The notes below the pieces were generated by a model. The model saw nothing but the letters and a program-made list of their open reading frames with translations, was not told the origin of the DNA and ran no database searches. This document shows positions 1-64,000 of a stretch of DNA of 64,000 nt, in pieces. The stretch lies in IMG/VR virus record IMGVR_UViG_3300019124_000103, positions 18,501 through 82,500 of that record; one strand, given 5' to 3'. The position numbers and the translations under genes are program-made. The stretch is from a virus. The stretch's first letter is position 1. The number at the start of each line of letters is the position of its first letter.

Positions 1-1
1 T

Positions 2-697
2 GACCTGATCGAGCGACCGGACCAGTACGACCACGTGTGGGAGGGCGGCTACGCCACAGTGGTGGAGGGTGCTTACTACGCTGCTTCACTGACTGAGGCC
101 AAGGCCAAGGGTCGGATCGGGAAGGTTCCTGCCGACCCGCTGATGACGATTCGCCTGTTCGCCGACATCGGCGGAACGGGGGCAAGGGCGGACGCCTTCA
201 CCCTCTGGGCTGCGCAGTTCATCGGCCTGGAGATCCGGGTTCTCGACTACTACGAGGCGGTAGGGCAACCTTTGGCGGCGCACCTGGCGTGGTGTCGGGA
301 GCGTGGCTACACGCCGGACAAGGCGCAGTTCTGGCTTCCGCACGACGGGAGCACGCAGGACAAGGTCTACGACGTGTCCTACGAGTCCGCACTGAAAGCG
401 GCGGGCTACAAGGTCACGGTCGTACCGAACCAAGGCAAAGGGGCGGCGAAGGCGCGCATTGAAGCGGCCAGGCGCCTATTCCCGAGCATCTGGTTCAACG
501 CAGAGACAACGGAAGCCGGCCGGGCTGCGCTGGGCTGGTATCACGAGAAGCGAGACCAGGAACGCGACATCGGCCTGGGTCCGAATCACGACTGGTCAAG
601 CCACGGAGCAGACAGCTTCGGCCTGATGTGCGTGGTCTACGAGCCGCCGAAAGAGCTGAAGCCGCTGCCCCCCATCAAGCGACGTTTCGTCGTCTAA
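2..697 (+). CDS. terL: Terminase large subunit, C-terminal nuclease part (phage A, 5' end outside window)
   Basis: This is the end of the DNA-packaging motor protein. The reading frame is open to the left edge of the window, so the ATPase domain lies outside it. The visible part starts with ERPDQYDHVWEGGY, the segment that links ATPase and nuclease domains in large terminases. It continues with FADIGGTGARADA, an RNase H-like strand whose Asp would bind metal, and ends with a DSFGLM segment typical of the last nuclease helix. It does not resemble the phage B terminase at 41502, so the packaging modules are unrelated. Family assignment is from motifs only. Confidence 0.88.
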   Translation, partial: DLIERPDQYDHVWEGGYATVVEGAYYAASLTEAKAKGRIGKVPADPLMTIRLFADIGGTGARADAFTLWAAQFIGLEIRVLDYYEAVGQPLAAHLAWCRERGYTPDKAQFWLPHDGSTQDKVYDVSYESALKAAGYKVTVVPNQGKGAAKARIEAARRLFPSIWFNAETTEAGRAALGWYHEKRDQERDIGLGPNHDWSSHGADSFGLMCVVYEPPKELKPLPPIKRRFVV

Positions 698-699
698 AC

Positions 700-966
700 A
701 TGACCCTCGAAGACCAAATTGCGGCCCTGCTAGCAGAGGCCGAGCCGCTGCGTTGCCTGCCGGATGAAGAGGCCGAGGCCAAGGGTCTGCCTGCGCTGGT
801 GGATCGGATCAATGCGCTGCGCGTGCTGCAGGGTGAGCGCGCTGCGTTTATGGCATCGGTGGCCAGCCTGGAGCTGACCGAGGAGCGCGAGCAGGAAATC
901 GCCGCGCAAGTGCAACGGACCCAAGAGGCCAAGCGCCGCGGCCGCCCGCCCAAGGCAAAGGAGTGA
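700..966 (+). CDS. Small phage protein with AT-hook-like tail
   Basis: An 88-residue, charged, helix-rich protein of unknown function. The ATG lies two bases after the terminase stop, which makes it the natural start; an in-frame extension would run back into the terminase gene. The C-terminus contains KRRGRPPK, an AT-hook-like sequence that can grip the minor groove of DNA. Its position between terminase and portal would suit an accessory packaging or DNA-binding role, but that is only inferred. Confidence 0.7.
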   Translation: MTLEDQIAALLAEAEPLRCLPDEEAEAKGLPALVDRINALRVLQGERAAFMASVASLELTEEREQEIAAQVQRTQEAKRRGRPPKAKE

Positions 967-968
967 CC

Positions 969-1178
969 ATGCCCAAGTGCGACCTCTGCGAAGCGCAGGC
1001 CGTCTATCAGGACATTACCGGCGACTACTGCCACAAGCACAACGACGCCTTGCGCCCGGCCTATTTCCAACACTTGGATCGCGGCGGCAAGCCTGAATCG
1101 TGGCGCTCCAGCGCTGCGAAGCAAAAGGCAGTTGGCGCCCACCTGTTGCTGCGCAAAAGCGTCGGCCTGCCCGTATGA
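969..1178 (+). CDS. Small Cys/His zinc-binding-type protein
   Basis: A 69-residue protein that begins with CDLC and then CHKH about 15 residues later, a likely zinc site. The start is chosen at the ATG because AAAGGAG lies five bases upstream, overlapping the stop of the preceding gene; a GTG two codons earlier is the alternative. Function unknown; it is cotranscribed with the terminase and portal genes. Confidence 0.65.
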   Translation: MPKCDLCEAQAVYQDITGDYCHKHNDALRPAYFQHLDRGGKPESWRSSAAKQKAVGAHLLLRKSVGLPV

Positions 1179-1199
1179 CTGTGCGCCAAGAGAACGTCA

Positions 1200-3353
1200 A
1201 TGTCTAAGATGTCCGACGATCAACTGTTGTCCCAGCTAGAGACGCTGGAGCGGCAGGCGACCGGCTTCTATGGCGGGGAAATCGCCAGCGAACAAGCGCG
1301 GGCGATGGACTATTACTTGGGTAAGCCCTTCGGCACAGAGGAAGAGGGCCGCTCGCAGGTCATCAGCTCGGACGTGTGGGATGTGGTCGAAGGACTCACG
1401 CCCATGGTTCTGAAGCCGTTTGTCGCATCTGAAGACGTGGTTCGCTTCCAGCCGATGGGGCCGGAAGACGAAGAGGCGGCAGAACAAGAGTCGGACTACA
1501 TCAACCATGTCGTTACCCAGAAGAACGACGTGTTTGAGCAGCTCGTCACCTGGGTTAAGACCGGCCTTCTGGCGAAAAACGGTGTCGTCAAATACTGGTG
1601 GGAGCAGTCTCGCCGCGTGGAGATCGAGCGCTATTACGGCCTGACCGACGACGAGATGGCGATGCTCGCGTCCGATGAGGACGTGGAGATCGTCGAGCAC
1701 ACCGAGAACCAGGCTGTCGAGGAAATCCCGCAGCCTGACGGCTCGGTGGTTCAGGCGCCCGTCTCGACTCACGATGTCACGCTGCGCATCACCCGCAGTC
1801 AGGGTGAGCCGCGTTACGAGGTGGTTCCGCCCGAGGAATTCCTGATCTCCCGGGACGCCCGTTCGGTCAACCCGAAGCACGCCCGCTTCGTCGAGCACAG
1901 AAAGCTCGTGACCCTCTCGGAACTCCGAGAGATGGGCTATGACGTGGACGACGACATCAACGACGGGGACACACAAGACCCGTCGATGTCGGAGCAGTAC
2001 CAGGCACGCCGGGAGACGGACGAACAGGGGTTCGGCGGGGAGGGTGAAGACCCGTCGCTAAAAGAGGTGGTTCTCCGTGAGGCGTATGTCCGCGTGGACT
2101 ACGACGGCGACGGCATCGCCGAGCTTCGGAAAATCTGCCGCGTGGGCCGGAAGATCCTGGCGAACGAGGAAACCGAAGAGATCCCGTTCTGCGCTTGGAC
2201 GCCTTACCAGCAGCCGTTCAAGTTCTACGGCCGGTCTCCAGCGGATGAGACCTGCGAAATCCAGTTGATCAAGAGCACGGTTCTCCGTCAGACGATGGAC
2301 AACCTCTACACGATCAACAACAACCGCAACTTCGTCTCGGACAAGGTCAACCTCGACGACCTTCTGGATAACCAGATCGCCGGGGTGGTTCGGGTTCAGG
2401 GCGACAACGTGGGCTCGCATGTGATGCCGGCCCCGATCACGCCCATCGGGAACATCACGCTGCCCATCGTCGAGTATTTCGACAGCGCAAAAGAGAACCG
2501 CACCGGCTTCACCCGCTACAACCAAGGCACTGACTCCAACAGCCTGAACAAGACGGCTACGGGTGTTCGACTGATCACTGAGGCGGGGAACCAGCGGGTG
2601 GACATCATCGCCCGCAGCTTCGCTGAAACCGGCCTGAAGCAGCTGATGCTGGGCATTCACGGGTTGTGCCGCCGTCACTCGACCAAGGCCGAGGTGACGC
2701 GGCTACGGGGTAAGTGGGTGCAGATCGACCCGCGGTCGTGGAAGACCCGCTACGACATGACCGTCAGCGTGGGTCTCGGGTCTGCAGACAAACAAATGCA
2801 GCTCCAGGGCATCCAGATGCTGATGATGGAGCAGAAAGCCCTCGCTCAAGCGGGCATCGTCCAGCCGAAGAACTTCTACGCAGCCGCAGCCAAGATGGCC
2901 GAGGCGGTGGGCTACAAGAACCCCGAACAGTTCTTCACCCCACCCCCGGAAGAACCGACGCCTCCGCCCGATCCTCGGGACGATCCGCAGTTCATCCTGG
3001 AAGCAACCAAGCTCCAGCACGATGAGGCTCGATTGAGGCTTGAGGCCATCAAGGCAGAGAAGCAATACGAGATTGACCGCATGGTCGCGGAGACGGGCGC
3101 CTCAAAGGCAACGGCCGAGATCGCGCTTAAAGCAGAACTGCAGGGCCACAACATGCAACTGCAGATCCTGCAGGCGCTGCAATCGCTCCAGCAGTCTCAA
3201 CACGACATGCAAAGAGCCCTGGCTGAGATGCAGATGAAGGCCCAAGGCCAGGCACACAGCCAGGCGATGGCAGAACACGGCGCTGCTTTGTCGGAGCAGC
3301 AGATGCACGCACAAGCGATGGCCGAACAAGCGGGGTCCGATGGACAAGCATGA
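1200..3353 (+). CDS. Portal protein (phage A)
   Basis: A 717-residue portal, the dodecameric ring at the head vertex through which DNA enters and leaves. The N-terminal half has the pattern of large podovirus/SU10-type portals (SSDVWDVVEGLTPMVLKPF near residue 60, then a block describing a bound tail of acidic residues). The last 150 residues are Gln/Met/Ala-rich and predicted to be helical, as expected for the portal barrel. It sits between terminase and scaffold, the usual place. It is clearly different from the phage B portal at 42935. The family name is a motif-level judgement. Confidence 0.85.
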   Translation: MSKMSDDQLLSQLETLERQATGFYGGEIASEQARAMDYYLGKPFGTEEEGRSQVISSDVWDVVEGLTPMVLKPFVASEDVVRFQPMGPEDEEAAEQESDYINHVVTQKNDVFEQLVTWVKTGLLAKNGVVKYWWEQSRRVEIERYYGLTDDEMAMLASDEDVEIVEHTENQAVEEIPQPDGSVVQAPVSTHDVTLRITRSQGEPRYEVVPPEEFLISRDARSVNPKHARFVEHRKLVTLSELREMGYDVDDDINDGDTQDPSMSEQYQARRETDEQGFGGEGEDPSLKEVVLREAYVRVDYDGDGIAELRKICRVGRKILANEETEEIPFCAWTPYQQPFKFYGRSPADETCEIQLIKSTVLRQTMDNLYTINNNRNFVSDKVNLDDLLDNQIAGVVRVQGDNVGSHVMPAPITPIGNITLPIVEYFDSAKENRTGFTRYNQGTDSNSLNKTATGVRLITEAGNQRVDIIARSFAETGLKQLMLGIHGLCRRHSTKAEVTRLRGKWVQIDPRSWKTRYDMTVSVGLGSADKQMQLQGIQMLMMEQKALAQAGIVQPKNFYAAAAKMAEAVGYKNPEQFFTPPPEEPTPPPDPRDDPQFILEATKLQHDEARLRLEAIKAEKQYEIDRMVAETGASKATAEIALKAELQGHNMQLQILQALQSLQQSQHDMQRALAEMQMKAQGQAHSQAMAEHGAALSEQQMHAQAMAEQAGSDGQA

Positions 3354-3618
3354 ACAAGCGGTGATGCGCGGTGAAGAGGCCCAGCGGCTTCTGAACAGCG
3401 AGATGCTGCAACAGGCGTTCTCTGACACCCGCTCCGCGATCCTAGAAGCGTGGTCAAAGCTGCCCACGAGTGACACCGAGAACGCAAAGGATCTGCATCG
3501 CATGGTCAAGCTCTTGGACCGCGTACAGACGTGCATTCGAGAGCATGTGGCGACCGGAAAGATCGCCCAGAAGCAGATCGAACAGGTGTCGAAACCCAGC
3601 ATTTGGCGGCGAGGGTGA
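3340..3618 (+). CDS. Hypothetical helical protein next to portal
   Basis: A 92-residue, mostly helical protein whose start overlaps the portal stop by 14 bases, so it is probably translationally coupled. No recognisable domain. Its stop overlaps the start of the next gene (TGATG). Being between portal and scaffold, it may take part in head assembly, but nothing in the sequence proves this. Confidence 0.7.
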   Translation: MDKHEQAVMRGEEAQRLLNSEMLQQAFSDTRSAILEAWSKLPTSDTENAKDLHRMVKLLDRVQTCIREHVATGKIAQKQIEQVSKPSIWRRG

Positions 3619-3935
3619 TGAAGAAGCTATCGCTGCGCCCGTACAACGGCAACCTGTTCGTCTGCCGGACGCAGGCGGACTACCTCCGCTCGCACGCCCG
3701 CGTGTTCCGTACCCCGGATGTCCTTACCTGCGCGACGGAAGGCCGTTTCGCGGGGGGCGAGGGGCACGACGGCATTTGGACCTACCTTGTGTGGGCAGAG
3801 AAGCCGCACACCTTAGCTCACGAGCTTTCGCATGTGGTGTTGCACCTCTTCGAGCGCTGCGGGATCGATCCGCGTGAGGCAGGCGGCGAACCCTTCTGCT
3901 ACATGCTCTCCCAGCTGATGCTGGAGGCCAACTAA
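3618..3935 (+). CDS. HExxH metallopeptidase-like small protein
   Basis: A 105-residue protein with HELSH at about residue 66, the zinc-binding HExxH signature, preceded by the hydrophobic strand TYLVWAEKP and followed some 20 residues later by a GGEPFCYM segment whose Glu could be the third ligand. The start ATG overlaps the upstream stop. It could act as a small protease during head maturation or be a degenerate ImmA-type protein. No other candidate prohead protease is seen in the phage A head module. Function is inferred from the motif and location only. Confidence 0.65.
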   Translation: MKKLSLRPYNGNLFVCRTQADYLRSHARVFRTPDVLTCATEGRFAGGEGHDGIWTYLVWAEKPHTLAHELSHVVLHLFERCGIDPREAGGEPFCYMLSQLMLEAN

Positions 3936-3968
3936 CAAGCCGCTGGCGACCCGCCAGCATCCCCCGAA

Positions 3969-3991
3969 GCCCGCCACTGAGCGGGCTTTTT
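3969..3991 (+). terminator. Rho-independent terminator before scaffold gene
   Basis: GCCCGC, a six-base loop, GCGGGC and a run of five T. It separates the portal group from scaffold and capsid, and probably sets transcript levels for the capsid genes rather than ending the whole late transcript. Confidence 0.75.
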
Positions 3992-4009
3992 CATTTCTGG
4001 AGTTAACGC

Positions 4010-4972
4010 ATGAGTGAAGTGCCGACCCCGGAGACTCAGAACCCGCAAGGGGAACCTGACGATTCGGGAAGCCTTGACGCAGCGGCAGCCGCTTTCGCGG
4101 CACGCGTGGAGCCTGAAGAGGCCCCCAAATCATCTAACGAGGAAGCCGATCCGGACCCCGAGTCCGCAGAGGAATCGACCGAGGAAGCCGACGAGGCCGA
4201 CCCTCAGGAAGAGGACGAAGCGGGTGAACTCGTGGAGGTGGAAATTGACGGCGTGAAGGTCAGCCTCCCACCTGACCAGGCCGACAAGCTTCAAAAAGGC
4301 TATCTCCGCCAGTCCGACTACTCGCGTCGCATGAACGAGGTGACGGAGAAGGAGAAAGCCTACACGCAGCGCATCGAGATCGCCGAAAAGCTGGTCGAGG
4401 GTGCCGAGAAGTACGCCAAGGCTCTTGCCGAGGTGAACAGCATCGACGCCGAGATCAAGCAATTCGAGTCGGTCAACTGGCAGCAGCTCGAAAGAGAAGA
4501 CCCCTCGCGGGCCTCTCTGATGGCTGTGAAGCTGATGCGCCTGCAACAAGCCCGACAGGACGCGGTGAACCAAGCTCAAAGCGTGGACCGCGAGATCGCA
4601 GAACACCGAATGAAGGACATCGACGCCAAGCGGGCCGAGATGGACAAGGTGTTGCGCAAGGAACTGAAGGGCTGGGGTGACGAACTGGGAGTGGAGATCA
4701 CGAAGTACGCCCTTGATACGGGCTGGACTCGTGAAGCTCTGTCGTCGCTCACCGATCCGCAAGTGGTGATCGCTTTGGACAAGGCCCGTCGTTTCGACGC
4801 TCTGCAAAAGAGCAAGGAAACCATCAAGGCCAAGGCCAAGGAAGCACCTCCTGTCGTGAAGCCTGGAGCTTCAAGGCCTTCGGTTGACAAGAAAACCGAG
4901 GCCATGAGCCGGCTTCGCAAATCTGGCTCTATGGACGACGCAGAAGCGGCGTTCCTCGCAAGGATGAATTGA
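4010..4972 (+). CDS. Scaffolding protein (phage A)
   Basis: A 320-residue protein with a strongly acidic first 80 residues (runs of Glu/Asp with few hydrophobics), a short folded segment around VEIDGVKVSLP, a long coiled-coil middle and a basic tail. This composition, and the place directly before the capsid gene, is typical of podovirus scaffolds that guide capsid assembly and are then removed. GGAG lies eight bases before the ATG. No sequence similarity to the phage B scaffold (44898) is visible. Confidence 0.8.
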   Translation: MSEVPTPETQNPQGEPDDSGSLDAAAAAFAARVEPEEAPKSSNEEADPDPESAEESTEEADEADPQEEDEAGELVEVEIDGVKVSLPPDQADKLQKGYLRQSDYSRRMNEVTEKEKAYTQRIEIAEKLVEGAEKYAKALAEVNSIDAEIKQFESVNWQQLEREDPSRASLMAVKLMRLQQARQDAVNQAQSVDREIAEHRMKDIDAKRAEMDKVLRKELKGWGDELGVEITKYALDTGWTREALSSLTDPQVVIALDKARRFDALQKSKETIKAKAKEAPPVVKPGASRPSVDKKTEAMSRLRKSGSMDDAEAAFLARMN

Positions 4973-4973
4973 A

Positions 4974-5924
4974 ATGGCTGTTCCAACCAATACCCTGCAG
5001 ACTTACCAGTCTTCGTACAACGCCGAGGATGTCACCGACATCATCATGAACATCAGCCCGGTGGACACGCCGCTGCTGACGATGGCGAAGAAGGGCGAAG
5101 CTGAAGCCACCTACACCGAGTGGCCGATTGAATCGCTGGCTGCCGCTGACGGCACGAACGCGAACATCGAAGGCGACGACGCGACCACGGACGCTTCGAC
5201 GACCCCCAGCCGTGTGGGCAACTACACGCAGCTGGTGGATAAGGTGTTCCAAGTCTCCACGACTCAGGACGCGATCAAGAAGTACGGCGCCAAGAACGAA
5301 TTCGCCCGCCAGAAGGCCAAGAAGGGCAAAGAGCTGAAGCGCGACATGGAAACCATCATGTTGCGCAACCAGGCGCGTGTGGTGGGTGCCGCTGGTGTCG
5401 CTCAGTTGATGCGCGGTCTGCCGTCTTGGTACGCGACCAACGCCAACCGCGGCGCCGGTGGTGCGAACGGTTCGGCCTCCACGGCTGCGACCGATGGCAC
5501 TCAGCGCAACTTCACCGAAGCGCTGTTCCGCGCCACGCTGGTGACGGCGATCACCAACGCCAACGAGCTGCCCTCGGTGGTGATGGCTGGCCCCGCCAAC
5601 CGCGCCAACCTCTCGACCCAACTGTCCGGCAACTCGACTCGTTTCTACGAGTTGAAGGACGGCCAGCTGAATGCGTCGATCTCGGTGTATCGCTCCGACT
5701 ACGGCCCGCTGAAGTTCGTGATGAACCGCTTCCAGCGGGAGCGGGACATGCACTTCATCAACCCGGATTACTTGCAGATCCGGACGCTGGAGCCGATGCA
5801 GTACCAAGACCTGGCGAAGACCGGTCTGTCGCGCCGCGGCCAGATGTGGACCAACTTTACGTTGGCCGTGCTGAACGAGGGCGCCCACGCTGTTCTCGCT
5901 GACTTGAACACCGCTGTTCTGTAA
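4974..5924 (+). CDS. Major capsid protein, SU10/DUF5309 type (phage A)
   Basis: A 316-residue protein starting with NTLQTYQSSYNAEDVTDII and ISPVDTPLL, the conserved N-terminal signature of the SU10-type (DUF5309) capsid family. HK97-fold shell protein; the later RDMHFINPDYLQIRTLEP segment is also family-typical. It follows the scaffold with one base between genes and is closed by a strong terminator, as highly expressed capsid genes often are. The phage B capsid belongs to another family. Confidence 0.88.
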   Translation: MAVPTNTLQTYQSSYNAEDVTDIIMNISPVDTPLLTMAKKGEAEATYTEWPIESLAAADGTNANIEGDDATTDASTTPSRVGNYTQLVDKVFQVSTTQDAIKKYGAKNEFARQKAKKGKELKRDMETIMLRNQARVVGAAGVAQLMRGLPSWYATNANRGAGGANGSASTAATDGTQRNFTEALFRATLVTAITNANELPSVVMAGPANRANLSTQLSGNSTRFYELKDGQLNASISVYRSDYGPLKFVMNRFQRERDMHFINPDYLQIRTLEPMQYQDLAKTGLSRRGQMWTNFTLAVLNEGAHAVLADLNTAVL

Positions 5925-5942
5925 AGAGCGGGTGTTCCCAAC

Positions 5943-5975
5943 AAGGGGAGTCCTTCGGGGCTCCCCTTTTCTTTT
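5943..5975 (+). terminator. Strong terminator after capsid gene
   Basis: A nine-pair GC-rich stem (GGGGAGTCC with GGGGCTCCCC) closed by a TTCG tetraloop and followed by TTTTCTTTT. A textbook intrinsic terminator. Confidence 0.9.
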
Positions 5976-5985
5976 GGTGTGACGT

Positions 5986-6339
5986 ATGGCTGAACGCGAG
6001 TATCTGGGCGGCGTGACGAACACGACGCTTCACTTTGAAGACGACAAGATGATCGTCGAAGAGGTGGTGGACGCAGAGCCGATCCTCGACTTCGCCCATG
6101 CGGCGCGCAACCATCGCTTCTCTGCCGATGTGTGCGACGGGATGATGCGCCACGAGGCGGAAATCCCCTGGCCGGTCTTCATCGAGGAATGCCGTAAGCG
6201 CGGGCTTCCCCCGACCATCTTTGGGTCTGAGCTGGGCGATATGGTCATCGACTCCATCGTCAACGACCCGCAATACGCGAAGTTCCGCACCGCTCCGACT
6301 CAACGCGACGCCCGCGTGCGCATCAAGGGGGCTCGGTAA
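5986..6339 (+). CDS. Hypothetical phage structural-region protein
   Basis: A 117-residue protein of unknown function between capsid and tailspike. It starts with a beta-rich stretch (VTNTTLHFEDDKMIVEEVV), followed by helices; no domain is recognised. The stop overlaps the next start (TAATG). Genes in this place in SU10-like phages are often small virion or head-completion proteins, so that is a weak guess. Confidence 0.6.
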   Translation: MAEREYLGGVTNTTLHFEDDKMIVEEVVDAEPILDFAHAARNHRFSADVCDGMMRHEAEIPWPVFIEECRKRGLPPTIFGSELGDMVIDSIVNDPQYAKFRTAPTQRDARVRIKGAR

Positions 6340-8516
6340 TGCAGCAGTACCGCAACAGCGTCCGTACGCTGTACGGGCGAGCCGTGCCCGGCGCGAGCAT
6401 CACGGTGCGGCGGTCAGATGGGTCGCTAGCGACGATCTACAACGACAACGGCATCACGCCTCGCGGTAACCCCTTCGCTGCTGGTCAGGACGGGGAATAC
6501 AGCTTCTACGCTGAGAACGGGCGCTATTCCATCACCGTAGTGGCGGCTGGTTATGCCACCGAGACGATTGCCGACGTTCTTCTGCACGACCCCAAAGACG
6601 TTCACGTCTTCGTCGAGGACTTCGGGGCCAAGGGTGACAACGTCACCGACTCGACAACGGCGATTCGCAACGCTTATGCGGCCTTGGTCGCCAAGGGTGG
6701 CGGGACGCTGCATTTCGGGATGGGGCGGTTTATCGTCACCGGTGAACTGAACTTCTATCGCGCCTCGTCCACGAAGATTCCGCTTGTGATCAAGGGGTCC
6801 GACCAACTGACCACGACCATTGTGGCGGGGTTCTATGGTGCGGGCTCGGCGGTGTTCAAGTTCCAGAACGGCACCACGACCCGATGCGCAGCCACCTCGG
6901 TCATGGATCTGGGGTTCGCGTGTCAATCGACCTCGGGCGGCATCAACCCAGTGTTTATCGATGGGTTCCTGGGTGAATCGAACCTCGACCGGGTGAAGTG
7001 CGGTTCATCGAACAACACTCACGTTCGCCTCTGGTCCACTCAAAACCTCCGCTCCACAGGGCTAAAGAGCTTCTACGGCGGTCGTCACTTCAACTACAAG
7101 TCAACCGCTGGTCTCCTGTTCGACGTGGAGACGACGGGCAAGACCATCACCTGCACGAACGGAACGCCGTTCAGCGCTTCGGACGTGGGGAAGTACTTCT
7201 TCATCTTCCCGAGCGATCCGACCCGGCGAATCCGCTACACGATCAGCTCGTATGTCAGCCCGACGCAGGTTGTCTACTCCAACGCAACGGGCCTGACGCA
7301 AACCGGCGCCTTCGGTCATTTCGAGCCTGCACGTGCGGCGATGACCAGCGGGTCGAACGTCCTGACGGCTAATAGCAATTGCTTCACCAGCGACATGGTG
7401 GGGCTGGTGGTCTACGTTCGGCGGGCTCGGGCCGGGTCGTTCGGTGATGGGCTGTTGCGTGGGCAGATCACGTCGTACCTGGCGCCCAACCAAGTAACGC
7501 TGGATCAGAGCTGCAGCAACACGATCACCGACGAGTTTTTCGCGGTGGCGACGCTCGACATGGGCCAGGTGCCCGGGACAGCAGCATCGTCGGACGTGAA
7601 GATCGACAAGTTGCACATCGAGCATTACGACGGTGTGGCGCTGATCTGCCAGAACACCAACAGCTACAACATCGCGGGGAAGCTGCACGGCGAAACCCGG
7701 TCCAGCGACCACGCGAAGTCGATGTCGGCGATGTGGCTGGACGACGTAGGCGGCGATTTCGAGATCGACCTCGATTCATCCTGCACGATGGCCGATAGCC
7801 GGATCTACGCGTCGAACTTCAACGACTGCGTTCGGCTCCACAACGTCGATACCCGCGGCGTGATCCACGGCGAGGTGATCCGCACCGAGCGCTTCACCGA
7901 TCCGGGCGGATATCTGGTGGTCGAGAACGTCAACAGCACGATCGATTTCCCGTCGCCTGAATCGATGTTCATCGACGGAAACGCGGTGGTCGATCCCACC
8001 GACCCCCGTCTGGTGATGACCGGCTTCTGGAACATGCTCGGCGACTCCCAAAAGGGGCGCGTGTATGTGGGCCGAAGCTATTTCATGCCGGATGGGACGT
8101 TCGTTCCTGCCCAGCGATTGGGGGACTCGGCTTTCACCGGCACGATTGCGTGGGACGGGACAGCGCCGAGTAATCCCACTTCTCTGCGGTACCGCTGGGA
8201 GCGTGTCGGGTCGTTGGTCCGTGCGGATTTCCGCCTGGAGTACGGCACGCCAGGGGCGACCAACACGGTCGTGACGCTGACGCTTCCCACGAGCATGCCG
8301 GCGCCGGTGTTCATGTCGGGGACGGGAACAAATGAGCTGGTCGCCGTGCCGATCACGGGCCACATCGCCACCGCTCCTTCGGGTGCGGTGCCGGCGTTGG
8401 TGAAGGCCTATGTGGTTCGGAGCGGGTCAGACACCCAGCTGAAGGTGACGCTCAACAGCGGCAGCGTCAGTGCCGGTTATGCGGCTTTCTCTGTCACGTA
8501 TTGGGCGGCAGCATGA
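6339..8516 (+). CDS. Tailspike with pectate-lyase-type beta-helix (phage A)
   Basis: A 725-residue virion fibre. Residues 1-80 form a small beta domain (YGRAVPGASITVRRSDGSLA) of the type that anchors spikes to the virion. DFGAKGDNVTDSTTAIRNAY at about residue 91 is the entry motif of pectate-lyase-3 beta-helices, and GGGTLHFGMGRF follows. The middle is a long stretch of short strands, and the last 100 residues look like a jelly-roll trimerisation or carbohydrate-binding tip. Such proteins bind and cut capsular or exopolysaccharide. Substrate is unknown. Confidence 0.8.
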   Translation: MQQYRNSVRTLYGRAVPGASITVRRSDGSLATIYNDNGITPRGNPFAAGQDGEYSFYAENGRYSITVVAAGYATETIADVLLHDPKDVHVFVEDFGAKGDNVTDSTTAIRNAYAALVAKGGGTLHFGMGRFIVTGELNFYRASSTKIPLVIKGSDQLTTTIVAGFYGAGSAVFKFQNGTTTRCAATSVMDLGFACQSTSGGINPVFIDGFLGESNLDRVKCGSSNNTHVRLWSTQNLRSTGLKSFYGGRHFNYKSTAGLLFDVETTGKTITCTNGTPFSASDVGKYFFIFPSDPTRRIRYTISSYVSPTQVVYSNATGLTQTGAFGHFEPARAAMTSGSNVLTANSNCFTSDMVGLVVYVRRARAGSFGDGLLRGQITSYLAPNQVTLDQSCSNTITDEFFAVATLDMGQVPGTAASSDVKIDKLHIEHYDGVALICQNTNSYNIAGKLHGETRSSDHAKSMSAMWLDDVGGDFEIDLDSSCTMADSRIYASNFNDCVRLHNVDTRGVIHGEVIRTERFTDPGGYLVVENVNSTIDFPSPESMFIDGNAVVDPTDPRLVMTGFWNMLGDSQKGRVYVGRSYFMPDGTFVPAQRLGDSAFTGTIAWDGTAPSNPTSLRYRWERVGSLVRADFRLEYGTPGATNTVVTLTLPTSMPAPVFMSGTGTNELVAVPITGHIATAPSGAVPALVKAYVVRSGSDTQLKVTLNSGSVSAGYAAFSVTYWAAA

Positions 8517-9190
8517 CGGTCCTACTGAGTTCCGCGGATGTCCCGCCGCGAATCACCAGCTTCTCGGGGCTGCTGGAGGCGCTGACCCGCCTGATCGACG
8601 GTGAAGACACGTCGGTCTCCGATGTGTCGGTCAACACGCTCAAGCAGATCGTCAACATGGGCGAACGCCGGATCTACCGGGAAGTTCGCTCACGCCACAA
8701 CGAAAAAGCGTTCTCCGGCATCACGGTCGTGGACAACGAAGCCCCGATTCCCCCGGATTGGGAGGCTGCATCCATCGTGCATTTCGGGGGTAAGGCGCTC
8801 GCCCCGGTCGCTGAAGAGTGGCTTCGGGAGTACCTGGAGCGCGGGGCGACGGGGCCTGCCGTTTACTTCGCTGAAGCGGGGTCCAGCCTGATCTTTGCGC
8901 CCTCGGTCAGTGACGACACCGAGGTGAAGGGGCGCTATTACTGCCGGCTCCCCGACCTGACGACGGAGAACTTCTCCAGCAATCAGCTCTTTGCCGCGGA
9001 AAGCGACCTCTTCATCTACGCAGCCCTTGCGGAGAGCGGCCCGTACTTCGGCGCCGATCACATGCAGAAGATTCCCTTCTGGGAGCAGAAGTACCAGGCG
9101 GTCCGGGACCGCATCAACACGAACAAACAGCGCGCCGCGTACTCCGCTGGTCGGATGCAAGTGCGCCCGTCTACCAACTTGATGGGGTAA
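8513..9190 (+). CDS. Head-tail adaptor-like protein (phage A)
   Basis: A 225-residue protein. The first 70 residues (LLEALTRLIDGEDTSVSDV, then TLKQIVNMGERRIYREVR) and the later PPDWEAA and YYCRLPDL segments match the pattern of SU10-type adaptor proteins that form a ring under the portal. The ATG overlaps the spike stop (ATGA). It is the only gp4-like candidate in the phage A head-tail junction. Assigned by pattern memory, not by a search. Confidence 0.6.
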   Translation: MTVLLSSADVPPRITSFSGLLEALTRLIDGEDTSVSDVSVNTLKQIVNMGERRIYREVRSRHNEKAFSGITVVDNEAPIPPDWEAASIVHFGGKALAPVAEEWLREYLERGATGPAVYFAEAGSSLIFAPSVSDDTEVKGRYYCRLPDLTTENFSSNQLFAAESDLFIYAALAESGPYFGADHMQKIPFWEQKYQAVRDRINTNKQRAAYSAGRMQVRPSTNLMG

Positions 9191-9193
9191 TCA

Positions 9194-9733
9194 ATGCCAA
9201 CCGTAGCAGCAGGAAGCACGGCAAGCCATACGTTTACAGCGCCGGCCACCGTGGTGATCACGTTTGACCCTAACGAAGAGGCGGTGGTGGCGGTATCTCG
9301 TGGGGGGCGCCCTCTGTTCGGTCAGCGGATGGCAACAAGTCGATCAGTCGGGCCGTTCCAGACGGGCGACGTGTTGACCTTGACGGCTTCGCGCGGCGCT
9401 GTGGATTACGAAGTGTTTCCGTATGTGGCGCCGGCGGCCGGTACGGTTGTTTCGGCGCCGCGGACCATCACCGGCGCCGGCCCCGCGGGCGAGGTGATCA
9501 ATGTGGCGTCTGTGAGCGGGGTCATGACCCTATCACGAGGGGCTGTAGATAACACCGTCACTCAAGCGCAGCTGGAGGTGGTGGACGCTGCAACGTCCGT
9601 GCCCTTCGGCTTTCTGGGCTATCCGGGGCCGTCCGTTCGTCGCTTTCAAAAGCCGGCAGGCGTGGTTTCGGCCCGCATCAACGTTACGTCGTTCTCTGGT
9701 ACGGGTTCGATGCTGGTGAATCTGGAGGGTTGA
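9194..9733 (+). CDS. Beta-rich virion-type protein
   Basis: A 179-residue protein made of short beta strands with few charged helices. The first half (TASHTFTAPATVVITF ... FQTGDVLTLTASRG) looks like a small Ig-like or jelly-roll domain and resembles the N-terminal part of the phage B protein at 47107 in length and pattern. It lies between the adaptor and the second spike and is probably a minor tail or decoration protein; no function is proven. Confidence 0.6.
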   Translation: MPTVAAGSTASHTFTAPATVVITFDPNEEAVVAVSRGGRPLFGQRMATSRSVGPFQTGDVLTLTASRGAVDYEVFPYVAPAAGTVVSAPRTITGAGPAGEVINVASVSGVMTLSRGAVDNTVTQAQLEVVDAATSVPFGFLGYPGPSVRRFQKPAGVVSARINVTSFSGTGSMLVNLEG

Positions 9734-9734
9734 C

Positions 9735-11555
9735 ATGCCATTCAAGGACTACTACATCGGCCCGACCGGCTCAAACAGCAACAACGGGCAGAGCTATGCG
9801 AACCGGGTGCAGACCTGGCCGAAGATGAACCAATTGATCGCTTCGGAGAACCCTCCTGGCATCAACGACACGGTGCGCATCTTCGTGGATGCGTTCGATT
9901 TCTCGTCTAACGGCGCGTTCGGCTACTTCGGCAACTTCACGAACAACAACGTTGCGGCCAACGCGACGATCAGTGTGCAGTGCGCCAACGGCATCCTGAT
10001 TACCGCATACGACCCCACCGCGAACTGGCATTTCAGCGATATCCGCACGCTGACAAACACGGCCGACTTCACGGACCTGGGCGGCGGAATCTGGCGCACG
10101 AGCACCACGTTCGTGACCGCGGGCCTGTCGAACAAAGCAGTGCGCGTGTGGCGGTGCGCGACTTCGTTGACCGACAAGCGGTTGGCTGTGCTCGACCCGG
10201 ACAACGAGTTGTTCGAGGCGGCCAGCTACGCCACGCTGGGCGACAACGAATCGCACGCCTGGACGCAGGTAGACAGCGGCAACACCTGGGGCACGAGCGA
10301 CACGACGCCCACGTCGTTTGCTGCCATGCGCACGCTGTACCTCTACAGCCCGAAGGGGAACCCGGCGACGGTGTGGGGCGGCATCGCTGTGTTGACGCAA
10401 GAGGGCTTCCACAACTTCATGCGCATTCAGGGCCTGGACAACTGGACGCTGGACGACAGCATCAAGTGCTTGGGTGGCGGGCAGTACGCCTTCCGCTTGA
10501 ACGGCGGCAGCAACTGGCGGTTCGAGCCGCAGATTCTGGCGACCTCGCCATACCGGCCTGCAGTCGCGGTCAACGAGGGTCCGCTCAACACGACCGCCGA
10601 ACTGCAGAACTGCACGCTGGCGCCCCGCATCGATGCCCTGATCAAGGATCGGCCGTTCTACCCGTTCGAGAGCGGGCACCACAACGGCGGGTTCAACGAC
10701 CTCGTGCAGTTCGGCACCAACGCATGCGTGCGCAACATCCGCTTCGCGGCCAAGAGCACCTCCGGCTTGCAATCCCACATCCGTGGCGCCAACCACTCGG
10801 CGATTGCCCGCGGCGTCGGCGGCTCGGGGTATATCCACGGGCTGACCATCGAACCTGAGTTCCTGTTCGACGGCTCGGGGCAGCAGTATTCCCGCGCGTT
10901 CGCGTTCAACGGCACGGGTACCAGCCTGACCGGCCTGGATATCGGCGGCCGGGTCTACAACATGCGCGCGCCCGACCAAATCCATGGCTCCGGGTTCGTG
11001 CGCAACTACAAGTCGTTCAACCGCCTGCCGATGATCCCGGCCGCCCGCAATGCGGCCAACAACAGCGGCTTGGTGACGAGCTACACCAGCCGCTTCGGCG
11101 GACAGACGCGCAACTACGGCAACGCGCTCGCGGACGGCAAGTGGTGGGACGCCCAGTGCCTGGCGATCTACAACAGCGGCGCGAACGTGCGGTTTGGGCA
11201 CTTGTCCGTGGTCGATTGCGAGTTCGACGCCCCGATGGGGCCGGCTGTCGCGGTCACGACGGACGCGACCCCTGCGGCCAGCCAATCGGTGACGGTGGCG
11301 AACTGCCTATTCCGCCGTGGATCGTCGCCGGGCGAGGTGGGCGTGGCGGTGCAGATCGACACGCGCAACAGCTGCGCGAACGCGGTACGGTTGATCAACA
11401 ACACCGAGATCGGCGGCATGCAGAACGCGACGTTCAACGGCGCCGACCGTGTGAAGGTGTCGGTAGACGGTCTGGTCTGCGCAGTTAATACCGGCTGGAA
11501 GTCCTACGCCACCGATGCGGAGTACCGCGCCGCGCTTAGCGCACAGATTTCCTAG
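9735..11555 (+). CDS. Right-handed beta-helix tail protein, probable depolymerase (phage A)
   Basis: A 606-residue protein starting YYIGPTGSNSNNGQSYANR, the opening seen in many secreted and phage parallel beta-helix proteins (yYVspsGsDsNdG type). The body is rich in Asn, Gly and short strands with repeated turns. A second virion polysaccharide-binding or -cutting protein is likely. Its last 20 bases overlap the end of the PEP-CTERM gene on the other strand. In phage B the same place is taken by an unrelated glycosidase-like protein (48075). Confidence 0.7.
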   Translation: MPFKDYYIGPTGSNSNNGQSYANRVQTWPKMNQLIASENPPGINDTVRIFVDAFDFSSNGAFGYFGNFTNNNVAANATISVQCANGILITAYDPTANWHFSDIRTLTNTADFTDLGGGIWRTSTTFVTAGLSNKAVRVWRCATSLTDKRLAVLDPDNELFEAASYATLGDNESHAWTQVDSGNTWGTSDTTPTSFAAMRTLYLYSPKGNPATVWGGIAVLTQEGFHNFMRIQGLDNWTLDDSIKCLGGGQYAFRLNGGSNWRFEPQILATSPYRPAVAVNEGPLNTTAELQNCTLAPRIDALIKDRPFYPFESGHHNGGFNDLVQFGTNACVRNIRFAAKSTSGLQSHIRGANHSAIARGVGGSGYIHGLTIEPEFLFDGSGQQYSRAFAFNGTGTSLTGLDIGGRVYNMRAPDQIHGSGFVRNYKSFNRLPMIPAARNAANNSGLVTSYTSRFGGQTRNYGNALADGKWWDAQCLAIYNSGANVRFGHLSVVDCEFDAPMGPAVAVTTDATPAASQSVTVANCLFRRGSSPGEVGVAVQIDTRNSCANAVRLINNTEIGGMQNATFNGADRVKVSVDGLVCAVNTGWKSYATDAEYRAALSAQIS

Positions 11556-12126
11556 ACTGAAGGAAGCCCAACGCCCCAAGCCCGAGCGCCATCAGGAGGT
11601 AGGTGGACGGCTCTGGCACTTCGGTTACTCGGAAGGTGTATGTCTCGCCGTGCAGGAGACGGTCAAAACGCACCGTGAAGGTATGCCCCCCGTTTCGCAG
11701 TGGAGCACCCCAGACCCCGGGGGTGCGCCAGTTCCCATCTTTGACAACTCCGGCCTGGAAGCTGTCTAGGGCCATCTCCAAGTAGCCGATTGCTGGCGGC
11801 GTGAACTTGAAGACGAACGAGAGGATCGGCCGGCCGCCGCCCCAGACGTTGCCGCGCTGGTCTTCTCGGGTTGTCTCCGTCCAGCTGATGCTGACCTTGT
11901 CGTCAAAGGCGTCGATTTTGAAGCCCCAGATCTGGGGCGCCCCGATGGCCGCGGTCCCGCCGAACTCCACGCCAGAGCCGACGACGGCGGGTGCGCCACA
12001 GCAGTCCGCCCAAGTCACCCCCGGGCTCCATTCCAGGGGCAGTGTGACGGACATTTCTTGCCCGTCCAGGGTGTAAGCCTGCGCAGCAGGAAGCAAGGCC
12101 AACAGGGCCAGCGGTAGCAGTTTCAT
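11536..12126 (-). CDS. PEP-CTERM sorted exported protein (cargo gene, phage A)
   Basis: A 196-residue exported protein. Residues 1-18 are a Sec signal peptide (KLLPLALLALLPAAQA). The C-terminus has VPEPSTYLL, a hydrophobic stretch and the basic end QSRKSVR: the PEP-CTERM sorting signal recognised by exosortase in Gram-negative exopolysaccharide producers. The middle (about 150 residues) is a beta-rich domain without a known family. It lies opposite to the tail genes around it, between a depolymerase-type spike and the gp10 homologue, so it is cargo rather than a virion gene. GGAGG eight bases before the ATG fixes the start, but this site lies in a hairpin. The host would need an exosortase for processing. 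Confidence 0.85.
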   Translation of the reverse strand: MKLLPLALLALLPAAQAYTLDGQEMSVTLPLEWSPGVTWADCCGAPAVVGSGVEFGGTAAIGAPQIWGFKIDAFDDKVSISWTETTREDQRGNVWGGGRPILSFVFKFTPPAIGYLEMALDSFQAGVVKDGNWRTPGVWGAPLRNGGHTFTVRFDRLLHGETYTFRVTEVPEPSTYLLMALGLGALGFLQSRKSVR

Positions 12127-12133
12127 GGGTTGT

Positions 12134-12151
12134 CCTCCGTGAGTGCGGAGG
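12134..12151 (-). promoter_or_regulatory. Hairpin hiding the ribosome site of the PEP-CTERM gene
   Basis: A perfect inverted repeat CCTCCG-CACTCA-CGGAGG (minus-strand reading) in which the second arm is the ribosome-binding site of the PEP-CTERM gene, ending seven bases before its ATG. In a long read-through transcript the site would be closed. Confidence 0.6.
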
Positions 12152-12167
12152 TTAGCCATCAACCGGT

Positions 12168-13601
12168 GTGCCATCCCCCCAAGTGTTAGGGATTGGCCCC
12201 CTATCTAGGTGCATCGTGATCCCCTTCGTCGGCCCCTCTTATGCGCTGGATTTCCGCAAAGCGGACGTTCAGCGCTCGGTGAACTGGTACCCGGCCCTCA
12301 TTGAGTCGGGTACTGGTAAGTCGCTGGCGATGCTGGCCGAGGTGCCGGGCCTTCAGGTGTTCGCCACTCTGGGGGCACCCGTTCGGGGGGCTTGGGAGGT
12401 CGCTGGGCGGCTCTTTGCAGTGGCTGGTTCGGCCCTCTACGAGGTGAGTTCGGCGGGTGTTCCCACTTTCAGGGGGGCTCTGAACACCTCCTCGGGGGTG
12501 GTGGAGGCCGATCACGGGTTGTTTCAGTTGGTGCTGGTGGATGGACCCTGTGGTTATGTCCTGAACCTCCAGACCAACGCCTTCCAGCAGATCACCAGCC
12601 CCGCTTTCTACGGCTCAAAGAGCGTGGCCTTCCTCGACGGCGTCTTTTATTTCGTCCGCCCAGATACCCAGCAGTTCTATTGGTCGGCGATTGACGATGC
12701 GACGGACCTCAGTGGGCTGGATTTCGCTTCGGCGGAACGATCTCCAGACAACATCGTTCGCCTGATCGTCAGCTTCGGGGAAGCGCTGATTCTGGGCGAG
12801 AAGTCTGGGGAGGTCTGGTCCCCGAGAGGTGATCCTGAGTCCCCTCTGGAGCGCAACAACGGGGCATTGATCGAGGTGGGGTGTGCGGCGCCTGCCTCTG
12901 TCAGAAAGCTCGACAACACCGTGATCTGGGTCGGCAACGACGCGAACGGCTCGGGTGTCGTGTGGATGCTGGAAGGCTACAAGCCGGTGCCGATCTCTGA
13001 CCGTCCTAGGGAAGAACTGCTTGCCAAGAGCACGGACCTTTCGGGGGCGGTTGCCTATACCGAGCAGTACGAAGGCCATCGGTTCTATTGCCTGCGCGTT
13101 CCTGGGCTCGATACGACGCACGTTTTCGACCTCAAGACCCGGCAATGGCACGAGCGGGCGGAATTGGTCAATGGCGAGTACACCCAGCACCGGGCCACCT
13201 GCCATGCCTACGCCTTTGGCAAGCACATCGTCGGGGCGGATGACGGGAAGCTCTACGTCTACGTGAAGACCGGCAACAACGCGGGGGACGTGAAGGTCAG
13301 GGACCGGATCAGCCCTCACATGGCTGTGCCGAGCCTCGAATTCCTGCCGTTCAACACGTTTGAGCTTGACGCTCAAGTCGGCGAGGGCAAGCCGGACGGC
13401 ACTGAAGCGAAGGTTTTGCTTCGCTACTCCAACAACGGCGGGGCCACGTGGTCCGCCTGGCGGGAGGCGTCACTGGGGTCGGTGGGTCAACTCGAAAAGC
13501 GGGTGATCTGGCGGCGATTGGGTCGAGCCAAAGACCGCGTGTGGCACGTCCGGGTGACTGACGACGCGCCCTGTTCTCTGATTCAAGCGAAGGTGTCCTG
13601 A
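12168..13601 (+). CDS. P22 gp10-like tail / packaged-DNA stabilisation protein (phage A copy)
   Basis: A 477-residue protein of the P22 gp10 type, the hub that closes the portal channel and carries the tail needle and spikes. RKADVQRSVNWYPALIESG and the PGLQVFATL segment fit the family opening; repeated WVG, GVVWML and FYCLRVPGL blades suggest a beta-propeller. From codon 17 on it is nearly identical to the copy at 50245 (16 differences over about 460 residues by my count), which marks the start of the shared module. GTG is taken as start because it lines up with the ATG of the other copy; a downstream GTG is possible. Confidence 0.8.
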   Translation: MPSPQVLGIGPLSRCIVIPFVGPSYALDFRKADVQRSVNWYPALIESGTGKSLAMLAEVPGLQVFATLGAPVRGAWEVAGRLFAVAGSALYEVSSAGVPTFRGALNTSSGVVEADHGLFQLVLVDGPCGYVLNLQTNAFQQITSPAFYGSKSVAFLDGVFYFVRPDTQQFYWSAIDDATDLSGLDFASAERSPDNIVRLIVSFGEALILGEKSGEVWSPRGDPESPLERNNGALIEVGCAAPASVRKLDNTVIWVGNDANGSGVVWMLEGYKPVPISDRPREELLAKSTDLSGAVAYTEQYEGHRFYCLRVPGLDTTHVFDLKTRQWHERAELVNGEYTQHRATCHAYAFGKHIVGADDGKLYVYVKTGNNAGDVKVRDRISPHMAVPSLEFLPFNTFELDAQVGEGKPDGTEAKVLLRYSNNGGATWSAWREASLGSVGQLEKRVIWRRLGRAKDRVWHVRVTDDAPCSLIQAKVS

Positions 13602-14182
13602 TGTCCGTTACCACGGCCGCGAAAAACACGATGCTCGACGCGCTGACGGTGACGCATGCGTCATTGCACAGCGGCTTCCCCGGGCTGACGGGCGCGAACG
13701 AGATCTCGGGGGGTGCCCCGGCCTACGCACGCAAGGCGGTGACGTTCGGCGCCGCTTCAGGCGGGACACGAACCACCAGCGGTTCGGTCAACTTCGACGT
13801 TCCGGCCTCCACGGTCCGTTGGGTGGGGCTGTGGAATGGGGCCACCTTCATCGGGTATGCCCCGAATGGTGGAAGCCCTAAAGAGTTCGTTGTTGATCCT
13901 TCGACGGACGTGATTCGCTGCGTCTCGCACGGCTACACCGATACGCAAACGGTCGTGTTCTTCAACGGCACAGTTCCCCCCGGCCTGACTGAAGGGGTCG
14001 TTTACTACGTGCGGGACGCGACGACAGATACCTTCAAGGTAGCAGCCACCTCCGGAGGCCCGGCCATCGACTTGACCGGGGCTGGTTCGACGGATTGCCT
14101 CGTGTCGCTGATCGTTGAGAGTGTGTACGCAGCCCAAGGGACGCACACCCTGACCACTGGGACCATCGGTCTACCCCTGTAA
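13601..14182 (+). CDS. Tail-associated beta-rich protein (phage A copy)
   Basis: A 193-residue protein with SGFPGLTGANEISGGAPAYAR near residue 24 and a YYVRDATTDTFKVAATSGG segment near residue 145 that looks like an adhesive Ig-like unit. Similar proteins accompany tail genes in many phages. The homologue at 51663 keeps the same layout but is clearly diverged, unlike the flanking gp10 gene. Overlaps both neighbours by a few bases. Confidence 0.65.
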   Translation: MSVTTAAKNTMLDALTVTHASLHSGFPGLTGANEISGGAPAYARKAVTFGAASGGTRTTSGSVNFDVPASTVRWVGLWNGATFIGYAPNGGSPKEFVVDPSTDVIRCVSHGYTDTQTVVFFNGTVPPGLTEGVVYYVRDATTDTFKVAATSGGPAIDLTGAGSTDCLVSLIVESVYAAQGTHTLTTGTIGLPL

Positions 14183-14670
14183 TGGCCTCCACGACGTTTG
14201 CTGTCGCCCTCGGGTTCAGGGCGGGCTGCGGCATTTCCGAGAACAGGCAGGCGGCTTTCGCCCTGAGTGCTGGGGTGTTGGTTCAAGCGGACCCGTACAA
14301 CTCCGGGACCAGCTTTTCCCGGAATCGCGGGGACAACAAGGCGTGGCTTCCACCCCCTAGAGAACCTGTCCTCAACGCTGACGGGACGATGCGGCCGAGC
14401 TGGTACCGGTTCTTTGAATACGTCGCCAACCGTCGATTGGGCGGCATCGCCGGCCCCTCAATGAATGAGGTTCAGGCGAATGTCGTCGAAACCAAGGTCC
14501 AGGCTGTGAACGCGGTCGTTGCGGCTGCTTCGGTTGAGCAAGCCCTGACGACCAACGCGGAAGCGCTGAAGGCCACGATTCAAGTCGCCCAAAACGCCGG
14601 CCTCGCTGGTGCCTCGAATATCCCAGAGGTCGTGCTCCGACCTTCCTCCACCTCGTATCTGGAGCCCTGA
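14182..14670 (+). CDS. Hypothetical tail protein with conserved C-terminus (phage A copy)
   Basis: A 162-residue protein whose N-terminal half differs from the phage B counterpart (52247) while the last 80 residues (GPSMNEVQ, then VEQALTTNAEALKATIQVAQ and SSTSYLEP) are nearly the same. The conserved part is a helix with the look of a trimeric coiled coil. Such a layout suggests a fibre or needle with an exchangeable head. Function not known. Confidence 0.6.
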   Translation: MASTTFAVALGFRAGCGISENRQAAFALSAGVLVQADPYNSGTSFSRNRGDNKAWLPPPREPVLNADGTMRPSWYRFFEYVANRRLGGIAGPSMNEVQANVVETKVQAVNAVVAAASVEQALTTNAEALKATIQVAQNAGLAGASNIPEVVLRPSSTSYLEP

Positions 14671-16076
14671 TGGAGAACCTTGTTAACTCGGTCAACCCTG
14701 CTGGGTGGGACACGGGCTTTGATCGCCCGTACTTTGATGGCGGCGGGCTCTCTCAGGAGCAACTGCGGGATCTGTGGACGAAGGCCGGTGAATCGGGCGG
14801 GTTCTTCTCTCGCGGCTCGCAAACGTGGGACGCGGAGGGCCGGCAAGCCCACGATGCGCGCTACCTTGCGGACGGCGACGACAACCGCGAGAACGATTTC
14901 TACGTAGTGCAGAACGACGACGGCACGCTGGGCCGCGTTCACATCGACCGCCACGGCTGGAATGCGCAGTTCGCCTCCTTGGTGGCGATGATGGCCCCGG
15001 CCATCGCTGGTGTTGCGGGTGCCGGTGCTGGGGCTTCTGCTGGCGGGGCTGGCGCTTCCACAGCGGGGACGGATGCTTTCTCTCAATGGCTCGCCACCGG
15101 CGCGACGGACGCCTCGACCATCGGCGGGATGGGCGGCGGCGCAGGCTCTGTGGGCGCCGGATCGGTTGCCGCAAGCATGGCCCCCGGCTACTCGGTCGGG
15201 ATGGTGGATGCCAGCTCCATTGCAAACCCCCTGGCAGGCTCGGCCGAACAGGTTGTTGCCGGGCTCCCGAGCTACAACGCGGGCGGCGTGGCGGCGGCAG
15301 CGGGAGGTGGCGGGGCGGCTGCTGCCGGTGGTGGTGGTGGGGCGGGTGGCGCAAGCGGCCCTTCCGTGACATCCAGCGGCTACACAGGAACGGAGTTCAA
15401 CCCCTCTGGGTACACGGGGGGCACCCCCTCTATGGCTTCGGGTGGAGGGATGGGAGGCGGTGTGTCTACGACGAGTTTCGGCGGTTATGGCGATTGGGTG
15501 CAGCTCGGGTCGAGCCTGCTGAATGGGTACCTTGGCCAACGTGCAGCGGATAAGGCAGCGAACGCGCAGATTGGGGCAACGAAAGACGCCAATGCCTTGA
15601 TCAAACACATGTACGACCAGACGCGGGCCGACAACATGCCCGCGCTTCAGGCTCGTAACGCTGGGTTGGCTGGGTATCAGAACCTGCTCAAGAACCCGTC
15701 CTCTGTCGCTCAAGACCCTGGCTATCAGTTCGGTTTCGACCAAGGAACCAAGGCCATCGGCACCCAAGCCGCTGCACGTGGAAATTACTACTCGGGCAAG
15801 ACCCTCAAAGACCTAACCCGCTTCGGGCAGGACTACGGGCAAAGCAAGTTCGATCAGTCCCTGAACCGTCACGGCAACCTGGCTGGCCTCGGTCAGGTGG
15901 GCTCGGGCCAGATCGGCCAAGCCGGCATGCAGTACGGCCAGCAGGCGGGGCAGAACCTGATCGGTGCTGGTAACGCACGAGGTGCTGCAGCCATCACTGG
16001 GGCGAACTCTTGGCAGAACGCCCTTAACGGGCTCATGTCCTACGGCAACCAAAACAACTGGTGGGGGCGTCCGTAA
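14670..16076 (+). CDS. Internal virion / DNA ejection protein 1 (phage A copy)
   Basis: A 468-residue protein. The N-terminal 90 residues (NPAGWDTGFDRPYFDGGG) are well ordered, the middle 200 are almost only Gly/Ala/Ser, and the C-terminal 160 residues start with GYLGQRAADKAANAQIGATK and MYDQTRADNMPALQARNAG. This C-terminal pattern is typical of P22 gp7-like DNA-transfer proteins that are ejected into the cell with the genome. Copy B (52747) shares both ends and differs in the low-complexity middle. Confidence 0.75.
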   Translation: MENLVNSVNPAGWDTGFDRPYFDGGGLSQEQLRDLWTKAGESGGFFSRGSQTWDAEGRQAHDARYLADGDDNRENDFYVVQNDDGTLGRVHIDRHGWNAQFASLVAMMAPAIAGVAGAGAGASAGGAGASTAGTDAFSQWLATGATDASTIGGMGGGAGSVGAGSVAASMAPGYSVGMVDASSIANPLAGSAEQVVAGLPSYNAGGVAAAAGGGGAAAAGGGGGAGGASGPSVTSSGYTGTEFNPSGYTGGTPSMASGGGMGGGVSTTSFGGYGDWVQLGSSLLNGYLGQRAADKAANAQIGATKDANALIKHMYDQTRADNMPALQARNAGLAGYQNLLKNPSSVAQDPGYQFGFDQGTKAIGTQAAARGNYYSGKTLKDLTRFGQDYGQSKFDQSLNRHGNLAGLGQVGSGQIGQAGMQYGQQAGQNLIGAGNARGAAAITGANSWQNALNGLMSYGNQNNWWGRP

Positions 16077-17413
16077 TGCCTGTCGATACTGGAATCTTCA
16101 ACTTGCTGGGGCGGGGCGTTAAGTCCGTCGCCGAGTACGACGCAGAGGCCCAGCAGGCGCAGATGAACAAGCTGAACTTGCTTCGCGCTCGTCAGCAGAT
16201 GGCCGAACAGCAGGCGCTGGACGGCGAGCGTTCGGAGCTTGCCAAGATCATGCCGACGCTGGACCGCAAGGCGCCCGATGCGATGCAGAGGCTGTATCAG
16301 GTGGCGCCACGGAGCGCGCCGGCCGTCATCAAGCAATGGCAGGATCAAGACAAGACAGACGCAGAGATCGCCGACAAAAAGTCGTTGACGGCCGACCGGG
16401 AATTCAAGTCACAGAAAGACCGCTACCTGCACGGCGTTTCATTGCTTCAGGGGGCGCAAACGCCCGAAGAAGCATTGCGCGCGGTCGACGAGGGCATCAA
16501 GCTCGGCGCCTGGGATCGCGAGAAGGCGACAGGCATGGTGCAGGCGATGAAGGCGGCCCACGATAGCGGAGACTTCCGGGGCTGGCAGCAGCTCTACTTG
16601 AAGACCGTTCTGAGCCCCGAGAAGCTGCTTCCCCAGGTGCAGAACCGCGACACGGGCGGCGCCATTCAAACGCTCGCCATTGACCCGCTGACTGGCAAGC
16701 CCTCGGTAACGGGCAGCGTTGCGAAGACGATGAGCCCGGAACAGGTGGACGCCTCAAAGCGCGGGTGGGCACAGTTTGGTGAAACCCGGCGGCACAACCT
16801 CGTTTCTGAGGGTTTCCGTGCGCAAGAGCTGACCACAGGGCGGGAAGAGAAGGTAGCCACGAAGAAGGCCGAGGCCGTCGAAAAGGCGGTCACCAAGTTC
16901 TCAGACACCATCCAGAAAGAAGGCATCCCTGAACTAGAAACGGCAGTGGCGCAAGCAGAAAACGCGCTGGGGAGATACAAGCCCGGCCAGGTGCCAGGGG
17001 TAGGCCCCATCAAGAACGCGCTTCCTGCCGCGTTGATGAGCGCTGAAGGCAAGGACGTTCGCCAGGCGCTCGCACAGGTGCGCAACATCGTTCTAAGCGC
17101 TCGCTCGGGCGCTGCCGTGACGGATCAGGAACTGCGTCGGCTGGTTGAGGAAATTGGTACTGGCGCCGGTATGGACGATGCAGACATCCGCCGTGGGCTC
17201 CAAAAGGTCCGCGCTCGGCTGGATCAGATCAAGACCAACGCGGCGGCGGGCGTTTCGGACGAGGTGCTGAACACGTATCGGGAGCGCGGCGGCCTTGACA
17301 TCCGTCGCGGCGGTAAGCCTGAAGCCGCACAGCGCACGGTGGTTCGCACGGGCACTCACAACGGCCGGAAGGTTGTCCAGTACAGCGATGGGACGGTTGA
17401 CTATGCCAATTGA
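16076..17413 (+). CDS. Internal virion / DNA ejection protein 2 (phage A copy)
   Basis: A 445-residue, largely helical and coiled-coil protein. It shares its first 45 residues (MPVDTGIFNLLGRGVKSVAE) and its last 25 (NGRKVVQYSDGTVDYAN) with the phage B protein at 54204, while the middle is unrelated. TAATG overlap with the preceding gene sets the start. Position and composition fit the second of three ejection proteins of P22-like phages (gp20 type). Confidence 0.65.
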   Translation: MPVDTGIFNLLGRGVKSVAEYDAEAQQAQMNKLNLLRARQQMAEQQALDGERSELAKIMPTLDRKAPDAMQRLYQVAPRSAPAVIKQWQDQDKTDAEIADKKSLTADREFKSQKDRYLHGVSLLQGAQTPEEALRAVDEGIKLGAWDREKATGMVQAMKAAHDSGDFRGWQQLYLKTVLSPEKLLPQVQNRDTGGAIQTLAIDPLTGKPSVTGSVAKTMSPEQVDASKRGWAQFGETRRHNLVSEGFRAQELTTGREEKVATKKAEAVEKAVTKFSDTIQKEGIPELETAVAQAENALGRYKPGQVPGVGPIKNALPAALMSAEGKDVRQALAQVRNIVLSARSGAAVTDQELRRLVEEIGTGAGMDDADIRRGLQKVRARLDQIKTNAAAGVSDEVLNTYRERGGLDIRRGGKPEAAQRTVVRTGTHNGRKVVQYSDGTVDYAN

Positions 17414-19253
17414 TCCAAAGCAGGTTCAGTGGGACCCCATCGACCCCAGCGCGGTGCAATGGGACGAGAGCCCCAAGGCAGCGAAACCGAGTCGCTCAGA
17501 CCTGTGGAAGCGCGAGCTTCAGCGTTCCGCTCCATACGGAATCGCCCGGGGCGTGAAGGATGTTATTGACACCGGCGCTAAAGCGCTCGCATCGGGTTTC
17601 GACGCCTTGACTGGCAGCAATGAGGCGCAGCGCGTCGGCGACATGAACGCCCAAGGGAAGGCCGAGTTTGATCGAGTGGCTGGCGACAGCACCAGCGCGA
17701 GTATCGGCCGCATCGCTGGCAACATCGCCGGCACGGCGCCGCTGATCTCTGCTGCTGGCGCCGGTGTTGCTGCGGCCGGTCTTCCTCGGCTCGGCGCGGC
17801 GATTGGTAGCGGCGGTTTCACCACGGGGGCCGCGCCTGTGGGCGCTTTGGCCCGGTCGGCAGACATGGGAGTCCGCATGGCCGGAGGCGCCCTGGCCGGC
17901 GGGGCGCAGGCGGGCATGGTTGACCCGAGTAGTGCAGGGACCGGGGCGGCAGTGGGCGCAGCGCTCCCGCCAGGGGTGGCAGCGCTTGGGCGTGTTGGCG
18001 CAGTTGGCGGCGAGATGCTTAAGAAGGGAGGAGCGGTGGTAAGCGACCGCGTGGCCTCCCGTGTAGCAACCGAGAAGGCCGCGGAAGCCATCGGGCCGAG
18101 TGGAGTCCGCCAGGCGGTGGGCGACCTGCAAACCTACTTCCCCAAGGGGGCCGAGGGCATCCCTGTCTCTAGTGCTGGTGTGACCGGCAATCTCGGCCTT
18201 GCGCGACTTGAGCAGGGCTCTCGCCTTCGTGTTCCGGAGAAGTGGGCCGAGTTCGATACACAGCAGTCGAAAGCCGTGTTCGACAACGTGCTAAAGGCGA
18301 CGCAGAGTGCCGATGAGATCGGGGCGCTCAAGGGGGCGCGGCAGGCAAACTGGCAGGAGGCCTGGGCTAAAGCTGACAGCAGTTTCAAGCCGAAGGTGTG
18401 GAACAAGAAGATGGGCGAACTTGGCCCGAAGATTGACCAAGCGTTGCGCTCCCCAGAGTCCTCAAACCCTGCAGTGCGCGGCTTGCTGCAGGCCATCAAG
18501 GACGAGGTAATCAGAGTTGGTCCGGATTTCAGCCCCGCTCATCTCCAGCAGATCCGGGCGAATCTGAACGGGCGCGCGAACCCGCTTTCACCGGATGCCT
18601 TCAAGTCGGCGCCTCGTGACTCGGCCGCGGTTAAGTCCGTGATTCGGGAGCTTGACGACATCCTCAACTCAGCCACTGGAAACAAGTGGCAGAAGGTGTT
18701 GGAGGGGTACGCCAAGGATTCAGAGGTGGTGCATTCGGCCGCGGCAGCATCGAAGGTTCGCGGCGCTTTCGTGGACCGGGAGACTGGACGCATCCTGACG
18801 AAAACGCGAGACGCGAATGGCGAAGTCCCTGTTATCACGGAAAGTGCGCTTACCCGGGCGATGAACAGCGCCAGGCTTCCGGACAAATCCCTGGCACTCA
18901 GCCAAGAGGCCAATCACAGACTAGAAGCGACGCTTGATGCCATGCGCAGGCAAGCGATTGTCCAGAACCTGAAGCGATCAGCGACGGCCGGTGGCGGCTC
19001 GGACACTGTGGCTAACGCATTCGCCGCAGATGCAGCGCGAACTGTTGCGCCGAACCGTTTGCTGGAGTTGATCGATGGGCTGCGCCGAGTGGGGACGGCT
19101 CGCACGGATCGGCAGCTAGCCGACCTGTTGAGCAACCCGGACGATCTTGCGAACGCGCTGAACCTTCTCAGCGCCCGCCAGGGTCGCCCCCCGGTGGGGA
19201 ATGCTCTTGCCCCTGCTTATCGGGCTGCCCCGACCCTAGCGGCCGACCGGTAA
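17403..19253 (+). CDS. Internal virion / DNA ejection protein 3 (phage A copy)
   Basis: A 616-residue protein starting MPIDPKQVQWDPIDPSAVQW, a repeated xVQWD motif also seen in copy B (55474). A glycine/alanine-rich hydrophobic region at residues about 100-200 could span or insert into membranes; the rest is helical. This is consistent with the third, large ejection protein (gp16 type) that helps DNA cross the cell envelope. The start overlaps the upstream stop by 11 bases. The 3' end overlaps an antisense gene. Confidence 0.65.
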   Translation: MPIDPKQVQWDPIDPSAVQWDESPKAAKPSRSDLWKRELQRSAPYGIARGVKDVIDTGAKALASGFDALTGSNEAQRVGDMNAQGKAEFDRVAGDSTSASIGRIAGNIAGTAPLISAAGAGVAAAGLPRLGAAIGSGGFTTGAAPVGALARSADMGVRMAGGALAGGAQAGMVDPSSAGTGAAVGAALPPGVAALGRVGAVGGEMLKKGGAVVSDRVASRVATEKAAEAIGPSGVRQAVGDLQTYFPKGAEGIPVSSAGVTGNLGLARLEQGSRLRVPEKWAEFDTQQSKAVFDNVLKATQSADEIGALKGARQANWQEAWAKADSSFKPKVWNKKMGELGPKIDQALRSPESSNPAVRGLLQAIKDEVIRVGPDFSPAHLQQIRANLNGRANPLSPDAFKSAPRDSAAVKSVIRELDDILNSATGNKWQKVLEGYAKDSEVVHSAAAASKVRGAFVDRETGRILTKTRDANGEVPVITESALTRAMNSARLPDKSLALSQEANHRLEATLDAMRRQAIVQNLKRSATAGGGSDTVANAFAADAARTVAPNRLLELIDGLRRVGTARTDRQLADLLSNPDDLANALNLLSARQGRPPVGNALAPAYRAAPTLAADR

Positions 19254-19332
19254 AGCCGCAGTAGACGCCCCAGCAAAACGCGGCGAACAAGACAACAACT
19301 GTCTTCCAGATCAGGTAGTCGCTGAATTCCAC
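19168..19332 (-). CDS. Short antisense membrane protein (phage A copy)
   Basis: A 54-residue frame that opens with GTG and starts MEFSDYLIWKTVVVLF, one membrane helix (residues 7-27), then GFTGRPL and a polar Gly/Pro-rich tail. A stop codon (TAG) lies just before the GTG, so the start is fixed. The counterpart at 57008 has different DNA but keeps MEFSDYL, the helix, and the G..GR.L step after it, which speaks for selection on protein. It lies antisense to the end of ejection protein 3; the upstream terminator stem contains its only candidate ribosome site (AGGGGGC). Function unknown; a lysogeny-expressed membrane peptide is one option. Confidence 0.55.
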   Translation of the reverse strand: MEFSDYLIWKTVVVLFAAFCWGVYCGFTGRPLGSGQPDKQGQEHSPPGGDPGGR

Positions 19333-19335
19333 CTA

Positions 19336-19366
19336 AGCCCCCTGGCTCGCGCCTCGGGGCTTTTTT
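19336..19366 (+). terminator. Terminator before receptor-binding spike
   Basis: AGCCCC and GGGGCT arms with a 14-base loop followed by six T. Identical hairpin in phage B at 57182. On the minus strand the same stem lies in the leader of the short membrane-protein gene. Confidence 0.75.
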
Positions 19367-19378
19367 CATTGCCCCGCC

Positions 19379-21259
19379 ATGTACCTACTGCAAAACCTCC
19401 CGCAGCGTATCACGGACAGCAACGGCAACATCTGTGCCGGCGCCAAGGTCTACACCTACGTCACCGGGACGACGACGCCCAAAACGTCTTACACGGATCA
19501 GGCGGGGATCGTTCCTCACCCGAACCCGATCATCCTTGGCTCGGATGGTCTGCTGCCTCAGATCTGGCTCGATAGCGATTCCGAATATCGCGTCCAGGTG
19601 AGAACGTCAGACGACAGCCTGCTGTTCACCTGGGACGACTTGAGCGGCACCGAGGGGGCAGGGGTGCTCCGCAGTGAACTTGTGTCCACCGATGGGGCTG
19701 GTTATGTCGGGCTCGACCTCGAAAATAACTATGTCGCCAGCACCATCGGCTGGGGTGTTCGTGTCGCTTCTCGCGGGCTGAACATCCTTCGTTATGTTCC
19801 GCCGTCCATGTGGGCTGCTGCGCTGGCTGGAACAAGCACCGACGATCACACGGCATACATCCAGCAGGCGATCAACGCGGCTTCCAACAGCATGGAGACC
19901 GAGGTTTTCTTTCCCGCTGGGAAGTGGAACTACACCCGGCTGTATTGCTACTACGACGCAGCGCTGAACCCCGGCTTCAACATCAACCGCAATGCCGAGG
20001 TGTGGCTGAACGGCGCAGGCTACGCGCCCGAGAACGGTGGGGCCTGCGGGACGGTGCTGAACTGCACCAGCGCCACGGGCGACGGGCTGACGGTTTCGCC
20101 CGCCTCTGAAGATGCTGTGCCGTACCGGGGGCGAGATTTCCGGGCCAGCGGGATCAGCTTCCAAGGCGGGACGACGGGCTTCCTCGTGGTGTGCCGCGGC
20201 GTGCCTAGCGCTCGCTTTGATGGTTGCGAGTTCGTGCAGTCGAATGCAGCGGGCAACTTCCTGCACTTCACCACGGCTTATTTCGGGGGGCTGGATCTTT
20301 GCCGGTTCCGCAACACGGCTGCCCAGCCCTGGAGCGGAACCGCGATCAGATTCGGGACCACGATTGACGGCGGCCTGTTCGACATCAACCGCTGCAACAT
20401 CAACGGCAGCGCCATTGCGCTGGACTGCTATACCGGGTCGTGGCAGCTCATGAGCATCTACGACTCAGAGTTGTTGGGAACCTCCTACAACATCCGCAGT
20501 TCTGGCGGGGTCATCCAGCAGCTCAACTGCTACAGCACCTATTTCGAGGGGGTGTCCACTTCGTTCATTGCGGACAGTGCGCCGAACCTGATTCGCAACG
20601 TGAACCTGTTCGGGTGCTGGTTCTTTGGCCCATACCTGACCGGCCCGGCCATCAACCTGCAGGCCCCGAACTCGGTGCAGATCCTCGGGGGTTACTCGCA
20701 GGATCAGAACAAGCCGTTCTTGAACATCGCCGCGACCCCTTCCGGCGGTCGGGCGAACTATCGCGTGTCGGGGTTCAACTTCACCCGCACGACACCAGCC
20801 CCCGCACCGGTGACGCTGTTTACTGGTGTCCTTCCGACTCTAGACGGGGTGGATTACCCGGTCAGTGATCCGAACGTCACGCTGTACGCCACGACGGCGG
20901 CCAGCGGCTTTCCCATCGAAACGCGCGGCCTGATTGGAAACGCTGCGCAGATGACGGCCGGTGGCTTGGGTGTGAGTTGGGTCAAGTCCTACAGCGTGGG
21001 CGGTGGCGCCATCATCGACCAAGGGGGGGATGCCTTTCCTCGGTCCATTGTCGTGACTCAATCGGCAGGTGCGACGGTTCGGCTCGCCGCGGCAGCCGCT
21101 GGTCTGCCGCACGGAACACTGACTTTCGTGAAGAACGCTAACGCCTCAGTCGGGAACCTTTCGGTTACCCGCAACGGCGGTGCCGTGCTTGCCTCCTTGG
21201 CTCCCGGCGCCTCGGGCTGGTTCCTATTGGATCTTCGCACTGCCGGCGATTGGGTTTGA
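19379..21259 (+). CDS. Receptor-binding tailspike (phage A)
   Basis: A 626-residue spike. Residues 1-100 (NLPQRITDSNGNICAGAK, GTTTPKTSYTDQAG, then IILGSDGLLPQIWL) form a virion-anchor domain that is nearly the same in the phage B spike (57225). After that the two have no visible similarity: here residues 150-520 look like a beta-helix (VEVFFPAGKWNYTRL, NLNGAGY type turns). The last 60 residues form a small beta tip. It presumably recognises and perhaps cuts a surface glycan. Only the receptor part has been exchanged between the phages. Confidence 0.8.
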   Translation: MYLLQNLPQRITDSNGNICAGAKVYTYVTGTTTPKTSYTDQAGIVPHPNPIILGSDGLLPQIWLDSDSEYRVQVRTSDDSLLFTWDDLSGTEGAGVLRSELVSTDGAGYVGLDLENNYVASTIGWGVRVASRGLNILRYVPPSMWAAALAGTSTDDHTAYIQQAINAASNSMETEVFFPAGKWNYTRLYCYYDAALNPGFNINRNAEVWLNGAGYAPENGGACGTVLNCTSATGDGLTVSPASEDAVPYRGRDFRASGISFQGGTTGFLVVCRGVPSARFDGCEFVQSNAAGNFLHFTTAYFGGLDLCRFRNTAAQPWSGTAIRFGTTIDGGLFDINRCNINGSAIALDCYTGSWQLMSIYDSELLGTSYNIRSSGGVIQQLNCYSTYFEGVSTSFIADSAPNLIRNVNLFGCWFFGPYLTGPAINLQAPNSVQILGGYSQDQNKPFLNIAATPSGGRANYRVSGFNFTRTTPAPAPVTLFTGVLPTLDGVDYPVSDPNVTLYATTAASGFPIETRGLIGNAAQMTAGGLGVSWVKSYSVGGGAIIDQGGDAFPRSIVVTQSAGATVRLAAAAAGLPHGTLTFVKNANASVGNLSVTRNGGAVLASLAPGASGWFLLDLRTAGDWV

Positions 21260-21260
21260 C

Positions 21261-21473
21261 ATGAATCTCAACGATCTGCCGCAAGCGGCATCAACTATGC
21301 ATGACCCGCGGGTAAAGCTCGCAACTGCCTGGGGAGGCGTGGGCGTGTCAGAAATTCTCGGTGCCTTTGGCATCAACTCGTGGAGCGACTTCGCGGCGAT
21401 GCTTGCTGCGATTTACTCGCTCATCCTCATCATTGAATGGGCCTGGAAGAAGGCGAAGGGGCGAAAGAAGTGA
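21261..21473 (+). CDS. Small membrane protein, possible holin (phage A copy)
   Basis: A 70-residue protein with one clear membrane helix (FAAMLAAIYSLILIIEWAW) and the basic end KKAKGRKK. It lies at the head of the lysis block and is almost identical to 59180. A small membrane protein with a charged tail here is a reasonable holin or pinholin candidate; it is the only one in the block, but no family match is certain. Confidence 0.65.
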   Translation: MNLNDLPQAASTMHDPRVKLATAWGGVGVSEILGAFGINSWSDFAAMLAAIYSLILIIEWAWKKAKGRKK

Positions 21474-21670
21474 AGAAGAAGCAACCCCAAGACACAGGGC
21501 CGCGATGCGGCTCTTGTGCTTTCTGGCGCCATGAAGATGGCAACGAAGTAGGGGAATGCTTCTTCTATCCTCCGAAAGTTCAGTTTGACGACGAGGGAAA
21601 CTTCTTTCTGATTCGTCCGGTGGTTGATGACCTTGAGCCCGCATGCGGGCAGTTCAAGGGCAAGCAATGA
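21470..21670 (+). CDS. Cysteine-rich small protein (phage A copy)
   Basis: A 66-residue protein starting with GTG, overlapping the previous stop (GTGA). CGSC near residue 13, a second Cys in GECF and another in ACGQF suggest a metal or disulfide site. The N-terminal ten residues equal those of 59389, the rest diverges, but the cysteines are kept. Function unknown. Confidence 0.6.
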   Translation: MKKKQPQDTGPRCGSCAFWRHEDGNEVGECFFYPPKVQFDDEGNFFLIRPVVDDLEPACGQFKGKQ

Positions 21671-22425
21671 AGACCCTGCTCCTGGACATTGAGACAGCGC
21701 CGAATCTGGTTCACGTCTGGGGGCTGTATCAGCAGAACGTGGGCATCAATCAGATCCAGGCGAGCGGTTACGTTCTGTGCTGGGCCGCGAAGTGGTACGG
21801 GAAGAAGGAGATCCTCTTTGATTCCGTCCACGCTTCCAGTCGCAAGCGGATGCTTAAACGCATCCATGCCTTGATCGATGAAGCTGATGTGATCGTCCAT
21901 TACAACGGGACGAAGTTTGACCTCCCCACCTTGAATAAGGAGTTCATCAAGGAAGGGATGTCGCCTCCAGCGCCGTACAAGCAGGTGGACCTGCTGAAGA
22001 CGGCGCGAGGACAGTTTCGCTTCCCATCCAACAAGCTGGACTACATCGCGCAGGAGTTGGGGCTGGGACAGAAGTTCAAGCACTCAGGGCACGAACTCTG
22101 GACCCGCTGCATGGCGAAAGATCCACAAGCCTGGGCCGAGATGGAGAAGTACAACCGCCAGGACGTGGCCCTTCTTGAGAAGGTCTACGACCGGATGATG
22201 CCGTGGATCAAGTCGCACCCGAATCATGGGGTGTACGACGAGCCCGGCATCCCTGTCTGCCCGAACTGCGGCGGCCACCACTTACAAAAACGTGGTGTCG
22301 CGCGCACGGTTGCAAACATATATGCGAGGTACCAGTGCCAGGGGTGTGGCGGCTGGAGCCGTGAGCCCCTGTCCGAGATGGCCCGAGAGGATCGGGCCTT
22401 GATCCTCCGACGCGACAACGGCTAG
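21667..22425 (+). CDS. DEDD-type 3'-5' exonuclease with zinc ribbon (phage A)
   Basis: A 252-residue RNase H-like exonuclease. LLLDIETAP (residues 4-12) is motif Exo I, HYNGTKFDLPTL near 80 is Exo II, and YNRQDVALLEKVY near 163 is Exo III, as in the RNase_H_2 / DEDD family. The C-terminus carries two CxxC pairs (CPNC and CQGC) forming a zinc ribbon. In phage B the same slot holds a metallophosphoesterase (59586). It lies in the lysis block, so it is expressed late; it may process packaged or host DNA/RNA, which is inference. Confidence 0.8.
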   Translation: MKTLLLDIETAPNLVHVWGLYQQNVGINQIQASGYVLCWAAKWYGKKEILFDSVHASSRKRMLKRIHALIDEADVIVHYNGTKFDLPTLNKEFIKEGMSPPAPYKQVDLLKTARGQFRFPSNKLDYIAQELGLGQKFKHSGHELWTRCMAKDPQAWAEMEKYNRQDVALLEKVYDRMMPWIKSHPNHGVYDEPGIPVCPNCGGHHLQKRGVARTVANIYARYQCQGCGGWSREPLSEMAREDRALILRRDNG

Positions 22426-22430
22426 TTATC

Positions 22431-22502
22431 CAACAGATCAAAGGCTGTTGTATAGCGAAACAGCCTCCAAGCTGTTGCCCCGAATTCGCGGTTCGTGAGT
22501 TC
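22431..22502 (+). other. Conserved RNA-hairpin leader (phage A copy)
   Basis: A stretch without a convincing gene that could fold into three hairpins: CAACAG(N8)CTGTTG, AACAGC-CTCCAA-GCTGTT and GAATTC(N9)GAGTTC. The first CAACAG could also pair with the second CTGTTG, so two exclusive folds are possible. The copy at 60764 keeps all stems; in the third stem a G-U pair here is A-U there. It lies about 70 bases before a secreted-protein gene in the lysis block. Confidence 0.4.
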
Positions 22503-22569
22503 CGAATCAGCCGGCCCCTCGCCGCCAGGGACCGTGCCGTGTCTTTCTGACGGCTTCAGGAGTCCCCCC

Positions 22570-22770
22570 ATGAAAAAGCTGATCGCCGCGCTTGCGGTGT
22601 GCATTGCCGTGCCCGTCATCGCCATAGAGGTGAATCTCACCCCCGAAGAGCAGCAGTTGTGCGACGAACAGGGCGGGTGCGTGTTCGCCACCCGTCAGCA
22701 CATCCTGGCCTTGATCGAGCGGGCATTCACCGAAGGGGTCAAGCGTGGACAAGCCAAGTGCAGCTTGTAA
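22570..22770 (+). CDS. Small periplasmic protein (phage A copy)
   Basis: A 66-residue protein with a Sec signal peptide (MKKLIAALAVCIAVPVIA) and a mature part with three Cys (LCDEQGGC and KCSL). CAGGAG lies upstream of the ATG. Highly similar to 60902. It is in the lysis cassette and may modulate the endolysin or the envelope, but the role is unknown. Confidence 0.7.
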   Translation: MKKLIAALAVCIAVPVIAIEVNLTPEEQQLCDEQGGCVFATRQHILALIERAFTEGVKRGQAKCSL

Positions 22771-22945
22771 GCCCTACGCCTGGGCCGTCGAGTATTCCAA
22801 AGGACTCGGCGGCCTTTTCTTTGACCGCGCCCGCGCCGACCAGGCTGCGGTGAACCTGCACGGCGTTGTCGTGCCTCTTTATGACCACCCAAAAGAAGAC
22901 TGCCGCTGCCCTTGCCATCGCGGTGGCGATTGCTGCGCCGTTTGA
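22745..22945 (+). CDS. Small phage protein, overlapping lysis gene (phage A copy)
   Basis: A 66-residue protein with GTG start and GGGG upstream. It contains CKPYAWAVEYSKG, then GGLFFDRARADQAAV and VVPLYDHP, a pattern met in many small phage proteins of unknown role. It overlaps the preceding gene by 26 bases and the endolysin by 65 bases in another frame. The protein is identical in phage B (61077), and the overlap with two conserved genes limits what that says. Confidence 0.55.
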   Translation: MDKPSAACKPYAWAVEYSKGLGGLFFDRARADQAAVNLHGVVVPLYDHPKEDCRCPCHRGGDCCAV

Positions 22946-23339
22946 GGGCCTGAGAAATTGGGCCTATCGAGATCCGGTAGGAATCCCAACGATCTGCTTT
23001 GGCTCAACCAAGGGCGTGAGGATGGGGGACTACAAGACGACGGCCGAGTGCAAAGCCCTGCTCACCCACGAGATGCGGGAGTTTGTCGAGACGGTAGACC
23101 GATGCGCTCCGGGGCTGCCCCCTAACGCCTTGGCCGCTTTCTCGTCGGCGGCTTTCAACGTGGGGCCGGCCCTGACTTGTGGCGACACCACGGCGGCCAG
23201 GCTGTTGAGGCAAGGACACTGGCGGGAGGCCTGTGACCAGCTCCCCAGGTGGAACAAGGCCAGGGTGGCAGGTCAGTTGGTGGAGTTGCCAGGGCTTACC
23301 AAGCGGCGGGCGGCCGAGCGGGAGCTGTGCTTGTCATGA
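22881..23339 (+). CDS. Endolysin, GH24 lysozyme with signal-anchor (phage A copy)
   Basis: A 152-residue muramidase. The catalytic triad spacing E22-(8)-D31-(5)-T37 in FEGLRNWAYRDPVGIPT is that of phage T4/P21-type GH24 lysozymes. Residues 7-20 are a weakly hydrophobic, Ala-rich helix before the catalytic Glu, typical of a SAR (signal-arrest-release) endolysin that is exported by Sec and later activated. ATGA overlap with Rz follows. Nearly identical to 61213. Confidence 0.88.
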   Translation: MTTQKKTAAALAIAVAIAAPFEGLRNWAYRDPVGIPTICFGSTKGVRMGDYKTTAECKALLTHEMREFVETVDRCAPGLPPNALAAFSSAAFNVGPALTCGDTTAARLLRQGHWREACDQLPRWNKARVAGQLVELPGLTKRRAAERELCLS

Positions 23340-23698
23340 CGCCATACCTAACCCTAGCCGCTGTCGCCATGGTCGGCGTTCTCACTGGCGGCGCCTACTA
23401 CCAAGGCCGCAAGGACGGCGAAAACAAGATCATCGCCCAGCAGGCGAGGGAAGAACAGATTGCCCTCAAGGCTGCCGATGCCGCCGCCTCCGCCGCCGCA
23501 CAAGCCATCGCCCGTATCAAGGTTCAACACCGCACGATCACTCAAGAGGTGCAGCGTGAAGTTATCCAAGTGCCTGCTTACCGTGAGTGCAAGCATGACC
23601 CTAGCGTCCTGCGCAACATCAATGCCGCCATTGCGGGACAACCCGCGTCAGCACCTGATCGAAGCAAGTTGCCCGGAACTGACGCCCCTGACCGATGA
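23336..23698 (+). CDS. Rz: Rz-like inner-membrane spanin (phage A)
   Basis: A 120-residue protein with an N-terminal membrane helix (YLTLAAVAMVGVLTGGAYY) and a long charged coiled coil, the layout of i-spanins that fuse inner and outer membrane at the end of lysis. The ATG overlaps the endolysin stop. It has little similarity to the phage B counterpart (61668), although the endolysins next to them are almost the same. Confidence 0.8.
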   Translation: MTPYLTLAAVAMVGVLTGGAYYQGRKDGENKIIAQQAREEQIALKAADAAASAAAQAIARIKVQHRTITQEVQREVIQVPAYRECKHDPSVLRNINAAIAGQPASAPDRSKLPGTDAPDR

Positions 23699-23792
23699 CA
23701 CGTTCGGCGGGACTACTCTGAAGCTTCTGGAGCTGATCGGGCTGTATCGGGAGTGCCGGGCTGCGGCGCTGGGTAGGGACGCCACACCTTGA
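23556..23792 (+). CDS. Rz1: Rz1-like outer-membrane spanin lipoprotein (phage A)
   Basis: A 78-residue lipoprotein encoded in another frame inside and past the end of Rz. GTG start with AGAGG upstream; signal peptide ends in the lipobox LASC. It is longer than most Rz1 proteins and ends in a helix (TLKLLELIGLYREC). Together with Rz it would form the two-component spanin. The last 80 bases overlap the converging SLOG gene. Confidence 0.75.
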   Translation: MKLSKCLLTVSASMTLASCATSMPPLRDNPRQHLIEASCPELTPLTDDTFGGTTLKLLELIGLYRECRAAALGRDATP

Positions 23793-24231
23793 TCCCGGTA
23801 GCCACGCAGCGCCTGGTGCAGTCCTCCGTGCCCCTGCCGCCCGGGAATGCAATGGCGCCGGTCGCGCCCGCGGCAACCATGCGCTGATTCCGCTCCGGCC
23901 CCGCCTTCGGACCGAGCGCGCGCCAGTCCGCCTCGAACCGCTGCACGTCCACCCCGCGCGCCTTGGCCCATTCGTCGGCCAGCGCGTCAGCACCAGTTGG
24001 GCAGGCGCCGTGAACCAGCAACGTGATCCGCCGCCGGGAGTGCGCGAGATCGAGGGCAGCAAACACCCGCTCCCGGTCCTCGTAGTCCCGGCCGCCGGTG
24101 ACGATCACGACATGCCTGTCGGGGTGGTGCCGCAGCCAGGCGATGTGCGCGGCCAGCATCGACTCGCGCGTGCTGACTGGTGGCCCGGGAGGTGATGGGC
24201 CGATGACTGGGGGATAGGACGGGTTGCCCAC
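23713..24231 (-). CDS. SLOG-fold protein (DUF2493 type, phage A copy)
   Basis: A 172-residue Rossmann-like protein: VVIVTGGRDYEDRERVF (nucleotide-binding GGRDY motif), then LVHGACPTGADALADEWA and FPGGRGTEDC, the three hallmark segments of the YspA/cpYpsA SLOG family (DUF2493), thought to bind nucleotide-derived ligands. GTG start chosen from alignment with the ATG at 62532; an internal Met is possible. Relative to copy B the C-terminus is about 18 residues longer. It converges on the spanin genes. A role in phage or lysogen biology is not known. Confidence 0.75.
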   Translation of the reverse strand: MGNPSYPPVIGPSPPGPPVSTRESMLAAHIAWLRHHPDRHVVIVTGGRDYEDRERVFAALDLAHSRRRITLLVHGACPTGADALADEWAKARGVDVQRFEADWRALGPKAGPERNQRMVAAGATGAIAFPGGRGTEDCTRRCVATGIKVWRPYPAPQPGTPDTARSAPEASE

Positions 24232-24235
24232 CCCA

Positions 24236-24496
24236 TCAGGATATGCCGAACTCGCCCCGGACCGCCCCGCCTCCCTCGGGCAACGACATCTTCGAGGCGA
24301 TCTCCTCCTGGGCGCTGATCTGGTTAGCGGAGCAGCCGTGTCTGCAGGCGGGCATGTCCGTCCGATGCCGTCCCTGCTTATCGATCCCCACCCCACAGGG
24401 GGAGTAGTAGGCGTTGCCGCAGTTGCACACTTGACGCCCGTCCGCGAAGTTCCGTACAAGCTGCTGCCAGGCTGTGAGTGAATTGGGGGTAGTCAT
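24236..24496 (-). CDS. Cysteine-rich small protein
   Basis: An 86-residue protein with CNCGNAYYSPCG and CRHGC, probably a metal site. AGGAGGTG lies just before the ATG, which overlaps the stop of the gene upstream. No counterpart in phage B, where another 70-residue gene (62532) takes the place. Function unknown. Confidence 0.65.
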   Translation of the reverse strand: MTTPNSLTAWQQLVRNFADGRQVCNCGNAYYSPCGVGIDKQGRHRTDMPACRHGCSANQISAQEEIASKMSLPEGGGAVRGEFGIS

Positions 24497-24804
24497 GTTT
24501 TCACCTCCTGGGGCATCGTGGCGGGTGGGGCGGCTGAAAGCATGGCGGACCAATACTGGCGGGAATCCGCCCACTCGTCTACTTTAAGTGCGGCAGCCGT
24601 CAGCATCGCCTCTGTGGGCTCCACCGGCACCAGTTTCCACCCCTTCGGTACAGCAGATATGCGGGAGAGGGCGGCCGTGACGTCTTCGAAAAGCTCGGCA
24701 GCCAAGGTCTCGGCGTTGTTGCGGGACATGCTGCCGTCCGCTGCGGCCTGCAGGTAGCCGCCGATCTCGGCCAGCAATTCGCGCAAATCTGTCGTCTGTG
24801 TCAT
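24493..24804 (-). CDS. Phage early protein with WKLVPVEPT module
   Basis: A 103-residue protein. The second half has PKGWKLVPVEPTEAMLTAA and YWSAMLSAAP, a short module scattered over many unrelated phage accessory proteins; a diverged version lies in the gene at 28931. Helical N-terminus. Overlaps both neighbours by four bases. Function unknown. Confidence 0.7.
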   Translation of the reverse strand: MTQTTDLRELLAEIGGYLQAAADGSMSRNNAETLAAELFEDVTAALSRISAVPKGWKLVPVEPTEAMLTAAALKVDEWADSRQYWSAMLSAAPPATMPQEVKT

Positions 24805-25139
24805 TCGGTACTCCCTATTGCGGCTGCGGCGCGGACGATGGCGAGGCGGGTGGCGGCGTAGGGGTTATCACCGTGCGCCTCGGTCGAAAAGCCAAGGTGG
24901 CTCTCTGCGTCGGTCAGGTTGTTGTCGATGTGCGGCGTGATCTTCAGCTTCACGGCCAGCCGCAGGGCATCGCCGTCGTCGTTGAGCGGATTCCAGAGCG
25001 AGCTGCCGCCCCGTTCGTTGAAGATCGAGAGGCCGCCGGCCTTGTGTCCCGGGAAGACAACCAGCTTGTCGGCGTCGCCCTCGATCCTGTGCCCCGCAGC
25101 CCGTGCCGCTGCCTCCAGCATCTGTCTTGTGTCAGTCAT
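24801..25139 (-). CDS. Phage accessory protein, intact form of the gene split by HNH in phage B
   Basis: A 112-residue protein: MTDTRQMLEAAARAAG, a middle with WNPLNDDGDALRLAVKL, and the end RAAAAIGS. This pattern is common in phage accessory genes of unknown role. The phage B gene at 62741 has the same first 16 and last nine residues around an inserted nuclease. CTGGAG lies before the ATG and, in this copy, directly follows the integrase stop codon, so both genes are in one operon here. Confidence 0.7.
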   Translation of the reverse strand: MTDTRQMLEAAARAAGHRIEGDADKLVVFPGHKAGGLSIFNERGGSSLWNPLNDDGDALRLAVKLKITPHIDNNLTDAESHLGFSTEAHGDNPYAATRLAIVRAAAAIGSTE

Positions 25140-25154
25140 TGCAGTGTCTCCAGG

Positions 25155-26159
25155 TTAGCGGTGCAGGTTCTTCGCGCGCAGTTGGGTGTAGCGCATGAGC
25201 TGCTTCGGGTCTTTGTGTCCCGATACCAGCATGATTTCCGGGATGCTGTACTTCCCCGACTCCACCAGCCGGCTGATCGCCTCGTGCCGGAGATCGTAAA
25301 GGCGTAGGTCGGTGATCCCGCAGGCCCGACAAGCCCGGGGGAAGATCGACGACCAGCTATCGCCGTTGACCGGGAAGATGAACGGCGAGGTTTTCGGCTG
25401 GCGGTCGATGATCTCCATGCACCGCCCGAGAAGGGGGACCGTCTGGTTGTTCCCGATCTTCTTCCGGGGGTCTTTGCGGTCGCGGATCAAGATGGTTCGA
25501 TCCTCGCGGTTCAGATCTTCCCACCGTAGGCGCACGATCTCGCTGGGTGGCCGGAATGCGCTATCAAGGATGAAGTCGATGATGTCCGGCGTCAGCGAGC
25601 TGGAGTGCTCGCCCAGCCACGCCCGCAGCTTCGTCAGTTCCTCGGCGGTGGGGCGGCGGTCACGCTCGGCGCTGCGGCTGGTCATCCCCATGTGATTGAG
25701 GATGTCCCGAGCCTCGTCAACCACGCTCGGGTGGACCGGGTACTTCCACAGCGCGCGGGCGATCTTCAGCACCCCCTTCAGGTACGTGAGATCGATGCTC
25801 GCCGTGACGCCTGACACCTGGCGTTCCTCCGTGATGTACGTCACCAGCCGCTCGGGGGTTAGGGTGGTGGCGGCGTCCTTTGCCAGCCACTCGCGCAGCT
25901 TCTTGAGCACGTCCGCCTTGTTTCGGCCGAACGGCTTGAGCTTGCCCACCTCGTCACAGTAGCGGTCGATCAGGGCGCCCACAGTGACCTTGCCGCCGCT
26001 GGCGTTGACGCCGGCCCGTGCAGAGTCGTATTCCGTCTCGATCTTGCGCGCCCACTTCTCCGCGAGAATCTTGGTCGGGAAGGTCTGCGTCTGAGGCGGG
26101 AATCCCTTCCTCCGCACCTGCGCCCGCCACTTCTCCCCAATCCTGATGATCGACGCCAT
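25155..26159 (-). CDS. int: Tyrosine integrase
   Basis: A 334-residue site-specific recombinase that would insert and excise the prophage. The SAM-like arm (about residues 60-160) is followed by the catalytic domain with R203 (AFRPPSEIVRLRW), Lys in DRKDPRKK, R291 (YDLRHEA), H315 (SGHKD) and the nucleophile Y324 (RYTQL). The HxxR box reads YxxR, so its first His is Tyr. The start MASIIRIGEKWRAQ is chosen over an upstream Met because integrases of this type begin there. The stop codon directly abuts the ribosome site of the next gene, and no attachment site lies between them. Confidence 0.9.
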   Translation of the reverse strand: MASIIRIGEKWRAQVRRKGFPPQTQTFPTKILAEKWARKIETEYDSARAGVNASGGKVTVGALIDRYCDEVGKLKPFGRNKADVLKKLREWLAKDAATTLTPERLVTYITEERQVSGVTASIDLTYLKGVLKIARALWKYPVHPSVVDEARDILNHMGMTSRSAERDRRPTAEELTKLRAWLGEHSSSLTPDIIDFILDSAFRPPSEIVRLRWEDLNREDRTILIRDRKDPRKKIGNNQTVPLLGRCMEIIDRQPKTSPFIFPVNGDSWSSIFPRACRACGITDLRLYDLRHEAISRLVESGKYSIPEIMLVSGHKDPKQLMRYTQLRAKNLHR

Positions 26160-26339
26160 TTCCGTAGCACTCCCCGTAGCAACGCGGCAGTGTACGGACG
26201 TGTTGGCGCGTGCAAAAGACTGGACAAACATGCTACGGAAGTGCTACAGCACCAGAGGCGATGGCTGAGAAATCAAGCACTTACGCCTCATGGCGTCTGT
26301 CGGTGGCACCGATGATGGATTGGACAAAAGTGCTAATGC
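26160..26339. repeat. Intergenic repeats upstream of integrase
   Basis: This 180-base gap contains a 20-base element CCGTAGCACTCCCCGTAGCA (26162-26181) and an inverted partner TGCTACGGAAGTGCTACAG (26231-26249). It also has a direct repeat of the form GAyTGGACAAAnnTGCTA at 26218 and 26318, exactly 100 bases apart. These could be integrase or excisionase binding sites, part of an attP arm, or operators controlling int. No tRNA-like core is seen here. Confidence 0.55.
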
Positions 26340-26588
26340 TCACGCGGCTTTACGCTGCTGCTGTAGCAAAGTAATAGCACCGGCGCGCTGCGCGTCGATG
26401 TGGTTCGCCACGTCGTGAACGTGAGCAACCCACTTGCTGCCGAGCTTGAAAACAGGGATGGGGAACTCCTGCGCGTACACCTTGTTCTCGGCGGTGCGTT
26501 CGGTGATGCCCATGATGTCGGCCACGTCCTTGAGGGTCATTACCGGGCGGCCCTCGTTCATCATCAAAAGCGCGAGTACCGTTTTCAT
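26340..26588 (-). CDS. PrtN-like small DNA-binding regulator / excisionase candidate
   Basis: An 82-residue protein with helix-turn-helix MTLKDVADIMGITERTAENK, then PIPVFKLGSKWVAHVHDVANHID. The whole pattern resembles pyocin-activator PrtN-type proteins, and many prophages have such a gene directly beside int, where it may serve as excisionase or regulator. The start is the Met after a strong GGGGGGAGGG sequence. Precise role undecided. Confidence 0.65.
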   Translation of the reverse strand: MKTVLALLMMNEGRPVMTLKDVADIMGITERTAENKVYAQEFPIPVFKLGSKWVAHVHDVANHIDAQRAGAITLLQQQRKAA

Positions 26589-26589
26589 C

Positions 26590-26862
26590 TCATCCCTCCC
26601 CCCGTTCAAGGTGGGCGTCTATGGCGGCGTCTAGTCCTACGTCGCTGGTGTCGGTCGTGTCGAACGTAGCTAGCAACACCTCCATACGCTCCCAGCGCAG
26701 CCAGCGATACCGCCTTGCATCAGCCTCGGCTTTGCACAGCTTCGCGGCCAAATCCTCTGCGTGCTGCACCGCCCCTCGGAGCAGGTTCCGTTCGGCCTCC
26801 ACCTGGGCCTCGGCTGCTGCCAGCTTCTCCCGTAGGGATGCGATCTCTGTGGTGCTGCTCAT
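26590..26862 (-). CDS. Coiled-coil phage early protein
   Basis: A 90-residue protein: a 50-residue coiled coil (SLREKLAAAEAQVEAERNLL), the short motif RYRWLR and a C-terminal DAAIDAHLE. This coiled coil plus RYRWLR arrangement is common in phage early operons and is of unknown function. Four-base overlap with the gene upstream. Confidence 0.7.
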   Translation of the reverse strand: MSSTTEIASLREKLAAAEAQVEAERNLLRGAVQHAEDLAAKLCKAEADARRYRWLRWERMEVLLATFDTTDTSDVGLDAAIDAHLERGEG

Positions 26863-27104
26863 GGGTGATCCCTCGTCTGGTCTGGGCGCGCCACTCCGTG
26901 GCCGGGCTCTGCGGGCTCCGCCCCAAGCCGCTGCGCGTCTTGGCCTTCGGCTCCGATCCCTCGCGCTTCCCGTAGCGGGGACGAAAGCCCATGACGCCGT
27001 AGATAGTCCGTTGCCCGCCTAATTGCTTGGTTTTGCGCGTCGTGCTTCTTGAGGTGATGGCATAGCACGCGCACCAGCATGGCAAGTTCAGCCGTGTCGG
27101 TCAT
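26859..27104 (-). CDS. Hypothetical early protein
   Basis: An 81-residue protein starting MTDTAELAMLVRVLCHHLKK with AAGGAG before the ATG. The first 45 residues are a helical pair; the rest is polar and low in order. Part of the leftward early operon, overlapping its neighbours. No function recognised. Confidence 0.55.
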   Translation of the reverse strand: MTDTAELAMLVRVLCHHLKKHDAQNQAIRRATDYLRRHGLSSPLREARGIGAEGQDAQRLGAEPAEPGHGVARPDQTRDHP

Positions 27105-27324
27105 CTGGCACTCCTTGGGTATTCGGCTCATAAGGCGAGCGAAGCCGTACAACGTCCGCTTGGTCAACCAGCAAAGCCGGCGCGCGGTCAAAGTCAACGT
27201 CGCACCACCGGAGGTCTCGAATGCTTGAATCGACTTGACCGCCGATGAAGGCTGGCCCGTTGACCAGCACTTGCAACACCGCCTTGCCGCCGAGCCCGCG
27301 GCGCACTCTGTATCGGTTCACCAT
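27088..27324 (-). CDS. Hypothetical early protein
   Basis: A 78-residue protein beginning MVNRYRVRRGLGGKAVLQVL, with several beta strands (SSIRDLRWCDVDFDRAPALL). The ATG lies just before the stop of the upstream gene, so coupling is likely. Unknown function; a longer upstream reading of the same frame is rejected because it crosses the gene at 27318 and has no initiation signals. Confidence 0.55.
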   Translation of the reverse strand: MVNRYRVRRGLGGKAVLQVLVNGPAFIGGQVDSSIRDLRWCDVDFDRAPALLVDQADVVRLRSPYEPNTQGVPDDRHG

Positions 27325-27917
27325 TTCGCCTCCGGGGCGTTGGCTTGCTCGGTTATGCGCGATTGGATGACGGCGGCCGGCGGCGGGTCTGGAAGCTCTC
27401 GCCAGCAGGCAATCGCCCCTTCGGGGACTAGCCCTGCGCAACAGAACCAAGCCACGCCGTTCCACCAGCCGACAAGACGCCCACCGTCCCAGCGGTGGCA
27501 CAGAACCTCGCGCAGGTCTGCCGGCTTCAGCTCGTTGGCCCAGTTCCATACATCTCTCGTCCAGAGCGCGCAGTTCATGCGCAGCACCGATCCTGGCGGA
27601 CAACTGCAACGCTCGCCGCCAATGCACAGCCCTGATGGGTCGTTCTTGCATTGCTCCCGGCATGCCGAATCACCGCACGGGTGTGTGCAGGCCGCGCCAG
27701 CGATAGGAGCGGACGCCGCGTCAGCGGCTGGAGCGGATAGCGCGGTCCCCGAAGGGGAGGCGCCCTGAACCTGTCCGGCTCCCAAAGGCTGGGAGAGGGA
27801 GGTGCGTAGCTGGCGCAGTTCTTCAAGCGCTTCCAGCACATCCGCATGCCCAAGCTCGGCGAGCAGCCTCTGCGTGCGGACGATCCTGCGAAGGCTCCCT
27901 GTCTTGTCGGTGCTCAT
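27318..27917 (-). CDS. Cysteine-rich early protein
   Basis: A 199-residue protein: helical N-terminus (residues 1-45), a Pro/Ala-rich linker, a cluster of cysteines between residues 75 and 110 (CTHPCGDSACREQC and CSCPPG) and a Trp-rich C-terminal half (WNWANELKPADL, WWNGVAWFCC). Probably a metal-binding domain attached to an unknown fold. GGAG upstream of the ATG. No family assigned. Confidence 0.65.
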   Translation of the reverse strand: MSTDKTGSLRRIVRTQRLLAELGHADVLEALEELRQLRTSLSQPLGAGQVQGASPSGTALSAPAADAASAPIAGAACTHPCGDSACREQCKNDPSGLCIGGERCSCPPGSVLRMNCALWTRDVWNWANELKPADLREVLCHRWDGGRLVGWWNGVAWFCCAGLVPEGAIACWRELPDPPPAAVIQSRITEQANAPEAKW

Positions 27918-28135
27918 TTGGGGGCTCCTGCGTCTGCGGCCCGCTCGGCTTCGAGACTTCTTCGTATCTGGTCCCGAAGCGCTTCTCTACACCCGGCCAA
28001 CTTGGCGCGGTTGTCTTGGGCCGCGAACTTCCACCGCCCGCTGTCCACCTGCGTCTCGACCAGTTCCAGCCATAGATCAGCGTCCATTGCTGCCGCTAAA
28101 AGCGTGGTCGGCTTTCCGTCTGCCCACCTGCTCAC
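27914..28135 (-). CDS. Small helical early protein
   Basis: A 73-residue protein with GTG start overlapping the upstream stop (GTGA) and an ATGA overlap downstream. Sequence is helical and charged (WLELVETQVDSGRWKFAAQ). No domain recognised. Its overlaps on both sides mark it as a real member of the leftward operon. Confidence 0.65.
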   Translation of the reverse strand: MSRWADGKPTTLLAAAMDADLWLELVETQVDSGRWKFAAQDNRAKLAGCREALRDQIRRSLEAERAADAGAPK

Positions 28136-28791
28136 ACCCCACCCCCTTGTGCGCCAGAGAGGCGTCGCTCAGTGGCGCGGACTATCCAATAGTCCAGCGA
28201 ATCGCTGGGCATGATTTGCTGGCCCCGCGGACCGCTGGCGCACTGACGGAACAGCACGCGGGCATGCGTCAGCACCTCTTCCACCTGGTCGTCCGTCAAC
28301 GCCTCCTGCCCCTGCGCCGAGGGCGGCTGTGCGGGTGCTGTGGGGGTGACGCAAGAGCAGTTCACGATGTCGCTCGCGCTGCGAATTGCGGTGCCTTCCC
28401 AGAGGCAGCCGACGGCGTGTTTCGCCACTGCCGGCTGCTCTGCCTGCTCGGGCACTGAGGGGGCGGCGTCAATCAGGCGCAGCACCTCGCGCTCGATGCG
28501 GCGGATCGTCTCTTTCGCCCAGCCGAACTCCGAGCGCATGGCGAGCACCTGCTCATCCGTCAGTGCTGCGGGTGCCTGCTTACCCTCCCATTCGCGCCAC
28601 TTTGCGGCGTGCGCCAGGGATTCACGCAGCACGGGGATCGTGTCAACGCCAACAGGCGGTGCTGCGGGTGCCTGCTCGGTGGTGGCGAGGGCGACGCGCG
28701 CTCCACCCATTGCGACATGAGCCCGCTCCAGGTCTTTTGCGTCAAGCGCTGCCAGCAGTTCGCGCAGCGCCTCTCTCGTGGCGTCGGTCAT
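28132..28791 (-). CDS. Helical early protein with Pro/Ala linkers
   Basis: A 219-residue modular protein: an N-terminal helix (TREALRELLAALDAKD), an APAAPP linker, a second helical part with WKEW-type residues, a Cys-containing segment, and a C-terminal piece with LTDDQVEEVLTHARVLFRQC. The LTDxQV modules recur in the neighbours (28931), which suggests exchange of short modules in this operon. Function unknown. Confidence 0.65.
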   Translation of the reverse strand: MTDATREALRELLAALDAKDLERAHVAMGGARVALATTEQAPAAPPVGVDTIPVLRESLAHAAKWREWEGKQAPAALTDEQVLAMRSEFGWAKETIRRIEREVLRLIDAAPSVPEQAEQPAVAKHAVGCLWEGTAIRSASDIVNCSCVTPTAPAQPPSAQGQEALTDDQVEEVLTHARVLFRQCASGPRGQQIMPSDSLDYWIVRATERRLSGAQGGGV

Positions 28792-28934
28792 GATGTGTGC
28801 TCCTTCGCCGGCCAGCGCAGCGTTGCGACCAGTGGGCGGCCCTGTTTGTCAAACGCGCCGGGGTACAGCTTCGCAAGCGCGGCCAGGTCTGCGCGGGCCT
28901 GGCGCTGGATGCGGAGGATGTCGGCAAGGGTCAC
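28788..28934 (-). CDS. Short early protein
   Basis: A 48-residue frame with GTG start that exactly fills the space between its neighbours: GTGA overlap with the upstream stop and ATGA overlap with the downstream start. It reads MTLADILRIQRQARADLAAL with an amphipathic helix, then LYPGAFDKQGRPLVATLRWP. The coupling at both ends is the main support. Function unknown. Confidence 0.6.
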   Translation of the reverse strand: MTLADILRIQRQARADLAALAKLYPGAFDKQGRPLVATLRWPAKEHTS

Positions 28935-29542
28935 GATGCCTGCTCCTGCTGTTGTGTGGAGAGGGCCAACAAGGCCCGCGCAGCCTGATAGACGTAGGGC
29001 TTCAGGTCGTCGCAGCCCTCTTTGATCGTGAAGCCGTTCGCTAGGAAGACCGCGCGAATCTGCGCATCCGTCAGCCCCTGTGCTGCAGGGGTGGGAGTGG
29101 ATCGGGCGGCAGCTTCACAGTCTTCTTCCGAGACAGTGCCGGCCGCGGCCAGAAGGTCCGCCCACTGCCATTCCTCCTCCTGCATCACGCGCTCCATGGC
29201 GCGGTTCGGGCGAAGCGGCACAAGCGCGAAGCCTGCGGGAATCGCCCCCGCCCCTGCGGGCTGTGGTGCTGGTGGGGTGGTGTAGAGGGGCGTTATGTCC
29301 CGCAGCTTGTCCGGGTAGCCGGGGCACCAGGCGATGCCCTCCGGCTGGTCCTTATCGTGGAAGCCCACCGGTTCTGCTGCCTCCTGCTGGGCGAGGGCGG
29401 CGGACTCGATGAACCGGCGCAGAGTCTCTCGCGGCCCGACCGGGTCCACCGACACATTCATGCGGGCGAAGTCATCGAGCGATTCCAGCGCTTCGAGCGC
29501 CTGCTCTCGGGTGACTGCCAGCGCTTCTCGGTCTTGGGTCAT
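28931..29542 (-). CDS. Modular early protein with ALVPL motif
   Basis: A 203-residue protein made of short modules: an N-terminal helix, VGFHDKDQP ... ITPLYTTPP (a segment found in many phage accessory proteins), IPAGFALVPLRPNRAMERV (diverged relative of WKLVPVEPT in 24493) and LTDAQIRAVFLANGF at the end. Such mosaics are typical of prophage early operons. No activity can be inferred. Confidence 0.65.
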   Translation of the reverse strand: MTQDREALAVTREQALEALESLDDFARMNVSVDPVGPRETLRRFIESAALAQQEAAEPVGFHDKDQPEGIAWCPGYPDKLRDITPLYTTPPAPQPAGAGAIPAGFALVPLRPNRAMERVMQEEEWQWADLLAAAGTVSEEDCEAAARSTPTPAAQGLTDAQIRAVFLANGFTIKEGCDDLKPYVYQAARALLALSTQQQEQAS

Positions 29543-29598
29543 ATGTGGTTTCCCGTGGGAGCTAACCCGGGCCTGCGGCCCTAGGCGTTCTGGAATGT

Positions 29599-30024
29599 TT
29601 AGCCTCGGCCCGCGGCGTTGCTGGGTGTCACCCCATGCATAGCCAGGAACGCCACGGTGTAGTCAATGAGACTGGAGCCTCTCTGCCTGGACATCGCGGC
29701 AGTGCTTTCGCGGATATTCACGAACTCGCCCTCAAGTCCCGGGACGATTTCAGCCCCTTGCTTTGTGGCGGTGGCATGCCCGGAGACAAACAGCACCTTC
29801 CACTGCTCGGCCGTTCTCGGGGCTCCGGCCCAGCACAAGCCGGCCTTTTCGGCGTCCTGGCAGAGCGCGTGAAACTTGGCGTTTTGATCCAGGCTGCGGC
29901 GCTCGGGCTTGACCGTGACTTCCAGTCGATGGCCCTGGAGGGTTTCGCCCTTGATCTGGCTCCATAGGTCGGACCAGACCTTGTATGCCTGCTGTGGGTT
30001 CACTAGCTTCTGGGTGACTTTCAT
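29599..30024 (-). CDS. ninB: NinB-like recombination protein
   Basis: A 141-residue protein with LEVTVKPERRSLDQNAKFHA, the conserved core of lambda NinB (Orf), which binds single-stranded DNA and helps load recombinases. The C-terminal MSRQRGSSLIDYTVAFL segment also fits. It lies beside ERF and an SSB-like gene, which together make a recombination set. Overlaps the upstream stop by four bases. Confidence 0.85.
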   Translation of the reverse strand: MKVTQKLVNPQQAYKVWSDLWSQIKGETLQGHRLEVTVKPERRSLDQNAKFHALCQDAEKAGLCWAGAPRTAEQWKVLFVSGHATATKQGAEIVPGLEGEFVNIRESTAAMSRQRGSSLIDYTVAFLAMHGVTPSNAAGRG

Positions 30025-30350
30025 CGCGTCCTCTTCAGCGTTTCCATGTCCCAGCCTTCCCGCTCGGCCATCTCTTGCATTCGTTCGACGTACTCAGCCT
30101 CTAGCTCTCGTCGCTGATCCCGGCTCATGTCGAGACAGTTGTCGTGCTGCTGATGGCAGCCGATCAACCCGAAGTGAGGGGCGCAGAGGGGGAAAATCTT
30201 GGAGTCGCAAACCTTCATCCCTAGTCCCTTGCCGAAATTCGCGTGGGCTGCTTGGCTGAACCCTTCGATACCGCATCCGAAGCACGGCTTAGAGGCGACG
30301 TACCTTCTATACGCCTCTGACCTCAGTAGCCGTGTCTTCGGGTAGAGCAT
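30021..30350 (-). CDS. HNH-type Cys/His nuclease-like protein
   Basis: A 109-residue protein: SKPCFGCG, then QAAHANFGKGLG, PLCAPHFG and GCHQQHD. The ordered Cys and His residues look like a beta-beta-alpha metal site similar to DUF968/Ref-type nucleases of phages. It lies between NinB and the SSB-like gene, so a role in recombination or junction processing is likely, but activity is inferred. Confidence 0.7.
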   Translation of the reverse strand: MLYPKTRLLRSEAYRRYVASKPCFGCGIEGFSQAAHANFGKGLGMKVCDSKIFPLCAPHFGLIGCHQQHDNCLDMSRDQRRELEAEYVERMQEMAEREGWDMETLKRTR

Positions 30351-30625
30351 CAGAAGGGAATGTCGGAACCCTCGTCACGACCGTAGGCGCGCTTCGCCAT
30401 CTCGGTGCCGCCCATCTGGCGCTTTGGCTGCTCGGCCTGCTGTTCCTTGACATTGACCGCAAGAGACATGAACTTGCCCTGTTGACCCGTCTTGATCCAG
30501 GCGGACAACCAGAACTCCACTCCTTCGATGTTGATCGAACCCTTGTAGTCCGGGTGGGTGTCCTTCTCCTTGCGGTCGTTCTTAAAGAGGACGCCGGAGT
30601 TGGTGTTGTCGTATTGCTTGCTCAT
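30350..30625 (-). CDS. SSB-like small protein with acidic tip
   Basis: A 91-residue protein starting [17 protein letters not shown], followed by strands ([17 protein letters not shown]) and a polar tail that ends in GSDIPF. This ending equals the acidic tip of bacterial single-strand binding proteins (DDDIPF) that recruits partners. The gene lies next to the ERF annealase. The body resembles a family of short OB-type phage proteins; it may be a non-canonical SSB. Confidence 0.65.
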
Positions 30626-31293
30626 TACGCTGCCTTTTGCTTTGCGTGGAACTGGATTGAATACGCCTTGATGGCGTTGCGGGTGGATGCGGGCATGAGC
30701 TTGGAAAGGAAGATCTTTTCCAGGTCATCCAGCCCCTCTTGCTCGATGCGCTCGAAAGCCGCTTGGGGGCCGTAGGCTTCAAAGTCGCCCTTGACCGTTT
30801 CCCACAGCTTCAGAAGCTCTTGTTCCCGCACAGCAGGGATGGCCGGGGACTCGTTCAATACGTCGTTCATGACGCCGGTCGGCCGCTTGGTCTGCTTCGG
30901 CGGCTGGCTGGCCGCGTTACCGTCGTCGTCGTCTTGATACAAGCCAACAGCGGCGGCCAGCGAGTAGCGGCGGAGGTATGTGATGGCCGAGCCGTACCCC
31001 TGCGGGTCGTTCTTCGGCAGCGTCACAACCGCCATTGACTCGATCCACTCACCCGACTCGTGAAGCAAACGGGTCGTCAAAGCCAAGGTGCCGGGGTCGC
31101 TTGGGGCCGGTAGTTGAATGAAGGCGACGCCGTTTGCGTTCAGGGCCGGCTTGATCGCGTCGATCACTGCGGGAAGGTCCGCGTACTTGTTGCGGAAGTG
31201 CGGGTTCACCGCATCTTTCGCCGCGAAGGTGATCGCCCCTTGCGCCTTCACTAGCGCCTGGCTGATCTTGCTGATTGATTCGCTGGTTCTCAT
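30625..31293 (-). CDS. erf: ERF-family single-strand annealing protein
   Basis: A 222-residue recombinase of the ERF family. [20 protein letters not shown] and [20 protein letters not shown] are the family signature, and [20 protein letters not shown] is the second conserved block. ERF anneals single strands during phage recombination and genome circularisation. The C-terminal 80 residues are helical and variable. It is the first of four recombination genes read in the order ERF, SSB-like, HNH, NinB. Confidence 0.9.
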
Positions 31294-31313
31294 ATTCGTA
31301 CTCCTGTGTCCAG

Positions 31314-31511
31314 TCAGGCCCGAGGTTCGCTGCCGGTAGCGGCTTCATAGATCGCCTCCAGCGCCTTCAAGTCATCCGTCGTTGGGTCGGGTTCATACGA
31401 TTCGGGCCATTCGCCGTGTTCCGCGTAGAACTCCTGCGCCGTCATCAGATGGGCTTCCCCACAAGCCCGGCAGAACAGATCCACCGAGCATCCGCAGTAG
31501 GTGCAGTACAT
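31314..31511 (-). CDS. Zinc-ribbon small protein
   Basis: A 65-residue protein with CTYCGC and FCRACG, a four-Cys zinc ribbon, followed by an acidic helical tail. TGATG overlap with the upstream gene sets the ATG. Unknown role in the early operon. Confidence 0.65.
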   Translation of the reverse strand: MYCTYCGCSVDLFCRACGEAHLMTAQEFYAEHGEWPESYEPDPTTDDLKALEAIYEAATGSEPRA

Positions 31512-31756
31512 CAATGCACCTCGTCGCCGACAACGTGCCTAGACCACCAAGCCACGAGGCGCTGCTTCCAGGTGAGCGGTGCGGGGACATGGCACATACC
31601 CCCGGGCATCTCTCCCCACATGGGCCAGCAGTCACAGGGGCGGCGACCTTGGTTGCAGTTACCACCGCAGCCGAGAACAACGGTCAGGCGCTGGGCGTAC
31701 AGCTCGCGGGTCTTGACGGTTTCGACCATGGCGAAGTGAGCGTTGCGGTCGTTCAT
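31511..31756 (-). CDS. Cysteine-rich early protein
   Basis: An 81-residue protein with CGGNCNQGRRPCDC, a pattern often seen in small phage proteins, and a Trp-rich C-terminus (WKQRLVAWWSRHVVG) that may lie on the membrane. Its ATG overlaps the upstream stop. Function unknown. Confidence 0.65.
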   Translation of the reverse strand: MNDRNAHFAMVETVKTRELYAQRLTVVLGCGGNCNQGRRPCDCWPMWGEMPGGMCHVPAPLTWKQRLVAWWSRHVVGDEVH

Positions 31757-31938
31757 CACATCGCTCCCGCCAAGAGAAGAACCGCAAGAACCGCCATCAC
31801 GACAACGCCGACATAGGTCGCTGCTGCGTGGCCCTTGCTGGCGAACACCTCAACAGGCGAGGCGTAGTCAGCGGGGGATTGATAGACCCGATGGGCGCGC
31901 ATCCACGCCTCGGGCGTCTCAGTGAAGTTGCGCTTCAT
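31756..31938 (-). CDS. Small membrane protein
   Basis: A 60-residue protein with a soluble N-terminal half (TETPEAWMRAHRV) and a C-terminal membrane helix (YVGVVVMAVLAVLLLAGAM). GGGAG lies before the ATG. Possibly a lysogenic or early envelope protein; no family recognised. Confidence 0.65.
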   Translation of the reverse strand: MKRNFTETPEAWMRAHRVYQSPADYASPVEVFASKGHAAATYVGVVVMAVLAVLLLAGAM

Positions 31939-32150
31939 GCTGTCTCCCAAATCACGCCAACTTGGCGCACGTTGCGTTGCTGATCGATAGCCACCACGTC
32001 CACACCCTGGGACGTGCGCCAGAACTCCAAACGAATCCCCGCCATGTCATCCATGCCTTCGACTTGAAGGGCAGAGAGAAAGAAGGGCCGGGGTGCTTGC
32101 ATTGCCTCGGGTGTGGGGCAGGGCAAGACTGAATCGAGGAGGGCGCTCAC
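31935..32150 (-). CDS. Hypothetical early protein
   Basis: A 71-residue protein with a GTG start overlapping the upstream stop. The second half (RLEFWRTSQGVDVVAIDQQR) looks like a small beta-hairpin domain. Part of the leftward operon; function unknown. Confidence 0.6.
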   Translation of the reverse strand: MSALLDSVLPCPTPEAMQAPRPFFLSALQVEGMDDMAGIRLEFWRTSQGVDVVAIDQQRNVRQVGVIWETA

Positions 32151-32443
32151 ACTGCACCCCCTGGCCGGTCGTCACGTCGGAGGCCGGGATTCGCTTCGCG
32201 GAACTCAGCGAGCGTCTGACGACCGGATTTGTCCAGCAGCGCGCGGCCGACTGCCGTGATGTTGTCTCCGTCAAGCGCACCCCACCCGCGGAGCGTGGCG
32301 CGGCACGTCACAAGGCCACGGGCATCGCCGACCGTCATTGCCTTGAGTGGCTTCCCGTCGCGTGCCGCGAGAAGCACGGCACGATGGCCGCTGTTCATGC
32401 GTGCGCGCATCTGCTTGATGCTTGGCGTGTGCTTCGCTTCCAT
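32147..32443 (-). CDS. Hypothetical early protein
   Basis: A 98-residue basic protein starting MEAKHTPSIKQMRARMNSGH with GGGAGG upstream. The middle (VLLAARDGKPLKAMTV, then LRGWGALDGDNITAVGRALL) resembles a small winged-helix fold. Could be a DNA-binding early regulator; not assigned to a family. Confidence 0.6.
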   Translation of the reverse strand: MEAKHTPSIKQMRARMNSGHRAVLLAARDGKPLKAMTVGDARGLVTCRATLRGWGALDGDNITAVGRALLDKSGRQTLAEFREANPGLRRDDRPGGAV

Positions 32444-32769
32444 CACAGCGCAGCCTCCCGAAACTTGGTCTTGCACGAATGGCAGTGCATGACGCGGTTA
32501 AAGCTCGCGGAGATCTCCGCGCAGTCCTCACACGGCTCAGGCTCGGGAGCCGTCAGCACCTTGATCTCGTCTTGGAGGTCTTGCACCGTGTAGAAGGCGC
32601 TGCGGAGCTGTCCGCGCAGCAGGCCCACGAGATAGGCCAGGCGCGCCAGATCGCCGCCGCCCACCTTCGCCACGTAGGCGTCAGCCTGCGCCTCCAGCCG
32701 ATCTAGAACGCGGTCACATGCGCTCTGCTTCTGCTTCCACGGAGCGGGGATCGGGATGTCGGTTTGCAT
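32443..32769 (-). CDS. First gene of leftward early operon, Cys-motif protein
   Basis: A 108-residue helical protein (residues 15-75) followed by PCEDCAEIS and HCHSCKTKF, a C-terminal zinc-binding pair. Two ATGs lie close together; the second is preferred because AGGAG is eight bases before it and only two before the first. The leftward promoter lies 30-60 bases upstream, so this is the promoter-proximal early gene. Confidence 0.65.
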   Translation of the reverse strand: MQTDIPIPAPWKQKQSACDRVLDRLEAQADAYVAKVGGGDLARLAYLVGLLRGQLRSAFYTVQDLQDEIKVLTAPEPEPCEDCAEISASFNRVMHCHSCKTKFREAAL

Positions 32770-32798
32770 TGCCATCTCTCCTGCGAGTCGATGGCTGA

Positions 32799-32840
32799 AC
32801 TATGCAACATGCGCAGTCACAAGGCAAGCAGAATGCATAG
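32799..32840 (-). promoter_or_regulatory. Leftward early promoter with two operators
   Basis: On the minus strand TTGCCT (32827-32822), 17 bases, CATAGT (32804-32799) form a sigma70-type promoter. Two 17-base palindromic sites of the form CTrYGCA-N3-TGCrYAG overlap it: 32800-32816 (CTATGCAACATGCGCAG) and 32824-32840 (one good half, TGCATAG). Their centres are 24 bases apart, as are the two sites at the repressor/Cro promoter, so the same repressor should bind both regions. Confidence 0.7.
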
Positions 32841-32850
32841 CCAGAAGACA

Positions 32851-32872
32851 AATTAGAGTGGCGCCTCTAATT
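32851..32872. promoter_or_regulatory. AATTAGAG palindrome before lipoprotein gene
   Basis: A perfect eight-base inverted repeat AATTAGAG-TGGCGC-CTCTAATT between the early promoter and the plus-strand lipoprotein gene. There is no T run on either strand, so it looks more like an operator or an mRNA stem than a terminator. Confidence 0.45.
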
Positions 32873-32905
32873 CCGTGTGACTACAGTCGGAGGCGGAGGT
32901 GAGGG

Positions 32906-33403
32906 ATGAGGAAAACGATTTCCGCGGCTGTGGTCGCGGCGATGGTGGCCGGGTGCGCGACTACCCCCGAGCACTACAGGCAGAACAAGGCGGGCTTATC
33001 TGATCTGGAGGTGTGCCGCGCTTCCCGGGCCGCAATGAATGCCGCGGATTGGTCTTGGCACAGCGAAACAATGGAAGATATGGCCGCTCGGGGCCTTACT
33101 GCCGCGTCGTGCGTCGAGCTAGTAGCCGAGGCGGAGCAGAAAGCCAAAACGGTTGGGGCGATCGTCCTGGGAGTCGCCGCACTCGCGTTGATCGCTTCGC
33201 AGGCCAAGAAGGGCAGGATTGGTGGATCGCAGGCCACCGGCCAAGACTTTGACTGGGACTGGGATCTTTTCTACGGCGAGCGCATGCAGATGGTGTGGGC
33301 CTGCCGTGGCGTGCAAACGGGGCAATTCGCGGAGCCTTATAGATGTCAGCACAAGGCCCAAACCGACTTGCGGTGGCCGGGCTTGCAAGCGCCTTGGCGC
33401 TGA
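32906..33403 (+). CDS. Prophage lipoprotein, possible lysogen envelope protein
   Basis: A 165-residue protein with a lipoprotein signal (MRKTISAAVVAAMVAGC, lipobox VAGC). A hydrophobic helix lies at residues 84-98 (AIVLGVAALALIASQ), and four more Cys are present. GGAGGTGAGGG precedes the ATG. It stands alone on the plus strand between the early promoter and the repressor, the classic place for genes active in the lysogen, and is followed by an exported nuclease gene. Superinfection exclusion is a guess based on location. Confidence 0.7.
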   Translation: MRKTISAAVVAAMVAGCATTPEHYRQNKAGLSDLEVCRASRAAMNAADWSWHSETMEDMAARGLTAASCVELVAEAEQKAKTVGAIVLGVAALALIASQAKKGRIGGSQATGQDFDWDWDLFYGERMQMVWACRGVQTGQFAEPYRCQHKAQTDLRWPGLQAPWR

Positions 33404-33645
33404 TGGCCGCGGCCGGGCAGTCCAGCGCTTCTGCACGCTCCCCCGCAGTCAAAGCAGAGTTCCGCCGCCTGAACCCCTGCCCGAGCACCGGGAAGACGAG
33501 AGGCGCCTGTCCGGGCTATCACGTCGATCACCGGGAAAGCCTCATCTGCGGTGGCAAAGACGAGGTGTCGAACCTGCAATGGCTATCGATCCCCGAGCAC
33601 AAAGAGAAAACCCGCGTCGAGGTGAAGCTGTGCCGCTCGCGGTAG
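33343..33645 (+). CDS. Exported HNH nuclease-like protein
   Basis: A 100-residue protein with an N-terminal signal peptide (VAGLASALALMAAAG) and a compact HNH domain: NPCPSTGKTRGACPGYHVDH, then LICGGKDEVSNLQW and IPEHKEKTR. The order Cys, Cys, D-H, N and H fits small secreted HNH proteins. GGAG lies upstream of the ATG, which overlaps the lipoprotein gene by 61 bases in another frame. If periplasmic, it could attack incoming DNA; this is inference. Confidence 0.7.
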   Translation: MSAQGPNRLAVAGLASALALMAAAGQSSASARSPAVKAEFRRLNPCPSTGKTRGACPGYHVDHRESLICGGKDEVSNLQWLSIPEHKEKTRVEVKLCRSR

Positions 33646-33775
33646 ATCGTTACGACCGCTCACGAATTGGGGCGCTTTCACCCCTTAATCTTGGGGTTGA
33701 CGCCTCGGACCTAGTACACGATTGGGCGTCGATAGAAGACTCGCCCGGCCCTGTGGCTCACGCGGTGAGCTAGCG

Positions 33776-33795
33776 TACTGGATACATTTACAGTA
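33776..33795 (+). promoter_or_regulatory. LexA-type SOS box
   Basis: CTGGATACATTTACAG (33778-33793) inside TACTG-N10-CAGTA matches the CTG-N10-CAG LexA site at 17 of 20 positions of the E. coli-type consensus. It ends 17 bases before the start of the STAS-like gene, so it would overlap that promoter. DNA damage should induce this gene. Confidence 0.75.
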
Positions 33796-33812
33796 CAACA
33801 AAGTGAGTGGGC

Positions 33813-34250
33813 ATGAGCGGTATGGACGAGTTTGAAATCACCCGGCGCGGCGGGATGCTCATCGTGCAGGTGGGCGGCTTCTTTACGGTGGAGAAGGCCG
33901 ATGAACTTCGGCAGCGCATCCTGGCGGACCTTCGGCAGGCCAACGCTGTGAAGTGCCTCATTGATCTGCGGCGGTGCGTCTTGGTCATGGGCGAGGCCCA
34001 AATCGACCAGATGGCGGAAGCCGAGCTGGCGAGCGGGCTGGAGGTGGCGACTGGTGTTCTTGCCAGCGAACCGCAGCGGGAGCTGGTCAAGCGCTACGCA
34101 AAGCGCATGGGCGCGACCGGCAGAACCCGCCTGGTCTTCACCGATGCTTCGCGGTCTTTGTGGGAGTGGCTGGGGGGAGTGGTTCCGGAGCTTCTTCCTG
34201 CTCGACAGTTCGAAGTCGGTGCTCGTCCTCAATCTCAAAAGCAACACTAG
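33813..34250 (+). CDS. STAS/SpoIIAA-like protein under LexA control, candidate antirepressor
   Basis: A 145-residue protein with the strand-helix order of STAS/SpoIIAA-like domains: FEITRRGGMLIVQVGGFFTV, KADELRQRILADLRQ, KCLIDLRRCVLVM, then RTRLVFTDASRSLWEWLGG, the typical ending. STAS domains work by protein-protein contact. The gene lies right after a LexA box and converges on the repressor gene, overlapping its last 110 bases. That repressor has no self-cleaving domain, so a damage-induced partner that removes it would make sense. Antirepressor function is a hypothesis. The start could also be the Met three codons later. Confidence 0.65.
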   Translation: MSGMDEFEITRRGGMLIVQVGGFFTVEKADELRQRILADLRQANAVKCLIDLRRCVLVMGEAQIDQMAEAELASGLEVATGVLASEPQRELVKRYAKRMGATGRTRLVFTDASRSLWEWLGGVVPELLPARQFEVGARPQSQKQH

Positions 34251-34587
34251 CGCACTGCGCTATGGCGATCCGCTTCAGTAGCGGGTCTTCGATGTTGTTC
34301 AGCCGTCGCGCGATTTCCATGATCTCGGGCGGCAGTGCTGGCGCGCCGTCAACCTCAAGCGGCTGATCCATCCAGCCGACAGGCTTTTGCATCTTGGCTT
34401 CCAGCTTGGTAGCCAACTCGTCGCCTACATTCCGGCGCCCTTTGGACATCGCGATCAGATGCGTGTCCACCGTATTGCATAGGGCGGCGAGCTTCTGCGG
34501 CCCGCCCGCTTCAGCAAGAAGCATCTTTAGCCGCTCGCGCCTCCACGCGCGATAGGGCCTCTCGTCCCGTTCTCCATCCTCCGTCAT
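34138..34587 (-). CDS. CI-type repressor without peptidase domain
   Basis: A 149-residue protein with an N-terminal XRE-type helix-turn-helix (AWRRERLKMLLAEAGGPQKL, CNTVDTHLIAMSKGRRNVGD, then KPVGWMDQP), the usual CI pattern, and a helical C-terminal part ending in a Pro-rich tail. It lacks the Ser/Lys S24 peptidase domain that RecA-activated repressors use. It is divergent from Cro with operators between them and should hold phage B in lysogeny. Start at the Met before the HTH domain; no strong ribosome site. Confidence 0.8.
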   Translation of the reverse strand: MTEDGERDERPYRAWRRERLKMLLAEAGGPQKLAALCNTVDTHLIAMSKGRRNVGDELATKLEAKMQKPVGWMDQPLEVDGAPALPPEIMEIARRLNNIEDPLLKRIAIAQCASVAFEIEDEHRLRTVEQEEAPEPLPPATPTKTAKHR

Positions 34588-34606
34588 GCCGGCAAGCCTA
34601 CGCGAC

Positions 34607-34662
34607 TTGCATAAGGGCAGACTATGCGTTATGCTCAGTCCAGCACTGCGCAACTTGCATAG
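34607..34662 (+). promoter_or_regulatory. Rightward early promoter and operators between repressor and Cro
   Basis: TTGCAT (34607-34612), 17 bases, TATGCT (34630-34635) form the rightward promoter; transcription would start near 34642. Operator sites CTATGCGTTATGCTCAG (34622-34638) and CTGCGCAACTTGCATAG (34646-34662) have centres 24 bases apart, the same spacing as at the leftward promoter. The second site ends five bases before the Cro start. The repressor promoter on the minus strand could not be defined. Confidence 0.7.
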
Positions 34663-34667
34663 TCCAA

Positions 34668-35027
34668 ATGGAACTTCGAGCATACCTAGACACCCTTCCT
34701 CGTGGAGGCGTGGCCGAGTTCGCGGGCAAGTGCGGCATTTCTGAGGTTTACCTGCACCAGCTTGCTGCCCGCCAGGGCCGGAGACAGGCGAGCCCTGCGC
34801 TCGCGGTAGTTATCGAGCGGGAGAGCGGCGGAATGGTCAAGCGCGCGGATCTGCGGCCTGACGACTACAGCCAGATTTGGCCCGACCTCAAGAAGCCCGC
34901 TGCCTCGAAGAAAGCCGACGCCCCCGCGGCCAGCACAGAACCCCGCATCCCTGCGGCCGATCACCACGTCTGGCCGCTCCCCACTGACCGCCGCATCACC
35001 AAGCGTGACGGTCCTTCCAAGGAGTGA
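34668..35027 (+). CDS. Cro/YdaS-like repressor
   Basis: A 119-residue protein. Residues 1-65 (MELRAYLDTLPRGGVAEFAG, CGISEVYLHQLAAR, then SPALAVVIERESGGMVKRAD) form a Cro/YdaS-type helix-turn-helix; the rest is a polar linker and tail. First gene of the rightward operon, directly after the operators. No ribosome-binding site is seen in the short leader, so initiation may be weak or leaderless-like. Confidence 0.8.
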   Translation: MELRAYLDTLPRGGVAEFAGKCGISEVYLHQLAARQGRRQASPALAVVIERESGGMVKRADLRPDDYSQIWPDLKKPAASKKADAPAASTEPRIPAADHHVWPLPTDRRITKRDGPSKE

Positions 35028-35030
35028 GCG

Positions 35031-35456
35031 ATGAAGCTCCCCAGCGAGGATTTCGACGACTCCCGGGCTAGGCGGCTGTACCCGCCGCGAGACGGCATCT
35101 ACCGCCACTGGTTTTGCGACTACCAGCCCATCGTCGAGTCGTTCGGCGATGTGCTCGTGCAAGTTGATGACAACGACTATTCGGGTGATACGCGCGTCCT
35201 TCTGAAGAGTGGCGGGCGCTTCGGCTTCCTCAACTTCGGCTGGGGATCGTGCAGCGGTTGCGATGCGCTTCAGTCGTGCAACAGCTATCGCGCTGTTGAG
35301 GAACTCATCCAGGGGTTGGAGCGCGACATCAAGTGGTTTGACAACCTCCAGGACGCAAAAGACTACATCGCCAGCCCCGACCGCAAATCGTCCTACTACT
35401 GGCACGAGAGCGAATGGAAAAGCTTTGTTGACCAAGTTCTTGCCCTGGAGACCTGA
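35031..35456 (+). CDS. Hypothetical early protein with WGSCSGC motif
   Basis: A 141-residue protein. FGFLNFGWGSCSGCDALQSC lies near residue 65 and is shared by a widespread phage family of unknown role. AAGGAG precedes the ATG. No enzyme motif is evident beyond the cysteines. Rightward operon, between Cro and a very small gene. Confidence 0.65.
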   Translation: MKLPSEDFDDSRARRLYPPRDGIYRHWFCDYQPIVESFGDVLVQVDDNDYSGDTRVLLKSGGRFGFLNFGWGSCSGCDALQSCNSYRAVEELIQGLERDIKWFDNLQDAKDYIASPDRKSSYYWHESEWKSFVDQVLALET

Positions 35457-35457
35457 C

Positions 35458-35643
35458 ATGCGTGATCTAGACGCCCTCGACCCTCTGCCGAAGCTCGGTG
35501 CCAAGGTGGAGCCGCTGAACGACAAGCCGCTGACCGAACGCCAGAAGCAAGCACTTCGCACATACGTCTTCGAGCGGTCGCGCTGGTACGACATCGCGCC
35601 GTTGCAAGAAACCTTCGCCCGCCAGTACCCGGCCGGCAAGTAA
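35458..35643 (+). CDS. Small early protein
   Basis: A 61-residue protein (MRDLDALDPLPKLGAKVEPL) with a C-terminal helical part (YVFERSRWYDIAPLQETFAR). It begins just after the preceding stop. Unknown role. Confidence 0.6.
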   Translation: MRDLDALDPLPKLGAKVEPLNDKPLTERQKQALRTYVFERSRWYDIAPLQETFARQYPAGK

Positions 35644-35651
35644 CCGTCAAC

Positions 35652-35716
35652 GCCCGAGCCATGCACCCCCTTCAGCTTTCTGGGCAGTTCACCCGCATGT
35701 GCTCGGGCACCTTTTT
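35652..35716 (+). terminator. Long stem-loop followed by T run
   Basis: GCCCGAGC (35652-35659) pairs with GCTCGGGC (35701-35708); an inner ATGC/GCAT pair follows and TTTTT comes four bases later. It could be an early terminator overcome by antitermination, like tR1 of lambdoid phages. The rest of the gap up to 35832 holds only the ribosome site of the next gene. Confidence 0.5.
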
Positions 35717-35832
35717 CACCACGCGCCGGCAGTCGATGCTGGTCCGTTCCCCCTCCTCCTGCCCTCCCTGCTTCGGGCCGGCTGGGGCGCGTGGTTCCTT
35801 CATTCATCACTGACCTACCAGGAGAAGTCCTC

Positions 35833-36204
35833 ATGCGAGACATCGTGACCTCAACTTCGCGTCAACGCGAGGAATGCGCAGAGAAGCCGCGGAAACCGCT
35901 GCACTACATGCACCCCGACGACCTGCGTTATTCAGCGCTTCAGGACTGCATTGCAGAGGCGATTTTGCATTCGCGCTTCACGCAGCAGGCCCTGGCCCGA
36001 CGCATAGGTGTGAGCGAGTCCCATCTGTCGAAGGTCATCAACGGCCAAGCCGGTTTGCACGGCGAGGCGCTGGTGGCGTTCTGCAAAGAGACGCGCTCGG
36101 TTGCCTTGTGGCAGTGGTACTCAATGCGGATATCCGAAGCATTGCAAGCCGAGGGCGTGCAGTTCCCGCCGCTGATGGCGGCTGCTTCCCCTCGTTTGCA
36201 ATGA
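35833..36204 (+). CDS. Helix-turn-helix regulator, CII-like position
   Basis: A 123-residue protein with a good HTH (FTQQALARRIGVSESHLSKV) in the middle. AGGAGAAG lies before the ATG. It stands in the place where lambdoid phages have CII, after a terminator-like stem and before the replication genes. The extended C-terminal helix may serve for oligomerisation. A CII-type activator is likely but not proven. Confidence 0.65.
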   Translation: MRDIVTSTSRQREECAEKPRKPLHYMHPDDLRYSALQDCIAEAILHSRFTQQALARRIGVSESHLSKVINGQAGLHGEALVAFCKETRSVALWQWYSMRISEALQAEGVQFPPLMAAASPRLQ

Positions 36205-36380
36205 GCCGCACGCCGGGTAGGGAGGAAAGCTGTGATGGAAAACAGAGATTCGACACACAAGCGCTTGCCCGGCGCATGGCTGAACGGCTCAACCGCAAAG
36301 GTGGACGTGTTCACGTTTACCGCTGCGTGCTTTGCGCTGGCTTTCATTTGGGCAGCGTCGGAAAGGTGAGGAAACCATGA
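36201..36380 (+). CDS. Small Cys/His protein
   Basis: A 59-residue protein: SCDGKQRFDTQALARRMAER and VYRCVLCAGFHLG, the pattern of a common small phage zinc protein. Overlaps both neighbours by ATGA. Function unknown. Confidence 0.65.
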   Translation: MSRTPGREESCDGKQRFDTQALARRMAERLNRKGGRVHVYRCVLCAGFHLGSVGKVRKP

Positions 36381-36784
36381 GCGTCTGGCGCCCGATCCTC
36401 ACCAACTTGCACGAGCTGGGCCGCCCGGCCCCTCTGCGGGATTGGGACGACTTCCGCTTCTCGGCAACGTCCGTGAAAGCTGCTGTCGAGGATCTGTTGC
36501 GCCTCGGCCTGATCCAGCGTGACGGCTTGATCGGCAAGCACGTGGTCTACCGCATCACGTCGCTGGGCACTCAGTTCTGCCAGGGCCGCGTGATCGCAGT
36601 TCGTGGCCGCAAACACGACCCGCTGTGGAGGAAGTACCTCAACAGCAACCACAAGACCCGCCAGCGTGCCAAGGCGTTCCAGAGCGGGAACCTGAAGACG
36701 CACTTTTGTGCGACGTGGCTGGCTGCGCTGCCCACAACGTATCCACAGCATTTCCCCGCTGTGTTCTCTTCCGCCCTCGCTTAG
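36377..36784 (+). CDS. Winged-helix-like early protein
   Basis: A 135-residue protein. Residues 25-65 (FSATSVKAAVEDLLRLGLIQ, then YRITSLGTQFCQ) have the helix-strand order of a winged helix; a basic C-terminus with RGRKHDPLWRKYL follows. GAGGAAA before the ATG. It may control replication genes downstream. Not assigned to a family. Confidence 0.65.
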   Translation: MSVWRPILTNLHELGRPAPLRDWDDFRFSATSVKAAVEDLLRLGLIQRDGLIGKHVVYRITSLGTQFCQGRVIAVRGRKHDPLWRKYLNSNHKTRQRAKAFQSGNLKTHFCATWLAALPTTYPQHFPAVFSSALA

Positions 36785-36801
36785 GCCGGCTGACCATAGC
36801 C

Positions 36802-36921
36802 ATGTCTAAGCAAGCCCTCTACGTACTCATGAAGAACGAGTTCTTGAATCAGAACCCGAACGCGACGCCGGAACAGATCGAGTCGTTCTGTAAAGAACTG
36901 GCTAAGGAGTTGGGTCTGTGA
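36802..36921 (+). CDS. Short early protein
   Basis: A 39-residue frame (MSKQALYVLMKNEFLNQNPN, a TPEQIESFCKEL helix) between two operon genes, ending with a GTGA overlap with the replication protein. No good ribosome site. Support is its position, overlap and regular helical sequence. Confidence 0.5.
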   Translation: MSKQALYVLMKNEFLNQNPNATPEQIESFCKELAKELGL

Positions 36922-37679
36922 GGGACTACGGCAAGGTTCATTCCCAGTTTTGGGCCAGCTCCACCATCGCCGCATTGAGCGATGACGGCAAGTTGTTGGC
37001 GCTCTATCTCATGACCTGCCAGCACAACACGATTGCTGGCGTCTTCCGTCTTCCTGATGGCTATGCCGCCGAGGATCTTGGCTGGTCGCCTGAAAGGGTT
37101 CGGGAAGGGTTTGCGGAACTGTCACGGAACGGTTTCGCTAACCGTTGCGAAACGACGAAATGGGTCTGGATCATCAAGCATCTGGACTGGAATCCGCCAG
37201 AGAACCCGAACCAGCGCAAGGCGGCCTTGAAGTGCTCCAGCCAAGTCCCCGAAAACTGTGATTGGAGGGCTCGTTTCCTAGGTGAGGCGACCCAAAAGCT
37301 GATCGACAGCGACTCCGCCGCGGCGAACCCTTCCGCAACCCTTCCGAAACCCTTGCCTAACCAGGAACAGGAACAGGAACAGAAACAGGATAAGAAGGCG
37401 CCTCGGGCTTTGCCCTCCGCACTCACCGTCGATGACCTCAAGGCCGAAGGCGTCAGCGAAGAGGCTGCATACGCCTTCCTGGCGATTCGGAAGCGAAAGA
37501 GGGCGCCGCTGTCCCAGCTCGCATGGGCGGGGATCAAGCGCGAAGCCGGAAAGGCAGGGTGGGGCCTTGATGCCGCTGTGCGGAAGGCAGCCGAGCGTGG
37601 GTGGCAATCCTTCGAGGCCGAGTGGGTTCGCAACGAGCCGCCAACGGACGGCGGCAGCAAGTGGGCGGGGGCGATATGA
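36918..37679 (+). CDS. Replication initiation-type protein
   Basis: A 253-residue protein with GTG start and AAGGAG upstream. The N-terminal 100 residues (KVHSQFWASSTIAALSDDGK, LALYLMTCQHNTIAGVF) match the winged-helix domain of phage replisome-organiser/O-type proteins. A Gln/Glu-rich linker at about residues 145-160 is followed by a C-terminal DNA-binding part. It precedes a DnaB-type helicase, the usual partner. The origin could lie in the linker-coding repeats (CAGGAACAGGAACAGGAAC type). Confidence 0.75.
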   Translation: MRDYGKVHSQFWASSTIAALSDDGKLLALYLMTCQHNTIAGVFRLPDGYAAEDLGWSPERVREGFAELSRNGFANRCETTKWVWIIKHLDWNPPENPNQRKAALKCSSQVPENCDWRARFLGEATQKLIDSDSAAANPSATLPKPLPNQEQEQEQKQDKKAPRALPSALTVDDLKAEGVSEEAAYAFLAIRKRKRAPLSQLAWAGIKREAGKAGWGLDAAVRKAAERGWQSFEAEWVRNEPPTDGGSKWAGAI

Positions 37680-38014
37680 AGGGCCACGAACCGTTGTTCG
37701 CCATGCGCCTGCAGGGCTGGGCTCCCAAGGACGTTCACATCGACACCAGCCCGTCGAAGCTCTGGCGCGAATGGCAGGTGTGGAGCCCGGATCACGCACA
37801 CCTCGTCGTGGAGCCGTCCGATTCGGTTCGCCTGCTTGACCTTCGCTGCGTTGTCGGCCTGCTGGTCTTCGTCAACGGCAGCAGCCATGAGCGAGTGGCC
37901 GAGGTGATCGAGGCGGCGAAGAAGGCCGGCGCTCGCCGAGTGGTCGGGTTTGTCCATCCCGGACGACTCCCCGAGGAAATCCAGATTCTCGACACCGAAG
38001 GGGCGCTGCAATGA
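37676..38014 (+). CDS. Replication-operon protein of unknown function
   Basis: A 112-residue alpha/beta protein (RLQGWAPKDVHID, LVVEPSDSVRLLDLRCVVGL, RRVVGFVHPG). ATGA overlaps on both sides couple it to the initiator and the helicase. The family is frequent in this place in phages but has no known role; it could be a helicase loader. Confidence 0.6.
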   Translation: MKGHEPLFAMRLQGWAPKDVHIDTSPSKLWREWQVWSPDHAHLVVEPSDSVRLLDLRCVVGLLVFVNGSSHERVAEVIEAAKKAGARRVVGFVHPGRLPEEIQILDTEGALQ

Positions 38015-38964
38015 ACATCATCACCCCGGACACCATCGATTTCTCGCTGTACCTGCGGGAGACGGAAGCCGCGCAGAAGGTGCGCGCGGCGAGCGATTAC
38101 GTCCAAGACCTGATCGCATCCCTCGGAAAGAAGCGCCAGGAGCCACGCTCATACCTGCCCTGGGACAAGACCCACAAGCTGTTCCAGCTCCGACCAGGAG
38201 AGGTGACCTTGTGGGCGGGCGTCAACGGCCACGGCAAGAGCTTGGTGACGGGCCAGCTAGCAGCAAGCCTCGTGACCCAATCCGAGCGGGTGTGCATCGC
38301 CAGCTTCGAGATGAAGCCGAGGAAGACCCTGGAGCGGATGGTGCGCCAGTGGGGCGGGGATGCCCCTGAGGAGGAATGGGACGGCGCAGACCTGTCGGGT
38401 TACCGGGACGTTTACGAGCAGTTCGGCGCCTGGACGACTGACAAGCTCTGGCTCTATGACCAACAGGGCACGGTCAACACCGACACGGTGATTGCGGTCA
38501 TCCGCTACTGCGCGAAAGAACTCGGCATCAAGCACTTCTTCCTCGATAGCTTGATGAAGTGCGTGAAGGGCGAGGACGACTACAACGGGCAGAAAGCCCT
38601 GGTCGATGAGTTGACCGCCATCGCTCGGGACTACGCGATGCACGTCCATCTGATCCATCACCTGCGGAAGCTGGAGACGGAAGGAAAGATGCCCGACAAG
38701 TCCGACATCAAGGGGACCGGGGCAATCACCGATCAGGTGGACAACGTGATGTTGGTGTGGCGGAACAAGCAGAAAGAGCTTGAGCTTCAAAAGACCAACA
38801 ACAAGGTTCAGGACACGGAGCCCGACGCGGCGCTTCTGTGCCGGAAACAGCGCAACGGCGAGTGGGAAGGGACCGTGCAACTGTGGTTCCACAAGGGCTC
38901 TCAGCAGTTCGTGGAGAGCCCGCACGCCGATTCCATGACCCTCTACAACTGGCCGCACAGGTGA
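38011..38964 (+). CDS. DnaB-type replicative helicase
   Basis: A 317-residue RecA-fold ATPase. Walker A is GVNGHGKS (residues 70-77), the Walker B region lies in HFFLDSLMKC, and IKGTGAITDQVDNVMLVWRN is the conserved DnaB/T7 gp4 motif 4 segment. There is no primase part. It would unwind the fork for phage replication. Well placed after the initiator gene. Confidence 0.88.
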   Translation: MNIITPDTIDFSLYLRETEAAQKVRAASDYVQDLIASLGKKRQEPRSYLPWDKTHKLFQLRPGEVTLWAGVNGHGKSLVTGQLAASLVTQSERVCIASFEMKPRKTLERMVRQWGGDAPEEEWDGADLSGYRDVYEQFGAWTTDKLWLYDQQGTVNTDTVIAVIRYCAKELGIKHFFLDSLMKCVKGEDDYNGQKALVDELTAIARDYAMHVHLIHHLRKLETEGKMPDKSDIKGTGAITDQVDNVMLVWRNKQKELELQKTNNKVQDTEPDAALLCRKQRNGEWEGTVQLWFHKGSQQFVESPHADSMTLYNWPHR

Positions 38965-38968
38965 GCGC

Positions 38969-39712
38969 ATGAAGAAATCCGGTCTTTGGGATGCTGTCTT
39001 AGCTGGGGCTGCCCGGCCTGAAGGGATTGGCCAATATGAGTTGCTGGACTTCGGTCTGCGCAAGGTGGCCGATGCGTTCTACCGACTGAAGAGGCTTAAA
39101 AAAATCTTCAAGGTAGGGGTTCGCAAGGACACCCGGGCATTCATCCGCCAAGAGGACGCGGATGCTTATCGGGAGAAGCTGAAGGCCCGCTACCTGGAGC
39201 GCAAGCGCAATTGGGACCGCAACCACCGCAAGCCGTACCAGCGTGTTCCCCGTGTCACCCAAGGGGAGCGCATCCTCGCCGCGGCTTCTCAGCAGGGTGG
39301 ATGTAGCCCGTATGACTTCCCGGACCTGACGGCCGCGCAAGTCCGGGACTCGGCACGTCACCTGGCAGAAGCGGGAAAGCTCTACGTCGCCGGGAATCGA
39401 CAACTGCGCCGCTTCTTCGCTGACCCGGCCGAAGCGATGGTCTACGAGGCGAGCATTCCGAAGCTCAAGAAGGAAAAGAAGCGCGAGAACAACCGCAAGC
39501 GGGCCAAGGTCGTGCGGCAGAAGGTCGCTAAGGCGCCGAAGTCACCAAAACCGCCGAAGCCGCCAGCAGTCCGTGCGGTCCACATCCCGAAGTATGTCGG
39601 CCCGAAGTGGGAAGACGACGCCCCGGCGATCATCCCCGACCACGTCAAGGTGCAGGTGATCCCGAGCCCCCCGGCGTTTGGGTTGGCTGCGAAGTACGGG
39701 ATTCGGACATGA
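38969..39712 (+). CDS. Basic DNA-binding-type protein
   Basis: A 247-residue, very basic protein. The first 70 residues look like a winged helix (IGQYELLDFGLRKVADAFYR), a second similar unit lies around residue 95-150, and the C-terminal part is a Lys/Pro tail (KAPKSPKPPKPP). Possibly a primase-accessory or nucleoid-type protein; no family known. Confidence 0.6.
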   Translation: MKKSGLWDAVLAGAARPEGIGQYELLDFGLRKVADAFYRLKRLKKIFKVGVRKDTRAFIRQEDADAYREKLKARYLERKRNWDRNHRKPYQRVPRVTQGERILAAASQQGGCSPYDFPDLTAAQVRDSARHLAEAGKLYVAGNRQLRRFFADPAEAMVYEASIPKLKKEKKRENNRKRAKVVRQKVAKAPKSPKPPKPPAVRAVHIPKYVGPKWEDDAPAIIPDHVKVQVIPSPPAFGLAAKYGIRT

Positions 39713-39807
39713 GCCGCTTCATGAAAACCGTCATGTGGTGCCTGTTCGTCTGGGGCGTTCTCGCCTGGGCGGTGATTGAGGCGGTGGAACTCGTGGTGAT
39801 CGCATGA
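39709..39807 (+). CDS. Single-helix membrane peptide
   Basis: A 32-residue frame with one membrane helix (VMWCLFVWGVLAWAVIEAV). ATGA overlaps with both neighbours support translation. Function unknown. Confidence 0.55.
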   Translation: MSRFMKTVMWCLFVWGVLAWAVIEAVELVVIA

Positions 39808-40049
39808 CCATTTGCGACGCCTGCCACGAATCAGAGGTTCACGGCCGCCCCATCGCTCCATCCCTGGCCTGTGCTGAGTGCATGTGCAGAAACCTCGCTC
39901 ACAGGTGGGCAGAAGGGAAGGTAGACGCAAAGCACGTAGAGCTGGCGTGCCAGGGGCTGTACGGAGCCAAGTGGGAAGAAGCACACAAGGCGGTGAAGGT
40001 GATGTATCGGCGGATTAAGGAGCGGCATGCGTCGCGCGGCGAGGGTTGA
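39804..40049 (+). CDS. Zinc-binding small protein
   Basis: An 81-residue protein with CDACHE near the start and CAECMC about 20 residues later, a probable zinc site, followed by helices (KHVELACQGLYGAKWEEAHK). Rightward operon; unknown function. Confidence 0.6.
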   Translation: MTICDACHESEVHGRPIAPSLACAECMCRNLAHRWAEGKVDAKHVELACQGLYGAKWEEAHKAVKVMYRRIKERHASRGEG

Positions 40050-40320
40050 CGCCAATCACTCGCTCATCGTCGGAGCGCTGATCCGATGCGGGGCGACGGT
40101 GCAGAGCCTGGCGGCGGTGGGGAGTGGCTGCCCCGATCTTCTGGTTGGCTTCCGTGGGAAGAACTTCGCATTCGAGATCAAGGACGGCTCCAAACCCCCA
40201 GGCGCTCGAAAGCTCACCCCGGATCAAGAGACGTGGCACGCGGCCTGGAAGGGCCAAGTGATCGTAGTGGAGTCGGTAGAGCAGGCGCTCGCCGCAATCG
40301 TGGAGACGAAGGATGAGTGA
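40027..40320 (+). CDS. VRR-NUC nuclease
   Basis: A 97-residue protein of the VRR-NUC family. GSGCPDLLVGFRGKNFAFEIKD carries the PD-(D/E)xK metal site (PD, then E-I-K), and LTPDQETWHAAWKGQ is the conserved C-terminal part. These small nucleases resolve branched DNA, so it probably serves replication or packaging intermediates. Confidence 0.85.
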   Translation: MRRAARVDANHSLIVGALIRCGATVQSLAAVGSGCPDLLVGFRGKNFAFEIKDGSKPPGARKLTPDQETWHAAWKGQVIVVESVEQALAAIVETKDE

Positions 40321-40639
40321 GATTCAGTTCCCCGAGATTTCCTCCGAAGAACTCCCGATTCAAGGAGGTCCGCTCAAAGGTGCGGCCGGCTGGGGGCCGA
40401 CGATCCAAACCGCGGTTGTCATGCCGGCGCTCGATCGCCAGATCGGAGGCGGGCATTACAAGGACCGCGCCATCCAGCCAATCGAGTACATCCACGCCAA
40501 CGGTTTGCCGTTTATCGAGGGGAGTGTGGTGAAGTACATCACCCGCTGGCGAGACAAAGGCGGGGTGCAAGACCTGGAGAAGATCAAGCACTACGTGGAT
40601 CTGCTGATCGAGCTGGAGCGGCGGAAGGGGAAGGCGTAA
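40313..40639 (+). CDS. DUF3310-family protein
   Basis: A 108-residue protein with HYKDRAIQPIEYIHANGLPF and VVKYITRWRDKGGVQDLEKI, the signature of DUF3310, a family that includes proteins annotated as nucleotide kinases in T7-like phages. Found in many phage replication operons. Overlaps the preceding gene by eight bases. Likely a nucleotide-metabolism accessory protein. Confidence 0.8.
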   Translation: MSEIQFPEISSEELPIQGGPLKGAAGWGPTIQTAVVMPALDRQIGGGHYKDRAIQPIEYIHANGLPFIEGSVVKYITRWRDKGGVQDLEKIKHYVDLLIELERRKGKA

Positions 40640-41064
40640 TGGGCCGCCCCGCGAAGCTGGAGCCCCGGTGGCTGGTTGGGCTGTTGAACCAGTGGGCTCT
40701 GCGGGACGACCGCAACCGCTCGCGGGGGATCGGCTACTACTCGGTGAATCCGATGCTCAAAGACGGCATTCCCGGCCGAGCCAGGAGCTTTGAGCCGACC
40801 GGATTCTGTGAACAGGACTTCACCGACGCCGAGAAAGCCATTGAGGCGCTGGAGCAAAACCACCGATTAGCCGTCGTCCGCTACTTCAAGCCGTGGGCGA
40901 AACACGCCATCGATGGGGAGGTGTCGAGGTCGGATGACACCTGGCTGAGGTGGCTGAAAGAGGCGCTGGCGATCATCGAGGCGGACATGGATCGAAAAAA
41001 AGTGCGCCAAGTGCTTGACACCTACCAGGACGTGCGGTTATTCTGCGCAAATCTGGCAGACTGA
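40639..41064 (+). CDS. Q-type late antitermination protein
   Basis: A 141-residue protein of the phage antitermination Q type: PRWLVGLLNQWALRDDRNRS, GIGYYSVNPMLKDG and HRLAVVRYFKPWAKHAIDG are the conserved blocks. Last gene of the rightward operon, directly before a promoter-terminator pair and the terminase genes, as expected for the factor that lets RNA polymerase read into the late operon. Confidence 0.75.
   Translation: MGRPAKLEPRWLVGLLNQWALRDDRNRSRGIGYYSVNPMLKDGIPGRARSFEPTGFCEQDFTDAEKAIEALEQNHRLAVVRYFKPWAKHAIDGEVSRSDDTWLRWLKEALAIIEADMDRKKVRQVLDTYQDVRLFCANLAD
41015..41044 (+). promoter_or_regulatory. Late promoter inside 3' end of Q gene
   Basis: TTGACA (41015-41020), 18 bases, TATTCT (41039-41044). 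A terminator follows about 35 bases after the expected start. This mirrors the pR'-tR' arrangement used by Q proteins. Confidence 0.6.
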
Positions 41065-41080
41065 CCCCTGCCACCTCGAA

Positions 41081-41116
41081 AAAGGCCCCTCGTTCTCACG
41101 GACGCAGGGGCTTTTC
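41081..41116 (+). terminator. Terminator downstream of late promoter
   Basis: GGCCCCT and AGGGGC(T) arms, a 15-base loop and CTTTTCT. Without antitermination the late transcript would end here. The remaining 147 bases up to the terminase gene contain no gene that I can support. Confidence 0.75.
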
Positions 41117-41263
41117 TCATTTGGGCTCACGCCCAGCCGAATGCCCGGGCCTGATCGCACTGCGTTTCAGACGTACCTTGATCAAGTGGCCGCTTCATGG
41201 CCCGGGCGCCTATCCGCGCACTAGCGCATCTACGGGCGAACAAGCTCCGCCGCCGGGGGCAAT

Positions 41264-41539
41264 ATGGGACGACCAATCGGAAAACTCCACCAGGAGGACG
41301 TGCGCCGCAAGATCCAGGTGAGTCAACTCCTGAATGTCTTGCAGGATCATGCACTTAGCGGCGAACACGACCTGAGCCCGACGCGCATGAAGGCAATCGA
41401 GATCCTTCTGCGTAAGAGCCTGCCTGATCTGACCGCCATCACGATCAGCGGCGACCCGGACAACCCGCTTGAGGTGGTGGGGTTGAGCAAAGAACAGAGA
41501 GATGCGGCAGTCCGCGCAGCTCAACGCGCCGACTCCTGA
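41264..41539 (+). CDS. terS: Terminase small subunit (phage B)
   Basis: A 91-residue helical protein: GRPIGKLHQEDVRRKIQVSQ, LLNVLQDHALSG and LSPTRMKAIEILLRKSLPDL have the pattern of small terminases that bind the packaging start site. It overlaps the large subunit by 38 bases. GGGGG lies eight bases before the ATG. Confidence 0.75.
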   Translation: MGRPIGKLHQEDVRRKIQVSQLLNVLQDHALSGEHDLSPTRMKAIEILLRKSLPDLTAITISGDPDNPLEVVGLSKEQRDAAVRAAQRADS

Positions 41540-42950
41540 AGACTTCGCCTTTTCCAGGCTGATCGCCTATGCGGCGTATCAGTGGCCCGGCTACAAAGAC
41601 GCAGCGCATCACAGGCTGATTGCCAGGGCGCTGGAAAGGGTAGAGCGGGGAGAGACGAAGCGGCTGATGATCTTCATGCCGCCACGTCACGGGAAGTCGA
41701 TGCTCTCGAGCGAGTTCTTCCCAGCGTGGTACCTGGGGAGGAACCCGGATCACTACGTGATCGCCTCGACCTACGCGCAGGAGCTGGCTGACGACTTCGG
41801 GCGCAAGGTCAAGCTCCAAATTGCTGACCCGTCTTACTCGGCGATCTTTCCCGGCGTGAAGCTGGCTGACGACAGCCAGAGCGTCAAGCGCTTCCACGTC
41901 GAGGGCGGCCTTGAAGTAGGAACGGCCCAGCGTGGCGCCTACTACGCGGTTGGCGTGGGCGGGCCGTTGACGGGGCGGGGCGCCCACCTGCTGTTGATCG
42001 ATGACCCGGTGAAGAACCGGGAAGAGGCGGACAGCGAGATCGTCCGGCGTCGCATCAAAGACTGGTACACCTCAACGGCCTACACCCGCCTGATGCCTGG
42101 CGCTCGGGTGGTGGTGATTCAGACCCGCTGGCACGAGGACGACCTTTCGGGCTGGCTGCTGAAAGAGCACGCGCACGAAGGCTGGGAGGTGCTGGAGCTT
42201 CCGGCGCTAGACGGTGAGAAGCCGCTATGGCCCGAGCAGTACAGCCGGGAGGCGCTGGAGCGAATTCGGCTCGCGGTTGGTTCGCGTGATTGGTCCGCGC
42301 TGTATCAGCAGAGGCCGACACCAGAGAGCGGCGACTACTTCAAGAAGGAATGGTTCCGCTACTACGAGACGTTGCCGCAGCACGTCACGTACTACGGGGC
42401 GAGTGACTACGCGATCACGGCCAAGGGCGGGGATTACACCGTCCACGGCATTGGGGCGGTTGACAACGCCGGGAACCTCTACATCACTGACTGGTGGCGA
42501 CACCAGACCAGCTCGGACGTGTGGGTCGAGGTGTTCCTCGATCTGGTGAAGAAGTGGAACCCGCTCACCTGGGGCGAAGAACAGGGCCAGATCATCAAGA
42601 GCCTTGACCCGTTCATTCGGCGAAGGATGGATGAGCGGCAGACCTACTGCGCGCGGGAGCAGTTCACCAGCCTCACGGACAAAGCCAGTCGAGCCCAAAG
42701 CATCCGGGCTCGTATGGCAATGGGGAAGGTGTTCTTCCCGAAGAACGCGCCTTGGCTGGCGGATCTGGAATCCGAGCTGCTGACCTTCCCGGTCGGGGCG
42801 AACGATGACCAAGTGGACGTTTTGGGCCTGTTTGGCCGGATGTTGGATCAGTTGATCGGTGCGGAAGCGCCGGAAGTACAGAAACCCCGGGATCGGTGGG
42901 ATCGCGCATTCGGCGATGCCGAAGAGGACGACACATGGCGTACAGCGTAG
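41502..42950 (+). CDS. terL: Terminase large subunit (phage B)
   Basis: A 482-residue packaging motor. Walker A PPRHGKS (residues 60-66), Walker B LLLIDDP with the acidic pair at 167-168, the coupling RVVVIQTRWHEDDLSG motif, and the C-terminal nuclease starting YGASDYAITAKGGDY with the late GANDDQVDVL acidic cluster. Complete and unrelated in sequence to the fragment at the left end of the window. Confidence 0.9.
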   Translation: MRQSAQLNAPTPEDFAFSRLIAYAAYQWPGYKDAAHHRLIARALERVERGETKRLMIFMPPRHGKSMLSSEFFPAWYLGRNPDHYVIASTYAQELADDFGRKVKLQIADPSYSAIFPGVKLADDSQSVKRFHVEGGLEVGTAQRGAYYAVGVGGPLTGRGAHLLLIDDPVKNREEADSEIVRRRIKDWYTSTAYTRLMPGARVVVIQTRWHEDDLSGWLLKEHAHEGWEVLELPALDGEKPLWPEQYSREALERIRLAVGSRDWSALYQQRPTPESGDYFKKEWFRYYETLPQHVTYYGASDYAITAKGGDYTVHGIGAVDNAGNLYITDWWRHQTSSDVWVEVFLDLVKKWNPLTWGEEQGQIIKSLDPFIRRRMDERQTYCAREQFTSLTDKASRAQSIRARMAMGKVFFPKNAPWLADLESELLTFPVGANDDQVDVLGLFGRMLDQLIGAEAPEVQKPRDRWDRAFGDAEEDDTWRTA

Positions 42951-44785
42951 ACAAGACACAGGACGAGGGGTTGACCCGGCTCGTCCAGTGGTACGAGTCC
43001 GCCGAGGAACTGACTCGGGAAGCCCGCCAAGACGCCGAGACGTGCCGCGACTACGTTGACGGCAAGCAGTGGACCGACGCCGAGATCGAGGCGCTGAAGA
43101 AGCGCAAACAGCCCATCATCACGATCAACCGCATGAAGCGGAAGATCGACTTCTTGAAGGGTGTCGAGAAGCGCCAGAGAACCGACCCGAAAGCACTCCC
43201 AAGGAACCCGAGCGACGAGAAGACCGCTGAAGCGGCGACCGATGCCCTTCGTTTCGTCTGCGAGGACAGCGACTTTGATCGGGTCCGCTCCGAAGCCTGG
43301 GACAACCTGCTTGTAGAGGGATTGTGTGCGGCTGAGATCCTGGTAGAGAAGGGCAAGAACCACCCAAAGATCCGTGTCGAGTTCCTGCCGTTTGATCGCA
43401 TCTTCTTCGATCCTCACAGCCGCTTTGACGACTTCCGGGATGCCAAGTACTTGGGCGTTGTCGTGTGGATGGACCTGGAGGACGCAAAGCAGCGCTATCC
43501 GGGCAAAGAGGACGTCCTGACGAGCTGCCTCGGTACCTCAACCCCAACAAGCGAGACCTACGAGGACCGCCCGCGGATGATGTGGGCCGACTCCAAGCGC
43601 AAGCGCGTCCGTGTCGCCCAAGTCTGCTACCGGGAAAACGGCGTGTGGATGCGCGCCACGTTCACGCGCACGGGATATCTACGCGATCCCGAACAATCGT
43701 GGCTGACCGACGAAGACGGCAACCCGGATTGCCCGATGGTGTTCCAGTCCGCTTACGTGGACCGCGAGAACAACCGCTATGGTCTCGCCAAGGAGATGAT
43801 TTCCCCCCAAGACGAGATCAACAAGCGCCGCTCCAAGATGCTCCATCTGCTGAATGTGCGGCAGACGTTGAGCGACAAGGGCGCCTTCGCTGATGCAGGC
43901 GGGGTGACGAAGGCCAAGACCGAGCTTTCAAAGCCGGATGGACACATCGAAGTCGCCCCAGGGAAGCGGTTTGAAGTTCTCCCAACGGGGGACATGGCTC
44001 GTGGACAGTTTGAACTGCTCCAGGAGGCCAAAGCCGAAATGGACCTTCTGGGTCCGAACGCGGCAATGCAGGGCAAACAGGGGGGTGACCCCTCAGGTCG
44101 AGCGATCCAACTCCAGCAGCAAGGCGGCTACGTCGAGATTGAGCCGCTTGTGGATGCTTTGCGGTTCTGGCAAAAGCGGATCTATCGCAAGCTGTGGATG
44201 TGCGTTCGGCAGTTCTGGACCAATGAAGTCTGGGTTCGGGTTACTGACAGCGACGAAAAGCTCAAGTGGGTCGGTTTGAATGTGCCTATCACGGTGGCCG
44301 ATCAGCTCCAGAGTGAGGGGATCGAGATTCCTCCTGAGGCGATGGGCGATCCGCGGCTGCAACAGGTGGTGGGCACTCATAACCCCATCGTTGAACTCGA
44401 CGTGGACATCATCATCGATGAAGGGCCGGACCTCGCAACCCTCCAAAGCGAGCAGTTCGAGACCGTGATGAACGCGGTTCAAGCCTCCGGGCAGCCGATC
44501 CCGCTGCCGGTGATGCTCAAGCTGATGCCGAACCTGCGTGACCGCGACAAGATCATTGAAATGGTCCAAGGCGGTGGTCAGCAAATGGACCCGCGCATGG
44601 CTCAGATGGGTCAACAGCTCGAACAGTTGGGTCAAGAGAACCAGCAACTGAAGGCAGACAAGAGCCTAGAAGCCCAAAAGATGCAGATCGAGGGCTTCAA
44701 GGCCGAAACAGACCGCTTGAACGTCGAGGCGGATGCCTTCTTTAACCAGATGCGTGCCCAACAGCCGCCGATGGTCTCGATCTAA
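42935..44785 (+). CDS. Portal protein, P22-like (phage B)
   Basis: A 616-residue portal of the P22-like family. TCRDYVDGKQWTDAEIEALK and QPIITINRMKRKIDFLKGVE are the family opening. LVEGLCAAEILVE and NRYGLAKEMISPQDEINKRR belong to the wing and stem. The C-terminus is Gln-rich and helical. Overlaps terL by 16 bases. Confidence 0.9.
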   Translation: MAYSVDKTQDEGLTRLVQWYESAEELTREARQDAETCRDYVDGKQWTDAEIEALKKRKQPIITINRMKRKIDFLKGVEKRQRTDPKALPRNPSDEKTAEAATDALRFVCEDSDFDRVRSEAWDNLLVEGLCAAEILVEKGKNHPKIRVEFLPFDRIFFDPHSRFDDFRDAKYLGVVVWMDLEDAKQRYPGKEDVLTSCLGTSTPTSETYEDRPRMMWADSKRKRVRVAQVCYRENGVWMRATFTRTGYLRDPEQSWLTDEDGNPDCPMVFQSAYVDRENNRYGLAKEMISPQDEINKRRSKMLHLLNVRQTLSDKGAFADAGGVTKAKTELSKPDGHIEVAPGKRFEVLPTGDMARGQFELLQEAKAEMDLLGPNAAMQGKQGGDPSGRAIQLQQQGGYVEIEPLVDALRFWQKRIYRKLWMCVRQFWTNEVWVRVTDSDEKLKWVGLNVPITVADQLQSEGIEIPPEAMGDPRLQQVVGTHNPIVELDVDIIIDEGPDLATLQSEQFETVMNAVQASGQPIPLPVMLKLMPNLRDRDKIIEMVQGGGQQMDPRMAQMGQQLEQLGQENQQLKADKSLEAQKMQIEGFKAETDRLNVEADAFFNQMRAQQPPMVSI

Positions 44786-44803
44786 ACCGCTTTCCTCAAC
44801 AAG

Positions 44804-44834
44804 ACCCGCCCAGGGAAACCTCGGCGGGTTTCTT
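44804..44834 (+). terminator. Terminator after portal gene
   Basis: ACCCGCC and GGCGGGT arms with a 12-base loop, followed by TTTCTTC. Same position relative to the scaffold gene as the phage A terminator at 3969. Confidence 0.65.
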
Positions 44835-44897
44835 CATGCCGTCGCCGGGCTTTCGGGCGAGACGTGACGCCGACGAATCGGGCGATTTTGGGAATGT

Positions 44898-45608
44898 ATG
44901 GACCAGCTTGAAGGATTTCTTGGGAGCGAACCTGTTGTTCATGAGCAAGTGCAGGCAGAAGTGCCGGCCGAGCCAGTTCATCAGGAAGCACAGGGCGTAA
45001 TTGCGGAGCCGCCAGCCGCGCAAGAGACCGTAGCCCCTCAGACCCACGCCGAACAGGAGCCCCCTCAAGGGCATGTCCCTGTCAAGGCAGTGCTTGAAGA
45101 GCGCCGTAAGCGCCAAGAGCTAGAGCATCAGCTCGCGCAGATGCGGGCGCAGTTCTCACAACAGCCACAACAGGCCGTTCAGCCTCCCCCGGAGGTTGCG
45201 CACCAGGCGGTGATGAACATGGCCCTCAATACCGCGGAGTACGTCCTTCGGACCCAGTTCCAGGACTACGACGACGTGCGCGACTTCTTCATTTCACAAG
45301 CGGAACAAAACCCGTACCTGATCGGCCAGCTTCGGCAGTCAGGCAACCCGGCTTTGTTCGCCTACGAGATGGGGAAAAAGCTCAAAGCGATGGAAGAGAT
45401 CGGAGACCCGAAGAGCTACGAACAGCGCATTCGAGAGAAGGTTCTCGCGGAGCTTCAGGCACAGCAACAGGAACAGGTCAAAGAGGCGCGTCTTGCATCG
45501 GCTTCCGACTCGCTGGCGAGTGCCCGCGCTGTCGGCGGTCAAACGCCGCCCACATACGCAGGCCCGCCGTCTCTCGATGAGATCTTGGCCTCGAAACGAC
45601 GCAAGTAA
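44898..45608 (+). CDS. Scaffolding protein (phage B)
   Basis: A 236-residue protein: Pro/Gln/Glu-rich N-terminal 60 residues, a coiled coil (LEERRKRQELEHQLAQMRAQ), a helical middle, a second coiled coil around residue 180, and the basic end LASKRRK. Composition and place before the capsid gene indicate a scaffold. Confidence 0.75.
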   Translation: MDQLEGFLGSEPVVHEQVQAEVPAEPVHQEAQGVIAEPPAAQETVAPQTHAEQEPPQGHVPVKAVLEERRKRQELEHQLAQMRAQFSQQPQQAVQPPPEVAHQAVMNMALNTAEYVLRTQFQDYDDVRDFFISQAEQNPYLIGQLRQSGNPALFAYEMGKKLKAMEEIGDPKSYEQRIREKVLAELQAQQQEQVKEARLASASDSLASARAVGGQTPPTYAGPPSLDEILASKRRK

Positions 45609-45628
45609 GAGGCCCGAAAGGGTAAGAA

Positions 45629-46693
45629 ATGGCACTGTCTACTGTCTCCACCGCTAACCGTGTAAAGCAGTGGGATTCCGAGTTCTTCGCTGAATACGTC
45701 CGCCAGAACCGCTTCTCGCGGTACATGGGCACGGATGAGAACGCGATCATTCAGATCAAGGAGAACCTGACCAAGCAAAAGGGCGACACGATCAACATTC
45801 CGTTGGTCGCCAAGCTCACCGGCGCTGGCGTTACCGGCAACGGCCTGTTGGAGGGCAACGAAGAAGCCCTGGCGAACCACAACTTCCCCATCGTTGTGGA
45901 CACCCTGCGTCACGCGGTCGCGATCACCGACCACGAAGAGCAGATGACAGAGATCGACATGCGCGGCGCCTCCAAGGCAATGCTCAAGTCGTGGGCGATG
46001 GAGAAGCTGCGTACCGACATCATCACTGGCCTCGGCCAGATCTATGACGCCGGCACGGGCAACTTCGTGACCTACGGTTCGGCTTCTGCTGCCCAGAAGA
46101 ACGCTTGGAACGCCAACAACAGCGACCGCGTTCTGTTCGGCACCCTGCGGTCGAATTACAACTCCACGCATGCCACCGCTCTGGCGACCGTGGCAGCGGC
46201 CCAGAAGCTCTCCGCTCCTGTGGTGTCGCTGATGAAGCGCATCGCCAAGACCGCCACCCCCATCATCCGCCCGTACATGGTGGAGGACGAGGAAGAGTGG
46301 TACGTGATGTTCGCCAACTCGCTGGCCTTCCGCGACCTGAAGGAAAACCTGACGACGTTGCATCGCGATGCAATGGAGCGCGGCAAGTCGAACCCGCTCT
46401 TCCGGGATGGCGATCTGGTCTATGACGGCGTGATCGTGCGTGAGATCCCCGAGATGGGCGTTCTCAATGGTGTCGGCAACGCTGGCGCCAACGTGAGCCC
46501 GGTCTACCTGTGTGGCGCTCAGGCTCTGGGCGTTGCCTGGGCCAAGCGCACCAAGAGCACCACGGATACCCGCGACTACGGCTTTGTCCACGGTGTGGGC
46601 ATCGCCGAAATGCGCGGCGTGCGCAAGTGCGTGTTCAACAACAAGGACCACGGGGTTGTTACCGGCTTTGTGGCGACCGCGGCTGACGCCTAA
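45629..46693 (+). CDS. Major capsid protein, N4-gp56/DUF4043 type (phage B)
   Basis: A 354-residue capsid protein. KQWDSEFFAEYVRQNRFSRY near the start, KGDTINIPLVAKLTGAGVTG and LRHAVAITDHEEQMTEIDMR are the typical blocks of the N4-gp56/DUF4043 family. An HK97-type fold is expected from the family. Not related by sequence to the phage A capsid. Confidence 0.88.
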   Translation: MALSTVSTANRVKQWDSEFFAEYVRQNRFSRYMGTDENAIIQIKENLTKQKGDTINIPLVAKLTGAGVTGNGLLEGNEEALANHNFPIVVDTLRHAVAITDHEEQMTEIDMRGASKAMLKSWAMEKLRTDIITGLGQIYDAGTGNFVTYGSASAAQKNAWNANNSDRVLFGTLRSNYNSTHATALATVAAAQKLSAPVVSLMKRIAKTATPIIRPYMVEDEEEWYVMFANSLAFRDLKENLTTLHRDAMERGKSNPLFRDGDLVYDGVIVREIPEMGVLNGVGNAGANVSPVYLCGAQALGVAWAKRTKSTTDTRDYGFVHGVGIAEMRGVRKCVFNNKDHGVVTGFVATAADA

Positions 46694-46704
46694 GGCGTAA
46701 CCGA

Positions 46705-46736
46705 AGGGGCGGGGCTAACAACCTCGCCCCTTTCTT
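46705..46736 (+). terminator. Terminator after capsid gene
   Basis: GGGGCGGGG and CCTCGCCCC arms with one mismatch and TTTCTTC. It equals the position of the capsid terminator in phage A. Confidence 0.7.
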
Positions 46737-46737
46737 C

Positions 46738-47097
46738 ATGGCAACGATTACCAAGCGAGACCTCGCAAAGCGGGCGCTCGGCCGCGTGGGCGTGCTCGAC
46801 CCTGTTGAAGAGCCATCTGCTGAGGACTACGCGCTTGCGTTTTCGTTCGTCCAAGCAGTTTTCTCTGAGCTGGCCGGGTTGACGCTTGTCGTTCCGGTCA
46901 CGGCGGGTGGGGATGAGCACGGGGACACGCTCGATGTCCGCTACATGGCCCCTTTGCGCGATCTGGTTGCTTTCCACATCGCGCCTGACTTTGCAAAGCC
47001 GCAGGACCTCGCCCAGAAAGAAATGGCGATGAGCGCGCTGCGGTCCCAACTAGAAACGGCTCACGACTTTGAGCCGGTGCAGTTCACCGACTACTGA
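46738..47097 (+). CDS. P22 gp4-like head-tail adaptor (phage B)
   Basis: A 119-residue protein starting ITKRDLAKRALGRVGVLDPV, then YALAFSFVQAVFSELAGL and DLVAFHIAPDFAKPQ, a layout close to P22 gp4, the adaptor that docks to the portal and receives gp10. No adaptor-like gene is elsewhere in phage B. Assigned from pattern. Confidence 0.7.
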   Translation: MATITKRDLAKRALGRVGVLDPVEEPSAEDYALAFSFVQAVFSELAGLTLVVPVTAGGDEHGDTLDVRYMAPLRDLVAFHIAPDFAKPQDLAQKEMAMSALRSQLETAHDFEPVQFTDY

Positions 47098-47106
47098 GGC
47101 CGAAAC

Positions 47107-48078
47107 ATGGCGTATTTGGACACTGGCGAATCAGCGCAAATCAGCCTGACGGCTGGGCACACGCTTGTTTTTTTCACCGAGCGTGATGGGCGGGCGACTG
47201 TTCGTGCCTTGAGTGGGGTTCCGGGGGCGCCTTACGAGATTGGGCGTTTCGAGTCCGCGGGACAAACGACCATCGGCCCGTTTTCAACAAGCTGCGTCCT
47301 TTCCCTGACCGCCGCCGGGAAGGATCTGGAGTACGCCTTCGGCGCGAGTCCGGTGCTGACGACCACTGCGGGCGGCCTTGCACTGGCAACCGGCGTCCCC
47401 GCCGGTACCGCGATCCGCAAGGACAAGCCCTTCGCTGGGGTGGTGTACGAAAACGGGGTGGCGCTGGACAACAACTACACCGTGGCGACGTTGCCGACTG
47501 CTGCCGCAGCCTATGCGGGTTTGGTTGCGTGGGTCAGTGACGCCACCGCTTCCGGCCTGTCGTTCGAGTGCTTGAGCTACGACGGCGGCACAACCTGGGT
47601 TTGGGTGCCTGTTGGTCGTGTTTGGCCGTGGCAGCGCAACCGGACGGTCAGCACCGCGCAAGCCGGCACCAACGCGTTCGTCGAAACCAGCAACTTCACG
47701 CTGCCCAACCGCACAGACGTGTATGTGCCGGGGATGGATATCGTGTTCGAGGCGAACGCAGTCTACACGGGAACGACGAGCACCAAGACCCAGCGGCTGG
47801 AGCATCAGGCCAGCGGCAACTTCCTGATGAGCCATCAGGCCAGCGCAGCCCAGCTGTCGTCCGAAACGCGCTGTGCTCTGCACGTTGGCCCGGCCGTTGG
47901 CGGTCAGTTCCAGATCGCCAACTCAGCCAGCGCCAGCGGCTACACGGCTGGTTCCGGCGCGGACCTGGCGTTCAGCTTCACGCTGCCTGGCGCGTTGTTC
48001 CGCTGGGGCTTCCTGATCGCCAGCGGTTCGGACACCGGCTCTTACAAGCGGCGTGACGTCACGCTGATCTACCCGTGA
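47107..48078 (+). CDS. Beta-rich tail protein (phage B)
   Basis: A 323-residue protein built of short strands. The first 80 residues (ISLTAGHTLVFFTERDGRA, then GPFSTSCVLSLTAAGKDLEY) resemble the phage A protein at 9194. Residues about 110-170 have a LSYDGGTTWVWVPVGR segment typical of small carbohydrate-module repeats, and the C-terminus looks like a jelly-roll tip. Probably a minor tail or decoration fibre. Confidence 0.6.
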   Translation: MAYLDTGESAQISLTAGHTLVFFTERDGRATVRALSGVPGAPYEIGRFESAGQTTIGPFSTSCVLSLTAAGKDLEYAFGASPVLTTTAGGLALATGVPAGTAIRKDKPFAGVVYENGVALDNNYTVATLPTAAAAYAGLVAWVSDATASGLSFECLSYDGGTTWVWVPVGRVWPWQRNRTVSTAQAGTNAFVETSNFTLPNRTDVYVPGMDIVFEANAVYTGTTSTKTQRLEHQASGNFLMSHQASAAQLSSETRCALHVGPAVGGQFQIANSASASGYTAGSGADLAFSFTLPGALFRWGFLIASGSDTGSYKRRDVTLIYP

Positions 48079-49706
48079 TCGCGCGCCTGTCTCAGCATCG
48101 CCTGCGCCGCGCCGTGGCACGCCCCACGGCCTTTGCTGCGCAGGGGCGTGCCATCTTCAACATCACGGACAACAACGCCGCCCACACGGCCGAGTTCCTG
48201 CGCTGGTTCGATCACGTCGAGTTCTCCAGTGCGCGACTACACCCGCTGGCCGGCACCACGCGGTACAACGCCTTCCAGTCGCTCATCAACGCGACCAAGG
48301 CGCTGAATCCCAATGTGAAGTTCGGCGCCTACGTCATCGCCTACGAGCACGGCGGGCAGATCAGTTTCCCGGGCACGATCAGCCGCAGCGGCAACACGCT
48401 GACGATCAACCTGGTCAACATCACCGCCCAGTCCGCAGCGAACGTGGCCTCGACCGGCAACGTCGGCTCTGTGAGCATCCTGGTGTATGGGCTGGAGGGG
48501 CCGCTGGCGGTCTACAACGGCACCTGGCCGTTGGCGGCCAACCTGACCAGCGGGCAGCAGTCGATCCAGCTCAACGTAGCCGGCAACGCTGCGGCTGAGA
48601 GCGGGCCGACCAGCGGAGATGCGGCCGGCATCGGCTTGATCTCCTACAGCAACACCGTGGCCTGGACGGTGTGCAACAAGCTGAAGGACAACCCGAGCTG
48701 GTATCTCTACAAGCGCGGCACCTCGGGGCGGAAAACCGCGTGGACGACGCTTTACAACGCCACGAACATGAACATCACCGACACCTGCGACACCGACGCG
48801 CAGGGCCGGCGGTGGGTGGACTACTGCGCCGAGTTCTACTACGACAACTTGTTCGCGCACCTCTCGCTGGATTGGGTGTTCATCGACAACTACATGGACC
48901 CGCGGCAGGACGTGGTCAACGACGTGCAGTTTGGCAGCAGTACCGCGGCCCGTCAGACCTACGACTTCCTGCGCGACGGCAACGGGCAGTTGATCTCGAA
49001 CGCTACGGTGCTGGAGAAGATGCGCGCCGGCTGCGCTGCCTTCGCCAACAAGTTCAAGAGCTATTCGGCCGGAAAGCCGGTGTCGCCGAACCTGTTCACG
49101 GTGGGCAACTACGACAACGCCAACGGCGGCGGTCTGCCCAGCCCGCTCAACGCCATCGAGTACAGCTGGATCGAGCTGGTCTACAGCAACATTGGCGATG
49201 CCGACCGCTCGGGGCTGGGCGGCGTGAACGGCTTCTCGAAGTTCTACGCTCCCGGCACCGGGGTGCTCCAGAAGCACGTTGGCCGGCTGCCTGCCGGCGG
49301 CAAGGTGGTCTTGGGCGTCAAGCCGCTGAACGGCTGGGCTGACAAAGAGGTGATCCGCTTCGGCGCCTGCACCGCGTGGCTGCACGGCGACATGGTGTGC
49401 ATCGACGCCAGCAGCGGCACACCCTACGTGCCCGACGAGTTCAAAGTGGGCTTGGGGCTGCCGATTGAGCCACCGCCCACGGCCGCCACCGCCTCCGGCC
49501 TGTGGGTGCGCCGGTATGAAAACGGCCTGATCGCCGTCAACCCAGGTGCCTCCGCGGCCTACCTCGACCTGACCGGCACGCTCTACAAGCGGATCAACGG
49601 CACGGACGACCCGGCCGTCAACAGCGGCGGCGCACCGATCAACGGCGGCACCACGATTCCCGCTCGCAGTGCGCGGGTGTTCGTCATCAACGACCCCGGG
49701 CTGTGA
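48075..49706 (+). CDS. Glycoside-hydrolase-like tail protein (phage B)
   Basis: A 543-residue protein with a probable TIM-barrel: AEFLRWFDHVEFSSAR, ALNPNVKFGAYVIAYEHGG, the conserved strand WVFIDNYMDPR (acidic residue candidate) and IEYSWIELVYSN. The C-terminal 80 residues (GLWVRRYENGLIAVNPG) look like the beta-sandwich that closes many glycosidases. It is likely a virion depolymerase and stands where phage A has a beta-helix protein. The substrate and family number are unknown. The 3' end overlaps the PEP-CTERM gene by 20 bases. Confidence 0.65.
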   Translation: MIARLSQHRLRRAVARPTAFAAQGRAIFNITDNNAAHTAEFLRWFDHVEFSSARLHPLAGTTRYNAFQSLINATKALNPNVKFGAYVIAYEHGGQISFPGTISRSGNTLTINLVNITAQSAANVASTGNVGSVSILVYGLEGPLAVYNGTWPLAANLTSGQQSIQLNVAGNAAAESGPTSGDAAGIGLISYSNTVAWTVCNKLKDNPSWYLYKRGTSGRKTAWTTLYNATNMNITDTCDTDAQGRRWVDYCAEFYYDNLFAHLSLDWVFIDNYMDPRQDVVNDVQFGSSTAARQTYDFLRDGNGQLISNATVLEKMRAGCAAFANKFKSYSAGKPVSPNLFTVGNYDNANGGGLPSPLNAIEYSWIELVYSNIGDADRSGLGGVNGFSKFYAPGTGVLQKHVGRLPAGGKVVLGVKPLNGWADKEVIRFGACTAWLHGDMVCIDASSGTPYVPDEFKVGLGLPIEPPPTAATASGLWVRRYENGLIAVNPGASAAYLDLTGTLYKRINGTDDPAVNSGGAPINGGTTIPARSARVFVINDPGL

Positions 49707-50205
49707 GCAGCAGCGGCAGCCCGAGCAGCAGCATGGCGACGGTTCCGGGCTCCGGGGCGTGGGACACCACAGCCAGGCTCCATTCCTGGCTGTACCCGTT
49801 GCCCTCCAAGGAGGCGCGCATTCCACTGACGCGAAACCATTCGTCGCGCCATGAGGGAATTTCGCCGCCCATCGTGCGCAGCCTGTACTCGATGCCGACA
49901 AGCGCGCCATCGAGGAAGGTCACCGATGGTGCGAAGGGTGCCGGCACGCCGAGCACATTGACTGAAGACAGGTTGGGCCATCCGTCCGGGTTTCCGTTGG
50001 TGAAGAACGCCAACCGCAGCAGCTCGGACCCGCTGGCGGTCCAGGTGCCCAGCGTTGGCACGCTGCCGGCGACCTCGACGAGCCCGCTGTTGCTGTCCGA
50101 GATACACGCTGGCATGCCACCGCAGTCCAGGCGCATCTCGAAGTGATAGGTCGCGGCTTGAGCCGCACCAGCCGCAAAGAGCGCGGCAGCGATCAGGTAT
50201 TTCAT
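49687..50205 (-). CDS. PEP-CTERM sorted exported protein (cargo gene, phage B)
   Basis: A 172-residue exported protein with a signal peptide (MKYLIAAALFAAGAAQA) and the C-terminal signal APEPGTVAM, a hydrophobic stretch and ARGR. The middle domain is beta-rich, with one possible disulfide pair (CGGMPAC), and is not related to that of the phage A protein, yet both occupy the same place and strand. GGGAG is close to the ATG and lies in a hairpin. Exosortase of the host would be needed to process it. Confidence 0.85.
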   Translation of the reverse strand: MKYLIAAALFAAGAAQAATYHFEMRLDCGGMPACISDSNSGLVEVAGSVPTLGTWTASGSELLRLAFFTNGNPDGWPNLSSVNVLGVPAPFAPSVTFLDGALVGIEYRLRTMGGEIPSWRDEWFRVSGMRASLEGNGYSQEWSLAVVSHAPEPGTVAMLLLGLPLLLTARGR

Positions 50206-50206
50206 G

Positions 50207-50229
50207 ACGTCTCCCAAAGAGGGTGACGT
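50207..50229 (-). promoter_or_regulatory. Hairpin hiding the ribosome site of the PEP-CTERM gene (phage B)
   Basis: In minus-strand reading ACGTC-A-CCC-TCTTT-GGG-A-GACGT: five plus three pairs around an A-A mismatch. The descending arm contains the ribosome site GGGAG and ends one base before the ATG. The sequence is different from the hairpin of phage A but the arrangement is the same. Confidence 0.6.
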
Positions 50230-50244
50230 TAGCCAACAACTGCC

Positions 50245-51666
50245 ATGCCATACCCCCTAACCCTAGGGGCTGGAGTCCCGGTGATCCCCTTCGTAGGCCC
50301 TTCTTACTCGCTTGATTTCCGCAAGGCGGACGTTCAGCGCTCGGTGAACTGGTACCCGGCCCTTATTGAGTCTGGGACGGGTAAATCACTGGCCATGCTG
50401 GCCGAGGTGCCGGGGCTTCAGGTGTTTGCCACTCTGGGCGCACCCGTTCGGGGGGCTTGGGAGGTCGCTGGGAGATTGTTTGCGGTTGCCGGATCGGCGC
50501 TTTACGAGGTGAGTTCGGCCGGTGTCCCCACTTTCAGGGGGTCTCTCTCCACCTCTTCGGGGGTGGTGGAGGCGGACTACGGGTTGTTTCAGTTGGTGCT
50601 GGTGGATGGGCCTTGTGGTTATGTCCTGAACCTCCAGACCAACGCCTTCCAGCAGATCACCAGCCCCGCTTTCTACGGCTCAAAGAGCGTTGCCTTCCTT
50701 GACGGCGTCTTTTATTTCGTCCGCCCCGATACCCAGCAGTTCTATTGGTCGGCGATTGACGATGCCACGGACTTGAGCGGGCTGGACTTTGCATCGGCGG
50801 AACGATCCCCAGACAACATCGTCCGCCTGATCGTCAGCTTCGGGGAAGCGCTGATTCTTGGCGAGAAGTCCGGGGAAGTGTGGTCCCCGAGGGGCGATCC
50901 TGAGTCCCCCCTGGAGCGCAGCAACGGTGCGTTGATCGAGGTGGGCTGTGCGGCTCCCGCCTCTGTTCGGAAGCTCGACAACACCGTGATCTGGGTCGGC
51001 AACGACGCCAACGGCTCTGGTGTCGTGTGGATGCTGGAAGGCTACAAGCCGGTGCCGATCTCCGACCGTCCGCGCGAAGAACTGCTTGCCAAGAGCACGG
51101 ACCTCGCGGGGTCGGTTGCCTATACCGAGCAGTACGAAGGCCATCGGTTCTATTGCCTGCGCGTTCCTGGGCTCGATACGACGCACGTCTTCGACCTCAA
51201 GACCCGCCAATGGCATGAGCGGGCGGAATTGGTCAATGGTGAGTACACCCAGCACCGGGCCACCTGTCACGCCTATGCGTTTGGCAAGCATCTGGTCGGA
51301 GCGGATGACGGGAGGCTCTACGCCTACGTGAAGACCGGCAACAACGCGGGGGACGTGAAAGTCAGGGACCGGATCAGCCCGCACATGGCTGTCCCGAGCC
51401 TCGAATTCCTGGCGTTCAACACGTTTGAGCTGGATGCGCAAGTCGGCGAAGGCAAGCCGGATGGAGGCGAAGCGAAGGTTTTGCTTCGGTACTCCAACAA
51501 CGGCGGGGCTACTTGGTCTGCCTGGCGGGAAGCGTCACTAGGCGCTGTGGGTGAACTCGAAAAGCGGGTGATCTGGCGCCGTCTAGGGCGAGCCAAAGAC
51601 CGCGTGTGGCATGTCCGGGTGACTGACGATGTTCTCTGTTCTCTGATTCAAGCGAAGGTGTCATGA
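50245..51666 (+). CDS. P22 gp10-like tail / packaged-DNA stabilisation protein (phage B copy)
   Basis: A 473-residue homologue of the protein at 12168, identical except for 16 changes after codon 13. Most changes are conservative (A/S, I/L, Q/E). This is the first gene of the shared module and lies directly behind the PEP-CTERM gene as in phage A. The start ATG is well supported by the short distance to the conserved VIPFVGPSY segment. Confidence 0.82.
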   Translation: MPYPLTLGAGVPVIPFVGPSYSLDFRKADVQRSVNWYPALIESGTGKSLAMLAEVPGLQVFATLGAPVRGAWEVAGRLFAVAGSALYEVSSAGVPTFRGSLSTSSGVVEADYGLFQLVLVDGPCGYVLNLQTNAFQQITSPAFYGSKSVAFLDGVFYFVRPDTQQFYWSAIDDATDLSGLDFASAERSPDNIVRLIVSFGEALILGEKSGEVWSPRGDPESPLERSNGALIEVGCAAPASVRKLDNTVIWVGNDANGSGVVWMLEGYKPVPISDRPREELLAKSTDLAGSVAYTEQYEGHRFYCLRVPGLDTTHVFDLKTRQWHERAELVNGEYTQHRATCHAYAFGKHLVGADDGRLYAYVKTGNNAGDVKVRDRISPHMAVPSLEFLAFNTFELDAQVGEGKPDGGEAKVLLRYSNNGGATWSAWREASLGAVGELEKRVIWRRLGRAKDRVWHVRVTDDVLCSLIQAKVS

Positions 51667-52247
51667 GCGCAACCACGAACTGCAAGAACGCTGCGATTGC
51701 CGCAACGCTGCCAGATCAGATTGCACTTCATTCTGGTTTCCCCGGTTTGGTGGGAGCCAATGAGATCAGCGGCGGGGCGCCAGCTTATGCGCGGGTCGCA
51801 CCCTCGTTCGGCAGCGTGTCAGGCGCGTCAGCATCGACGACTGCAGCGATGACGTTCAACGTCCCGGCAGGTACCACCGTGCGATGGGTTACGGGCTTGA
51901 AGGGCGGCGTTAGTTTCTGGGTGACACCTAATGGCGGGTCTCCGAAGGAGTTCATCGCTGACCCGGCACTTGATCTGATTCGAGCGACTGGTCACGGGTA
52001 CATCGATACACAGAAGGTTGTCTTCTGGGGGGGGACCGTTCCTGGAGGCTTAACAGAGGGGGCCGTCTACTACGTGAGAGACGCCGCCGCGGACACGTTC
52101 AAGGTAGCGGCCACCTCTGGAGGCGCTGCGATTGACATTACCTCGGCTGGTTCTGGTGATTGCCAGATGTCCTTTATTGCGGAAGACAGCTACCCGACCC
52201 AAGACACACATACGCTGTCCAACTACAGCGCAGGGGCGCCGTTCTGA
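51663..52247 (+). CDS. Tail-associated beta-rich protein (phage B copy)
   Basis: A 194-residue homologue of 13601. It shares SGFPGLVGANEISGGAPAYA and the YYVRDAAADTFKVAATSGG segment but differs in much of the rest, so it is older or faster evolving than its neighbours. Overlaps gp10 by four bases (ATGA). Confidence 0.65.
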   Translation: MSATTNCKNAAIAATLPDQIALHSGFPGLVGANEISGGAPAYARVAPSFGSVSGASASTTAAMTFNVPAGTTVRWVTGLKGGVSFWVTPNGGSPKEFIADPALDLIRATGHGYIDTQKVVFWGGTVPGGLTEGAVYYVRDAAADTFKVAATSGGAAIDITSAGSGDCQMSFIAEDSYPTQDTHTLSNYSAGAPF

Positions 52248-52747
52248 TGGCCACACGGGCAGCCGTGAGCGCAATGGGCCTGAGAAGCGAATGCGCCCGC
52301 TCCATGGTGAGGTCGGCGGCGTCAGCGCTCGGTTTGTCCGCCTCATGCAACCCCTATGGGAGCGTGAATTTCTCCAGAGCGGCGGCGGCGCCAGGTTATG
52401 CGCTGCCCGGCCCTCGCATGCCTCTTGGTTATGTGGTGGTGAACGGGCAACGGCTGCCTGTTGAGATCGACCCGGCTTATTGGCGCCTCTTTCGTCATAT
52501 GTGGGACGACCGCCTAGGGGGCATGTCCGGCCCGTCAATGGGCGAGGTGCAAACCAACGTTGAGGCAACGAAGGCTCAAGCGGTGAATGCCGTGGTCACG
52601 GCCGCCGCTGTTGAACAGCTTGCCACCACAAACGCCGAGGCCCTCAAGGCGACTGTTCAAGTCGCCCAAAACGCCGGCCTCGCTGGCGCCTCGAATATCC
52701 CTGAGGTCGTGCTCCGACCTTCCTCCACCTCGTATCTGGAGCCCTGA
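52247..52747 (+). CDS. Hypothetical tail protein with conserved C-terminus (phage B copy)
   Basis: A 166-residue protein. The N-terminal 75 residues (MATRAAVSAMGLRSECARSM) are not similar to the phage A version at 14182, the C-terminal 80 are nearly identical. TGATG overlap with the previous stop fixes the start. The exchange point lies near GPSMGEVQTNV. Confidence 0.6.
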   Translation: MATRAAVSAMGLRSECARSMVRSAASALGLSASCNPYGSVNFSRAAAAPGYALPGPRMPLGYVVVNGQRLPVEIDPAYWRLFRHMWDDRLGGMSGPSMGEVQTNVEATKAQAVNAVVTAAAVEQLATTNAEALKATVQVAQNAGLAGASNIPEVVLRPSSTSYLEP

Positions 52748-54204
52748 TGCAGAACCTTGTGAACTCTGTCAACCCTGCTGGGTGGGACACGGGCTTTGAT
52801 CGCCCGTACTTTGATGGTGGCGGACTCTCTCAGGAGCAACTGCGGGATCTGTGGGCGAAAGCCGGCGAATCGGGTGGGTTCTTCTCTCGTGGCTCACAGA
52901 CCTGGGACGCGGAGGGGCGACAAGCCCACGATGCGCGCTACTTGGCAGACGGCGACGACAACCGCGAGAACGACTTCTATGTCGTCGAGAACGATGACGG
53001 CACGCTCGGCAAGGTGGACATCATGCGCCACGGCTGGAACGGCCAGTTTGCATCGCTGGTCGCAATGATGGCGCCGGCCATCGCTGGTGTTGCGGGTGCC
53101 GGTGCGGGGGCATCTGCTGGCGGGGCTGGTGCTTCCACAGCAGGGACGGACGCCTTCTCGCAATGGCTCGCCACCGGTGCGACGGACGCCTCGACCATCG
53201 GCGGGATGGGCGGCGGCGCAGGCTCTGTGGGCGCCGGATCGGTTGCCGCGAGCATGGCCCCCGGCTACTCGGTCGGGATGGTGGATGCCAGCTCCATTGC
53301 TAACCCCCTGGCAGGCTCGGCCGAACAGGTTGTTGCGGGACTTCCCAGCTACAACGCGGGCGGAATGGCGGCGGCAGCGGGAGGTGGCGGGGCGGCTGCT
53401 GCTGGTGGTGGTGGCGGTGGAGGCGCTGCATCTGGCGGCGCGGCCAGTGCCGCAGATCCGCTGACCGGGTATCTGACGACGGGCGCAACCGACGCCAGCA
53501 CCTATGGCGGCATGAGCGGTTTTGCTTCATCTGGCGGGGCCGGGGCTGTCGGCTCGGGCTCAACGGCCGGCACGCTACAGGGGATTGCCGGCCTTTTCGG
53601 AGGCGCCGGAAGCACAGGCGGCTGGGCGAACACAGCGGGCACTCTGCTCAATGGCTACCTTGGCCAACGTGCAGCGGATAAGGCAGCGAACGCGCAGATT
53701 GGGGCAACGAAAGACGCCAATGCCCTGATGAAGTACATGTACGACCAGACGCGGGCCGACAACATGCCCGCGCTGGAGGCGCGCAACGCTGGCTTGACGG
53801 GGTATCAGAACCTGCTCAAGAACCCGTCCTCTGTCGCCCGCGATCCAGGTTATCAGTTCGGTTTCGACCAAGGAACCAAAGCCATCGGCACCCAAGCCGC
53901 TGCACGTGGCAACTACTACTCGGGCAAGACCCTCAAAGACCTAACCCGCTTCGGGCAGGACTACGGGCAAAGCAAGTTCGATCAGTCCTTGAACCGTCAC
54001 GGCAACCTGGCTGGCCTCGGTCAGGTGGGCTCGGGTCAGATCGGCCAAGCCGGCATGCAGTACGGCCAGCAGGCGGGGCAGAACCTGATCGGGGCGGGTA
54101 ACGCTCGCGGTGCTGCTGCGATTGCCGGTGCTAATTCCTGGCAGAACGCCCTTAACGGGCTCATGTCCTACGGCAACCAAAACAACTGGTGGGGGCGTCC
54201 GTAA
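52747..54204 (+). CDS. Internal virion / DNA ejection protein 1 (phage B copy)
   Basis: A 485-residue homologue of 14670. The N-terminal 240 residues and the C-terminal 170 are almost the same as in phage A, but the Gly/Ala-rich linker (residues about 235-305) differs: here it has TGYLTTGATDASTYGGMSGF, which looks like a duplicate of an upstream segment (WLATGATDASTIGGMGG). Repeat slippage in the linker is likely. Confidence 0.75.
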   Translation: MQNLVNSVNPAGWDTGFDRPYFDGGGLSQEQLRDLWAKAGESGGFFSRGSQTWDAEGRQAHDARYLADGDDNRENDFYVVENDDGTLGKVDIMRHGWNGQFASLVAMMAPAIAGVAGAGAGASAGGAGASTAGTDAFSQWLATGATDASTIGGMGGGAGSVGAGSVAASMAPGYSVGMVDASSIANPLAGSAEQVVAGLPSYNAGGMAAAAGGGGAAAAGGGGGGGAASGGAASAADPLTGYLTTGATDASTYGGMSGFASSGGAGAVGSGSTAGTLQGIAGLFGGAGSTGGWANTAGTLLNGYLGQRAADKAANAQIGATKDANALMKYMYDQTRADNMPALEARNAGLTGYQNLLKNPSSVARDPGYQFGFDQGTKAIGTQAAARGNYYSGKTLKDLTRFGQDYGQSKFDQSLNRHGNLAGLGQVGSGQIGQAGMQYGQQAGQNLIGAGNARGAAAIAGANSWQNALNGLMSYGNQNNWWGRP

Positions 54205-55484
54205 TGCCTGTCGATACTGGAATCTTCAACCTGCTGGGGCGGGGCGTTAAGTCGGTTGCGGAGTACGACGCCGAGGCCCAGCAGGCTCAGGCGAACAAGC
54301 TGAACTTGCTTCGTGCTCGACAGCAGATGGATGCGCAGCAAACCGCGCTGACTCGTCAGAACGAATTGACGCGGTTCCTTGGTAGCGGTGCCCAGGGCGA
54401 GGAGCTGGAGAAGGGGCTTCTACAGCGTGGCTTCATGGATGAGTCCTTGAAGTTCGGCAAAGACCGCCGGGAACAAATGAAGCTTCAAGCCGAGGGGGAC
54501 GCCAAGAGAGCGGAAGTCAGCCAGAAGAAATACGGGGTAGTGCGCGACGTCATCCAGGGCGCGAATCTCGCCTACGAGGACGCCCTGACGAAGACGGGCA
54601 ACCCCCAGCAGGCCCTGCAATTGGCAAATCAGGCGTACATGGGAGCGGTTCAGCAGCTCCGCAGTTTTGGCATGTTCGACGACAACGACGTCCAGAACGC
54701 CGGCTCGTTCGACCCGAACATCGCCAAGAGCTTCTTGGATCGGGATAAGGAGATGCAGCAGCGGATCGCTATCCGCGGCCAGGACATGACCGACAAGCGC
54801 ACCCGTGAGGAAGGGGCGGCGAGTCGTGCCGTCACGATGCGTGGGCAGAACCTGGCGGACTCGCGGGCTCGTGAGGCGAACGAAGTTCAGCGGGCCGCCG
54901 CTCGCAGCCAAGTGATCGAGACCCCGGAAGGGGTTGTGCTCGTGGACAAGGGCACGGGTCAGGCTCGCCCGGTCACGGCAAACGGCCAGCCTCTGCCTGG
55001 GAAGCAGCCCGAGTCCGTGCGCAAGGAGCTGATGAGCATCAACCAGCAGCGGGCGATGATCGACGGCGCCATCGATTCGGCAACGAAGACGCCGACTGCT
55101 TTCTCAATGAAGCGCGGCCTTGCGACGATGGCTGGCGCTGTGCCTGAGTCCATCGCAGGCCGCTTCGATTCGGACGCCGAGCGTCAGGCGCGGGCTTTCG
55201 TGTTCAACAACGTGTCAGCGGTCATCAATGAGCGGGCGGGCGCTGCGCAGTCGGCGCAGGAACTCGCTCGCCTGCGTGCGTTCCTTCCGGCTGAAACGGA
55301 CACCCATGAACAAGTCGTGTCGAAGCTGAACGCCTTCAAGAGCTACCTTGCGGAGAAGGAGCGGGGGACCACCGGGAAGCCTTCTCATCCTGCAAAGCCG
55401 GAACGCACTGTTGTCCGGACTGGTATGCACAACGGGCGGAAGGTCGTCCAGTACAGCGATGGGACAGTTGACTATGCCAATTGA
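54204..55484 (+). CDS. Internal virion / DNA ejection protein 2 (phage B copy)
   Basis: A 426-residue, helical protein. The first 45 residues and the last 25 match the phage A protein at 16076; the long middle (KRTREEGAASRAV, NQQRAMIDGAIDSATKTPTA) is unrelated. The ends probably hold interactions with conserved partner proteins, and the middle was replaced. TAATG overlap sets the start. Confidence 0.65.
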   Translation: MPVDTGIFNLLGRGVKSVAEYDAEAQQAQANKLNLLRARQQMDAQQTALTRQNELTRFLGSGAQGEELEKGLLQRGFMDESLKFGKDRREQMKLQAEGDAKRAEVSQKKYGVVRDVIQGANLAYEDALTKTGNPQQALQLANQAYMGAVQQLRSFGMFDDNDVQNAGSFDPNIAKSFLDRDKEMQQRIAIRGQDMTDKRTREEGAASRAVTMRGQNLADSRAREANEVQRAAARSQVIETPEGVVLVDKGTGQARPVTANGQPLPGKQPESVRKELMSINQQRAMIDGAIDSATKTPTAFSMKRGLATMAGAVPESIAGRFDSDAERQARAFVFNNVSAVINERAGAAQSAQELARLRAFLPAETDTHEQVVSKLNAFKSYLAEKERGTTGKPSHPAKPERTVVRTGMHNGRKVVQYSDGTVDYAN

Positions 55485-57099
55485 TCCGGGTGAAGTTCAG
55501 TGGGATGCGGCGCCCAAGATCGACCCCAACGCAGTCAAGTGGGACAACCGCGACTCTCAGGGGAAGACCCCGGACGACTACATCAATGCATTGGAGCGCA
55601 ACCGTGAGGCAAGCGGCGCTGCCATTGTTCGGAGTCTGGCCGGCATCGGGAATACGCTCCTGACGCCCGTTCGGAAGGCCGCAGAAGCGGTGGGGCCGAA
55701 CCCAGTCGCCGAACACCTGGGCGGTGTCAAGGGTGCGTTGAACAGCCTGGACGAGAAATATAAAGACAGTGGCACCTACGCCCGTGAAAAGCTGGTGACG
55801 GATCTTGTCGCCACCTCGGGTGTGGGGGGGGTGCTGGCGAAGGGCGCCCAAGCGGCGGGGATGACGCGGCTAGGTAACGCATTGGCCTCGGGCGGCATGG
55901 TGACTGGTGCGCCGGCTGCGACGACGGCGGCGGGCAGAGTGGCGGACATGGGCGTCCGCATGGCTGGCGGCGGGGCGTCGGGCGGCGCGATGGCGGGCCT
56001 GATTGATCCTGAGCAGGCCAAAAGCGGGGCCGTGATTGGTGCGGCAGCGCCGCCTGTGCTCACGGGCCTCGGCAAGGCAGGTAACGCTCTAGGTAAGCTC
56101 GTTCACGGGCCTGCGGTGTCGCCTGGATTGCAGCAGGCCGCAGTGTCCGCCCGAGATCTTGGATATGTTGTGCCGCCCACTCAGGCGAAACCTTCGTTAG
56201 TGAACCGCTTGCTTGAGGGCACGGCCGGGAAGATCAGCACCGCACAGAACGCAAGCGTCAAGAACCAAGAGGTCACCAACTTGTTGGTGAAGAAGGATCT
56301 CGGCCTGGCACCGGATCAGCAGATCACGCACGAGGCCCTGGATGGCTTGCGAAAGACCGCGGGCAAGGCATACGAGGACATTGCCAAGCTAGGCAAGTTG
56401 CCGGTAACCCGTGATGCCCCGGCTGGCCTCAAGCCCGCTCTGAACACCGCTGGGGAGAAGACGACCAAATCCCTTGACGCCCGGACAGTGATCGAAGAGT
56501 GGAAGCAGGCCAACCACGACGCGACGGCGTATTACCGTGCCTACGGGCGGGACGCAAACCCCGAGACGCTGGCGAAAGCCAAGGCGGCGTCGGCCCGCTC
56601 AAAGGATCTCGACTCTTTCCTCGAAAAGAAACTGACCGACATCGGCCGTAGCGATCTCCTGACTGCGCTGAAGGAGGCGCGGGTGCAGATCGCTAAAACC
56701 CATTCAGCGGAAGCAGCACTAAACCCCGCCACTGGCACCGTCGATGCCCAGAAGTTCGCGCAGATGCTGGACAAAGGCAAGAAGCTGTCGGGGGGCATGC
56801 AGCAAGCGGGTGAGTTCGCCCAAGCGTTCAAACAGGCGGCTCGGGCGCCCGAGAAGATGGGTGGGTTGCCGCAGTTCAGCCCGCTGGACTTGTTCGCGGG
56901 CGCTATGGCTGGTGTCTCGACGCAAGACCCGAAATGGGCGGCCCTTGCGCTGCTTCGCCCTGCGGCGCGGAGTGCTGCGCTGTCGCCGCTGGTTCAGCGT
57001 GGGCTGACTAGTGCGCCCCAGTCTGAGAACCTGCTTGCGAACCCTTCGCTGTATCAGCTTCTAGCTCGTCCGGCTCCGGTTCTAGGCTCCGACCGTTAA
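55474..57099 (+). CDS. Internal virion / DNA ejection protein 3 (phage B copy)
   Basis: A 541-residue counterpart of 17403. It starts MPIDPGEVQWDAAPKIDPNA, retains the VQWD-type repeat and a Gly/Ala-rich hydrophobic region (residues about 110-205), but is otherwise strongly diverged and 75 residues shorter. Position and pattern fit the third ejection protein. Its last 90 bases overlap the antisense membrane gene. Confidence 0.65.
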   Translation: MPIDPGEVQWDAAPKIDPNAVKWDNRDSQGKTPDDYINALERNREASGAAIVRSLAGIGNTLLTPVRKAAEAVGPNPVAEHLGGVKGALNSLDEKYKDSGTYAREKLVTDLVATSGVGGVLAKGAQAAGMTRLGNALASGGMVTGAPAATTAAGRVADMGVRMAGGGASGGAMAGLIDPEQAKSGAVIGAAAPPVLTGLGKAGNALGKLVHGPAVSPGLQQAAVSARDLGYVVPPTQAKPSLVNRLLEGTAGKISTAQNASVKNQEVTNLLVKKDLGLAPDQQITHEALDGLRKTAGKAYEDIAKLGKLPVTRDAPAGLKPALNTAGEKTTKSLDARTVIEEWKQANHDATAYYRAYGRDANPETLAKAKAASARSKDLDSFLEKKLTDIGRSDLLTALKEARVQIAKTHSAEAALNPATGTVDAQKFAQMLDKGKKLSGGMQQAGEFAQAFKQAARAPEKMGGLPQFSPLDLFAGAMAGVSTQDPKWAALALLRPAARSAALSPLVQRGLTSAPQSENLLANPSLYQLLARPAPVLGSDR

Positions 57100-57178
57100 G
57101 GCCGCGGGCCAGGCCATAAAGGAAGGCCAAGACACCCATCACTGCCAGCTTCACGAGTAAGTAGTCGCTGAATTCCAC
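57008..57178 (-). CDS. Short antisense membrane protein (phage B copy)
   Basis: A 56-residue frame with GTG start: MEFSDYLLVKLAVMGVLAFL, then YGLARGLNGRSL and an acidic tail. It has the same start, membrane helix and G..GR.L motif as 19168 although the DNA outside the first 25 bases differs. The reading frame is antisense to the end of ejection protein 3, and its candidate ribosome site is in the terminator stem. Function unknown. Confidence 0.55.
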   Translation of the reverse strand: MEFSDYLLVKLAVMGVLAFLYGLARGLNGRSLEPEPDELEADTAKGSQAGSQTGAH

Positions 57179-57181
57179 CCA

Positions 57182-57212
57182 AGCCCCCTGGCTCGCGCCT
57201 CGGGGCTTTTTT
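57182..57212 (+). terminator. Terminator before receptor-binding spike (phage B copy)
   Basis: The same hairpin as at 19336: AGCCCC, 14-base loop, GGGGCT and six T. The sequence from here into the spike gene is almost identical in both phages. Confidence 0.75.
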
Positions 57213-57224
57213 CATTGCCCCGCC

Positions 57225-59174
57225 ATGTACCTACTGCAAAACCTCCCGCAGCGTATCACGGACAGCAACGGCAACGTATGTGCCGGCGCCAAGGTCTACA
57301 CCTACGTCACCGGGACGACGACGCTCAAGACGTCCTATACGGATCAGGCGGGGCTGGTGCCTCACCCGAATCCGATCATTCTGGGCTCTGACGGGCTGAT
57401 GCCGCAGATTTGGCTCAACAGCGACGCGGAATATCGCATCCAGGTCCGGCAGTCGGATGACACCGTGCTTCATAGCTGGGATGACATCAGCGGGATTGAA
57501 GGAGCGGGCGCGTTGCGGGTTGAACTCGCCAGCTCTTCCATCGCCTCCGAAGGCTCAGGTATGTTGGGGCACTCCGACCTGTTGTCCTACGCCACTGGCA
57601 CATCGGGTCGCAAGATCGCCGACCGCATCAGTTTCCGGGGATGCGGTTGCAAGGGGGATGGCACGGACGACACAGCCGCACTCAATATCGCGCTGAGTGC
57701 GGCTGCGGTTCTACAGGTGCCGATTGATGGGGATGGTCGGACATTTGGAGTGACCGGGGACATCACACTGCCCTCGTGGTGCTGGATTCGCAACGCGAAG
57801 TTCAGGCAACTTGCTCCGAACGCTTCAAACCGTCGCACCTTGTACCAGAACGCCGGCACGTTCTGTCGCCTTGATGACGTGACCGTCAACCGTAATGGTG
57901 ACGGCAGCGGCGGGTCCTTGCAGAACGCCGCAGGGATCTACCTTTCTAATTGCCCGAGGGTGGTTCTCAACTATGTTGAGGTATACGGAAACGATTTCGG
58001 CAACGGAATCGTCGTGATTGACTGCGACCGTGCAGAACTGATCCACCCCTATGTCCACGACATCACGGGCGGCACCGCCGGCAGCGCGGCCATCACTGAC
58101 GACACCATCCAGGGGATTTGGATTCAGCGCGGCAATCGGGTGACGATCGATCATCCTCGCGTAGAAAACTTGCTGAACCGGTGGAGCGGTCAGGCCGCAT
58201 TCAACCGGTACACGCGCGGCATCACTGTTGGCGGCACAAAGAACTGGGCTATTACGTCCCCCATGGTGGAGAACGTCGATCAAGGCATCGACGTTACGGG
58301 AGACGAGAACGCGGAATTTTTCGAGGTAACGGGTGGCGTCCTGTCCAACTGCTACACGTGGGGGGCGAAGTGCGCCAACAGTGTGCAGAACGGGTCGTTT
58401 ATCGGCACGGTGGCTTATCGCTGCGGCCAGGCTGGTTTTGTGGCGAGCGCGCCTTCGATTGTGATGGCGGAACAAACGCAGCGCATCTCCTTCGTGGGAT
58501 GCCGTTCGCTGCAAACCGGTTTTGGCGGCGTGTGGACTGCTATCGCCAACGTCGCCGGATTCCGTGTTGCCAACACAGTCGCCTACCCCACATTTCCGAG
58601 AGCCATAAAGTTCATCGGCTGCTCTGCTGACGGTGCGGGCGGCACGATGGAGTACGGGTTCTTCAACGACTCCACGGTTGGCACAACGGATGGGGAAGAC
58701 TGGGTGGAGGTGGTGCACTGCGACTCCTCTGGCGAGACCGTAGCGAAGTTCTTTGGCTTCCATGCCGGCTTCGCTCGTCGGTCTCGCGTCTCCTCTCTGG
58801 CAATTCCGAACGGCGCATGGACGGCTGTTGATTGGGACGACAACGCCGACCTGATGAGCGGGGTTTCCTCAACAAACGCCATCGTTGCCAGGCGCTCGGG
58901 CATCTGGCAAGCGACGGCCGGCGTTTCTTGGGCGAGCAATGCCACTGGCACACGGGGCGTGCGGGTCAAGGTCAACGGCGTTGTTGTCACCGGGTCGCAA
59001 GTTCGCATTACCGCTTCTGACGCCAATCAAAAGGACATTAGCACCTCCGTTGCGTTTCAGGCGGCACAGGGGGACACGGTGACGGTCGAGGCGTACCAGG
59101 ACTCAGGGGGCGCCTTGAACATGCTGACGGGCTCTGCTTTCAGGCTCGCTCTTATCTCCGCTGGCCAGGCGTAA
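57225..59174 (+). CDS. Receptor-binding tailspike (phage B)
   Basis: A 649-residue spike with the same anchor domain as 19379 in residues 1-100 and an unrelated receptor part. FRGCGCKGDGTDDTAALNIA (near residue 135) is the beta-helix entry motif of pectate-lyase-type spikes, which the phage A spike shows only weakly. Residues 160-500 are a long beta-helix (RVVLNYVEVYGNDFG, NRVTIDHPRVENL). The last 120 residues (ATGTRGVRVKVNGVVV) look like a TNF-like jelly-roll tip. Probably recognises a different glycan. Confidence 0.8.
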   Translation: MYLLQNLPQRITDSNGNVCAGAKVYTYVTGTTTLKTSYTDQAGLVPHPNPIILGSDGLMPQIWLNSDAEYRIQVRQSDDTVLHSWDDISGIEGAGALRVELASSSIASEGSGMLGHSDLLSYATGTSGRKIADRISFRGCGCKGDGTDDTAALNIALSAAAVLQVPIDGDGRTFGVTGDITLPSWCWIRNAKFRQLAPNASNRRTLYQNAGTFCRLDDVTVNRNGDGSGGSLQNAAGIYLSNCPRVVLNYVEVYGNDFGNGIVVIDCDRAELIHPYVHDITGGTAGSAAITDDTIQGIWIQRGNRVTIDHPRVENLLNRWSGQAAFNRYTRGITVGGTKNWAITSPMVENVDQGIDVTGDENAEFFEVTGGVLSNCYTWGAKCANSVQNGSFIGTVAYRCGQAGFVASAPSIVMAEQTQRISFVGCRSLQTGFGGVWTAIANVAGFRVANTVAYPTFPRAIKFIGCSADGAGGTMEYGFFNDSTVGTTDGEDWVEVVHCDSSGETVAKFFGFHAGFARRSRVSSLAIPNGAWTAVDWDDNADLMSGVSSTNAIVARRSGIWQATAGVSWASNATGTRGVRVKVNGVVVTGSQVRITASDANQKDISTSVAFQAAQGDTVTVEAYQDSGGALNMLTGSAFRLALISAGQA

Positions 59175-59179
59175 ATGCG

Positions 59180-59392
59180 ATGAGCCTCAACGACCTGCCG
59201 CACGCGGCATCACATGTGCATGACCCGCGGGTAAAGCTCGCAACAGCCTGGGGAGGCGTGGGCGTGTCAGAAATTCTCGGTGCCTTCGGCATCAACTCGT
59301 GGAGCGACTTCGCGGCGATGCTTGCTGCGATTTACTCGCTCATCCTCATCATTGAATGGGCCTGGAAGAAGGCGAAGGGGCGAAAGAAGTGA
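59180..59392 (+). CDS. Small membrane protein, possible holin (phage B copy)
   Basis: A 70-residue protein nearly identical to 21261, with changes only in the first 14 residues. The single membrane helix and KKAKGRKK end are the same. First gene of the lysis block. Confidence 0.65.
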   Translation: MSLNDLPHAASHVHDPRVKLATAWGGVGVSEILGAFGINSWSDFAAMLAAIYSLILIIEWAWKKAKGRKK

Positions 59393-59589
59393 AGAAGAAG
59401 CAACCCCAAGACGAAGGGCCGCGCTGCGGCTCTTGCTACTTCTGGCACTGTGAAGACGGGGGCGACATTGGGGAGTGCTTCGGTACACCGCCGAAGACGG
59501 TGATAGAGGACGACGAGAGTTGGTACAACGAGCGCAGCACGACGTTGCGCACGGATTACCCCTGTTGGTTCTTCCGGGCCAAGCAATGA
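59389..59589 (+). CDS. Cysteine-rich small protein (phage B copy)
   Basis: A 66-residue protein with GTG start in a GTGA overlap. CGSC, a Cys in HCED, GECF and YPCWF keep the cysteine positions of 21470, although the rest has diverged. Unknown function. Confidence 0.6.
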   Translation: MKKKQPQDEGPRCGSCYFWHCEDGGDIGECFGTPPKTVIEDDESWYNERSTTLRTDYPCWFFRAKQ

Positions 59590-60758
59590 TTGACCCCGCC
59601 TTGAAGGAGTGGGCCACCGAAGCCCAGGCCCGCTACATCGATGCGGTGATCGAACACGGCGGGTATCGGGCAGCGGCTCGTGTGCTTGGGGTTGCTGACA
59701 CGACGGTCAAGCGCTCCATTGACGCACTGAAGGCTAACGCTGCACTTCGAGGGTACTCGCCGGCTCACCAGATGAGCCACCCCGTACCCGCGGGGTATCT
59801 GGTCAAGGGGGTTTCGACCTACTACGACGAGGACGGCAAACCTCGGGGGCAGTGGGTGAAGTCCACTCTTGACCGCTCGAGGGCAGCCGACATTGCTCGA
59901 GCAGGAATCGAAGCGCTACAGGAAGAGGTTAGGGGGCTGGCGCCGATCACTCCGCCACCAAAACACGTGCTCGAGCAGATTCTTGCGGTGTACCCACTGG
60001 GCGATCCGCACTTTGGCATGTACGCCTGGGCTCGAGAGTGCGGCGAAGACTTCGATCTCGAGCACGCAGAGCGGCTGACCCTTGGGGCAGTGGACCGCCT
60101 TGTGTACACCGCGCCCCAGGCTGAGACGGCGATTCTCCTGCCGCTCGGGGATGTTTTCCACGCCAACGACCAGACCAACCAGACGCCGGCCCACAAGCAC
60201 CAACTCGACGTTGACTCGAGATTTGTGAAGGTGCTCCAGGTTGGCGTGAAGACATTCCGCCACGCGATCCTGCGCCTTCTCGGGAGGCACCGGAAAGTGA
60301 TCGTCCGGTTCGTCCAAGGGAACCACGACCCGGAGGCGGTGTGGGCTCTGGCGCTCACGATTGCCGCTTACTTCGAGAACGAGCCTCGAGTCTGCGTCGA
60401 TCTTTCGCCGTCAAAGTTCTGGTTCTACCGCTTCGGCAAGGTGCTGATCGGCGCCACCCACGGCGACACCTGCAAGCCAGAGATGCTGATGGGCGTGATG
60501 GCGGCGGATCGCCCGGAGGACTGGGGCAAGACCAAGCACCGCTACTGGTACTGCGGCCACGTTCATCACTCGAGCGTCAAGGAATATCCAGGCGTCACGG
60601 TCGAAACCTTCCGCACCCTGGCAGCGAAAGACGCCTATGCGGCGAGCCACGGCTATCGGGCGGGACGAGACATGCGGTGCATCGTTCACCACCTCGAGCA
60701 TGGCGAGATTGAACGGCATCGCTGTGATGTTGCGATGCTGGATGAGTGCGCCGCCTAG
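59586..60758 (+). CDS. Metallophosphoesterase with N-terminal HTH (phage B)
   Basis: A 390-residue two-domain protein. Residues 14-52 (YIDAVIEHGGYRAAARVLGV, then TTVKRSIDALK) form a helix-turn-helix. The rest is a calcineurin-type phosphoesterase: GDPHFG with D140 and H142, GDVFH with D189, GNHD with N246/H247, GATHGD with H292, and GHVHH with H325/H327, so all metal ligands are present. Such enzymes can be nucleases or nucleotide phosphatases. It fills the slot of the DEDD exonuclease of phage A, between the same flanking genes. Confidence 0.82.
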   Translation: MIDPALKEWATEAQARYIDAVIEHGGYRAAARVLGVADTTVKRSIDALKANAALRGYSPAHQMSHPVPAGYLVKGVSTYYDEDGKPRGQWVKSTLDRSRAADIARAGIEALQEEVRGLAPITPPPKHVLEQILAVYPLGDPHFGMYAWARECGEDFDLEHAERLTLGAVDRLVYTAPQAETAILLPLGDVFHANDQTNQTPAHKHQLDVDSRFVKVLQVGVKTFRHAILRLLGRHRKVIVRFVQGNHDPEAVWALALTIAAYFENEPRVCVDLSPSKFWFYRFGKVLIGATHGDTCKPEMLMGVMAADRPEDWGKTKHRYWYCGHVHHSSVKEYPGVTVETFRTLAAKDAYAASHGYRAGRDMRCIVHHLEHGEIERHRCDVAMLDECAA

Positions 60759-60763
60759 TTATC

Positions 60764-60835
60764 CAACAGATTAGAGGCTGTTGTATAGCGAAACAGCCTC
60801 CAAGCTGTTGCTCCGAATTCGCGGTTCGTGAATTC
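60764..60835 (+). other. Conserved RNA-hairpin leader (phage B copy)
   Basis: The same three hairpins as at 22431: CAACAG(N8)CTGTTG with a changed loop, AACAGC-CTCCAA-GCTGTT, and GAATTC(N9)GAATTC. The stems are intact while bases in the first loop have changed. The sequence lies between the phosphoesterase stop and the secreted small protein. Confidence 0.4.
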
Positions 60836-60901
60836 CGAATCAGCCGGCCCCTCGCCGCCAGGGACCGTGCCGTGTCTTTCTGACGGCTTCAGGAGTCCCC
60901 C

Positions 60902-61102
60902 ATGAAAAAGCTGATCGCCGCGCTTGCGGTGTGCATTGCCGTGCCTGTCGTTGCCATCGAGGTGACGCTGACCCCCGAAGAACAGCAGCTCTGCGACGAA
61001 CAAGGCGGCTGTGTGTTCGCCACCCGTCAGCACATCCTGGCTTTGATCGAGCGGGCATTCACCGAAGGGGTCAAGCGTGGACAAGCCAAGTGCAGCTTGT
61101 AA
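60902..61102 (+). CDS. Small periplasmic protein (phage B copy)
   Basis: A 66-residue secreted protein, homologue of 22570 with only two or three changes (signal MKKLIAALAVCIAVPVVA). Cysteine positions are unchanged. Function unknown. Confidence 0.7.
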   Translation: MKKLIAALAVCIAVPVVAIEVTLTPEEQQLCDEQGGCVFATRQHILALIERAFTEGVKRGQAKCSL

Positions 61103-61277
61103 GCCATACGCCTGGGCCGTCGAGTATTCCAAAGGACTCGGCGGCCTTTTCTTTGACCGTGCCCGCGCCGACCAGGCTGCGGTGAACCTGCACGGCGTTG
61201 TCGTGCCTCTTTATGACCACCCAAAAGAAGACTGCCGCTGCCCTTGCCATCGCGGTGGCGATTGCTGCGCCGTTTGA
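61077..61277 (+). CDS. Small phage protein, overlapping lysis gene (phage B copy)
   Basis: A 66-residue protein identical in sequence to that at 22745, GTG start, overlapping the secreted protein and the endolysin genes in other frames. Base changes between the copies in this region are few and silent in this frame. Confidence 0.55.
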   Translation: MDKPSAACKPYAWAVEYSKGLGGLFFDRARADQAAVNLHGVVVPLYDHPKEDCRCPCHRGGDCCAV

Positions 61278-61671
61278 GGGCCTGAGGAATTGGGCCTACC
61301 GAGATCCCGTAGGAATCCCAACCATCTGCTTTGGCTCAACCAAAGGTGTGAGGATGGGGGACTACAAGACCACGGCCGAGTGCAAAGCCCTGCTTACCCA
61401 CGAAATGCAGGAGTTTGTCGAGACGGTGGACCGATGCGCGCCGGGGCTGCCCCCTAACGCCCTGGCGGCCTTCTCGTCGGCGGCTTTCAATGTGGGGCCG
61501 GCCCTGACTTGTGGTGACACCACGGCGGCCAGGCTGTTGAGGCAAGGTCGCTGGCGGGAGGCCTGTGACCAACTCCCCCGCTGGAACAAGGCCCGGGTGG
61601 CGGGTCAGTTGGTGGAGTTGCCGGGGCTTACCAAGCGGCGGGCGGCCGAGCGGGAGTTGTGTTTGTCATGA
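61213..61671 (+). CDS. Endolysin, GH24 lysozyme with signal-anchor (phage B copy)
   Basis: A 152-residue muramidase with the same Glu/Asp/Thr triad and SAR-type N-terminus as 22881; only two residues differ that I can see (R to Q near residue 71, H to R near residue 122). The ATGA overlap leads into an unrelated spanin pair. Confidence 0.88.
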   Translation: MTTQKKTAAALAIAVAIAAPFEGLRNWAYRDPVGIPTICFGSTKGVRMGDYKTTAECKALLTHEMQEFVETVDRCAPGLPPNALAAFSSAAFNVGPALTCGDTTAARLLRQGRWREACDQLPRWNKARVAGQLVELPGLTKRRAAERELCLS

Positions 61672-62093
61672 GCCTGCCTGCCCGAATCCTCGCTTGTCTC
61701 CTTGCGCTGGTGGTGGCGTTCTCGTTCGGTTGGGGAACGCATGCACGATTCCAGCAGAGGAAAGCGCTGAAGCTGGCCTTAGAGGCGGAACAGGAGGCGC
61801 GCCGGATTGAGCAAAAGCGCGCCGCCATGCAACAGGAAATCCAAGATGCCAAAGACCGCGAACTGCGCCGCGTACATGCTCGCCTTGCTGATGCTCTTGA
61901 GCGGCTGCGCAACCGCCCCGAGCGCCTGCCCGAACCCGCCCGCACCGCCTGCGCCGGTTCCACTGGGGCCGAGCTTTCAGGAACGGATGCAGCTTTTCTT
62001 GTCCGGGAAGCCGCCAGAGCCGATTCCCTCAGAGCCGAGCTTGCCGCCTGCCAAGCCAGAGAGGTAGCTAGCCGAACGGCCGCCACACCTTGA
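61668..62093 (+). CDS. Rz: Rz-like inner-membrane spanin (phage B)
   Basis: A 141-residue protein: membrane helix ILACLLALVVAFSFGWG, then a long charged coiled coil (KLALEAEQEARRIEQKRAAM). Not similar to the phage A Rz in sequence. The last 26 bases overlap the converging SLOG gene. Confidence 0.8.
   Translation: MSLPARILACLLALVVAFSFGWGTHARFQQRKALKLALEAEQEARRIEQKRAAMQQEIQDAKDRELRRVHARLADALERLRNRPERLPEPARTACAGSTGAELSGTDAAFLVREAARADSLRAELAACQAREVASRTAATP
61846..62067 (+). CDS. Rz1: Rz1-like outer-membrane spanin lipoprotein (phage B)
   Basis: A 73-residue lipoprotein fully inside Rz in another frame. Signal peptide with lipobox LLSGC, then a Pro-rich mature part (CPNPPAPPAPVPLGP), the classical Rz1 layout. 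AGGAAA precedes the chosen ATG. Confidence 0.8.
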   Translation: MPKTANCAAYMLALLMLLSGCATAPSACPNPPAPPAPVPLGPSFQERMQLFLSGKPPEPIPSEPSLPPAKPER

Positions 62094-62532
62094 TCCCGGC
62101 AGCCACGCAGCGCATGGTGCAGTCCTCCGTGCCCCTCCCGCCCGGGAATGCAATGGCCCCGGTGGCGCCCGCGGCAACCATGCGCTGATTCCGCTCCGGC
62201 CCAGCCTTCGGGCCGAGCGCGCGCCAGTCCGCATCGAATCGCTGCACGTCCACCCCGCGCTCCCGCGCCCATTCGTCGGCCAGCGCGTCAGCGCCCGTCG
62301 GGCAGGCGCCGTGCACCAGTAATGTGATCCGCCGCCTGGAGTGCGCGAGATCGAGGGCGGCAAACACCCGCTCCCGGTCCTCGTAGTCCCGGCCGCCGGT
62401 GACGATCACGACATGCCGGTCGGGGTGGTGGCGCAGCCAGGCGATGTGCGCGGCCAGCATCGACTCGCGCGTGCTGACGGGCGGCCCTGGCGGTGATGGG
62501 CCGATGACTGGCGGATAGGACGGGTTGCCCAT
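62068..62532 (-). CDS. SLOG-fold protein (DUF2493 type, phage B copy)
   Basis: A 154-residue homologue of 23713 with the same GGRDY, GACPTGADALADEWA and FPGGRGTEDC segments. ATG start. It ends with VWRPFG, without the extension of copy A. Very close in sequence apart from the end. Role unknown. Confidence 0.78.
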   Translation of the reverse strand: MGNPSYPPVIGPSPPGPPVSTRESMLAAHIAWLRHHPDRHVVIVTGGRDYEDRERVFAALDLAHSRRRITLLVHGACPTGADALADEWARERGVDVQRFDADWRALGPKAGPERNQRMVAAGATGAIAFPGGRGTEDCTMRCVAAGIKVWRPFG

Positions 62533-62744
62533 CAGGGCATCGTAGCGTGCGGGGCGGGTGGCACAATCTCGTCTCGCGCTTGGTCGGACTGCGATTCGAC
62601 GGTTGGGGGCTCATCGCCCCCTTCTTTTTTGAGCGAGTTCCCGATCTTCTTCACGATCAGAGACACGATCTCGATGTCTTCCAGATCGGTTAGCTGCGTC
62701 AACGAGTCCAGGCCTGGGCCTTTGATGTGGACCGTGTAGGTCAT
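62532..62744 (-). CDS. Hypothetical small protein
   Basis: A 70-residue protein starting MTYTVHIKGPGLDSLTQLTD with a beta-alpha N-terminal part and a polar tail. It lies between the HNH-fused gene and the SLOG gene and overlaps both by one to four bases. No counterpart in phage A. Confidence 0.6.
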   Translation of the reverse strand: MTYTVHIKGPGLDSLTQLTDLEDIEIVSLIVKKIGNSLKKEGGDEPPTVESQSDQARDEIVPPAPHATMP

Positions 62745-63478
62745 TCGGCACTCCCTATTGCGGCTGCGGCTCGGCGCTTGTGCAGTTTTTTCCCAGGCAC
62801 GGCAGGCGTCAAGATCGCCTCTTCAATACTCCATCCGGCCGCCTCTCTGCTACGGGCCATGCCGGGAGGCAATCCCATCTCGCGCTCCCATGCCGAAATC
62901 GTCTGGGTCTTGCCGTTGATCGTCACCGGCCTGGCGACGCGAGTGTTGGAGTTCTGCTCTTCCGCGGTGGCCCAGCGCACGTTACCGGGCTCGTAGTCAC
63001 CGTTCACATCGATTCGGTCTACGGAGTACCCAGGCCCTGGGCGCGGCCCAACATCGGCCAGGAACGCTGTGAAGTCGGACTCCCACTTGGTGCAGACCTT
63101 GATGCCTCGCCCTCCGTAGTGCTCATACTCTTTCCGATTCGGGTTGTTGCAGCGCTGCTTCATTTGGACCCAGGCGCGATGCTCTGGCGTCTTGTTCAGC
63201 CCATGCTTCAAGCGCGGGACGACTGGACGCTTGGACCGGCCCTCGGCGAGAGTCTCCAGGTGAAGGCAGCCGCAACTCCTGGTATGCCCGGAGCGCAGCT
63301 TGTTGAGGTTCAGGCTCACCTCTTTGCCGCACTCGCACCTGCACAGAAACTGCCGCTTTCGCGGGTTAACGCGCTCTACCTCGCGCAGGACCGTCAGGCG
63401 CCCGTAGGCCTCACCAACGGGGTTCAGCAGCCCCGCAGCCCGTGCTGCTGCCTCCAGCATCTGTCTCGTGTCAGTCAT
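62741..63478 (-). CDS. HNH-type homing nuclease fused into a phage accessory gene
   Basis: A 245-residue chimera. Residues 1-16 (MTDTRQMLEAAARAAG) and the last nine (RAAAAIGSAE type) are those of the accessory gene at 24801. Between them lies a typical phage nuclease: zinc ribbon (YGRLTVLREVERVNPRKRQF, FLCRCECGKEV, SCGCLHLE), HNH-like core (HRAWVQMKQRCNNPN, HYGGRGIKVCTKWE, YSVDRIDVNGDYEPGNVRWA) and a C-terminal DNA-binding helix (TISAWEREMGLPPGMARSRE). The reading frame is continuous, so the nuclease is probably expressed from the signals of the old gene. Confidence 0.82.
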   Translation of the reverse strand: MTDTRQMLEAAARAAGLLNPVGEAYGRLTVLREVERVNPRKRQFLCRCECGKEVSLNLNKLRSGHTRSCGCLHLETLAEGRSKRPVVPRLKHGLNKTPEHRAWVQMKQRCNNPNRKEYEHYGGRGIKVCTKWESDFTAFLADVGPRPGPGYSVDRIDVNGDYEPGNVRWATAEEQNSNTRVARPVTINGKTQTISAWEREMGLPPGMARSREAAGWSIEEAILTPAVPGKKLHKRRAAAAIGSAE

Positions 63479-63608
63479 TGCAGTGTCTCCAGGGGCGCTT
63501 GGGTCGTGGGAACGACCGGCCGGAGAGGCGCGAAAACACGTGCTGAAGAACTCAGCAGATATTCCCGCGAACTGCCGGCAAACCCGCGCCGATACTCACT
63601 TGTGGGCT
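63479..63608. other. Phage B right end next to attR
   Basis: A 130-base non-coding stretch between the HNH-fused gene and the tRNA fragment. It contains a perfect hairpin GGTCGT-GGGA-ACGACC (63502-63517) and a short CTGA-N5-TCAG repeat. It probably holds an integrase arm region. No gene seen. Confidence 0.45.
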
Positions 63609-63657
63609 CAGATTGTGATTCTGGTTGTCGTGGGTTCGAGTCCCATCAGCCACCCCA
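63609..63657 (+). other. attR: 3' part of tRNA-His
   Basis: CAGATTGTGATTCTGG, the T-arm with GGGTTCGAGTCCC and the end CAGCCACCCCA correspond to the tRNA-His 3' half from anticodon stem to CCA. The 5' half (acceptor GGTGGCT and D-arm) is missing; phage DNA stands there. This is what integration into the 3' end of a tRNA gene leaves at attR; the repaired tRNA should lie outside the window on the left. Confidence 0.85.
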
Positions 63658-63670
63658 AGAAGATCGACGA

Positions 63671-63697
63671 TTAGGCGCCACGGGCGCCTAATTTTTT
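63671..63697 (+). terminator. Terminator of the tRNA-His gene
   Basis: TTAGGCGCC-ACG-GGCGCCTAA followed by six T. Probably the original terminator of the host tRNA transcript, now separated from its promoter by the prophages. Confidence 0.85.
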
Positions 63698-63751
63698 GCC
63701 TGAAGCGCTTCGTGCTTCAGCGTCCGGCCACTGTCGAGCGGCACCGCGCGG

Positions 63752-64000
63752 TCACTGCAGCGGCGCCTGGCCTTTCTCGAGGAACACGCTCTTGCAAGCG
63801 GGGCACATCTGAGGGCTGGGCGCCGGCTGGGTGGAGTGCTCCAGATGGCCGCAGTCCGCACAGCGCCACAAGCGCGCCCGCAGCGGGTCGGTGGGGTCGT
63901 ACGGAACGGCCCGCGGGGCGGAAAAACTGTCGAGGTTCATGCCCTTGCCGGGCAAGCCCTGTGCCAGCCGCGAGCGCGCTGCGTCAATCGTCGGTGTCAC
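63752..64000 (-). CDS. Host zinc-ribbon protein, C-terminal part (5' end outside window)
   Basis: At least 82 residues, open to the right edge. RLWRCADCGHLEHSTQPAPS and MCPACKSVFLEKG form a four-Cys zinc ribbon at the C-terminus. Its place outside attR and its different character mark it as a host gene. Function unknown. Confidence 0.65.
   Translation of the reverse strand: MTPTIDAARSRLAQGLPGKGMNLDSFSAPRAVPYDPTDPLRARLWRCADCGHLEHSTQPAPSPQMCPACKSVFLEKGQAPLQ

Follow-up and report, generated by a model that had tools for sequence, protein, structure and literature searches.

A reverse-strand position beside the gp10 head-closure gene holds different predicted PEP-CTERM proteins in one clade of phages

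The window analysed here, a stretch of 64,000 nucleotides, is part of an 82.5-kb virus record (G000) that carries two related phages, A and B, arranged in tandem and about 38–43 kb apart in register. In both phages a gene on the minus strand occupies the slot between a plus-strand tail gene and the gene for a gp10-like head-closure protein, and there is one tyrosine integrase for each phage. The features discussed below are the following, with coordinates in the window except for the last.

9735..11555, plus strand: tail gene of phage A, convergent with the slot gene (overlap 20 nt) and not related to that of phage B
11536..12126, minus strand: slot gene of phage A, a predicted secreted PEP-CTERM protein of 196 aa, unrelated to that of B (PF07589, 36.1 bits)
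12160..12172, minus strand: leader element GGCACACCGGTTG of the A slot gene, 33 nt upstream of its start codon
12168..13601, plus strand: gp10-like head-closure gene of phage A, its product 97% identical in amino acids to gp10 of phage B
25155..26231, minus strand: tyrosine integrase between phages A and B, assigned to B (PF00589, 47.1 bits)
48075..49706, plus strand: tail gene of phage B, convergent with the slot gene (overlap 20 nt), with homologues in the tail genes of two relatives, L180 and L003
49687..50205, minus strand: slot gene of phage B, a predicted secreted PEP-CTERM protein of 172 aa (open reading frame, ribosome site GGGAG, homologue in L180)
49690..49755, minus strand: PEP-CTERM end of the B slot protein, PEPGTVAMLLLGLPLLLTARGR (PF07589, 19.2 bits, E 1.9e-4)
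50155..50205, minus strand: predicted signal peptide of the B slot protein, MKYLIAAALFAAGAAQA (by inspection of the sequence: a K in the n-region, an h-region and an AQA cleavage site)
50237..50249, minus strand: leader element GGCATGGCAGTTG of the B slot gene, 31 nt upstream of its start codon
50245..51666, plus strand: gp10-like head-closure gene (Hc3) of phage B, conserved from 50281 (phrog_578, E 6.6e-102)
record positions 103-525, left of the window: second integrase

On the slot side, the nucleotide homology between the two phages begins at the start of gp10 (12216 in A, 50281 in B), so that the tail gene and the slot gene both lie on the non-homologous side. The heads also differ (window 1200-9187 and 41502-46693): phage A has an SU10-like portal, capsid and adaptor, and phage B a P22-like portal and Phage_capsid_3. 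Despite these entirely different heads, gp10 and the tail-end genes are common to both phages at 91–97%, and it is unusual to find the head exchanged beside a head-closure protein that is itself conserved.

In bacteria that make EPS, exported PEP-CTERM proteins are retained by their C-terminal helix and processed by exosortases of the EpsH type (PMC1569441). The slot protein of phage A, with its predicted signal peptide MKLLPLALLALLPAAQA and its PEP-CTERM end PEPSTYLLMALGLGALGFLQSRKSVR, exceeds the curated cut-offs for this class. The protein of phage B stays slightly under them: PF07589, with a cut-off of 20.7, scores 15.3 when the protein is searched and 19.2 when the genome is, and TIGR02595, with a cut-off of 16, scores 15.4; its tail end matches NF038126 at E 5e-6. 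Over the whole 82.5-kb record, PF07589 finds matches at these two slot genes and nowhere else. The GC3 of the slot genes in the minus frame is 0.77–0.79 (0.79 in B), which, together with a homologue of the B gene at 41% identity in L180, supports the reading of these frames as coding. The initial annotation, made from the window, had described two PEP-CTERM genes in the same slot with entirely different mature domains, and both parts of that description hold. The two proteins find each other only through the PEP region (E 0.54), and each has the signal peptide, the PEP-CTERM end, the reverse strand and the position between tail gene and gp10.

The slot was then followed through the relatives of gp10, which were collected from several scans of viral contigs, one scan of genome contigs and additional genome searches. 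This gave 185 gp10 loci with at least 700 nt of upstream sequence, 142 of them distinct at 95% nucleotide identity. A hidden Markov model built from 10 PEP-CTERM seeds missed the slot gene of L180, and for this reason the census also used a PEP-CTERM-like end pattern combined with a signal-peptide rule, and PF07589 on whole records. A reverse-strand reading frame with signal peptide and PEP-CTERM end stands in the slot of exactly five distinct phages: A, B, L003, L005 and L180. Two of the five share a record, a single metagenome is the source of both L003 and L180, and the contigs of L003 and L005 are fragments. The other distinct loci among the 142 have no PEP-CTERM gene in the slot. In most of them there is no slot at all, since the upstream plus-strand gene ends about 10 nt or less from gp10. 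The matches are also specific within the genomes: PF07589 on 20 whole relative records hit the slot frames of L180, L003 and L005 only, and the 10-seed model, run on 2.2 Mb of six-frame reading frames of gp10 relatives, gave matches at E<0.01 in slot frames only. By inspection, all five slot proteins have the PEP motif, the hydrophobic helix and the basic C-terminal end, and by a rule-based detection all five have an N-terminal signal peptide and, from there to the tail, no helix. A, L003 and L005 score above the curated PEP-CTERM cut-offs, and B and L180 slightly below.

A tree of 20 gp10 proteins places the five PEP-CTERM phages and one further phage, L028, in a single clade with 96/95 support. 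L028 is nested inside this clade and its slot is without a reverse-strand gene. It has a different tail gene and a short plus-strand reading frame there (7487-8001), and its gp10 is about 66% identical to that of L180. Parsimony on the unrooted gp10 tree requires two changes, most simply a single gain of the slot with a single loss; from the sequences, L028 may represent either a loss or a replacement of the module, and the slot position itself probably has a single origin, in one clade. The count of slot contents that the initial annotation had called for is thus five of six members within the clade and none among the other distinct loci, so the pairing of A and B is not a matter of chance. 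Random cargo in the slots of relatives, which was to speak against the proposal, was not seen, the sixth member having no reverse-strand gene in its slot.

The mature parts of the five cargo proteins are related to different degrees. B and L180 carry homologues (41% identity; mature part at E about 1e-5), and the cargo of L003 is perhaps a distant relative of these two: the hhalign comparison of A3 with L003 gave a probability of 89%, to which the signal peptide and the tail contribute. In their mature domains the cargos of A (15% probability, from the tail only) and L005 (24%) resemble none of the others, and these two are recognisably related neither to the B, L180 and L003 group nor to each other. 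The two independent cargo proteins of the initial annotation are therefore a fair description of A versus B, but not of the slot as a whole. In viral contigs the B cargo has its one homologue in L180; 50,697 phage records contain none for the cargos of A, L003 and L005; PHROGs has no family for the four cargos tested; and in genomes of the order of Janthinobacterium the B cargo gives three weak matches. The AlphaFold models had too little confidence to be of use (pLDDT 42 for cargo B, 35 for the tail gene of B).

The tail genes next to the slot follow the same division. The tail gene of B is homologous to those of L180 (E 4e-29) and L003 (E 3e-11), and A and L005 have tail genes related neither to these three nor to each other, so that the type of cargo tracks the family of the tail gene across the five phages. 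Tail gene and cargo thus appear to move as one module, as far as sequence comparison can tell; physical linkage alone could give the same co-variation. Two weak matches, to GHL15 in L003 (E 0.016) and to a right-handed beta helix in L005 (E 3.6e-4), are compatible with candidate depolymerase or receptor-binding tail proteins. The L005 tail gene (4603-6355) appears to be frame-shifted near its 3' end, the reading frame breaking at 6153 and another frame continuing to 6355, which may be a sequencing error. The finer geometry of the locus is less regular than A and B suggest. The overlap with the tail gene that had been noted is exactly 20 bases in both, but it is 71 in L003 and 35 in L180, and the agreement between A and B is therefore a coincidence. 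The distances to gp10, described as the same, are similar though not identical (93 nt in A and 76 nt in B to the first conserved gp10 codon).

A short element, GGCAY-N5-TTG, is found in the leaders of all five slot genes, its end lying 31, 31, 33, 33 and 34 nt upstream of the start codon. The chance of such a match at that distance is at most 7e-4 per leader, although four of the five leaders are homologous and hence not independent trials. A scan for a shared leader block matched in L003 and L005 only. The element is spaced like a sigma-54 -24/-12 site, and the leader of pepA from Aquincola tertiaricarbonis reads TGGCAC...CTGCTT (PMC9850573). The described regulon of PEP-CTERM genes is that of PrsR, whose motif 1, TTTACA, is reported to precede 99 of 167 proteobacterial PEP-CTERM genes (PMC1569441). 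We looked for a two-part site made of TTTACA and, 32–92 nt later, a -24 GG/-12 GC site. Chromosomal PEP-CTERM genes have it in 6 of 38 cases, against 0.75 expected; in the five phage leaders TTTACA is absent at the published spacing with 0–1 mismatch, and GG...GC with the -12 GC is present in L180 and absent from the other four. Membership of the slot genes in the host PrsR regulon was rejected on these two grounds, and by this test they stand outside the regulon as described. The strict leader pattern of the phages, searched in turn in 33 chromosomal leaders, gave 2 matches against 0.2 expected, at other positions. Scans of the slots for sigma-70 promoters and terminators gave nothing above chance, and the terminator-like hairpins near the slots (window 11402-11415 and 49973-49989) are likewise at chance level. 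Just upstream of the leader element, four of the five phages, all except L180, have a C-run/G-run hairpin (CCCC-loop-GGGG), which in A and B falls between the slot start and gp10 (window 12127-12216 and 50206-50280). It could insulate the two transcripts.

Several observations bear on the way of life of these phages. Integrases are present in three records, that of A and B (two), that of L180 and that of L028; those of the first two records are tyrosine integrases and mark these phages as temperate. Exosortase genes were not found in the phage records, so the phages would depend on an exosortase of the host. Hosts of this kind are common, as 63 of 150 sampled genomes from the order of Janthinobacterium have PEP-CTERM genes. 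No close relative of gp10 turned up among the genomes searched, which numbered 399 from the order, 399 from a family and 369 from the class.

The slot gene stands between genes that adjoin each other in relatives. Morons, or lysogenic conversion genes of temperate phages, are extra genes of just this kind, standing between genes adjoining in relatives and on the opposite strand. We therefore read the slot as a moron of unusual regularity, in which different cargos share one sorting signal at one position; the sharing of a sorting signal sets it apart from other morons, as does the lack of a recognised sigma-70 promoter or terminator. The most probable account, in our judgement, is that a moron slot was gained once, that its cargo has changed while the sorting signal was kept, and that its product is a surface protein of the lysogen sorted by the host exosortase, which would make it a case of lysogenic conversion. 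According to this proposal, the slot would have arisen once in the ancestor of the gp10 clade, and the cargo would have changed in step with the neighbouring tail gene, with signal peptide, sorting tail, strand, position and leader element being retained. In the lysogen the minus strand would be transcribed, and the protein would be exported and its PEP-CTERM tail then processed by an EpsH/Xrt exosortase of the host. Displayed in the outer envelope or in the exopolysaccharide layer, it would alter the surface of the lysogen, and the altered EPS or receptor may weaken the re-adsorption of phages with the same tail protein. Such protection is our best guess at the likeliest benefit, by analogy with Llp of phage T5. 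Weighing against the account are the sub-threshold scores of B and L180, the missing PrsR/sigma-54 site, the lack of sigma-70 promoters and terminators above chance level, the absence of close gp10 relatives from the genomes searched, and the small number of phages, which is five. The initial annotation had suggested that the slot selects for exosortase-sorted proteins; the single gp10 clade and the co-variation of cargo and tail gene favour an inherited module of tail gene and cargo with its sorting signal over repeated independent captures.

A narrower form of this account holds that each cargo provides matched superinfection exclusion, masking or altering the very receptor or EPS that is bound by the neighbouring tail protein. 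The tracking of tail-gene families by cargo families would follow from it, and the tail genes are hypervariable next to a gp10 97% identical, as expected of receptor-binding or depolymerase genes. The weak GHL15 and beta-helix matches point the same way, as does the finding that overexpression of PepA moves EPS from the soluble to the cell-bound fraction (PMC9850573). Against this, linkage predicts the co-variation equally, the role of the tail gene is putative, the phages are few, and the structural models give no help. We regard this version as possible but doubtful. If it is extended to an exchangeable pair of tail protein and surface protein, which would guard the lysogen from phages with a matching tail and would be expressed from a phage-specific GGCAY-N5-TTG promoter in place of the PrsR regulon, it becomes a rather unlikely, speculative proposal.

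Other explanations would do away with the changing cargo, with the exosortase, or with the pattern altogether. All five cargos could descend from one ancestral gene that diverged rapidly between two constrained ends, as the identity between B and L180, the hhalign match of L003 and the confinement to a single clade would suggest; the lack of mature-domain similarity in A and L005 tells against it, as do cargos that are unrelated in A and B beside nearly identical gp10 proteins. We find this somewhat unlikely as an account of all five, and both replacement of the cargo and extreme divergence are possible. It is improbable that the C-terminal end is a mere membrane anchor of an exosortase-independent exclusion protein in the inner membrane or periplasm. 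The sub-threshold scores of B and L180 and the absent PrsR site would allow it, but the PEP motif, helix and basic end recur in every slot protein, three of them above the cut-offs, and PEP is unlikely to recur by chance at one position in five proteins that otherwise differ in sequence. The window itself offered just two cases, which could have been unrelated genes that merely look alike; with the distribution over the 142 distinct loci and the slot-only matches in 2.2 Mb, we give that idea almost no credence. The reading we prefer remains that of a slot gained once, with changing cargo and a sorting signal that was kept.

It is worth comparing the slot genes with systems already described. 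Like other PEP-CTERM/exosortase substrates (TIGR02595, PF07589; Haft et al. 2006, PMC1569441), they combine a signal peptide, a PEP motif, one C-terminal helix and a basic end with a mature part that has no homology to known families, and each is a single gene with its own leader; they differ in being encoded by phages and in lacking PrsR motif 1. PepA of A. tertiaricarbonis, an RpoN-dependent floc protein, is likewise a PEP-CTERM protein with a leader of the -24 TGGCAC type, and its effect (a shift of EPS from soluble to cell-bound, with restoration of flocs) shows that a single PEP-CTERM protein is able to alter how EPS is bound and whether flocs form (PMC9850573). It is, however, a chromosomal gene near prsT, and its sequence matches with the slot cargos are confined to the sorting tail. 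Llp, which phage T5, a lytic phage, uses to block FhuA (PMC9586334), and other surface exclusion proteins are small phage proteins on the host surface, as the slot proteins are predicted to be, here beside a candidate receptor-binding gene. The slot proteins bear an exosortase tag where Llp is a lipoprotein, and for them exclusion is a putative role. The initial annotation had spoken of a class of lysogenic-conversion gene not known to be described; the literature on PEP-CTERM or exosortase genes of phages and prophages that was covered, which held few subscription journals, gave no account of a phage-borne PEP-CTERM cargo.

In the bacteria of activated sludge and sediments, PEP-CTERM proteins hold flocs and biofilms together, and nearly all of them are of unknown function. 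A phage slot with different cargos and one sorting signal points to an undescribed route by which resident phages may redecorate the surface of their hosts. If it is indeed reserved for PEP-CTERM proteins, prophages would be rewriting the surface and the EPS of such bacteria, and the slot cargos would offer small, exchangeable test proteins for the study of exosortase function and of phage exclusion in environmental bacteria.
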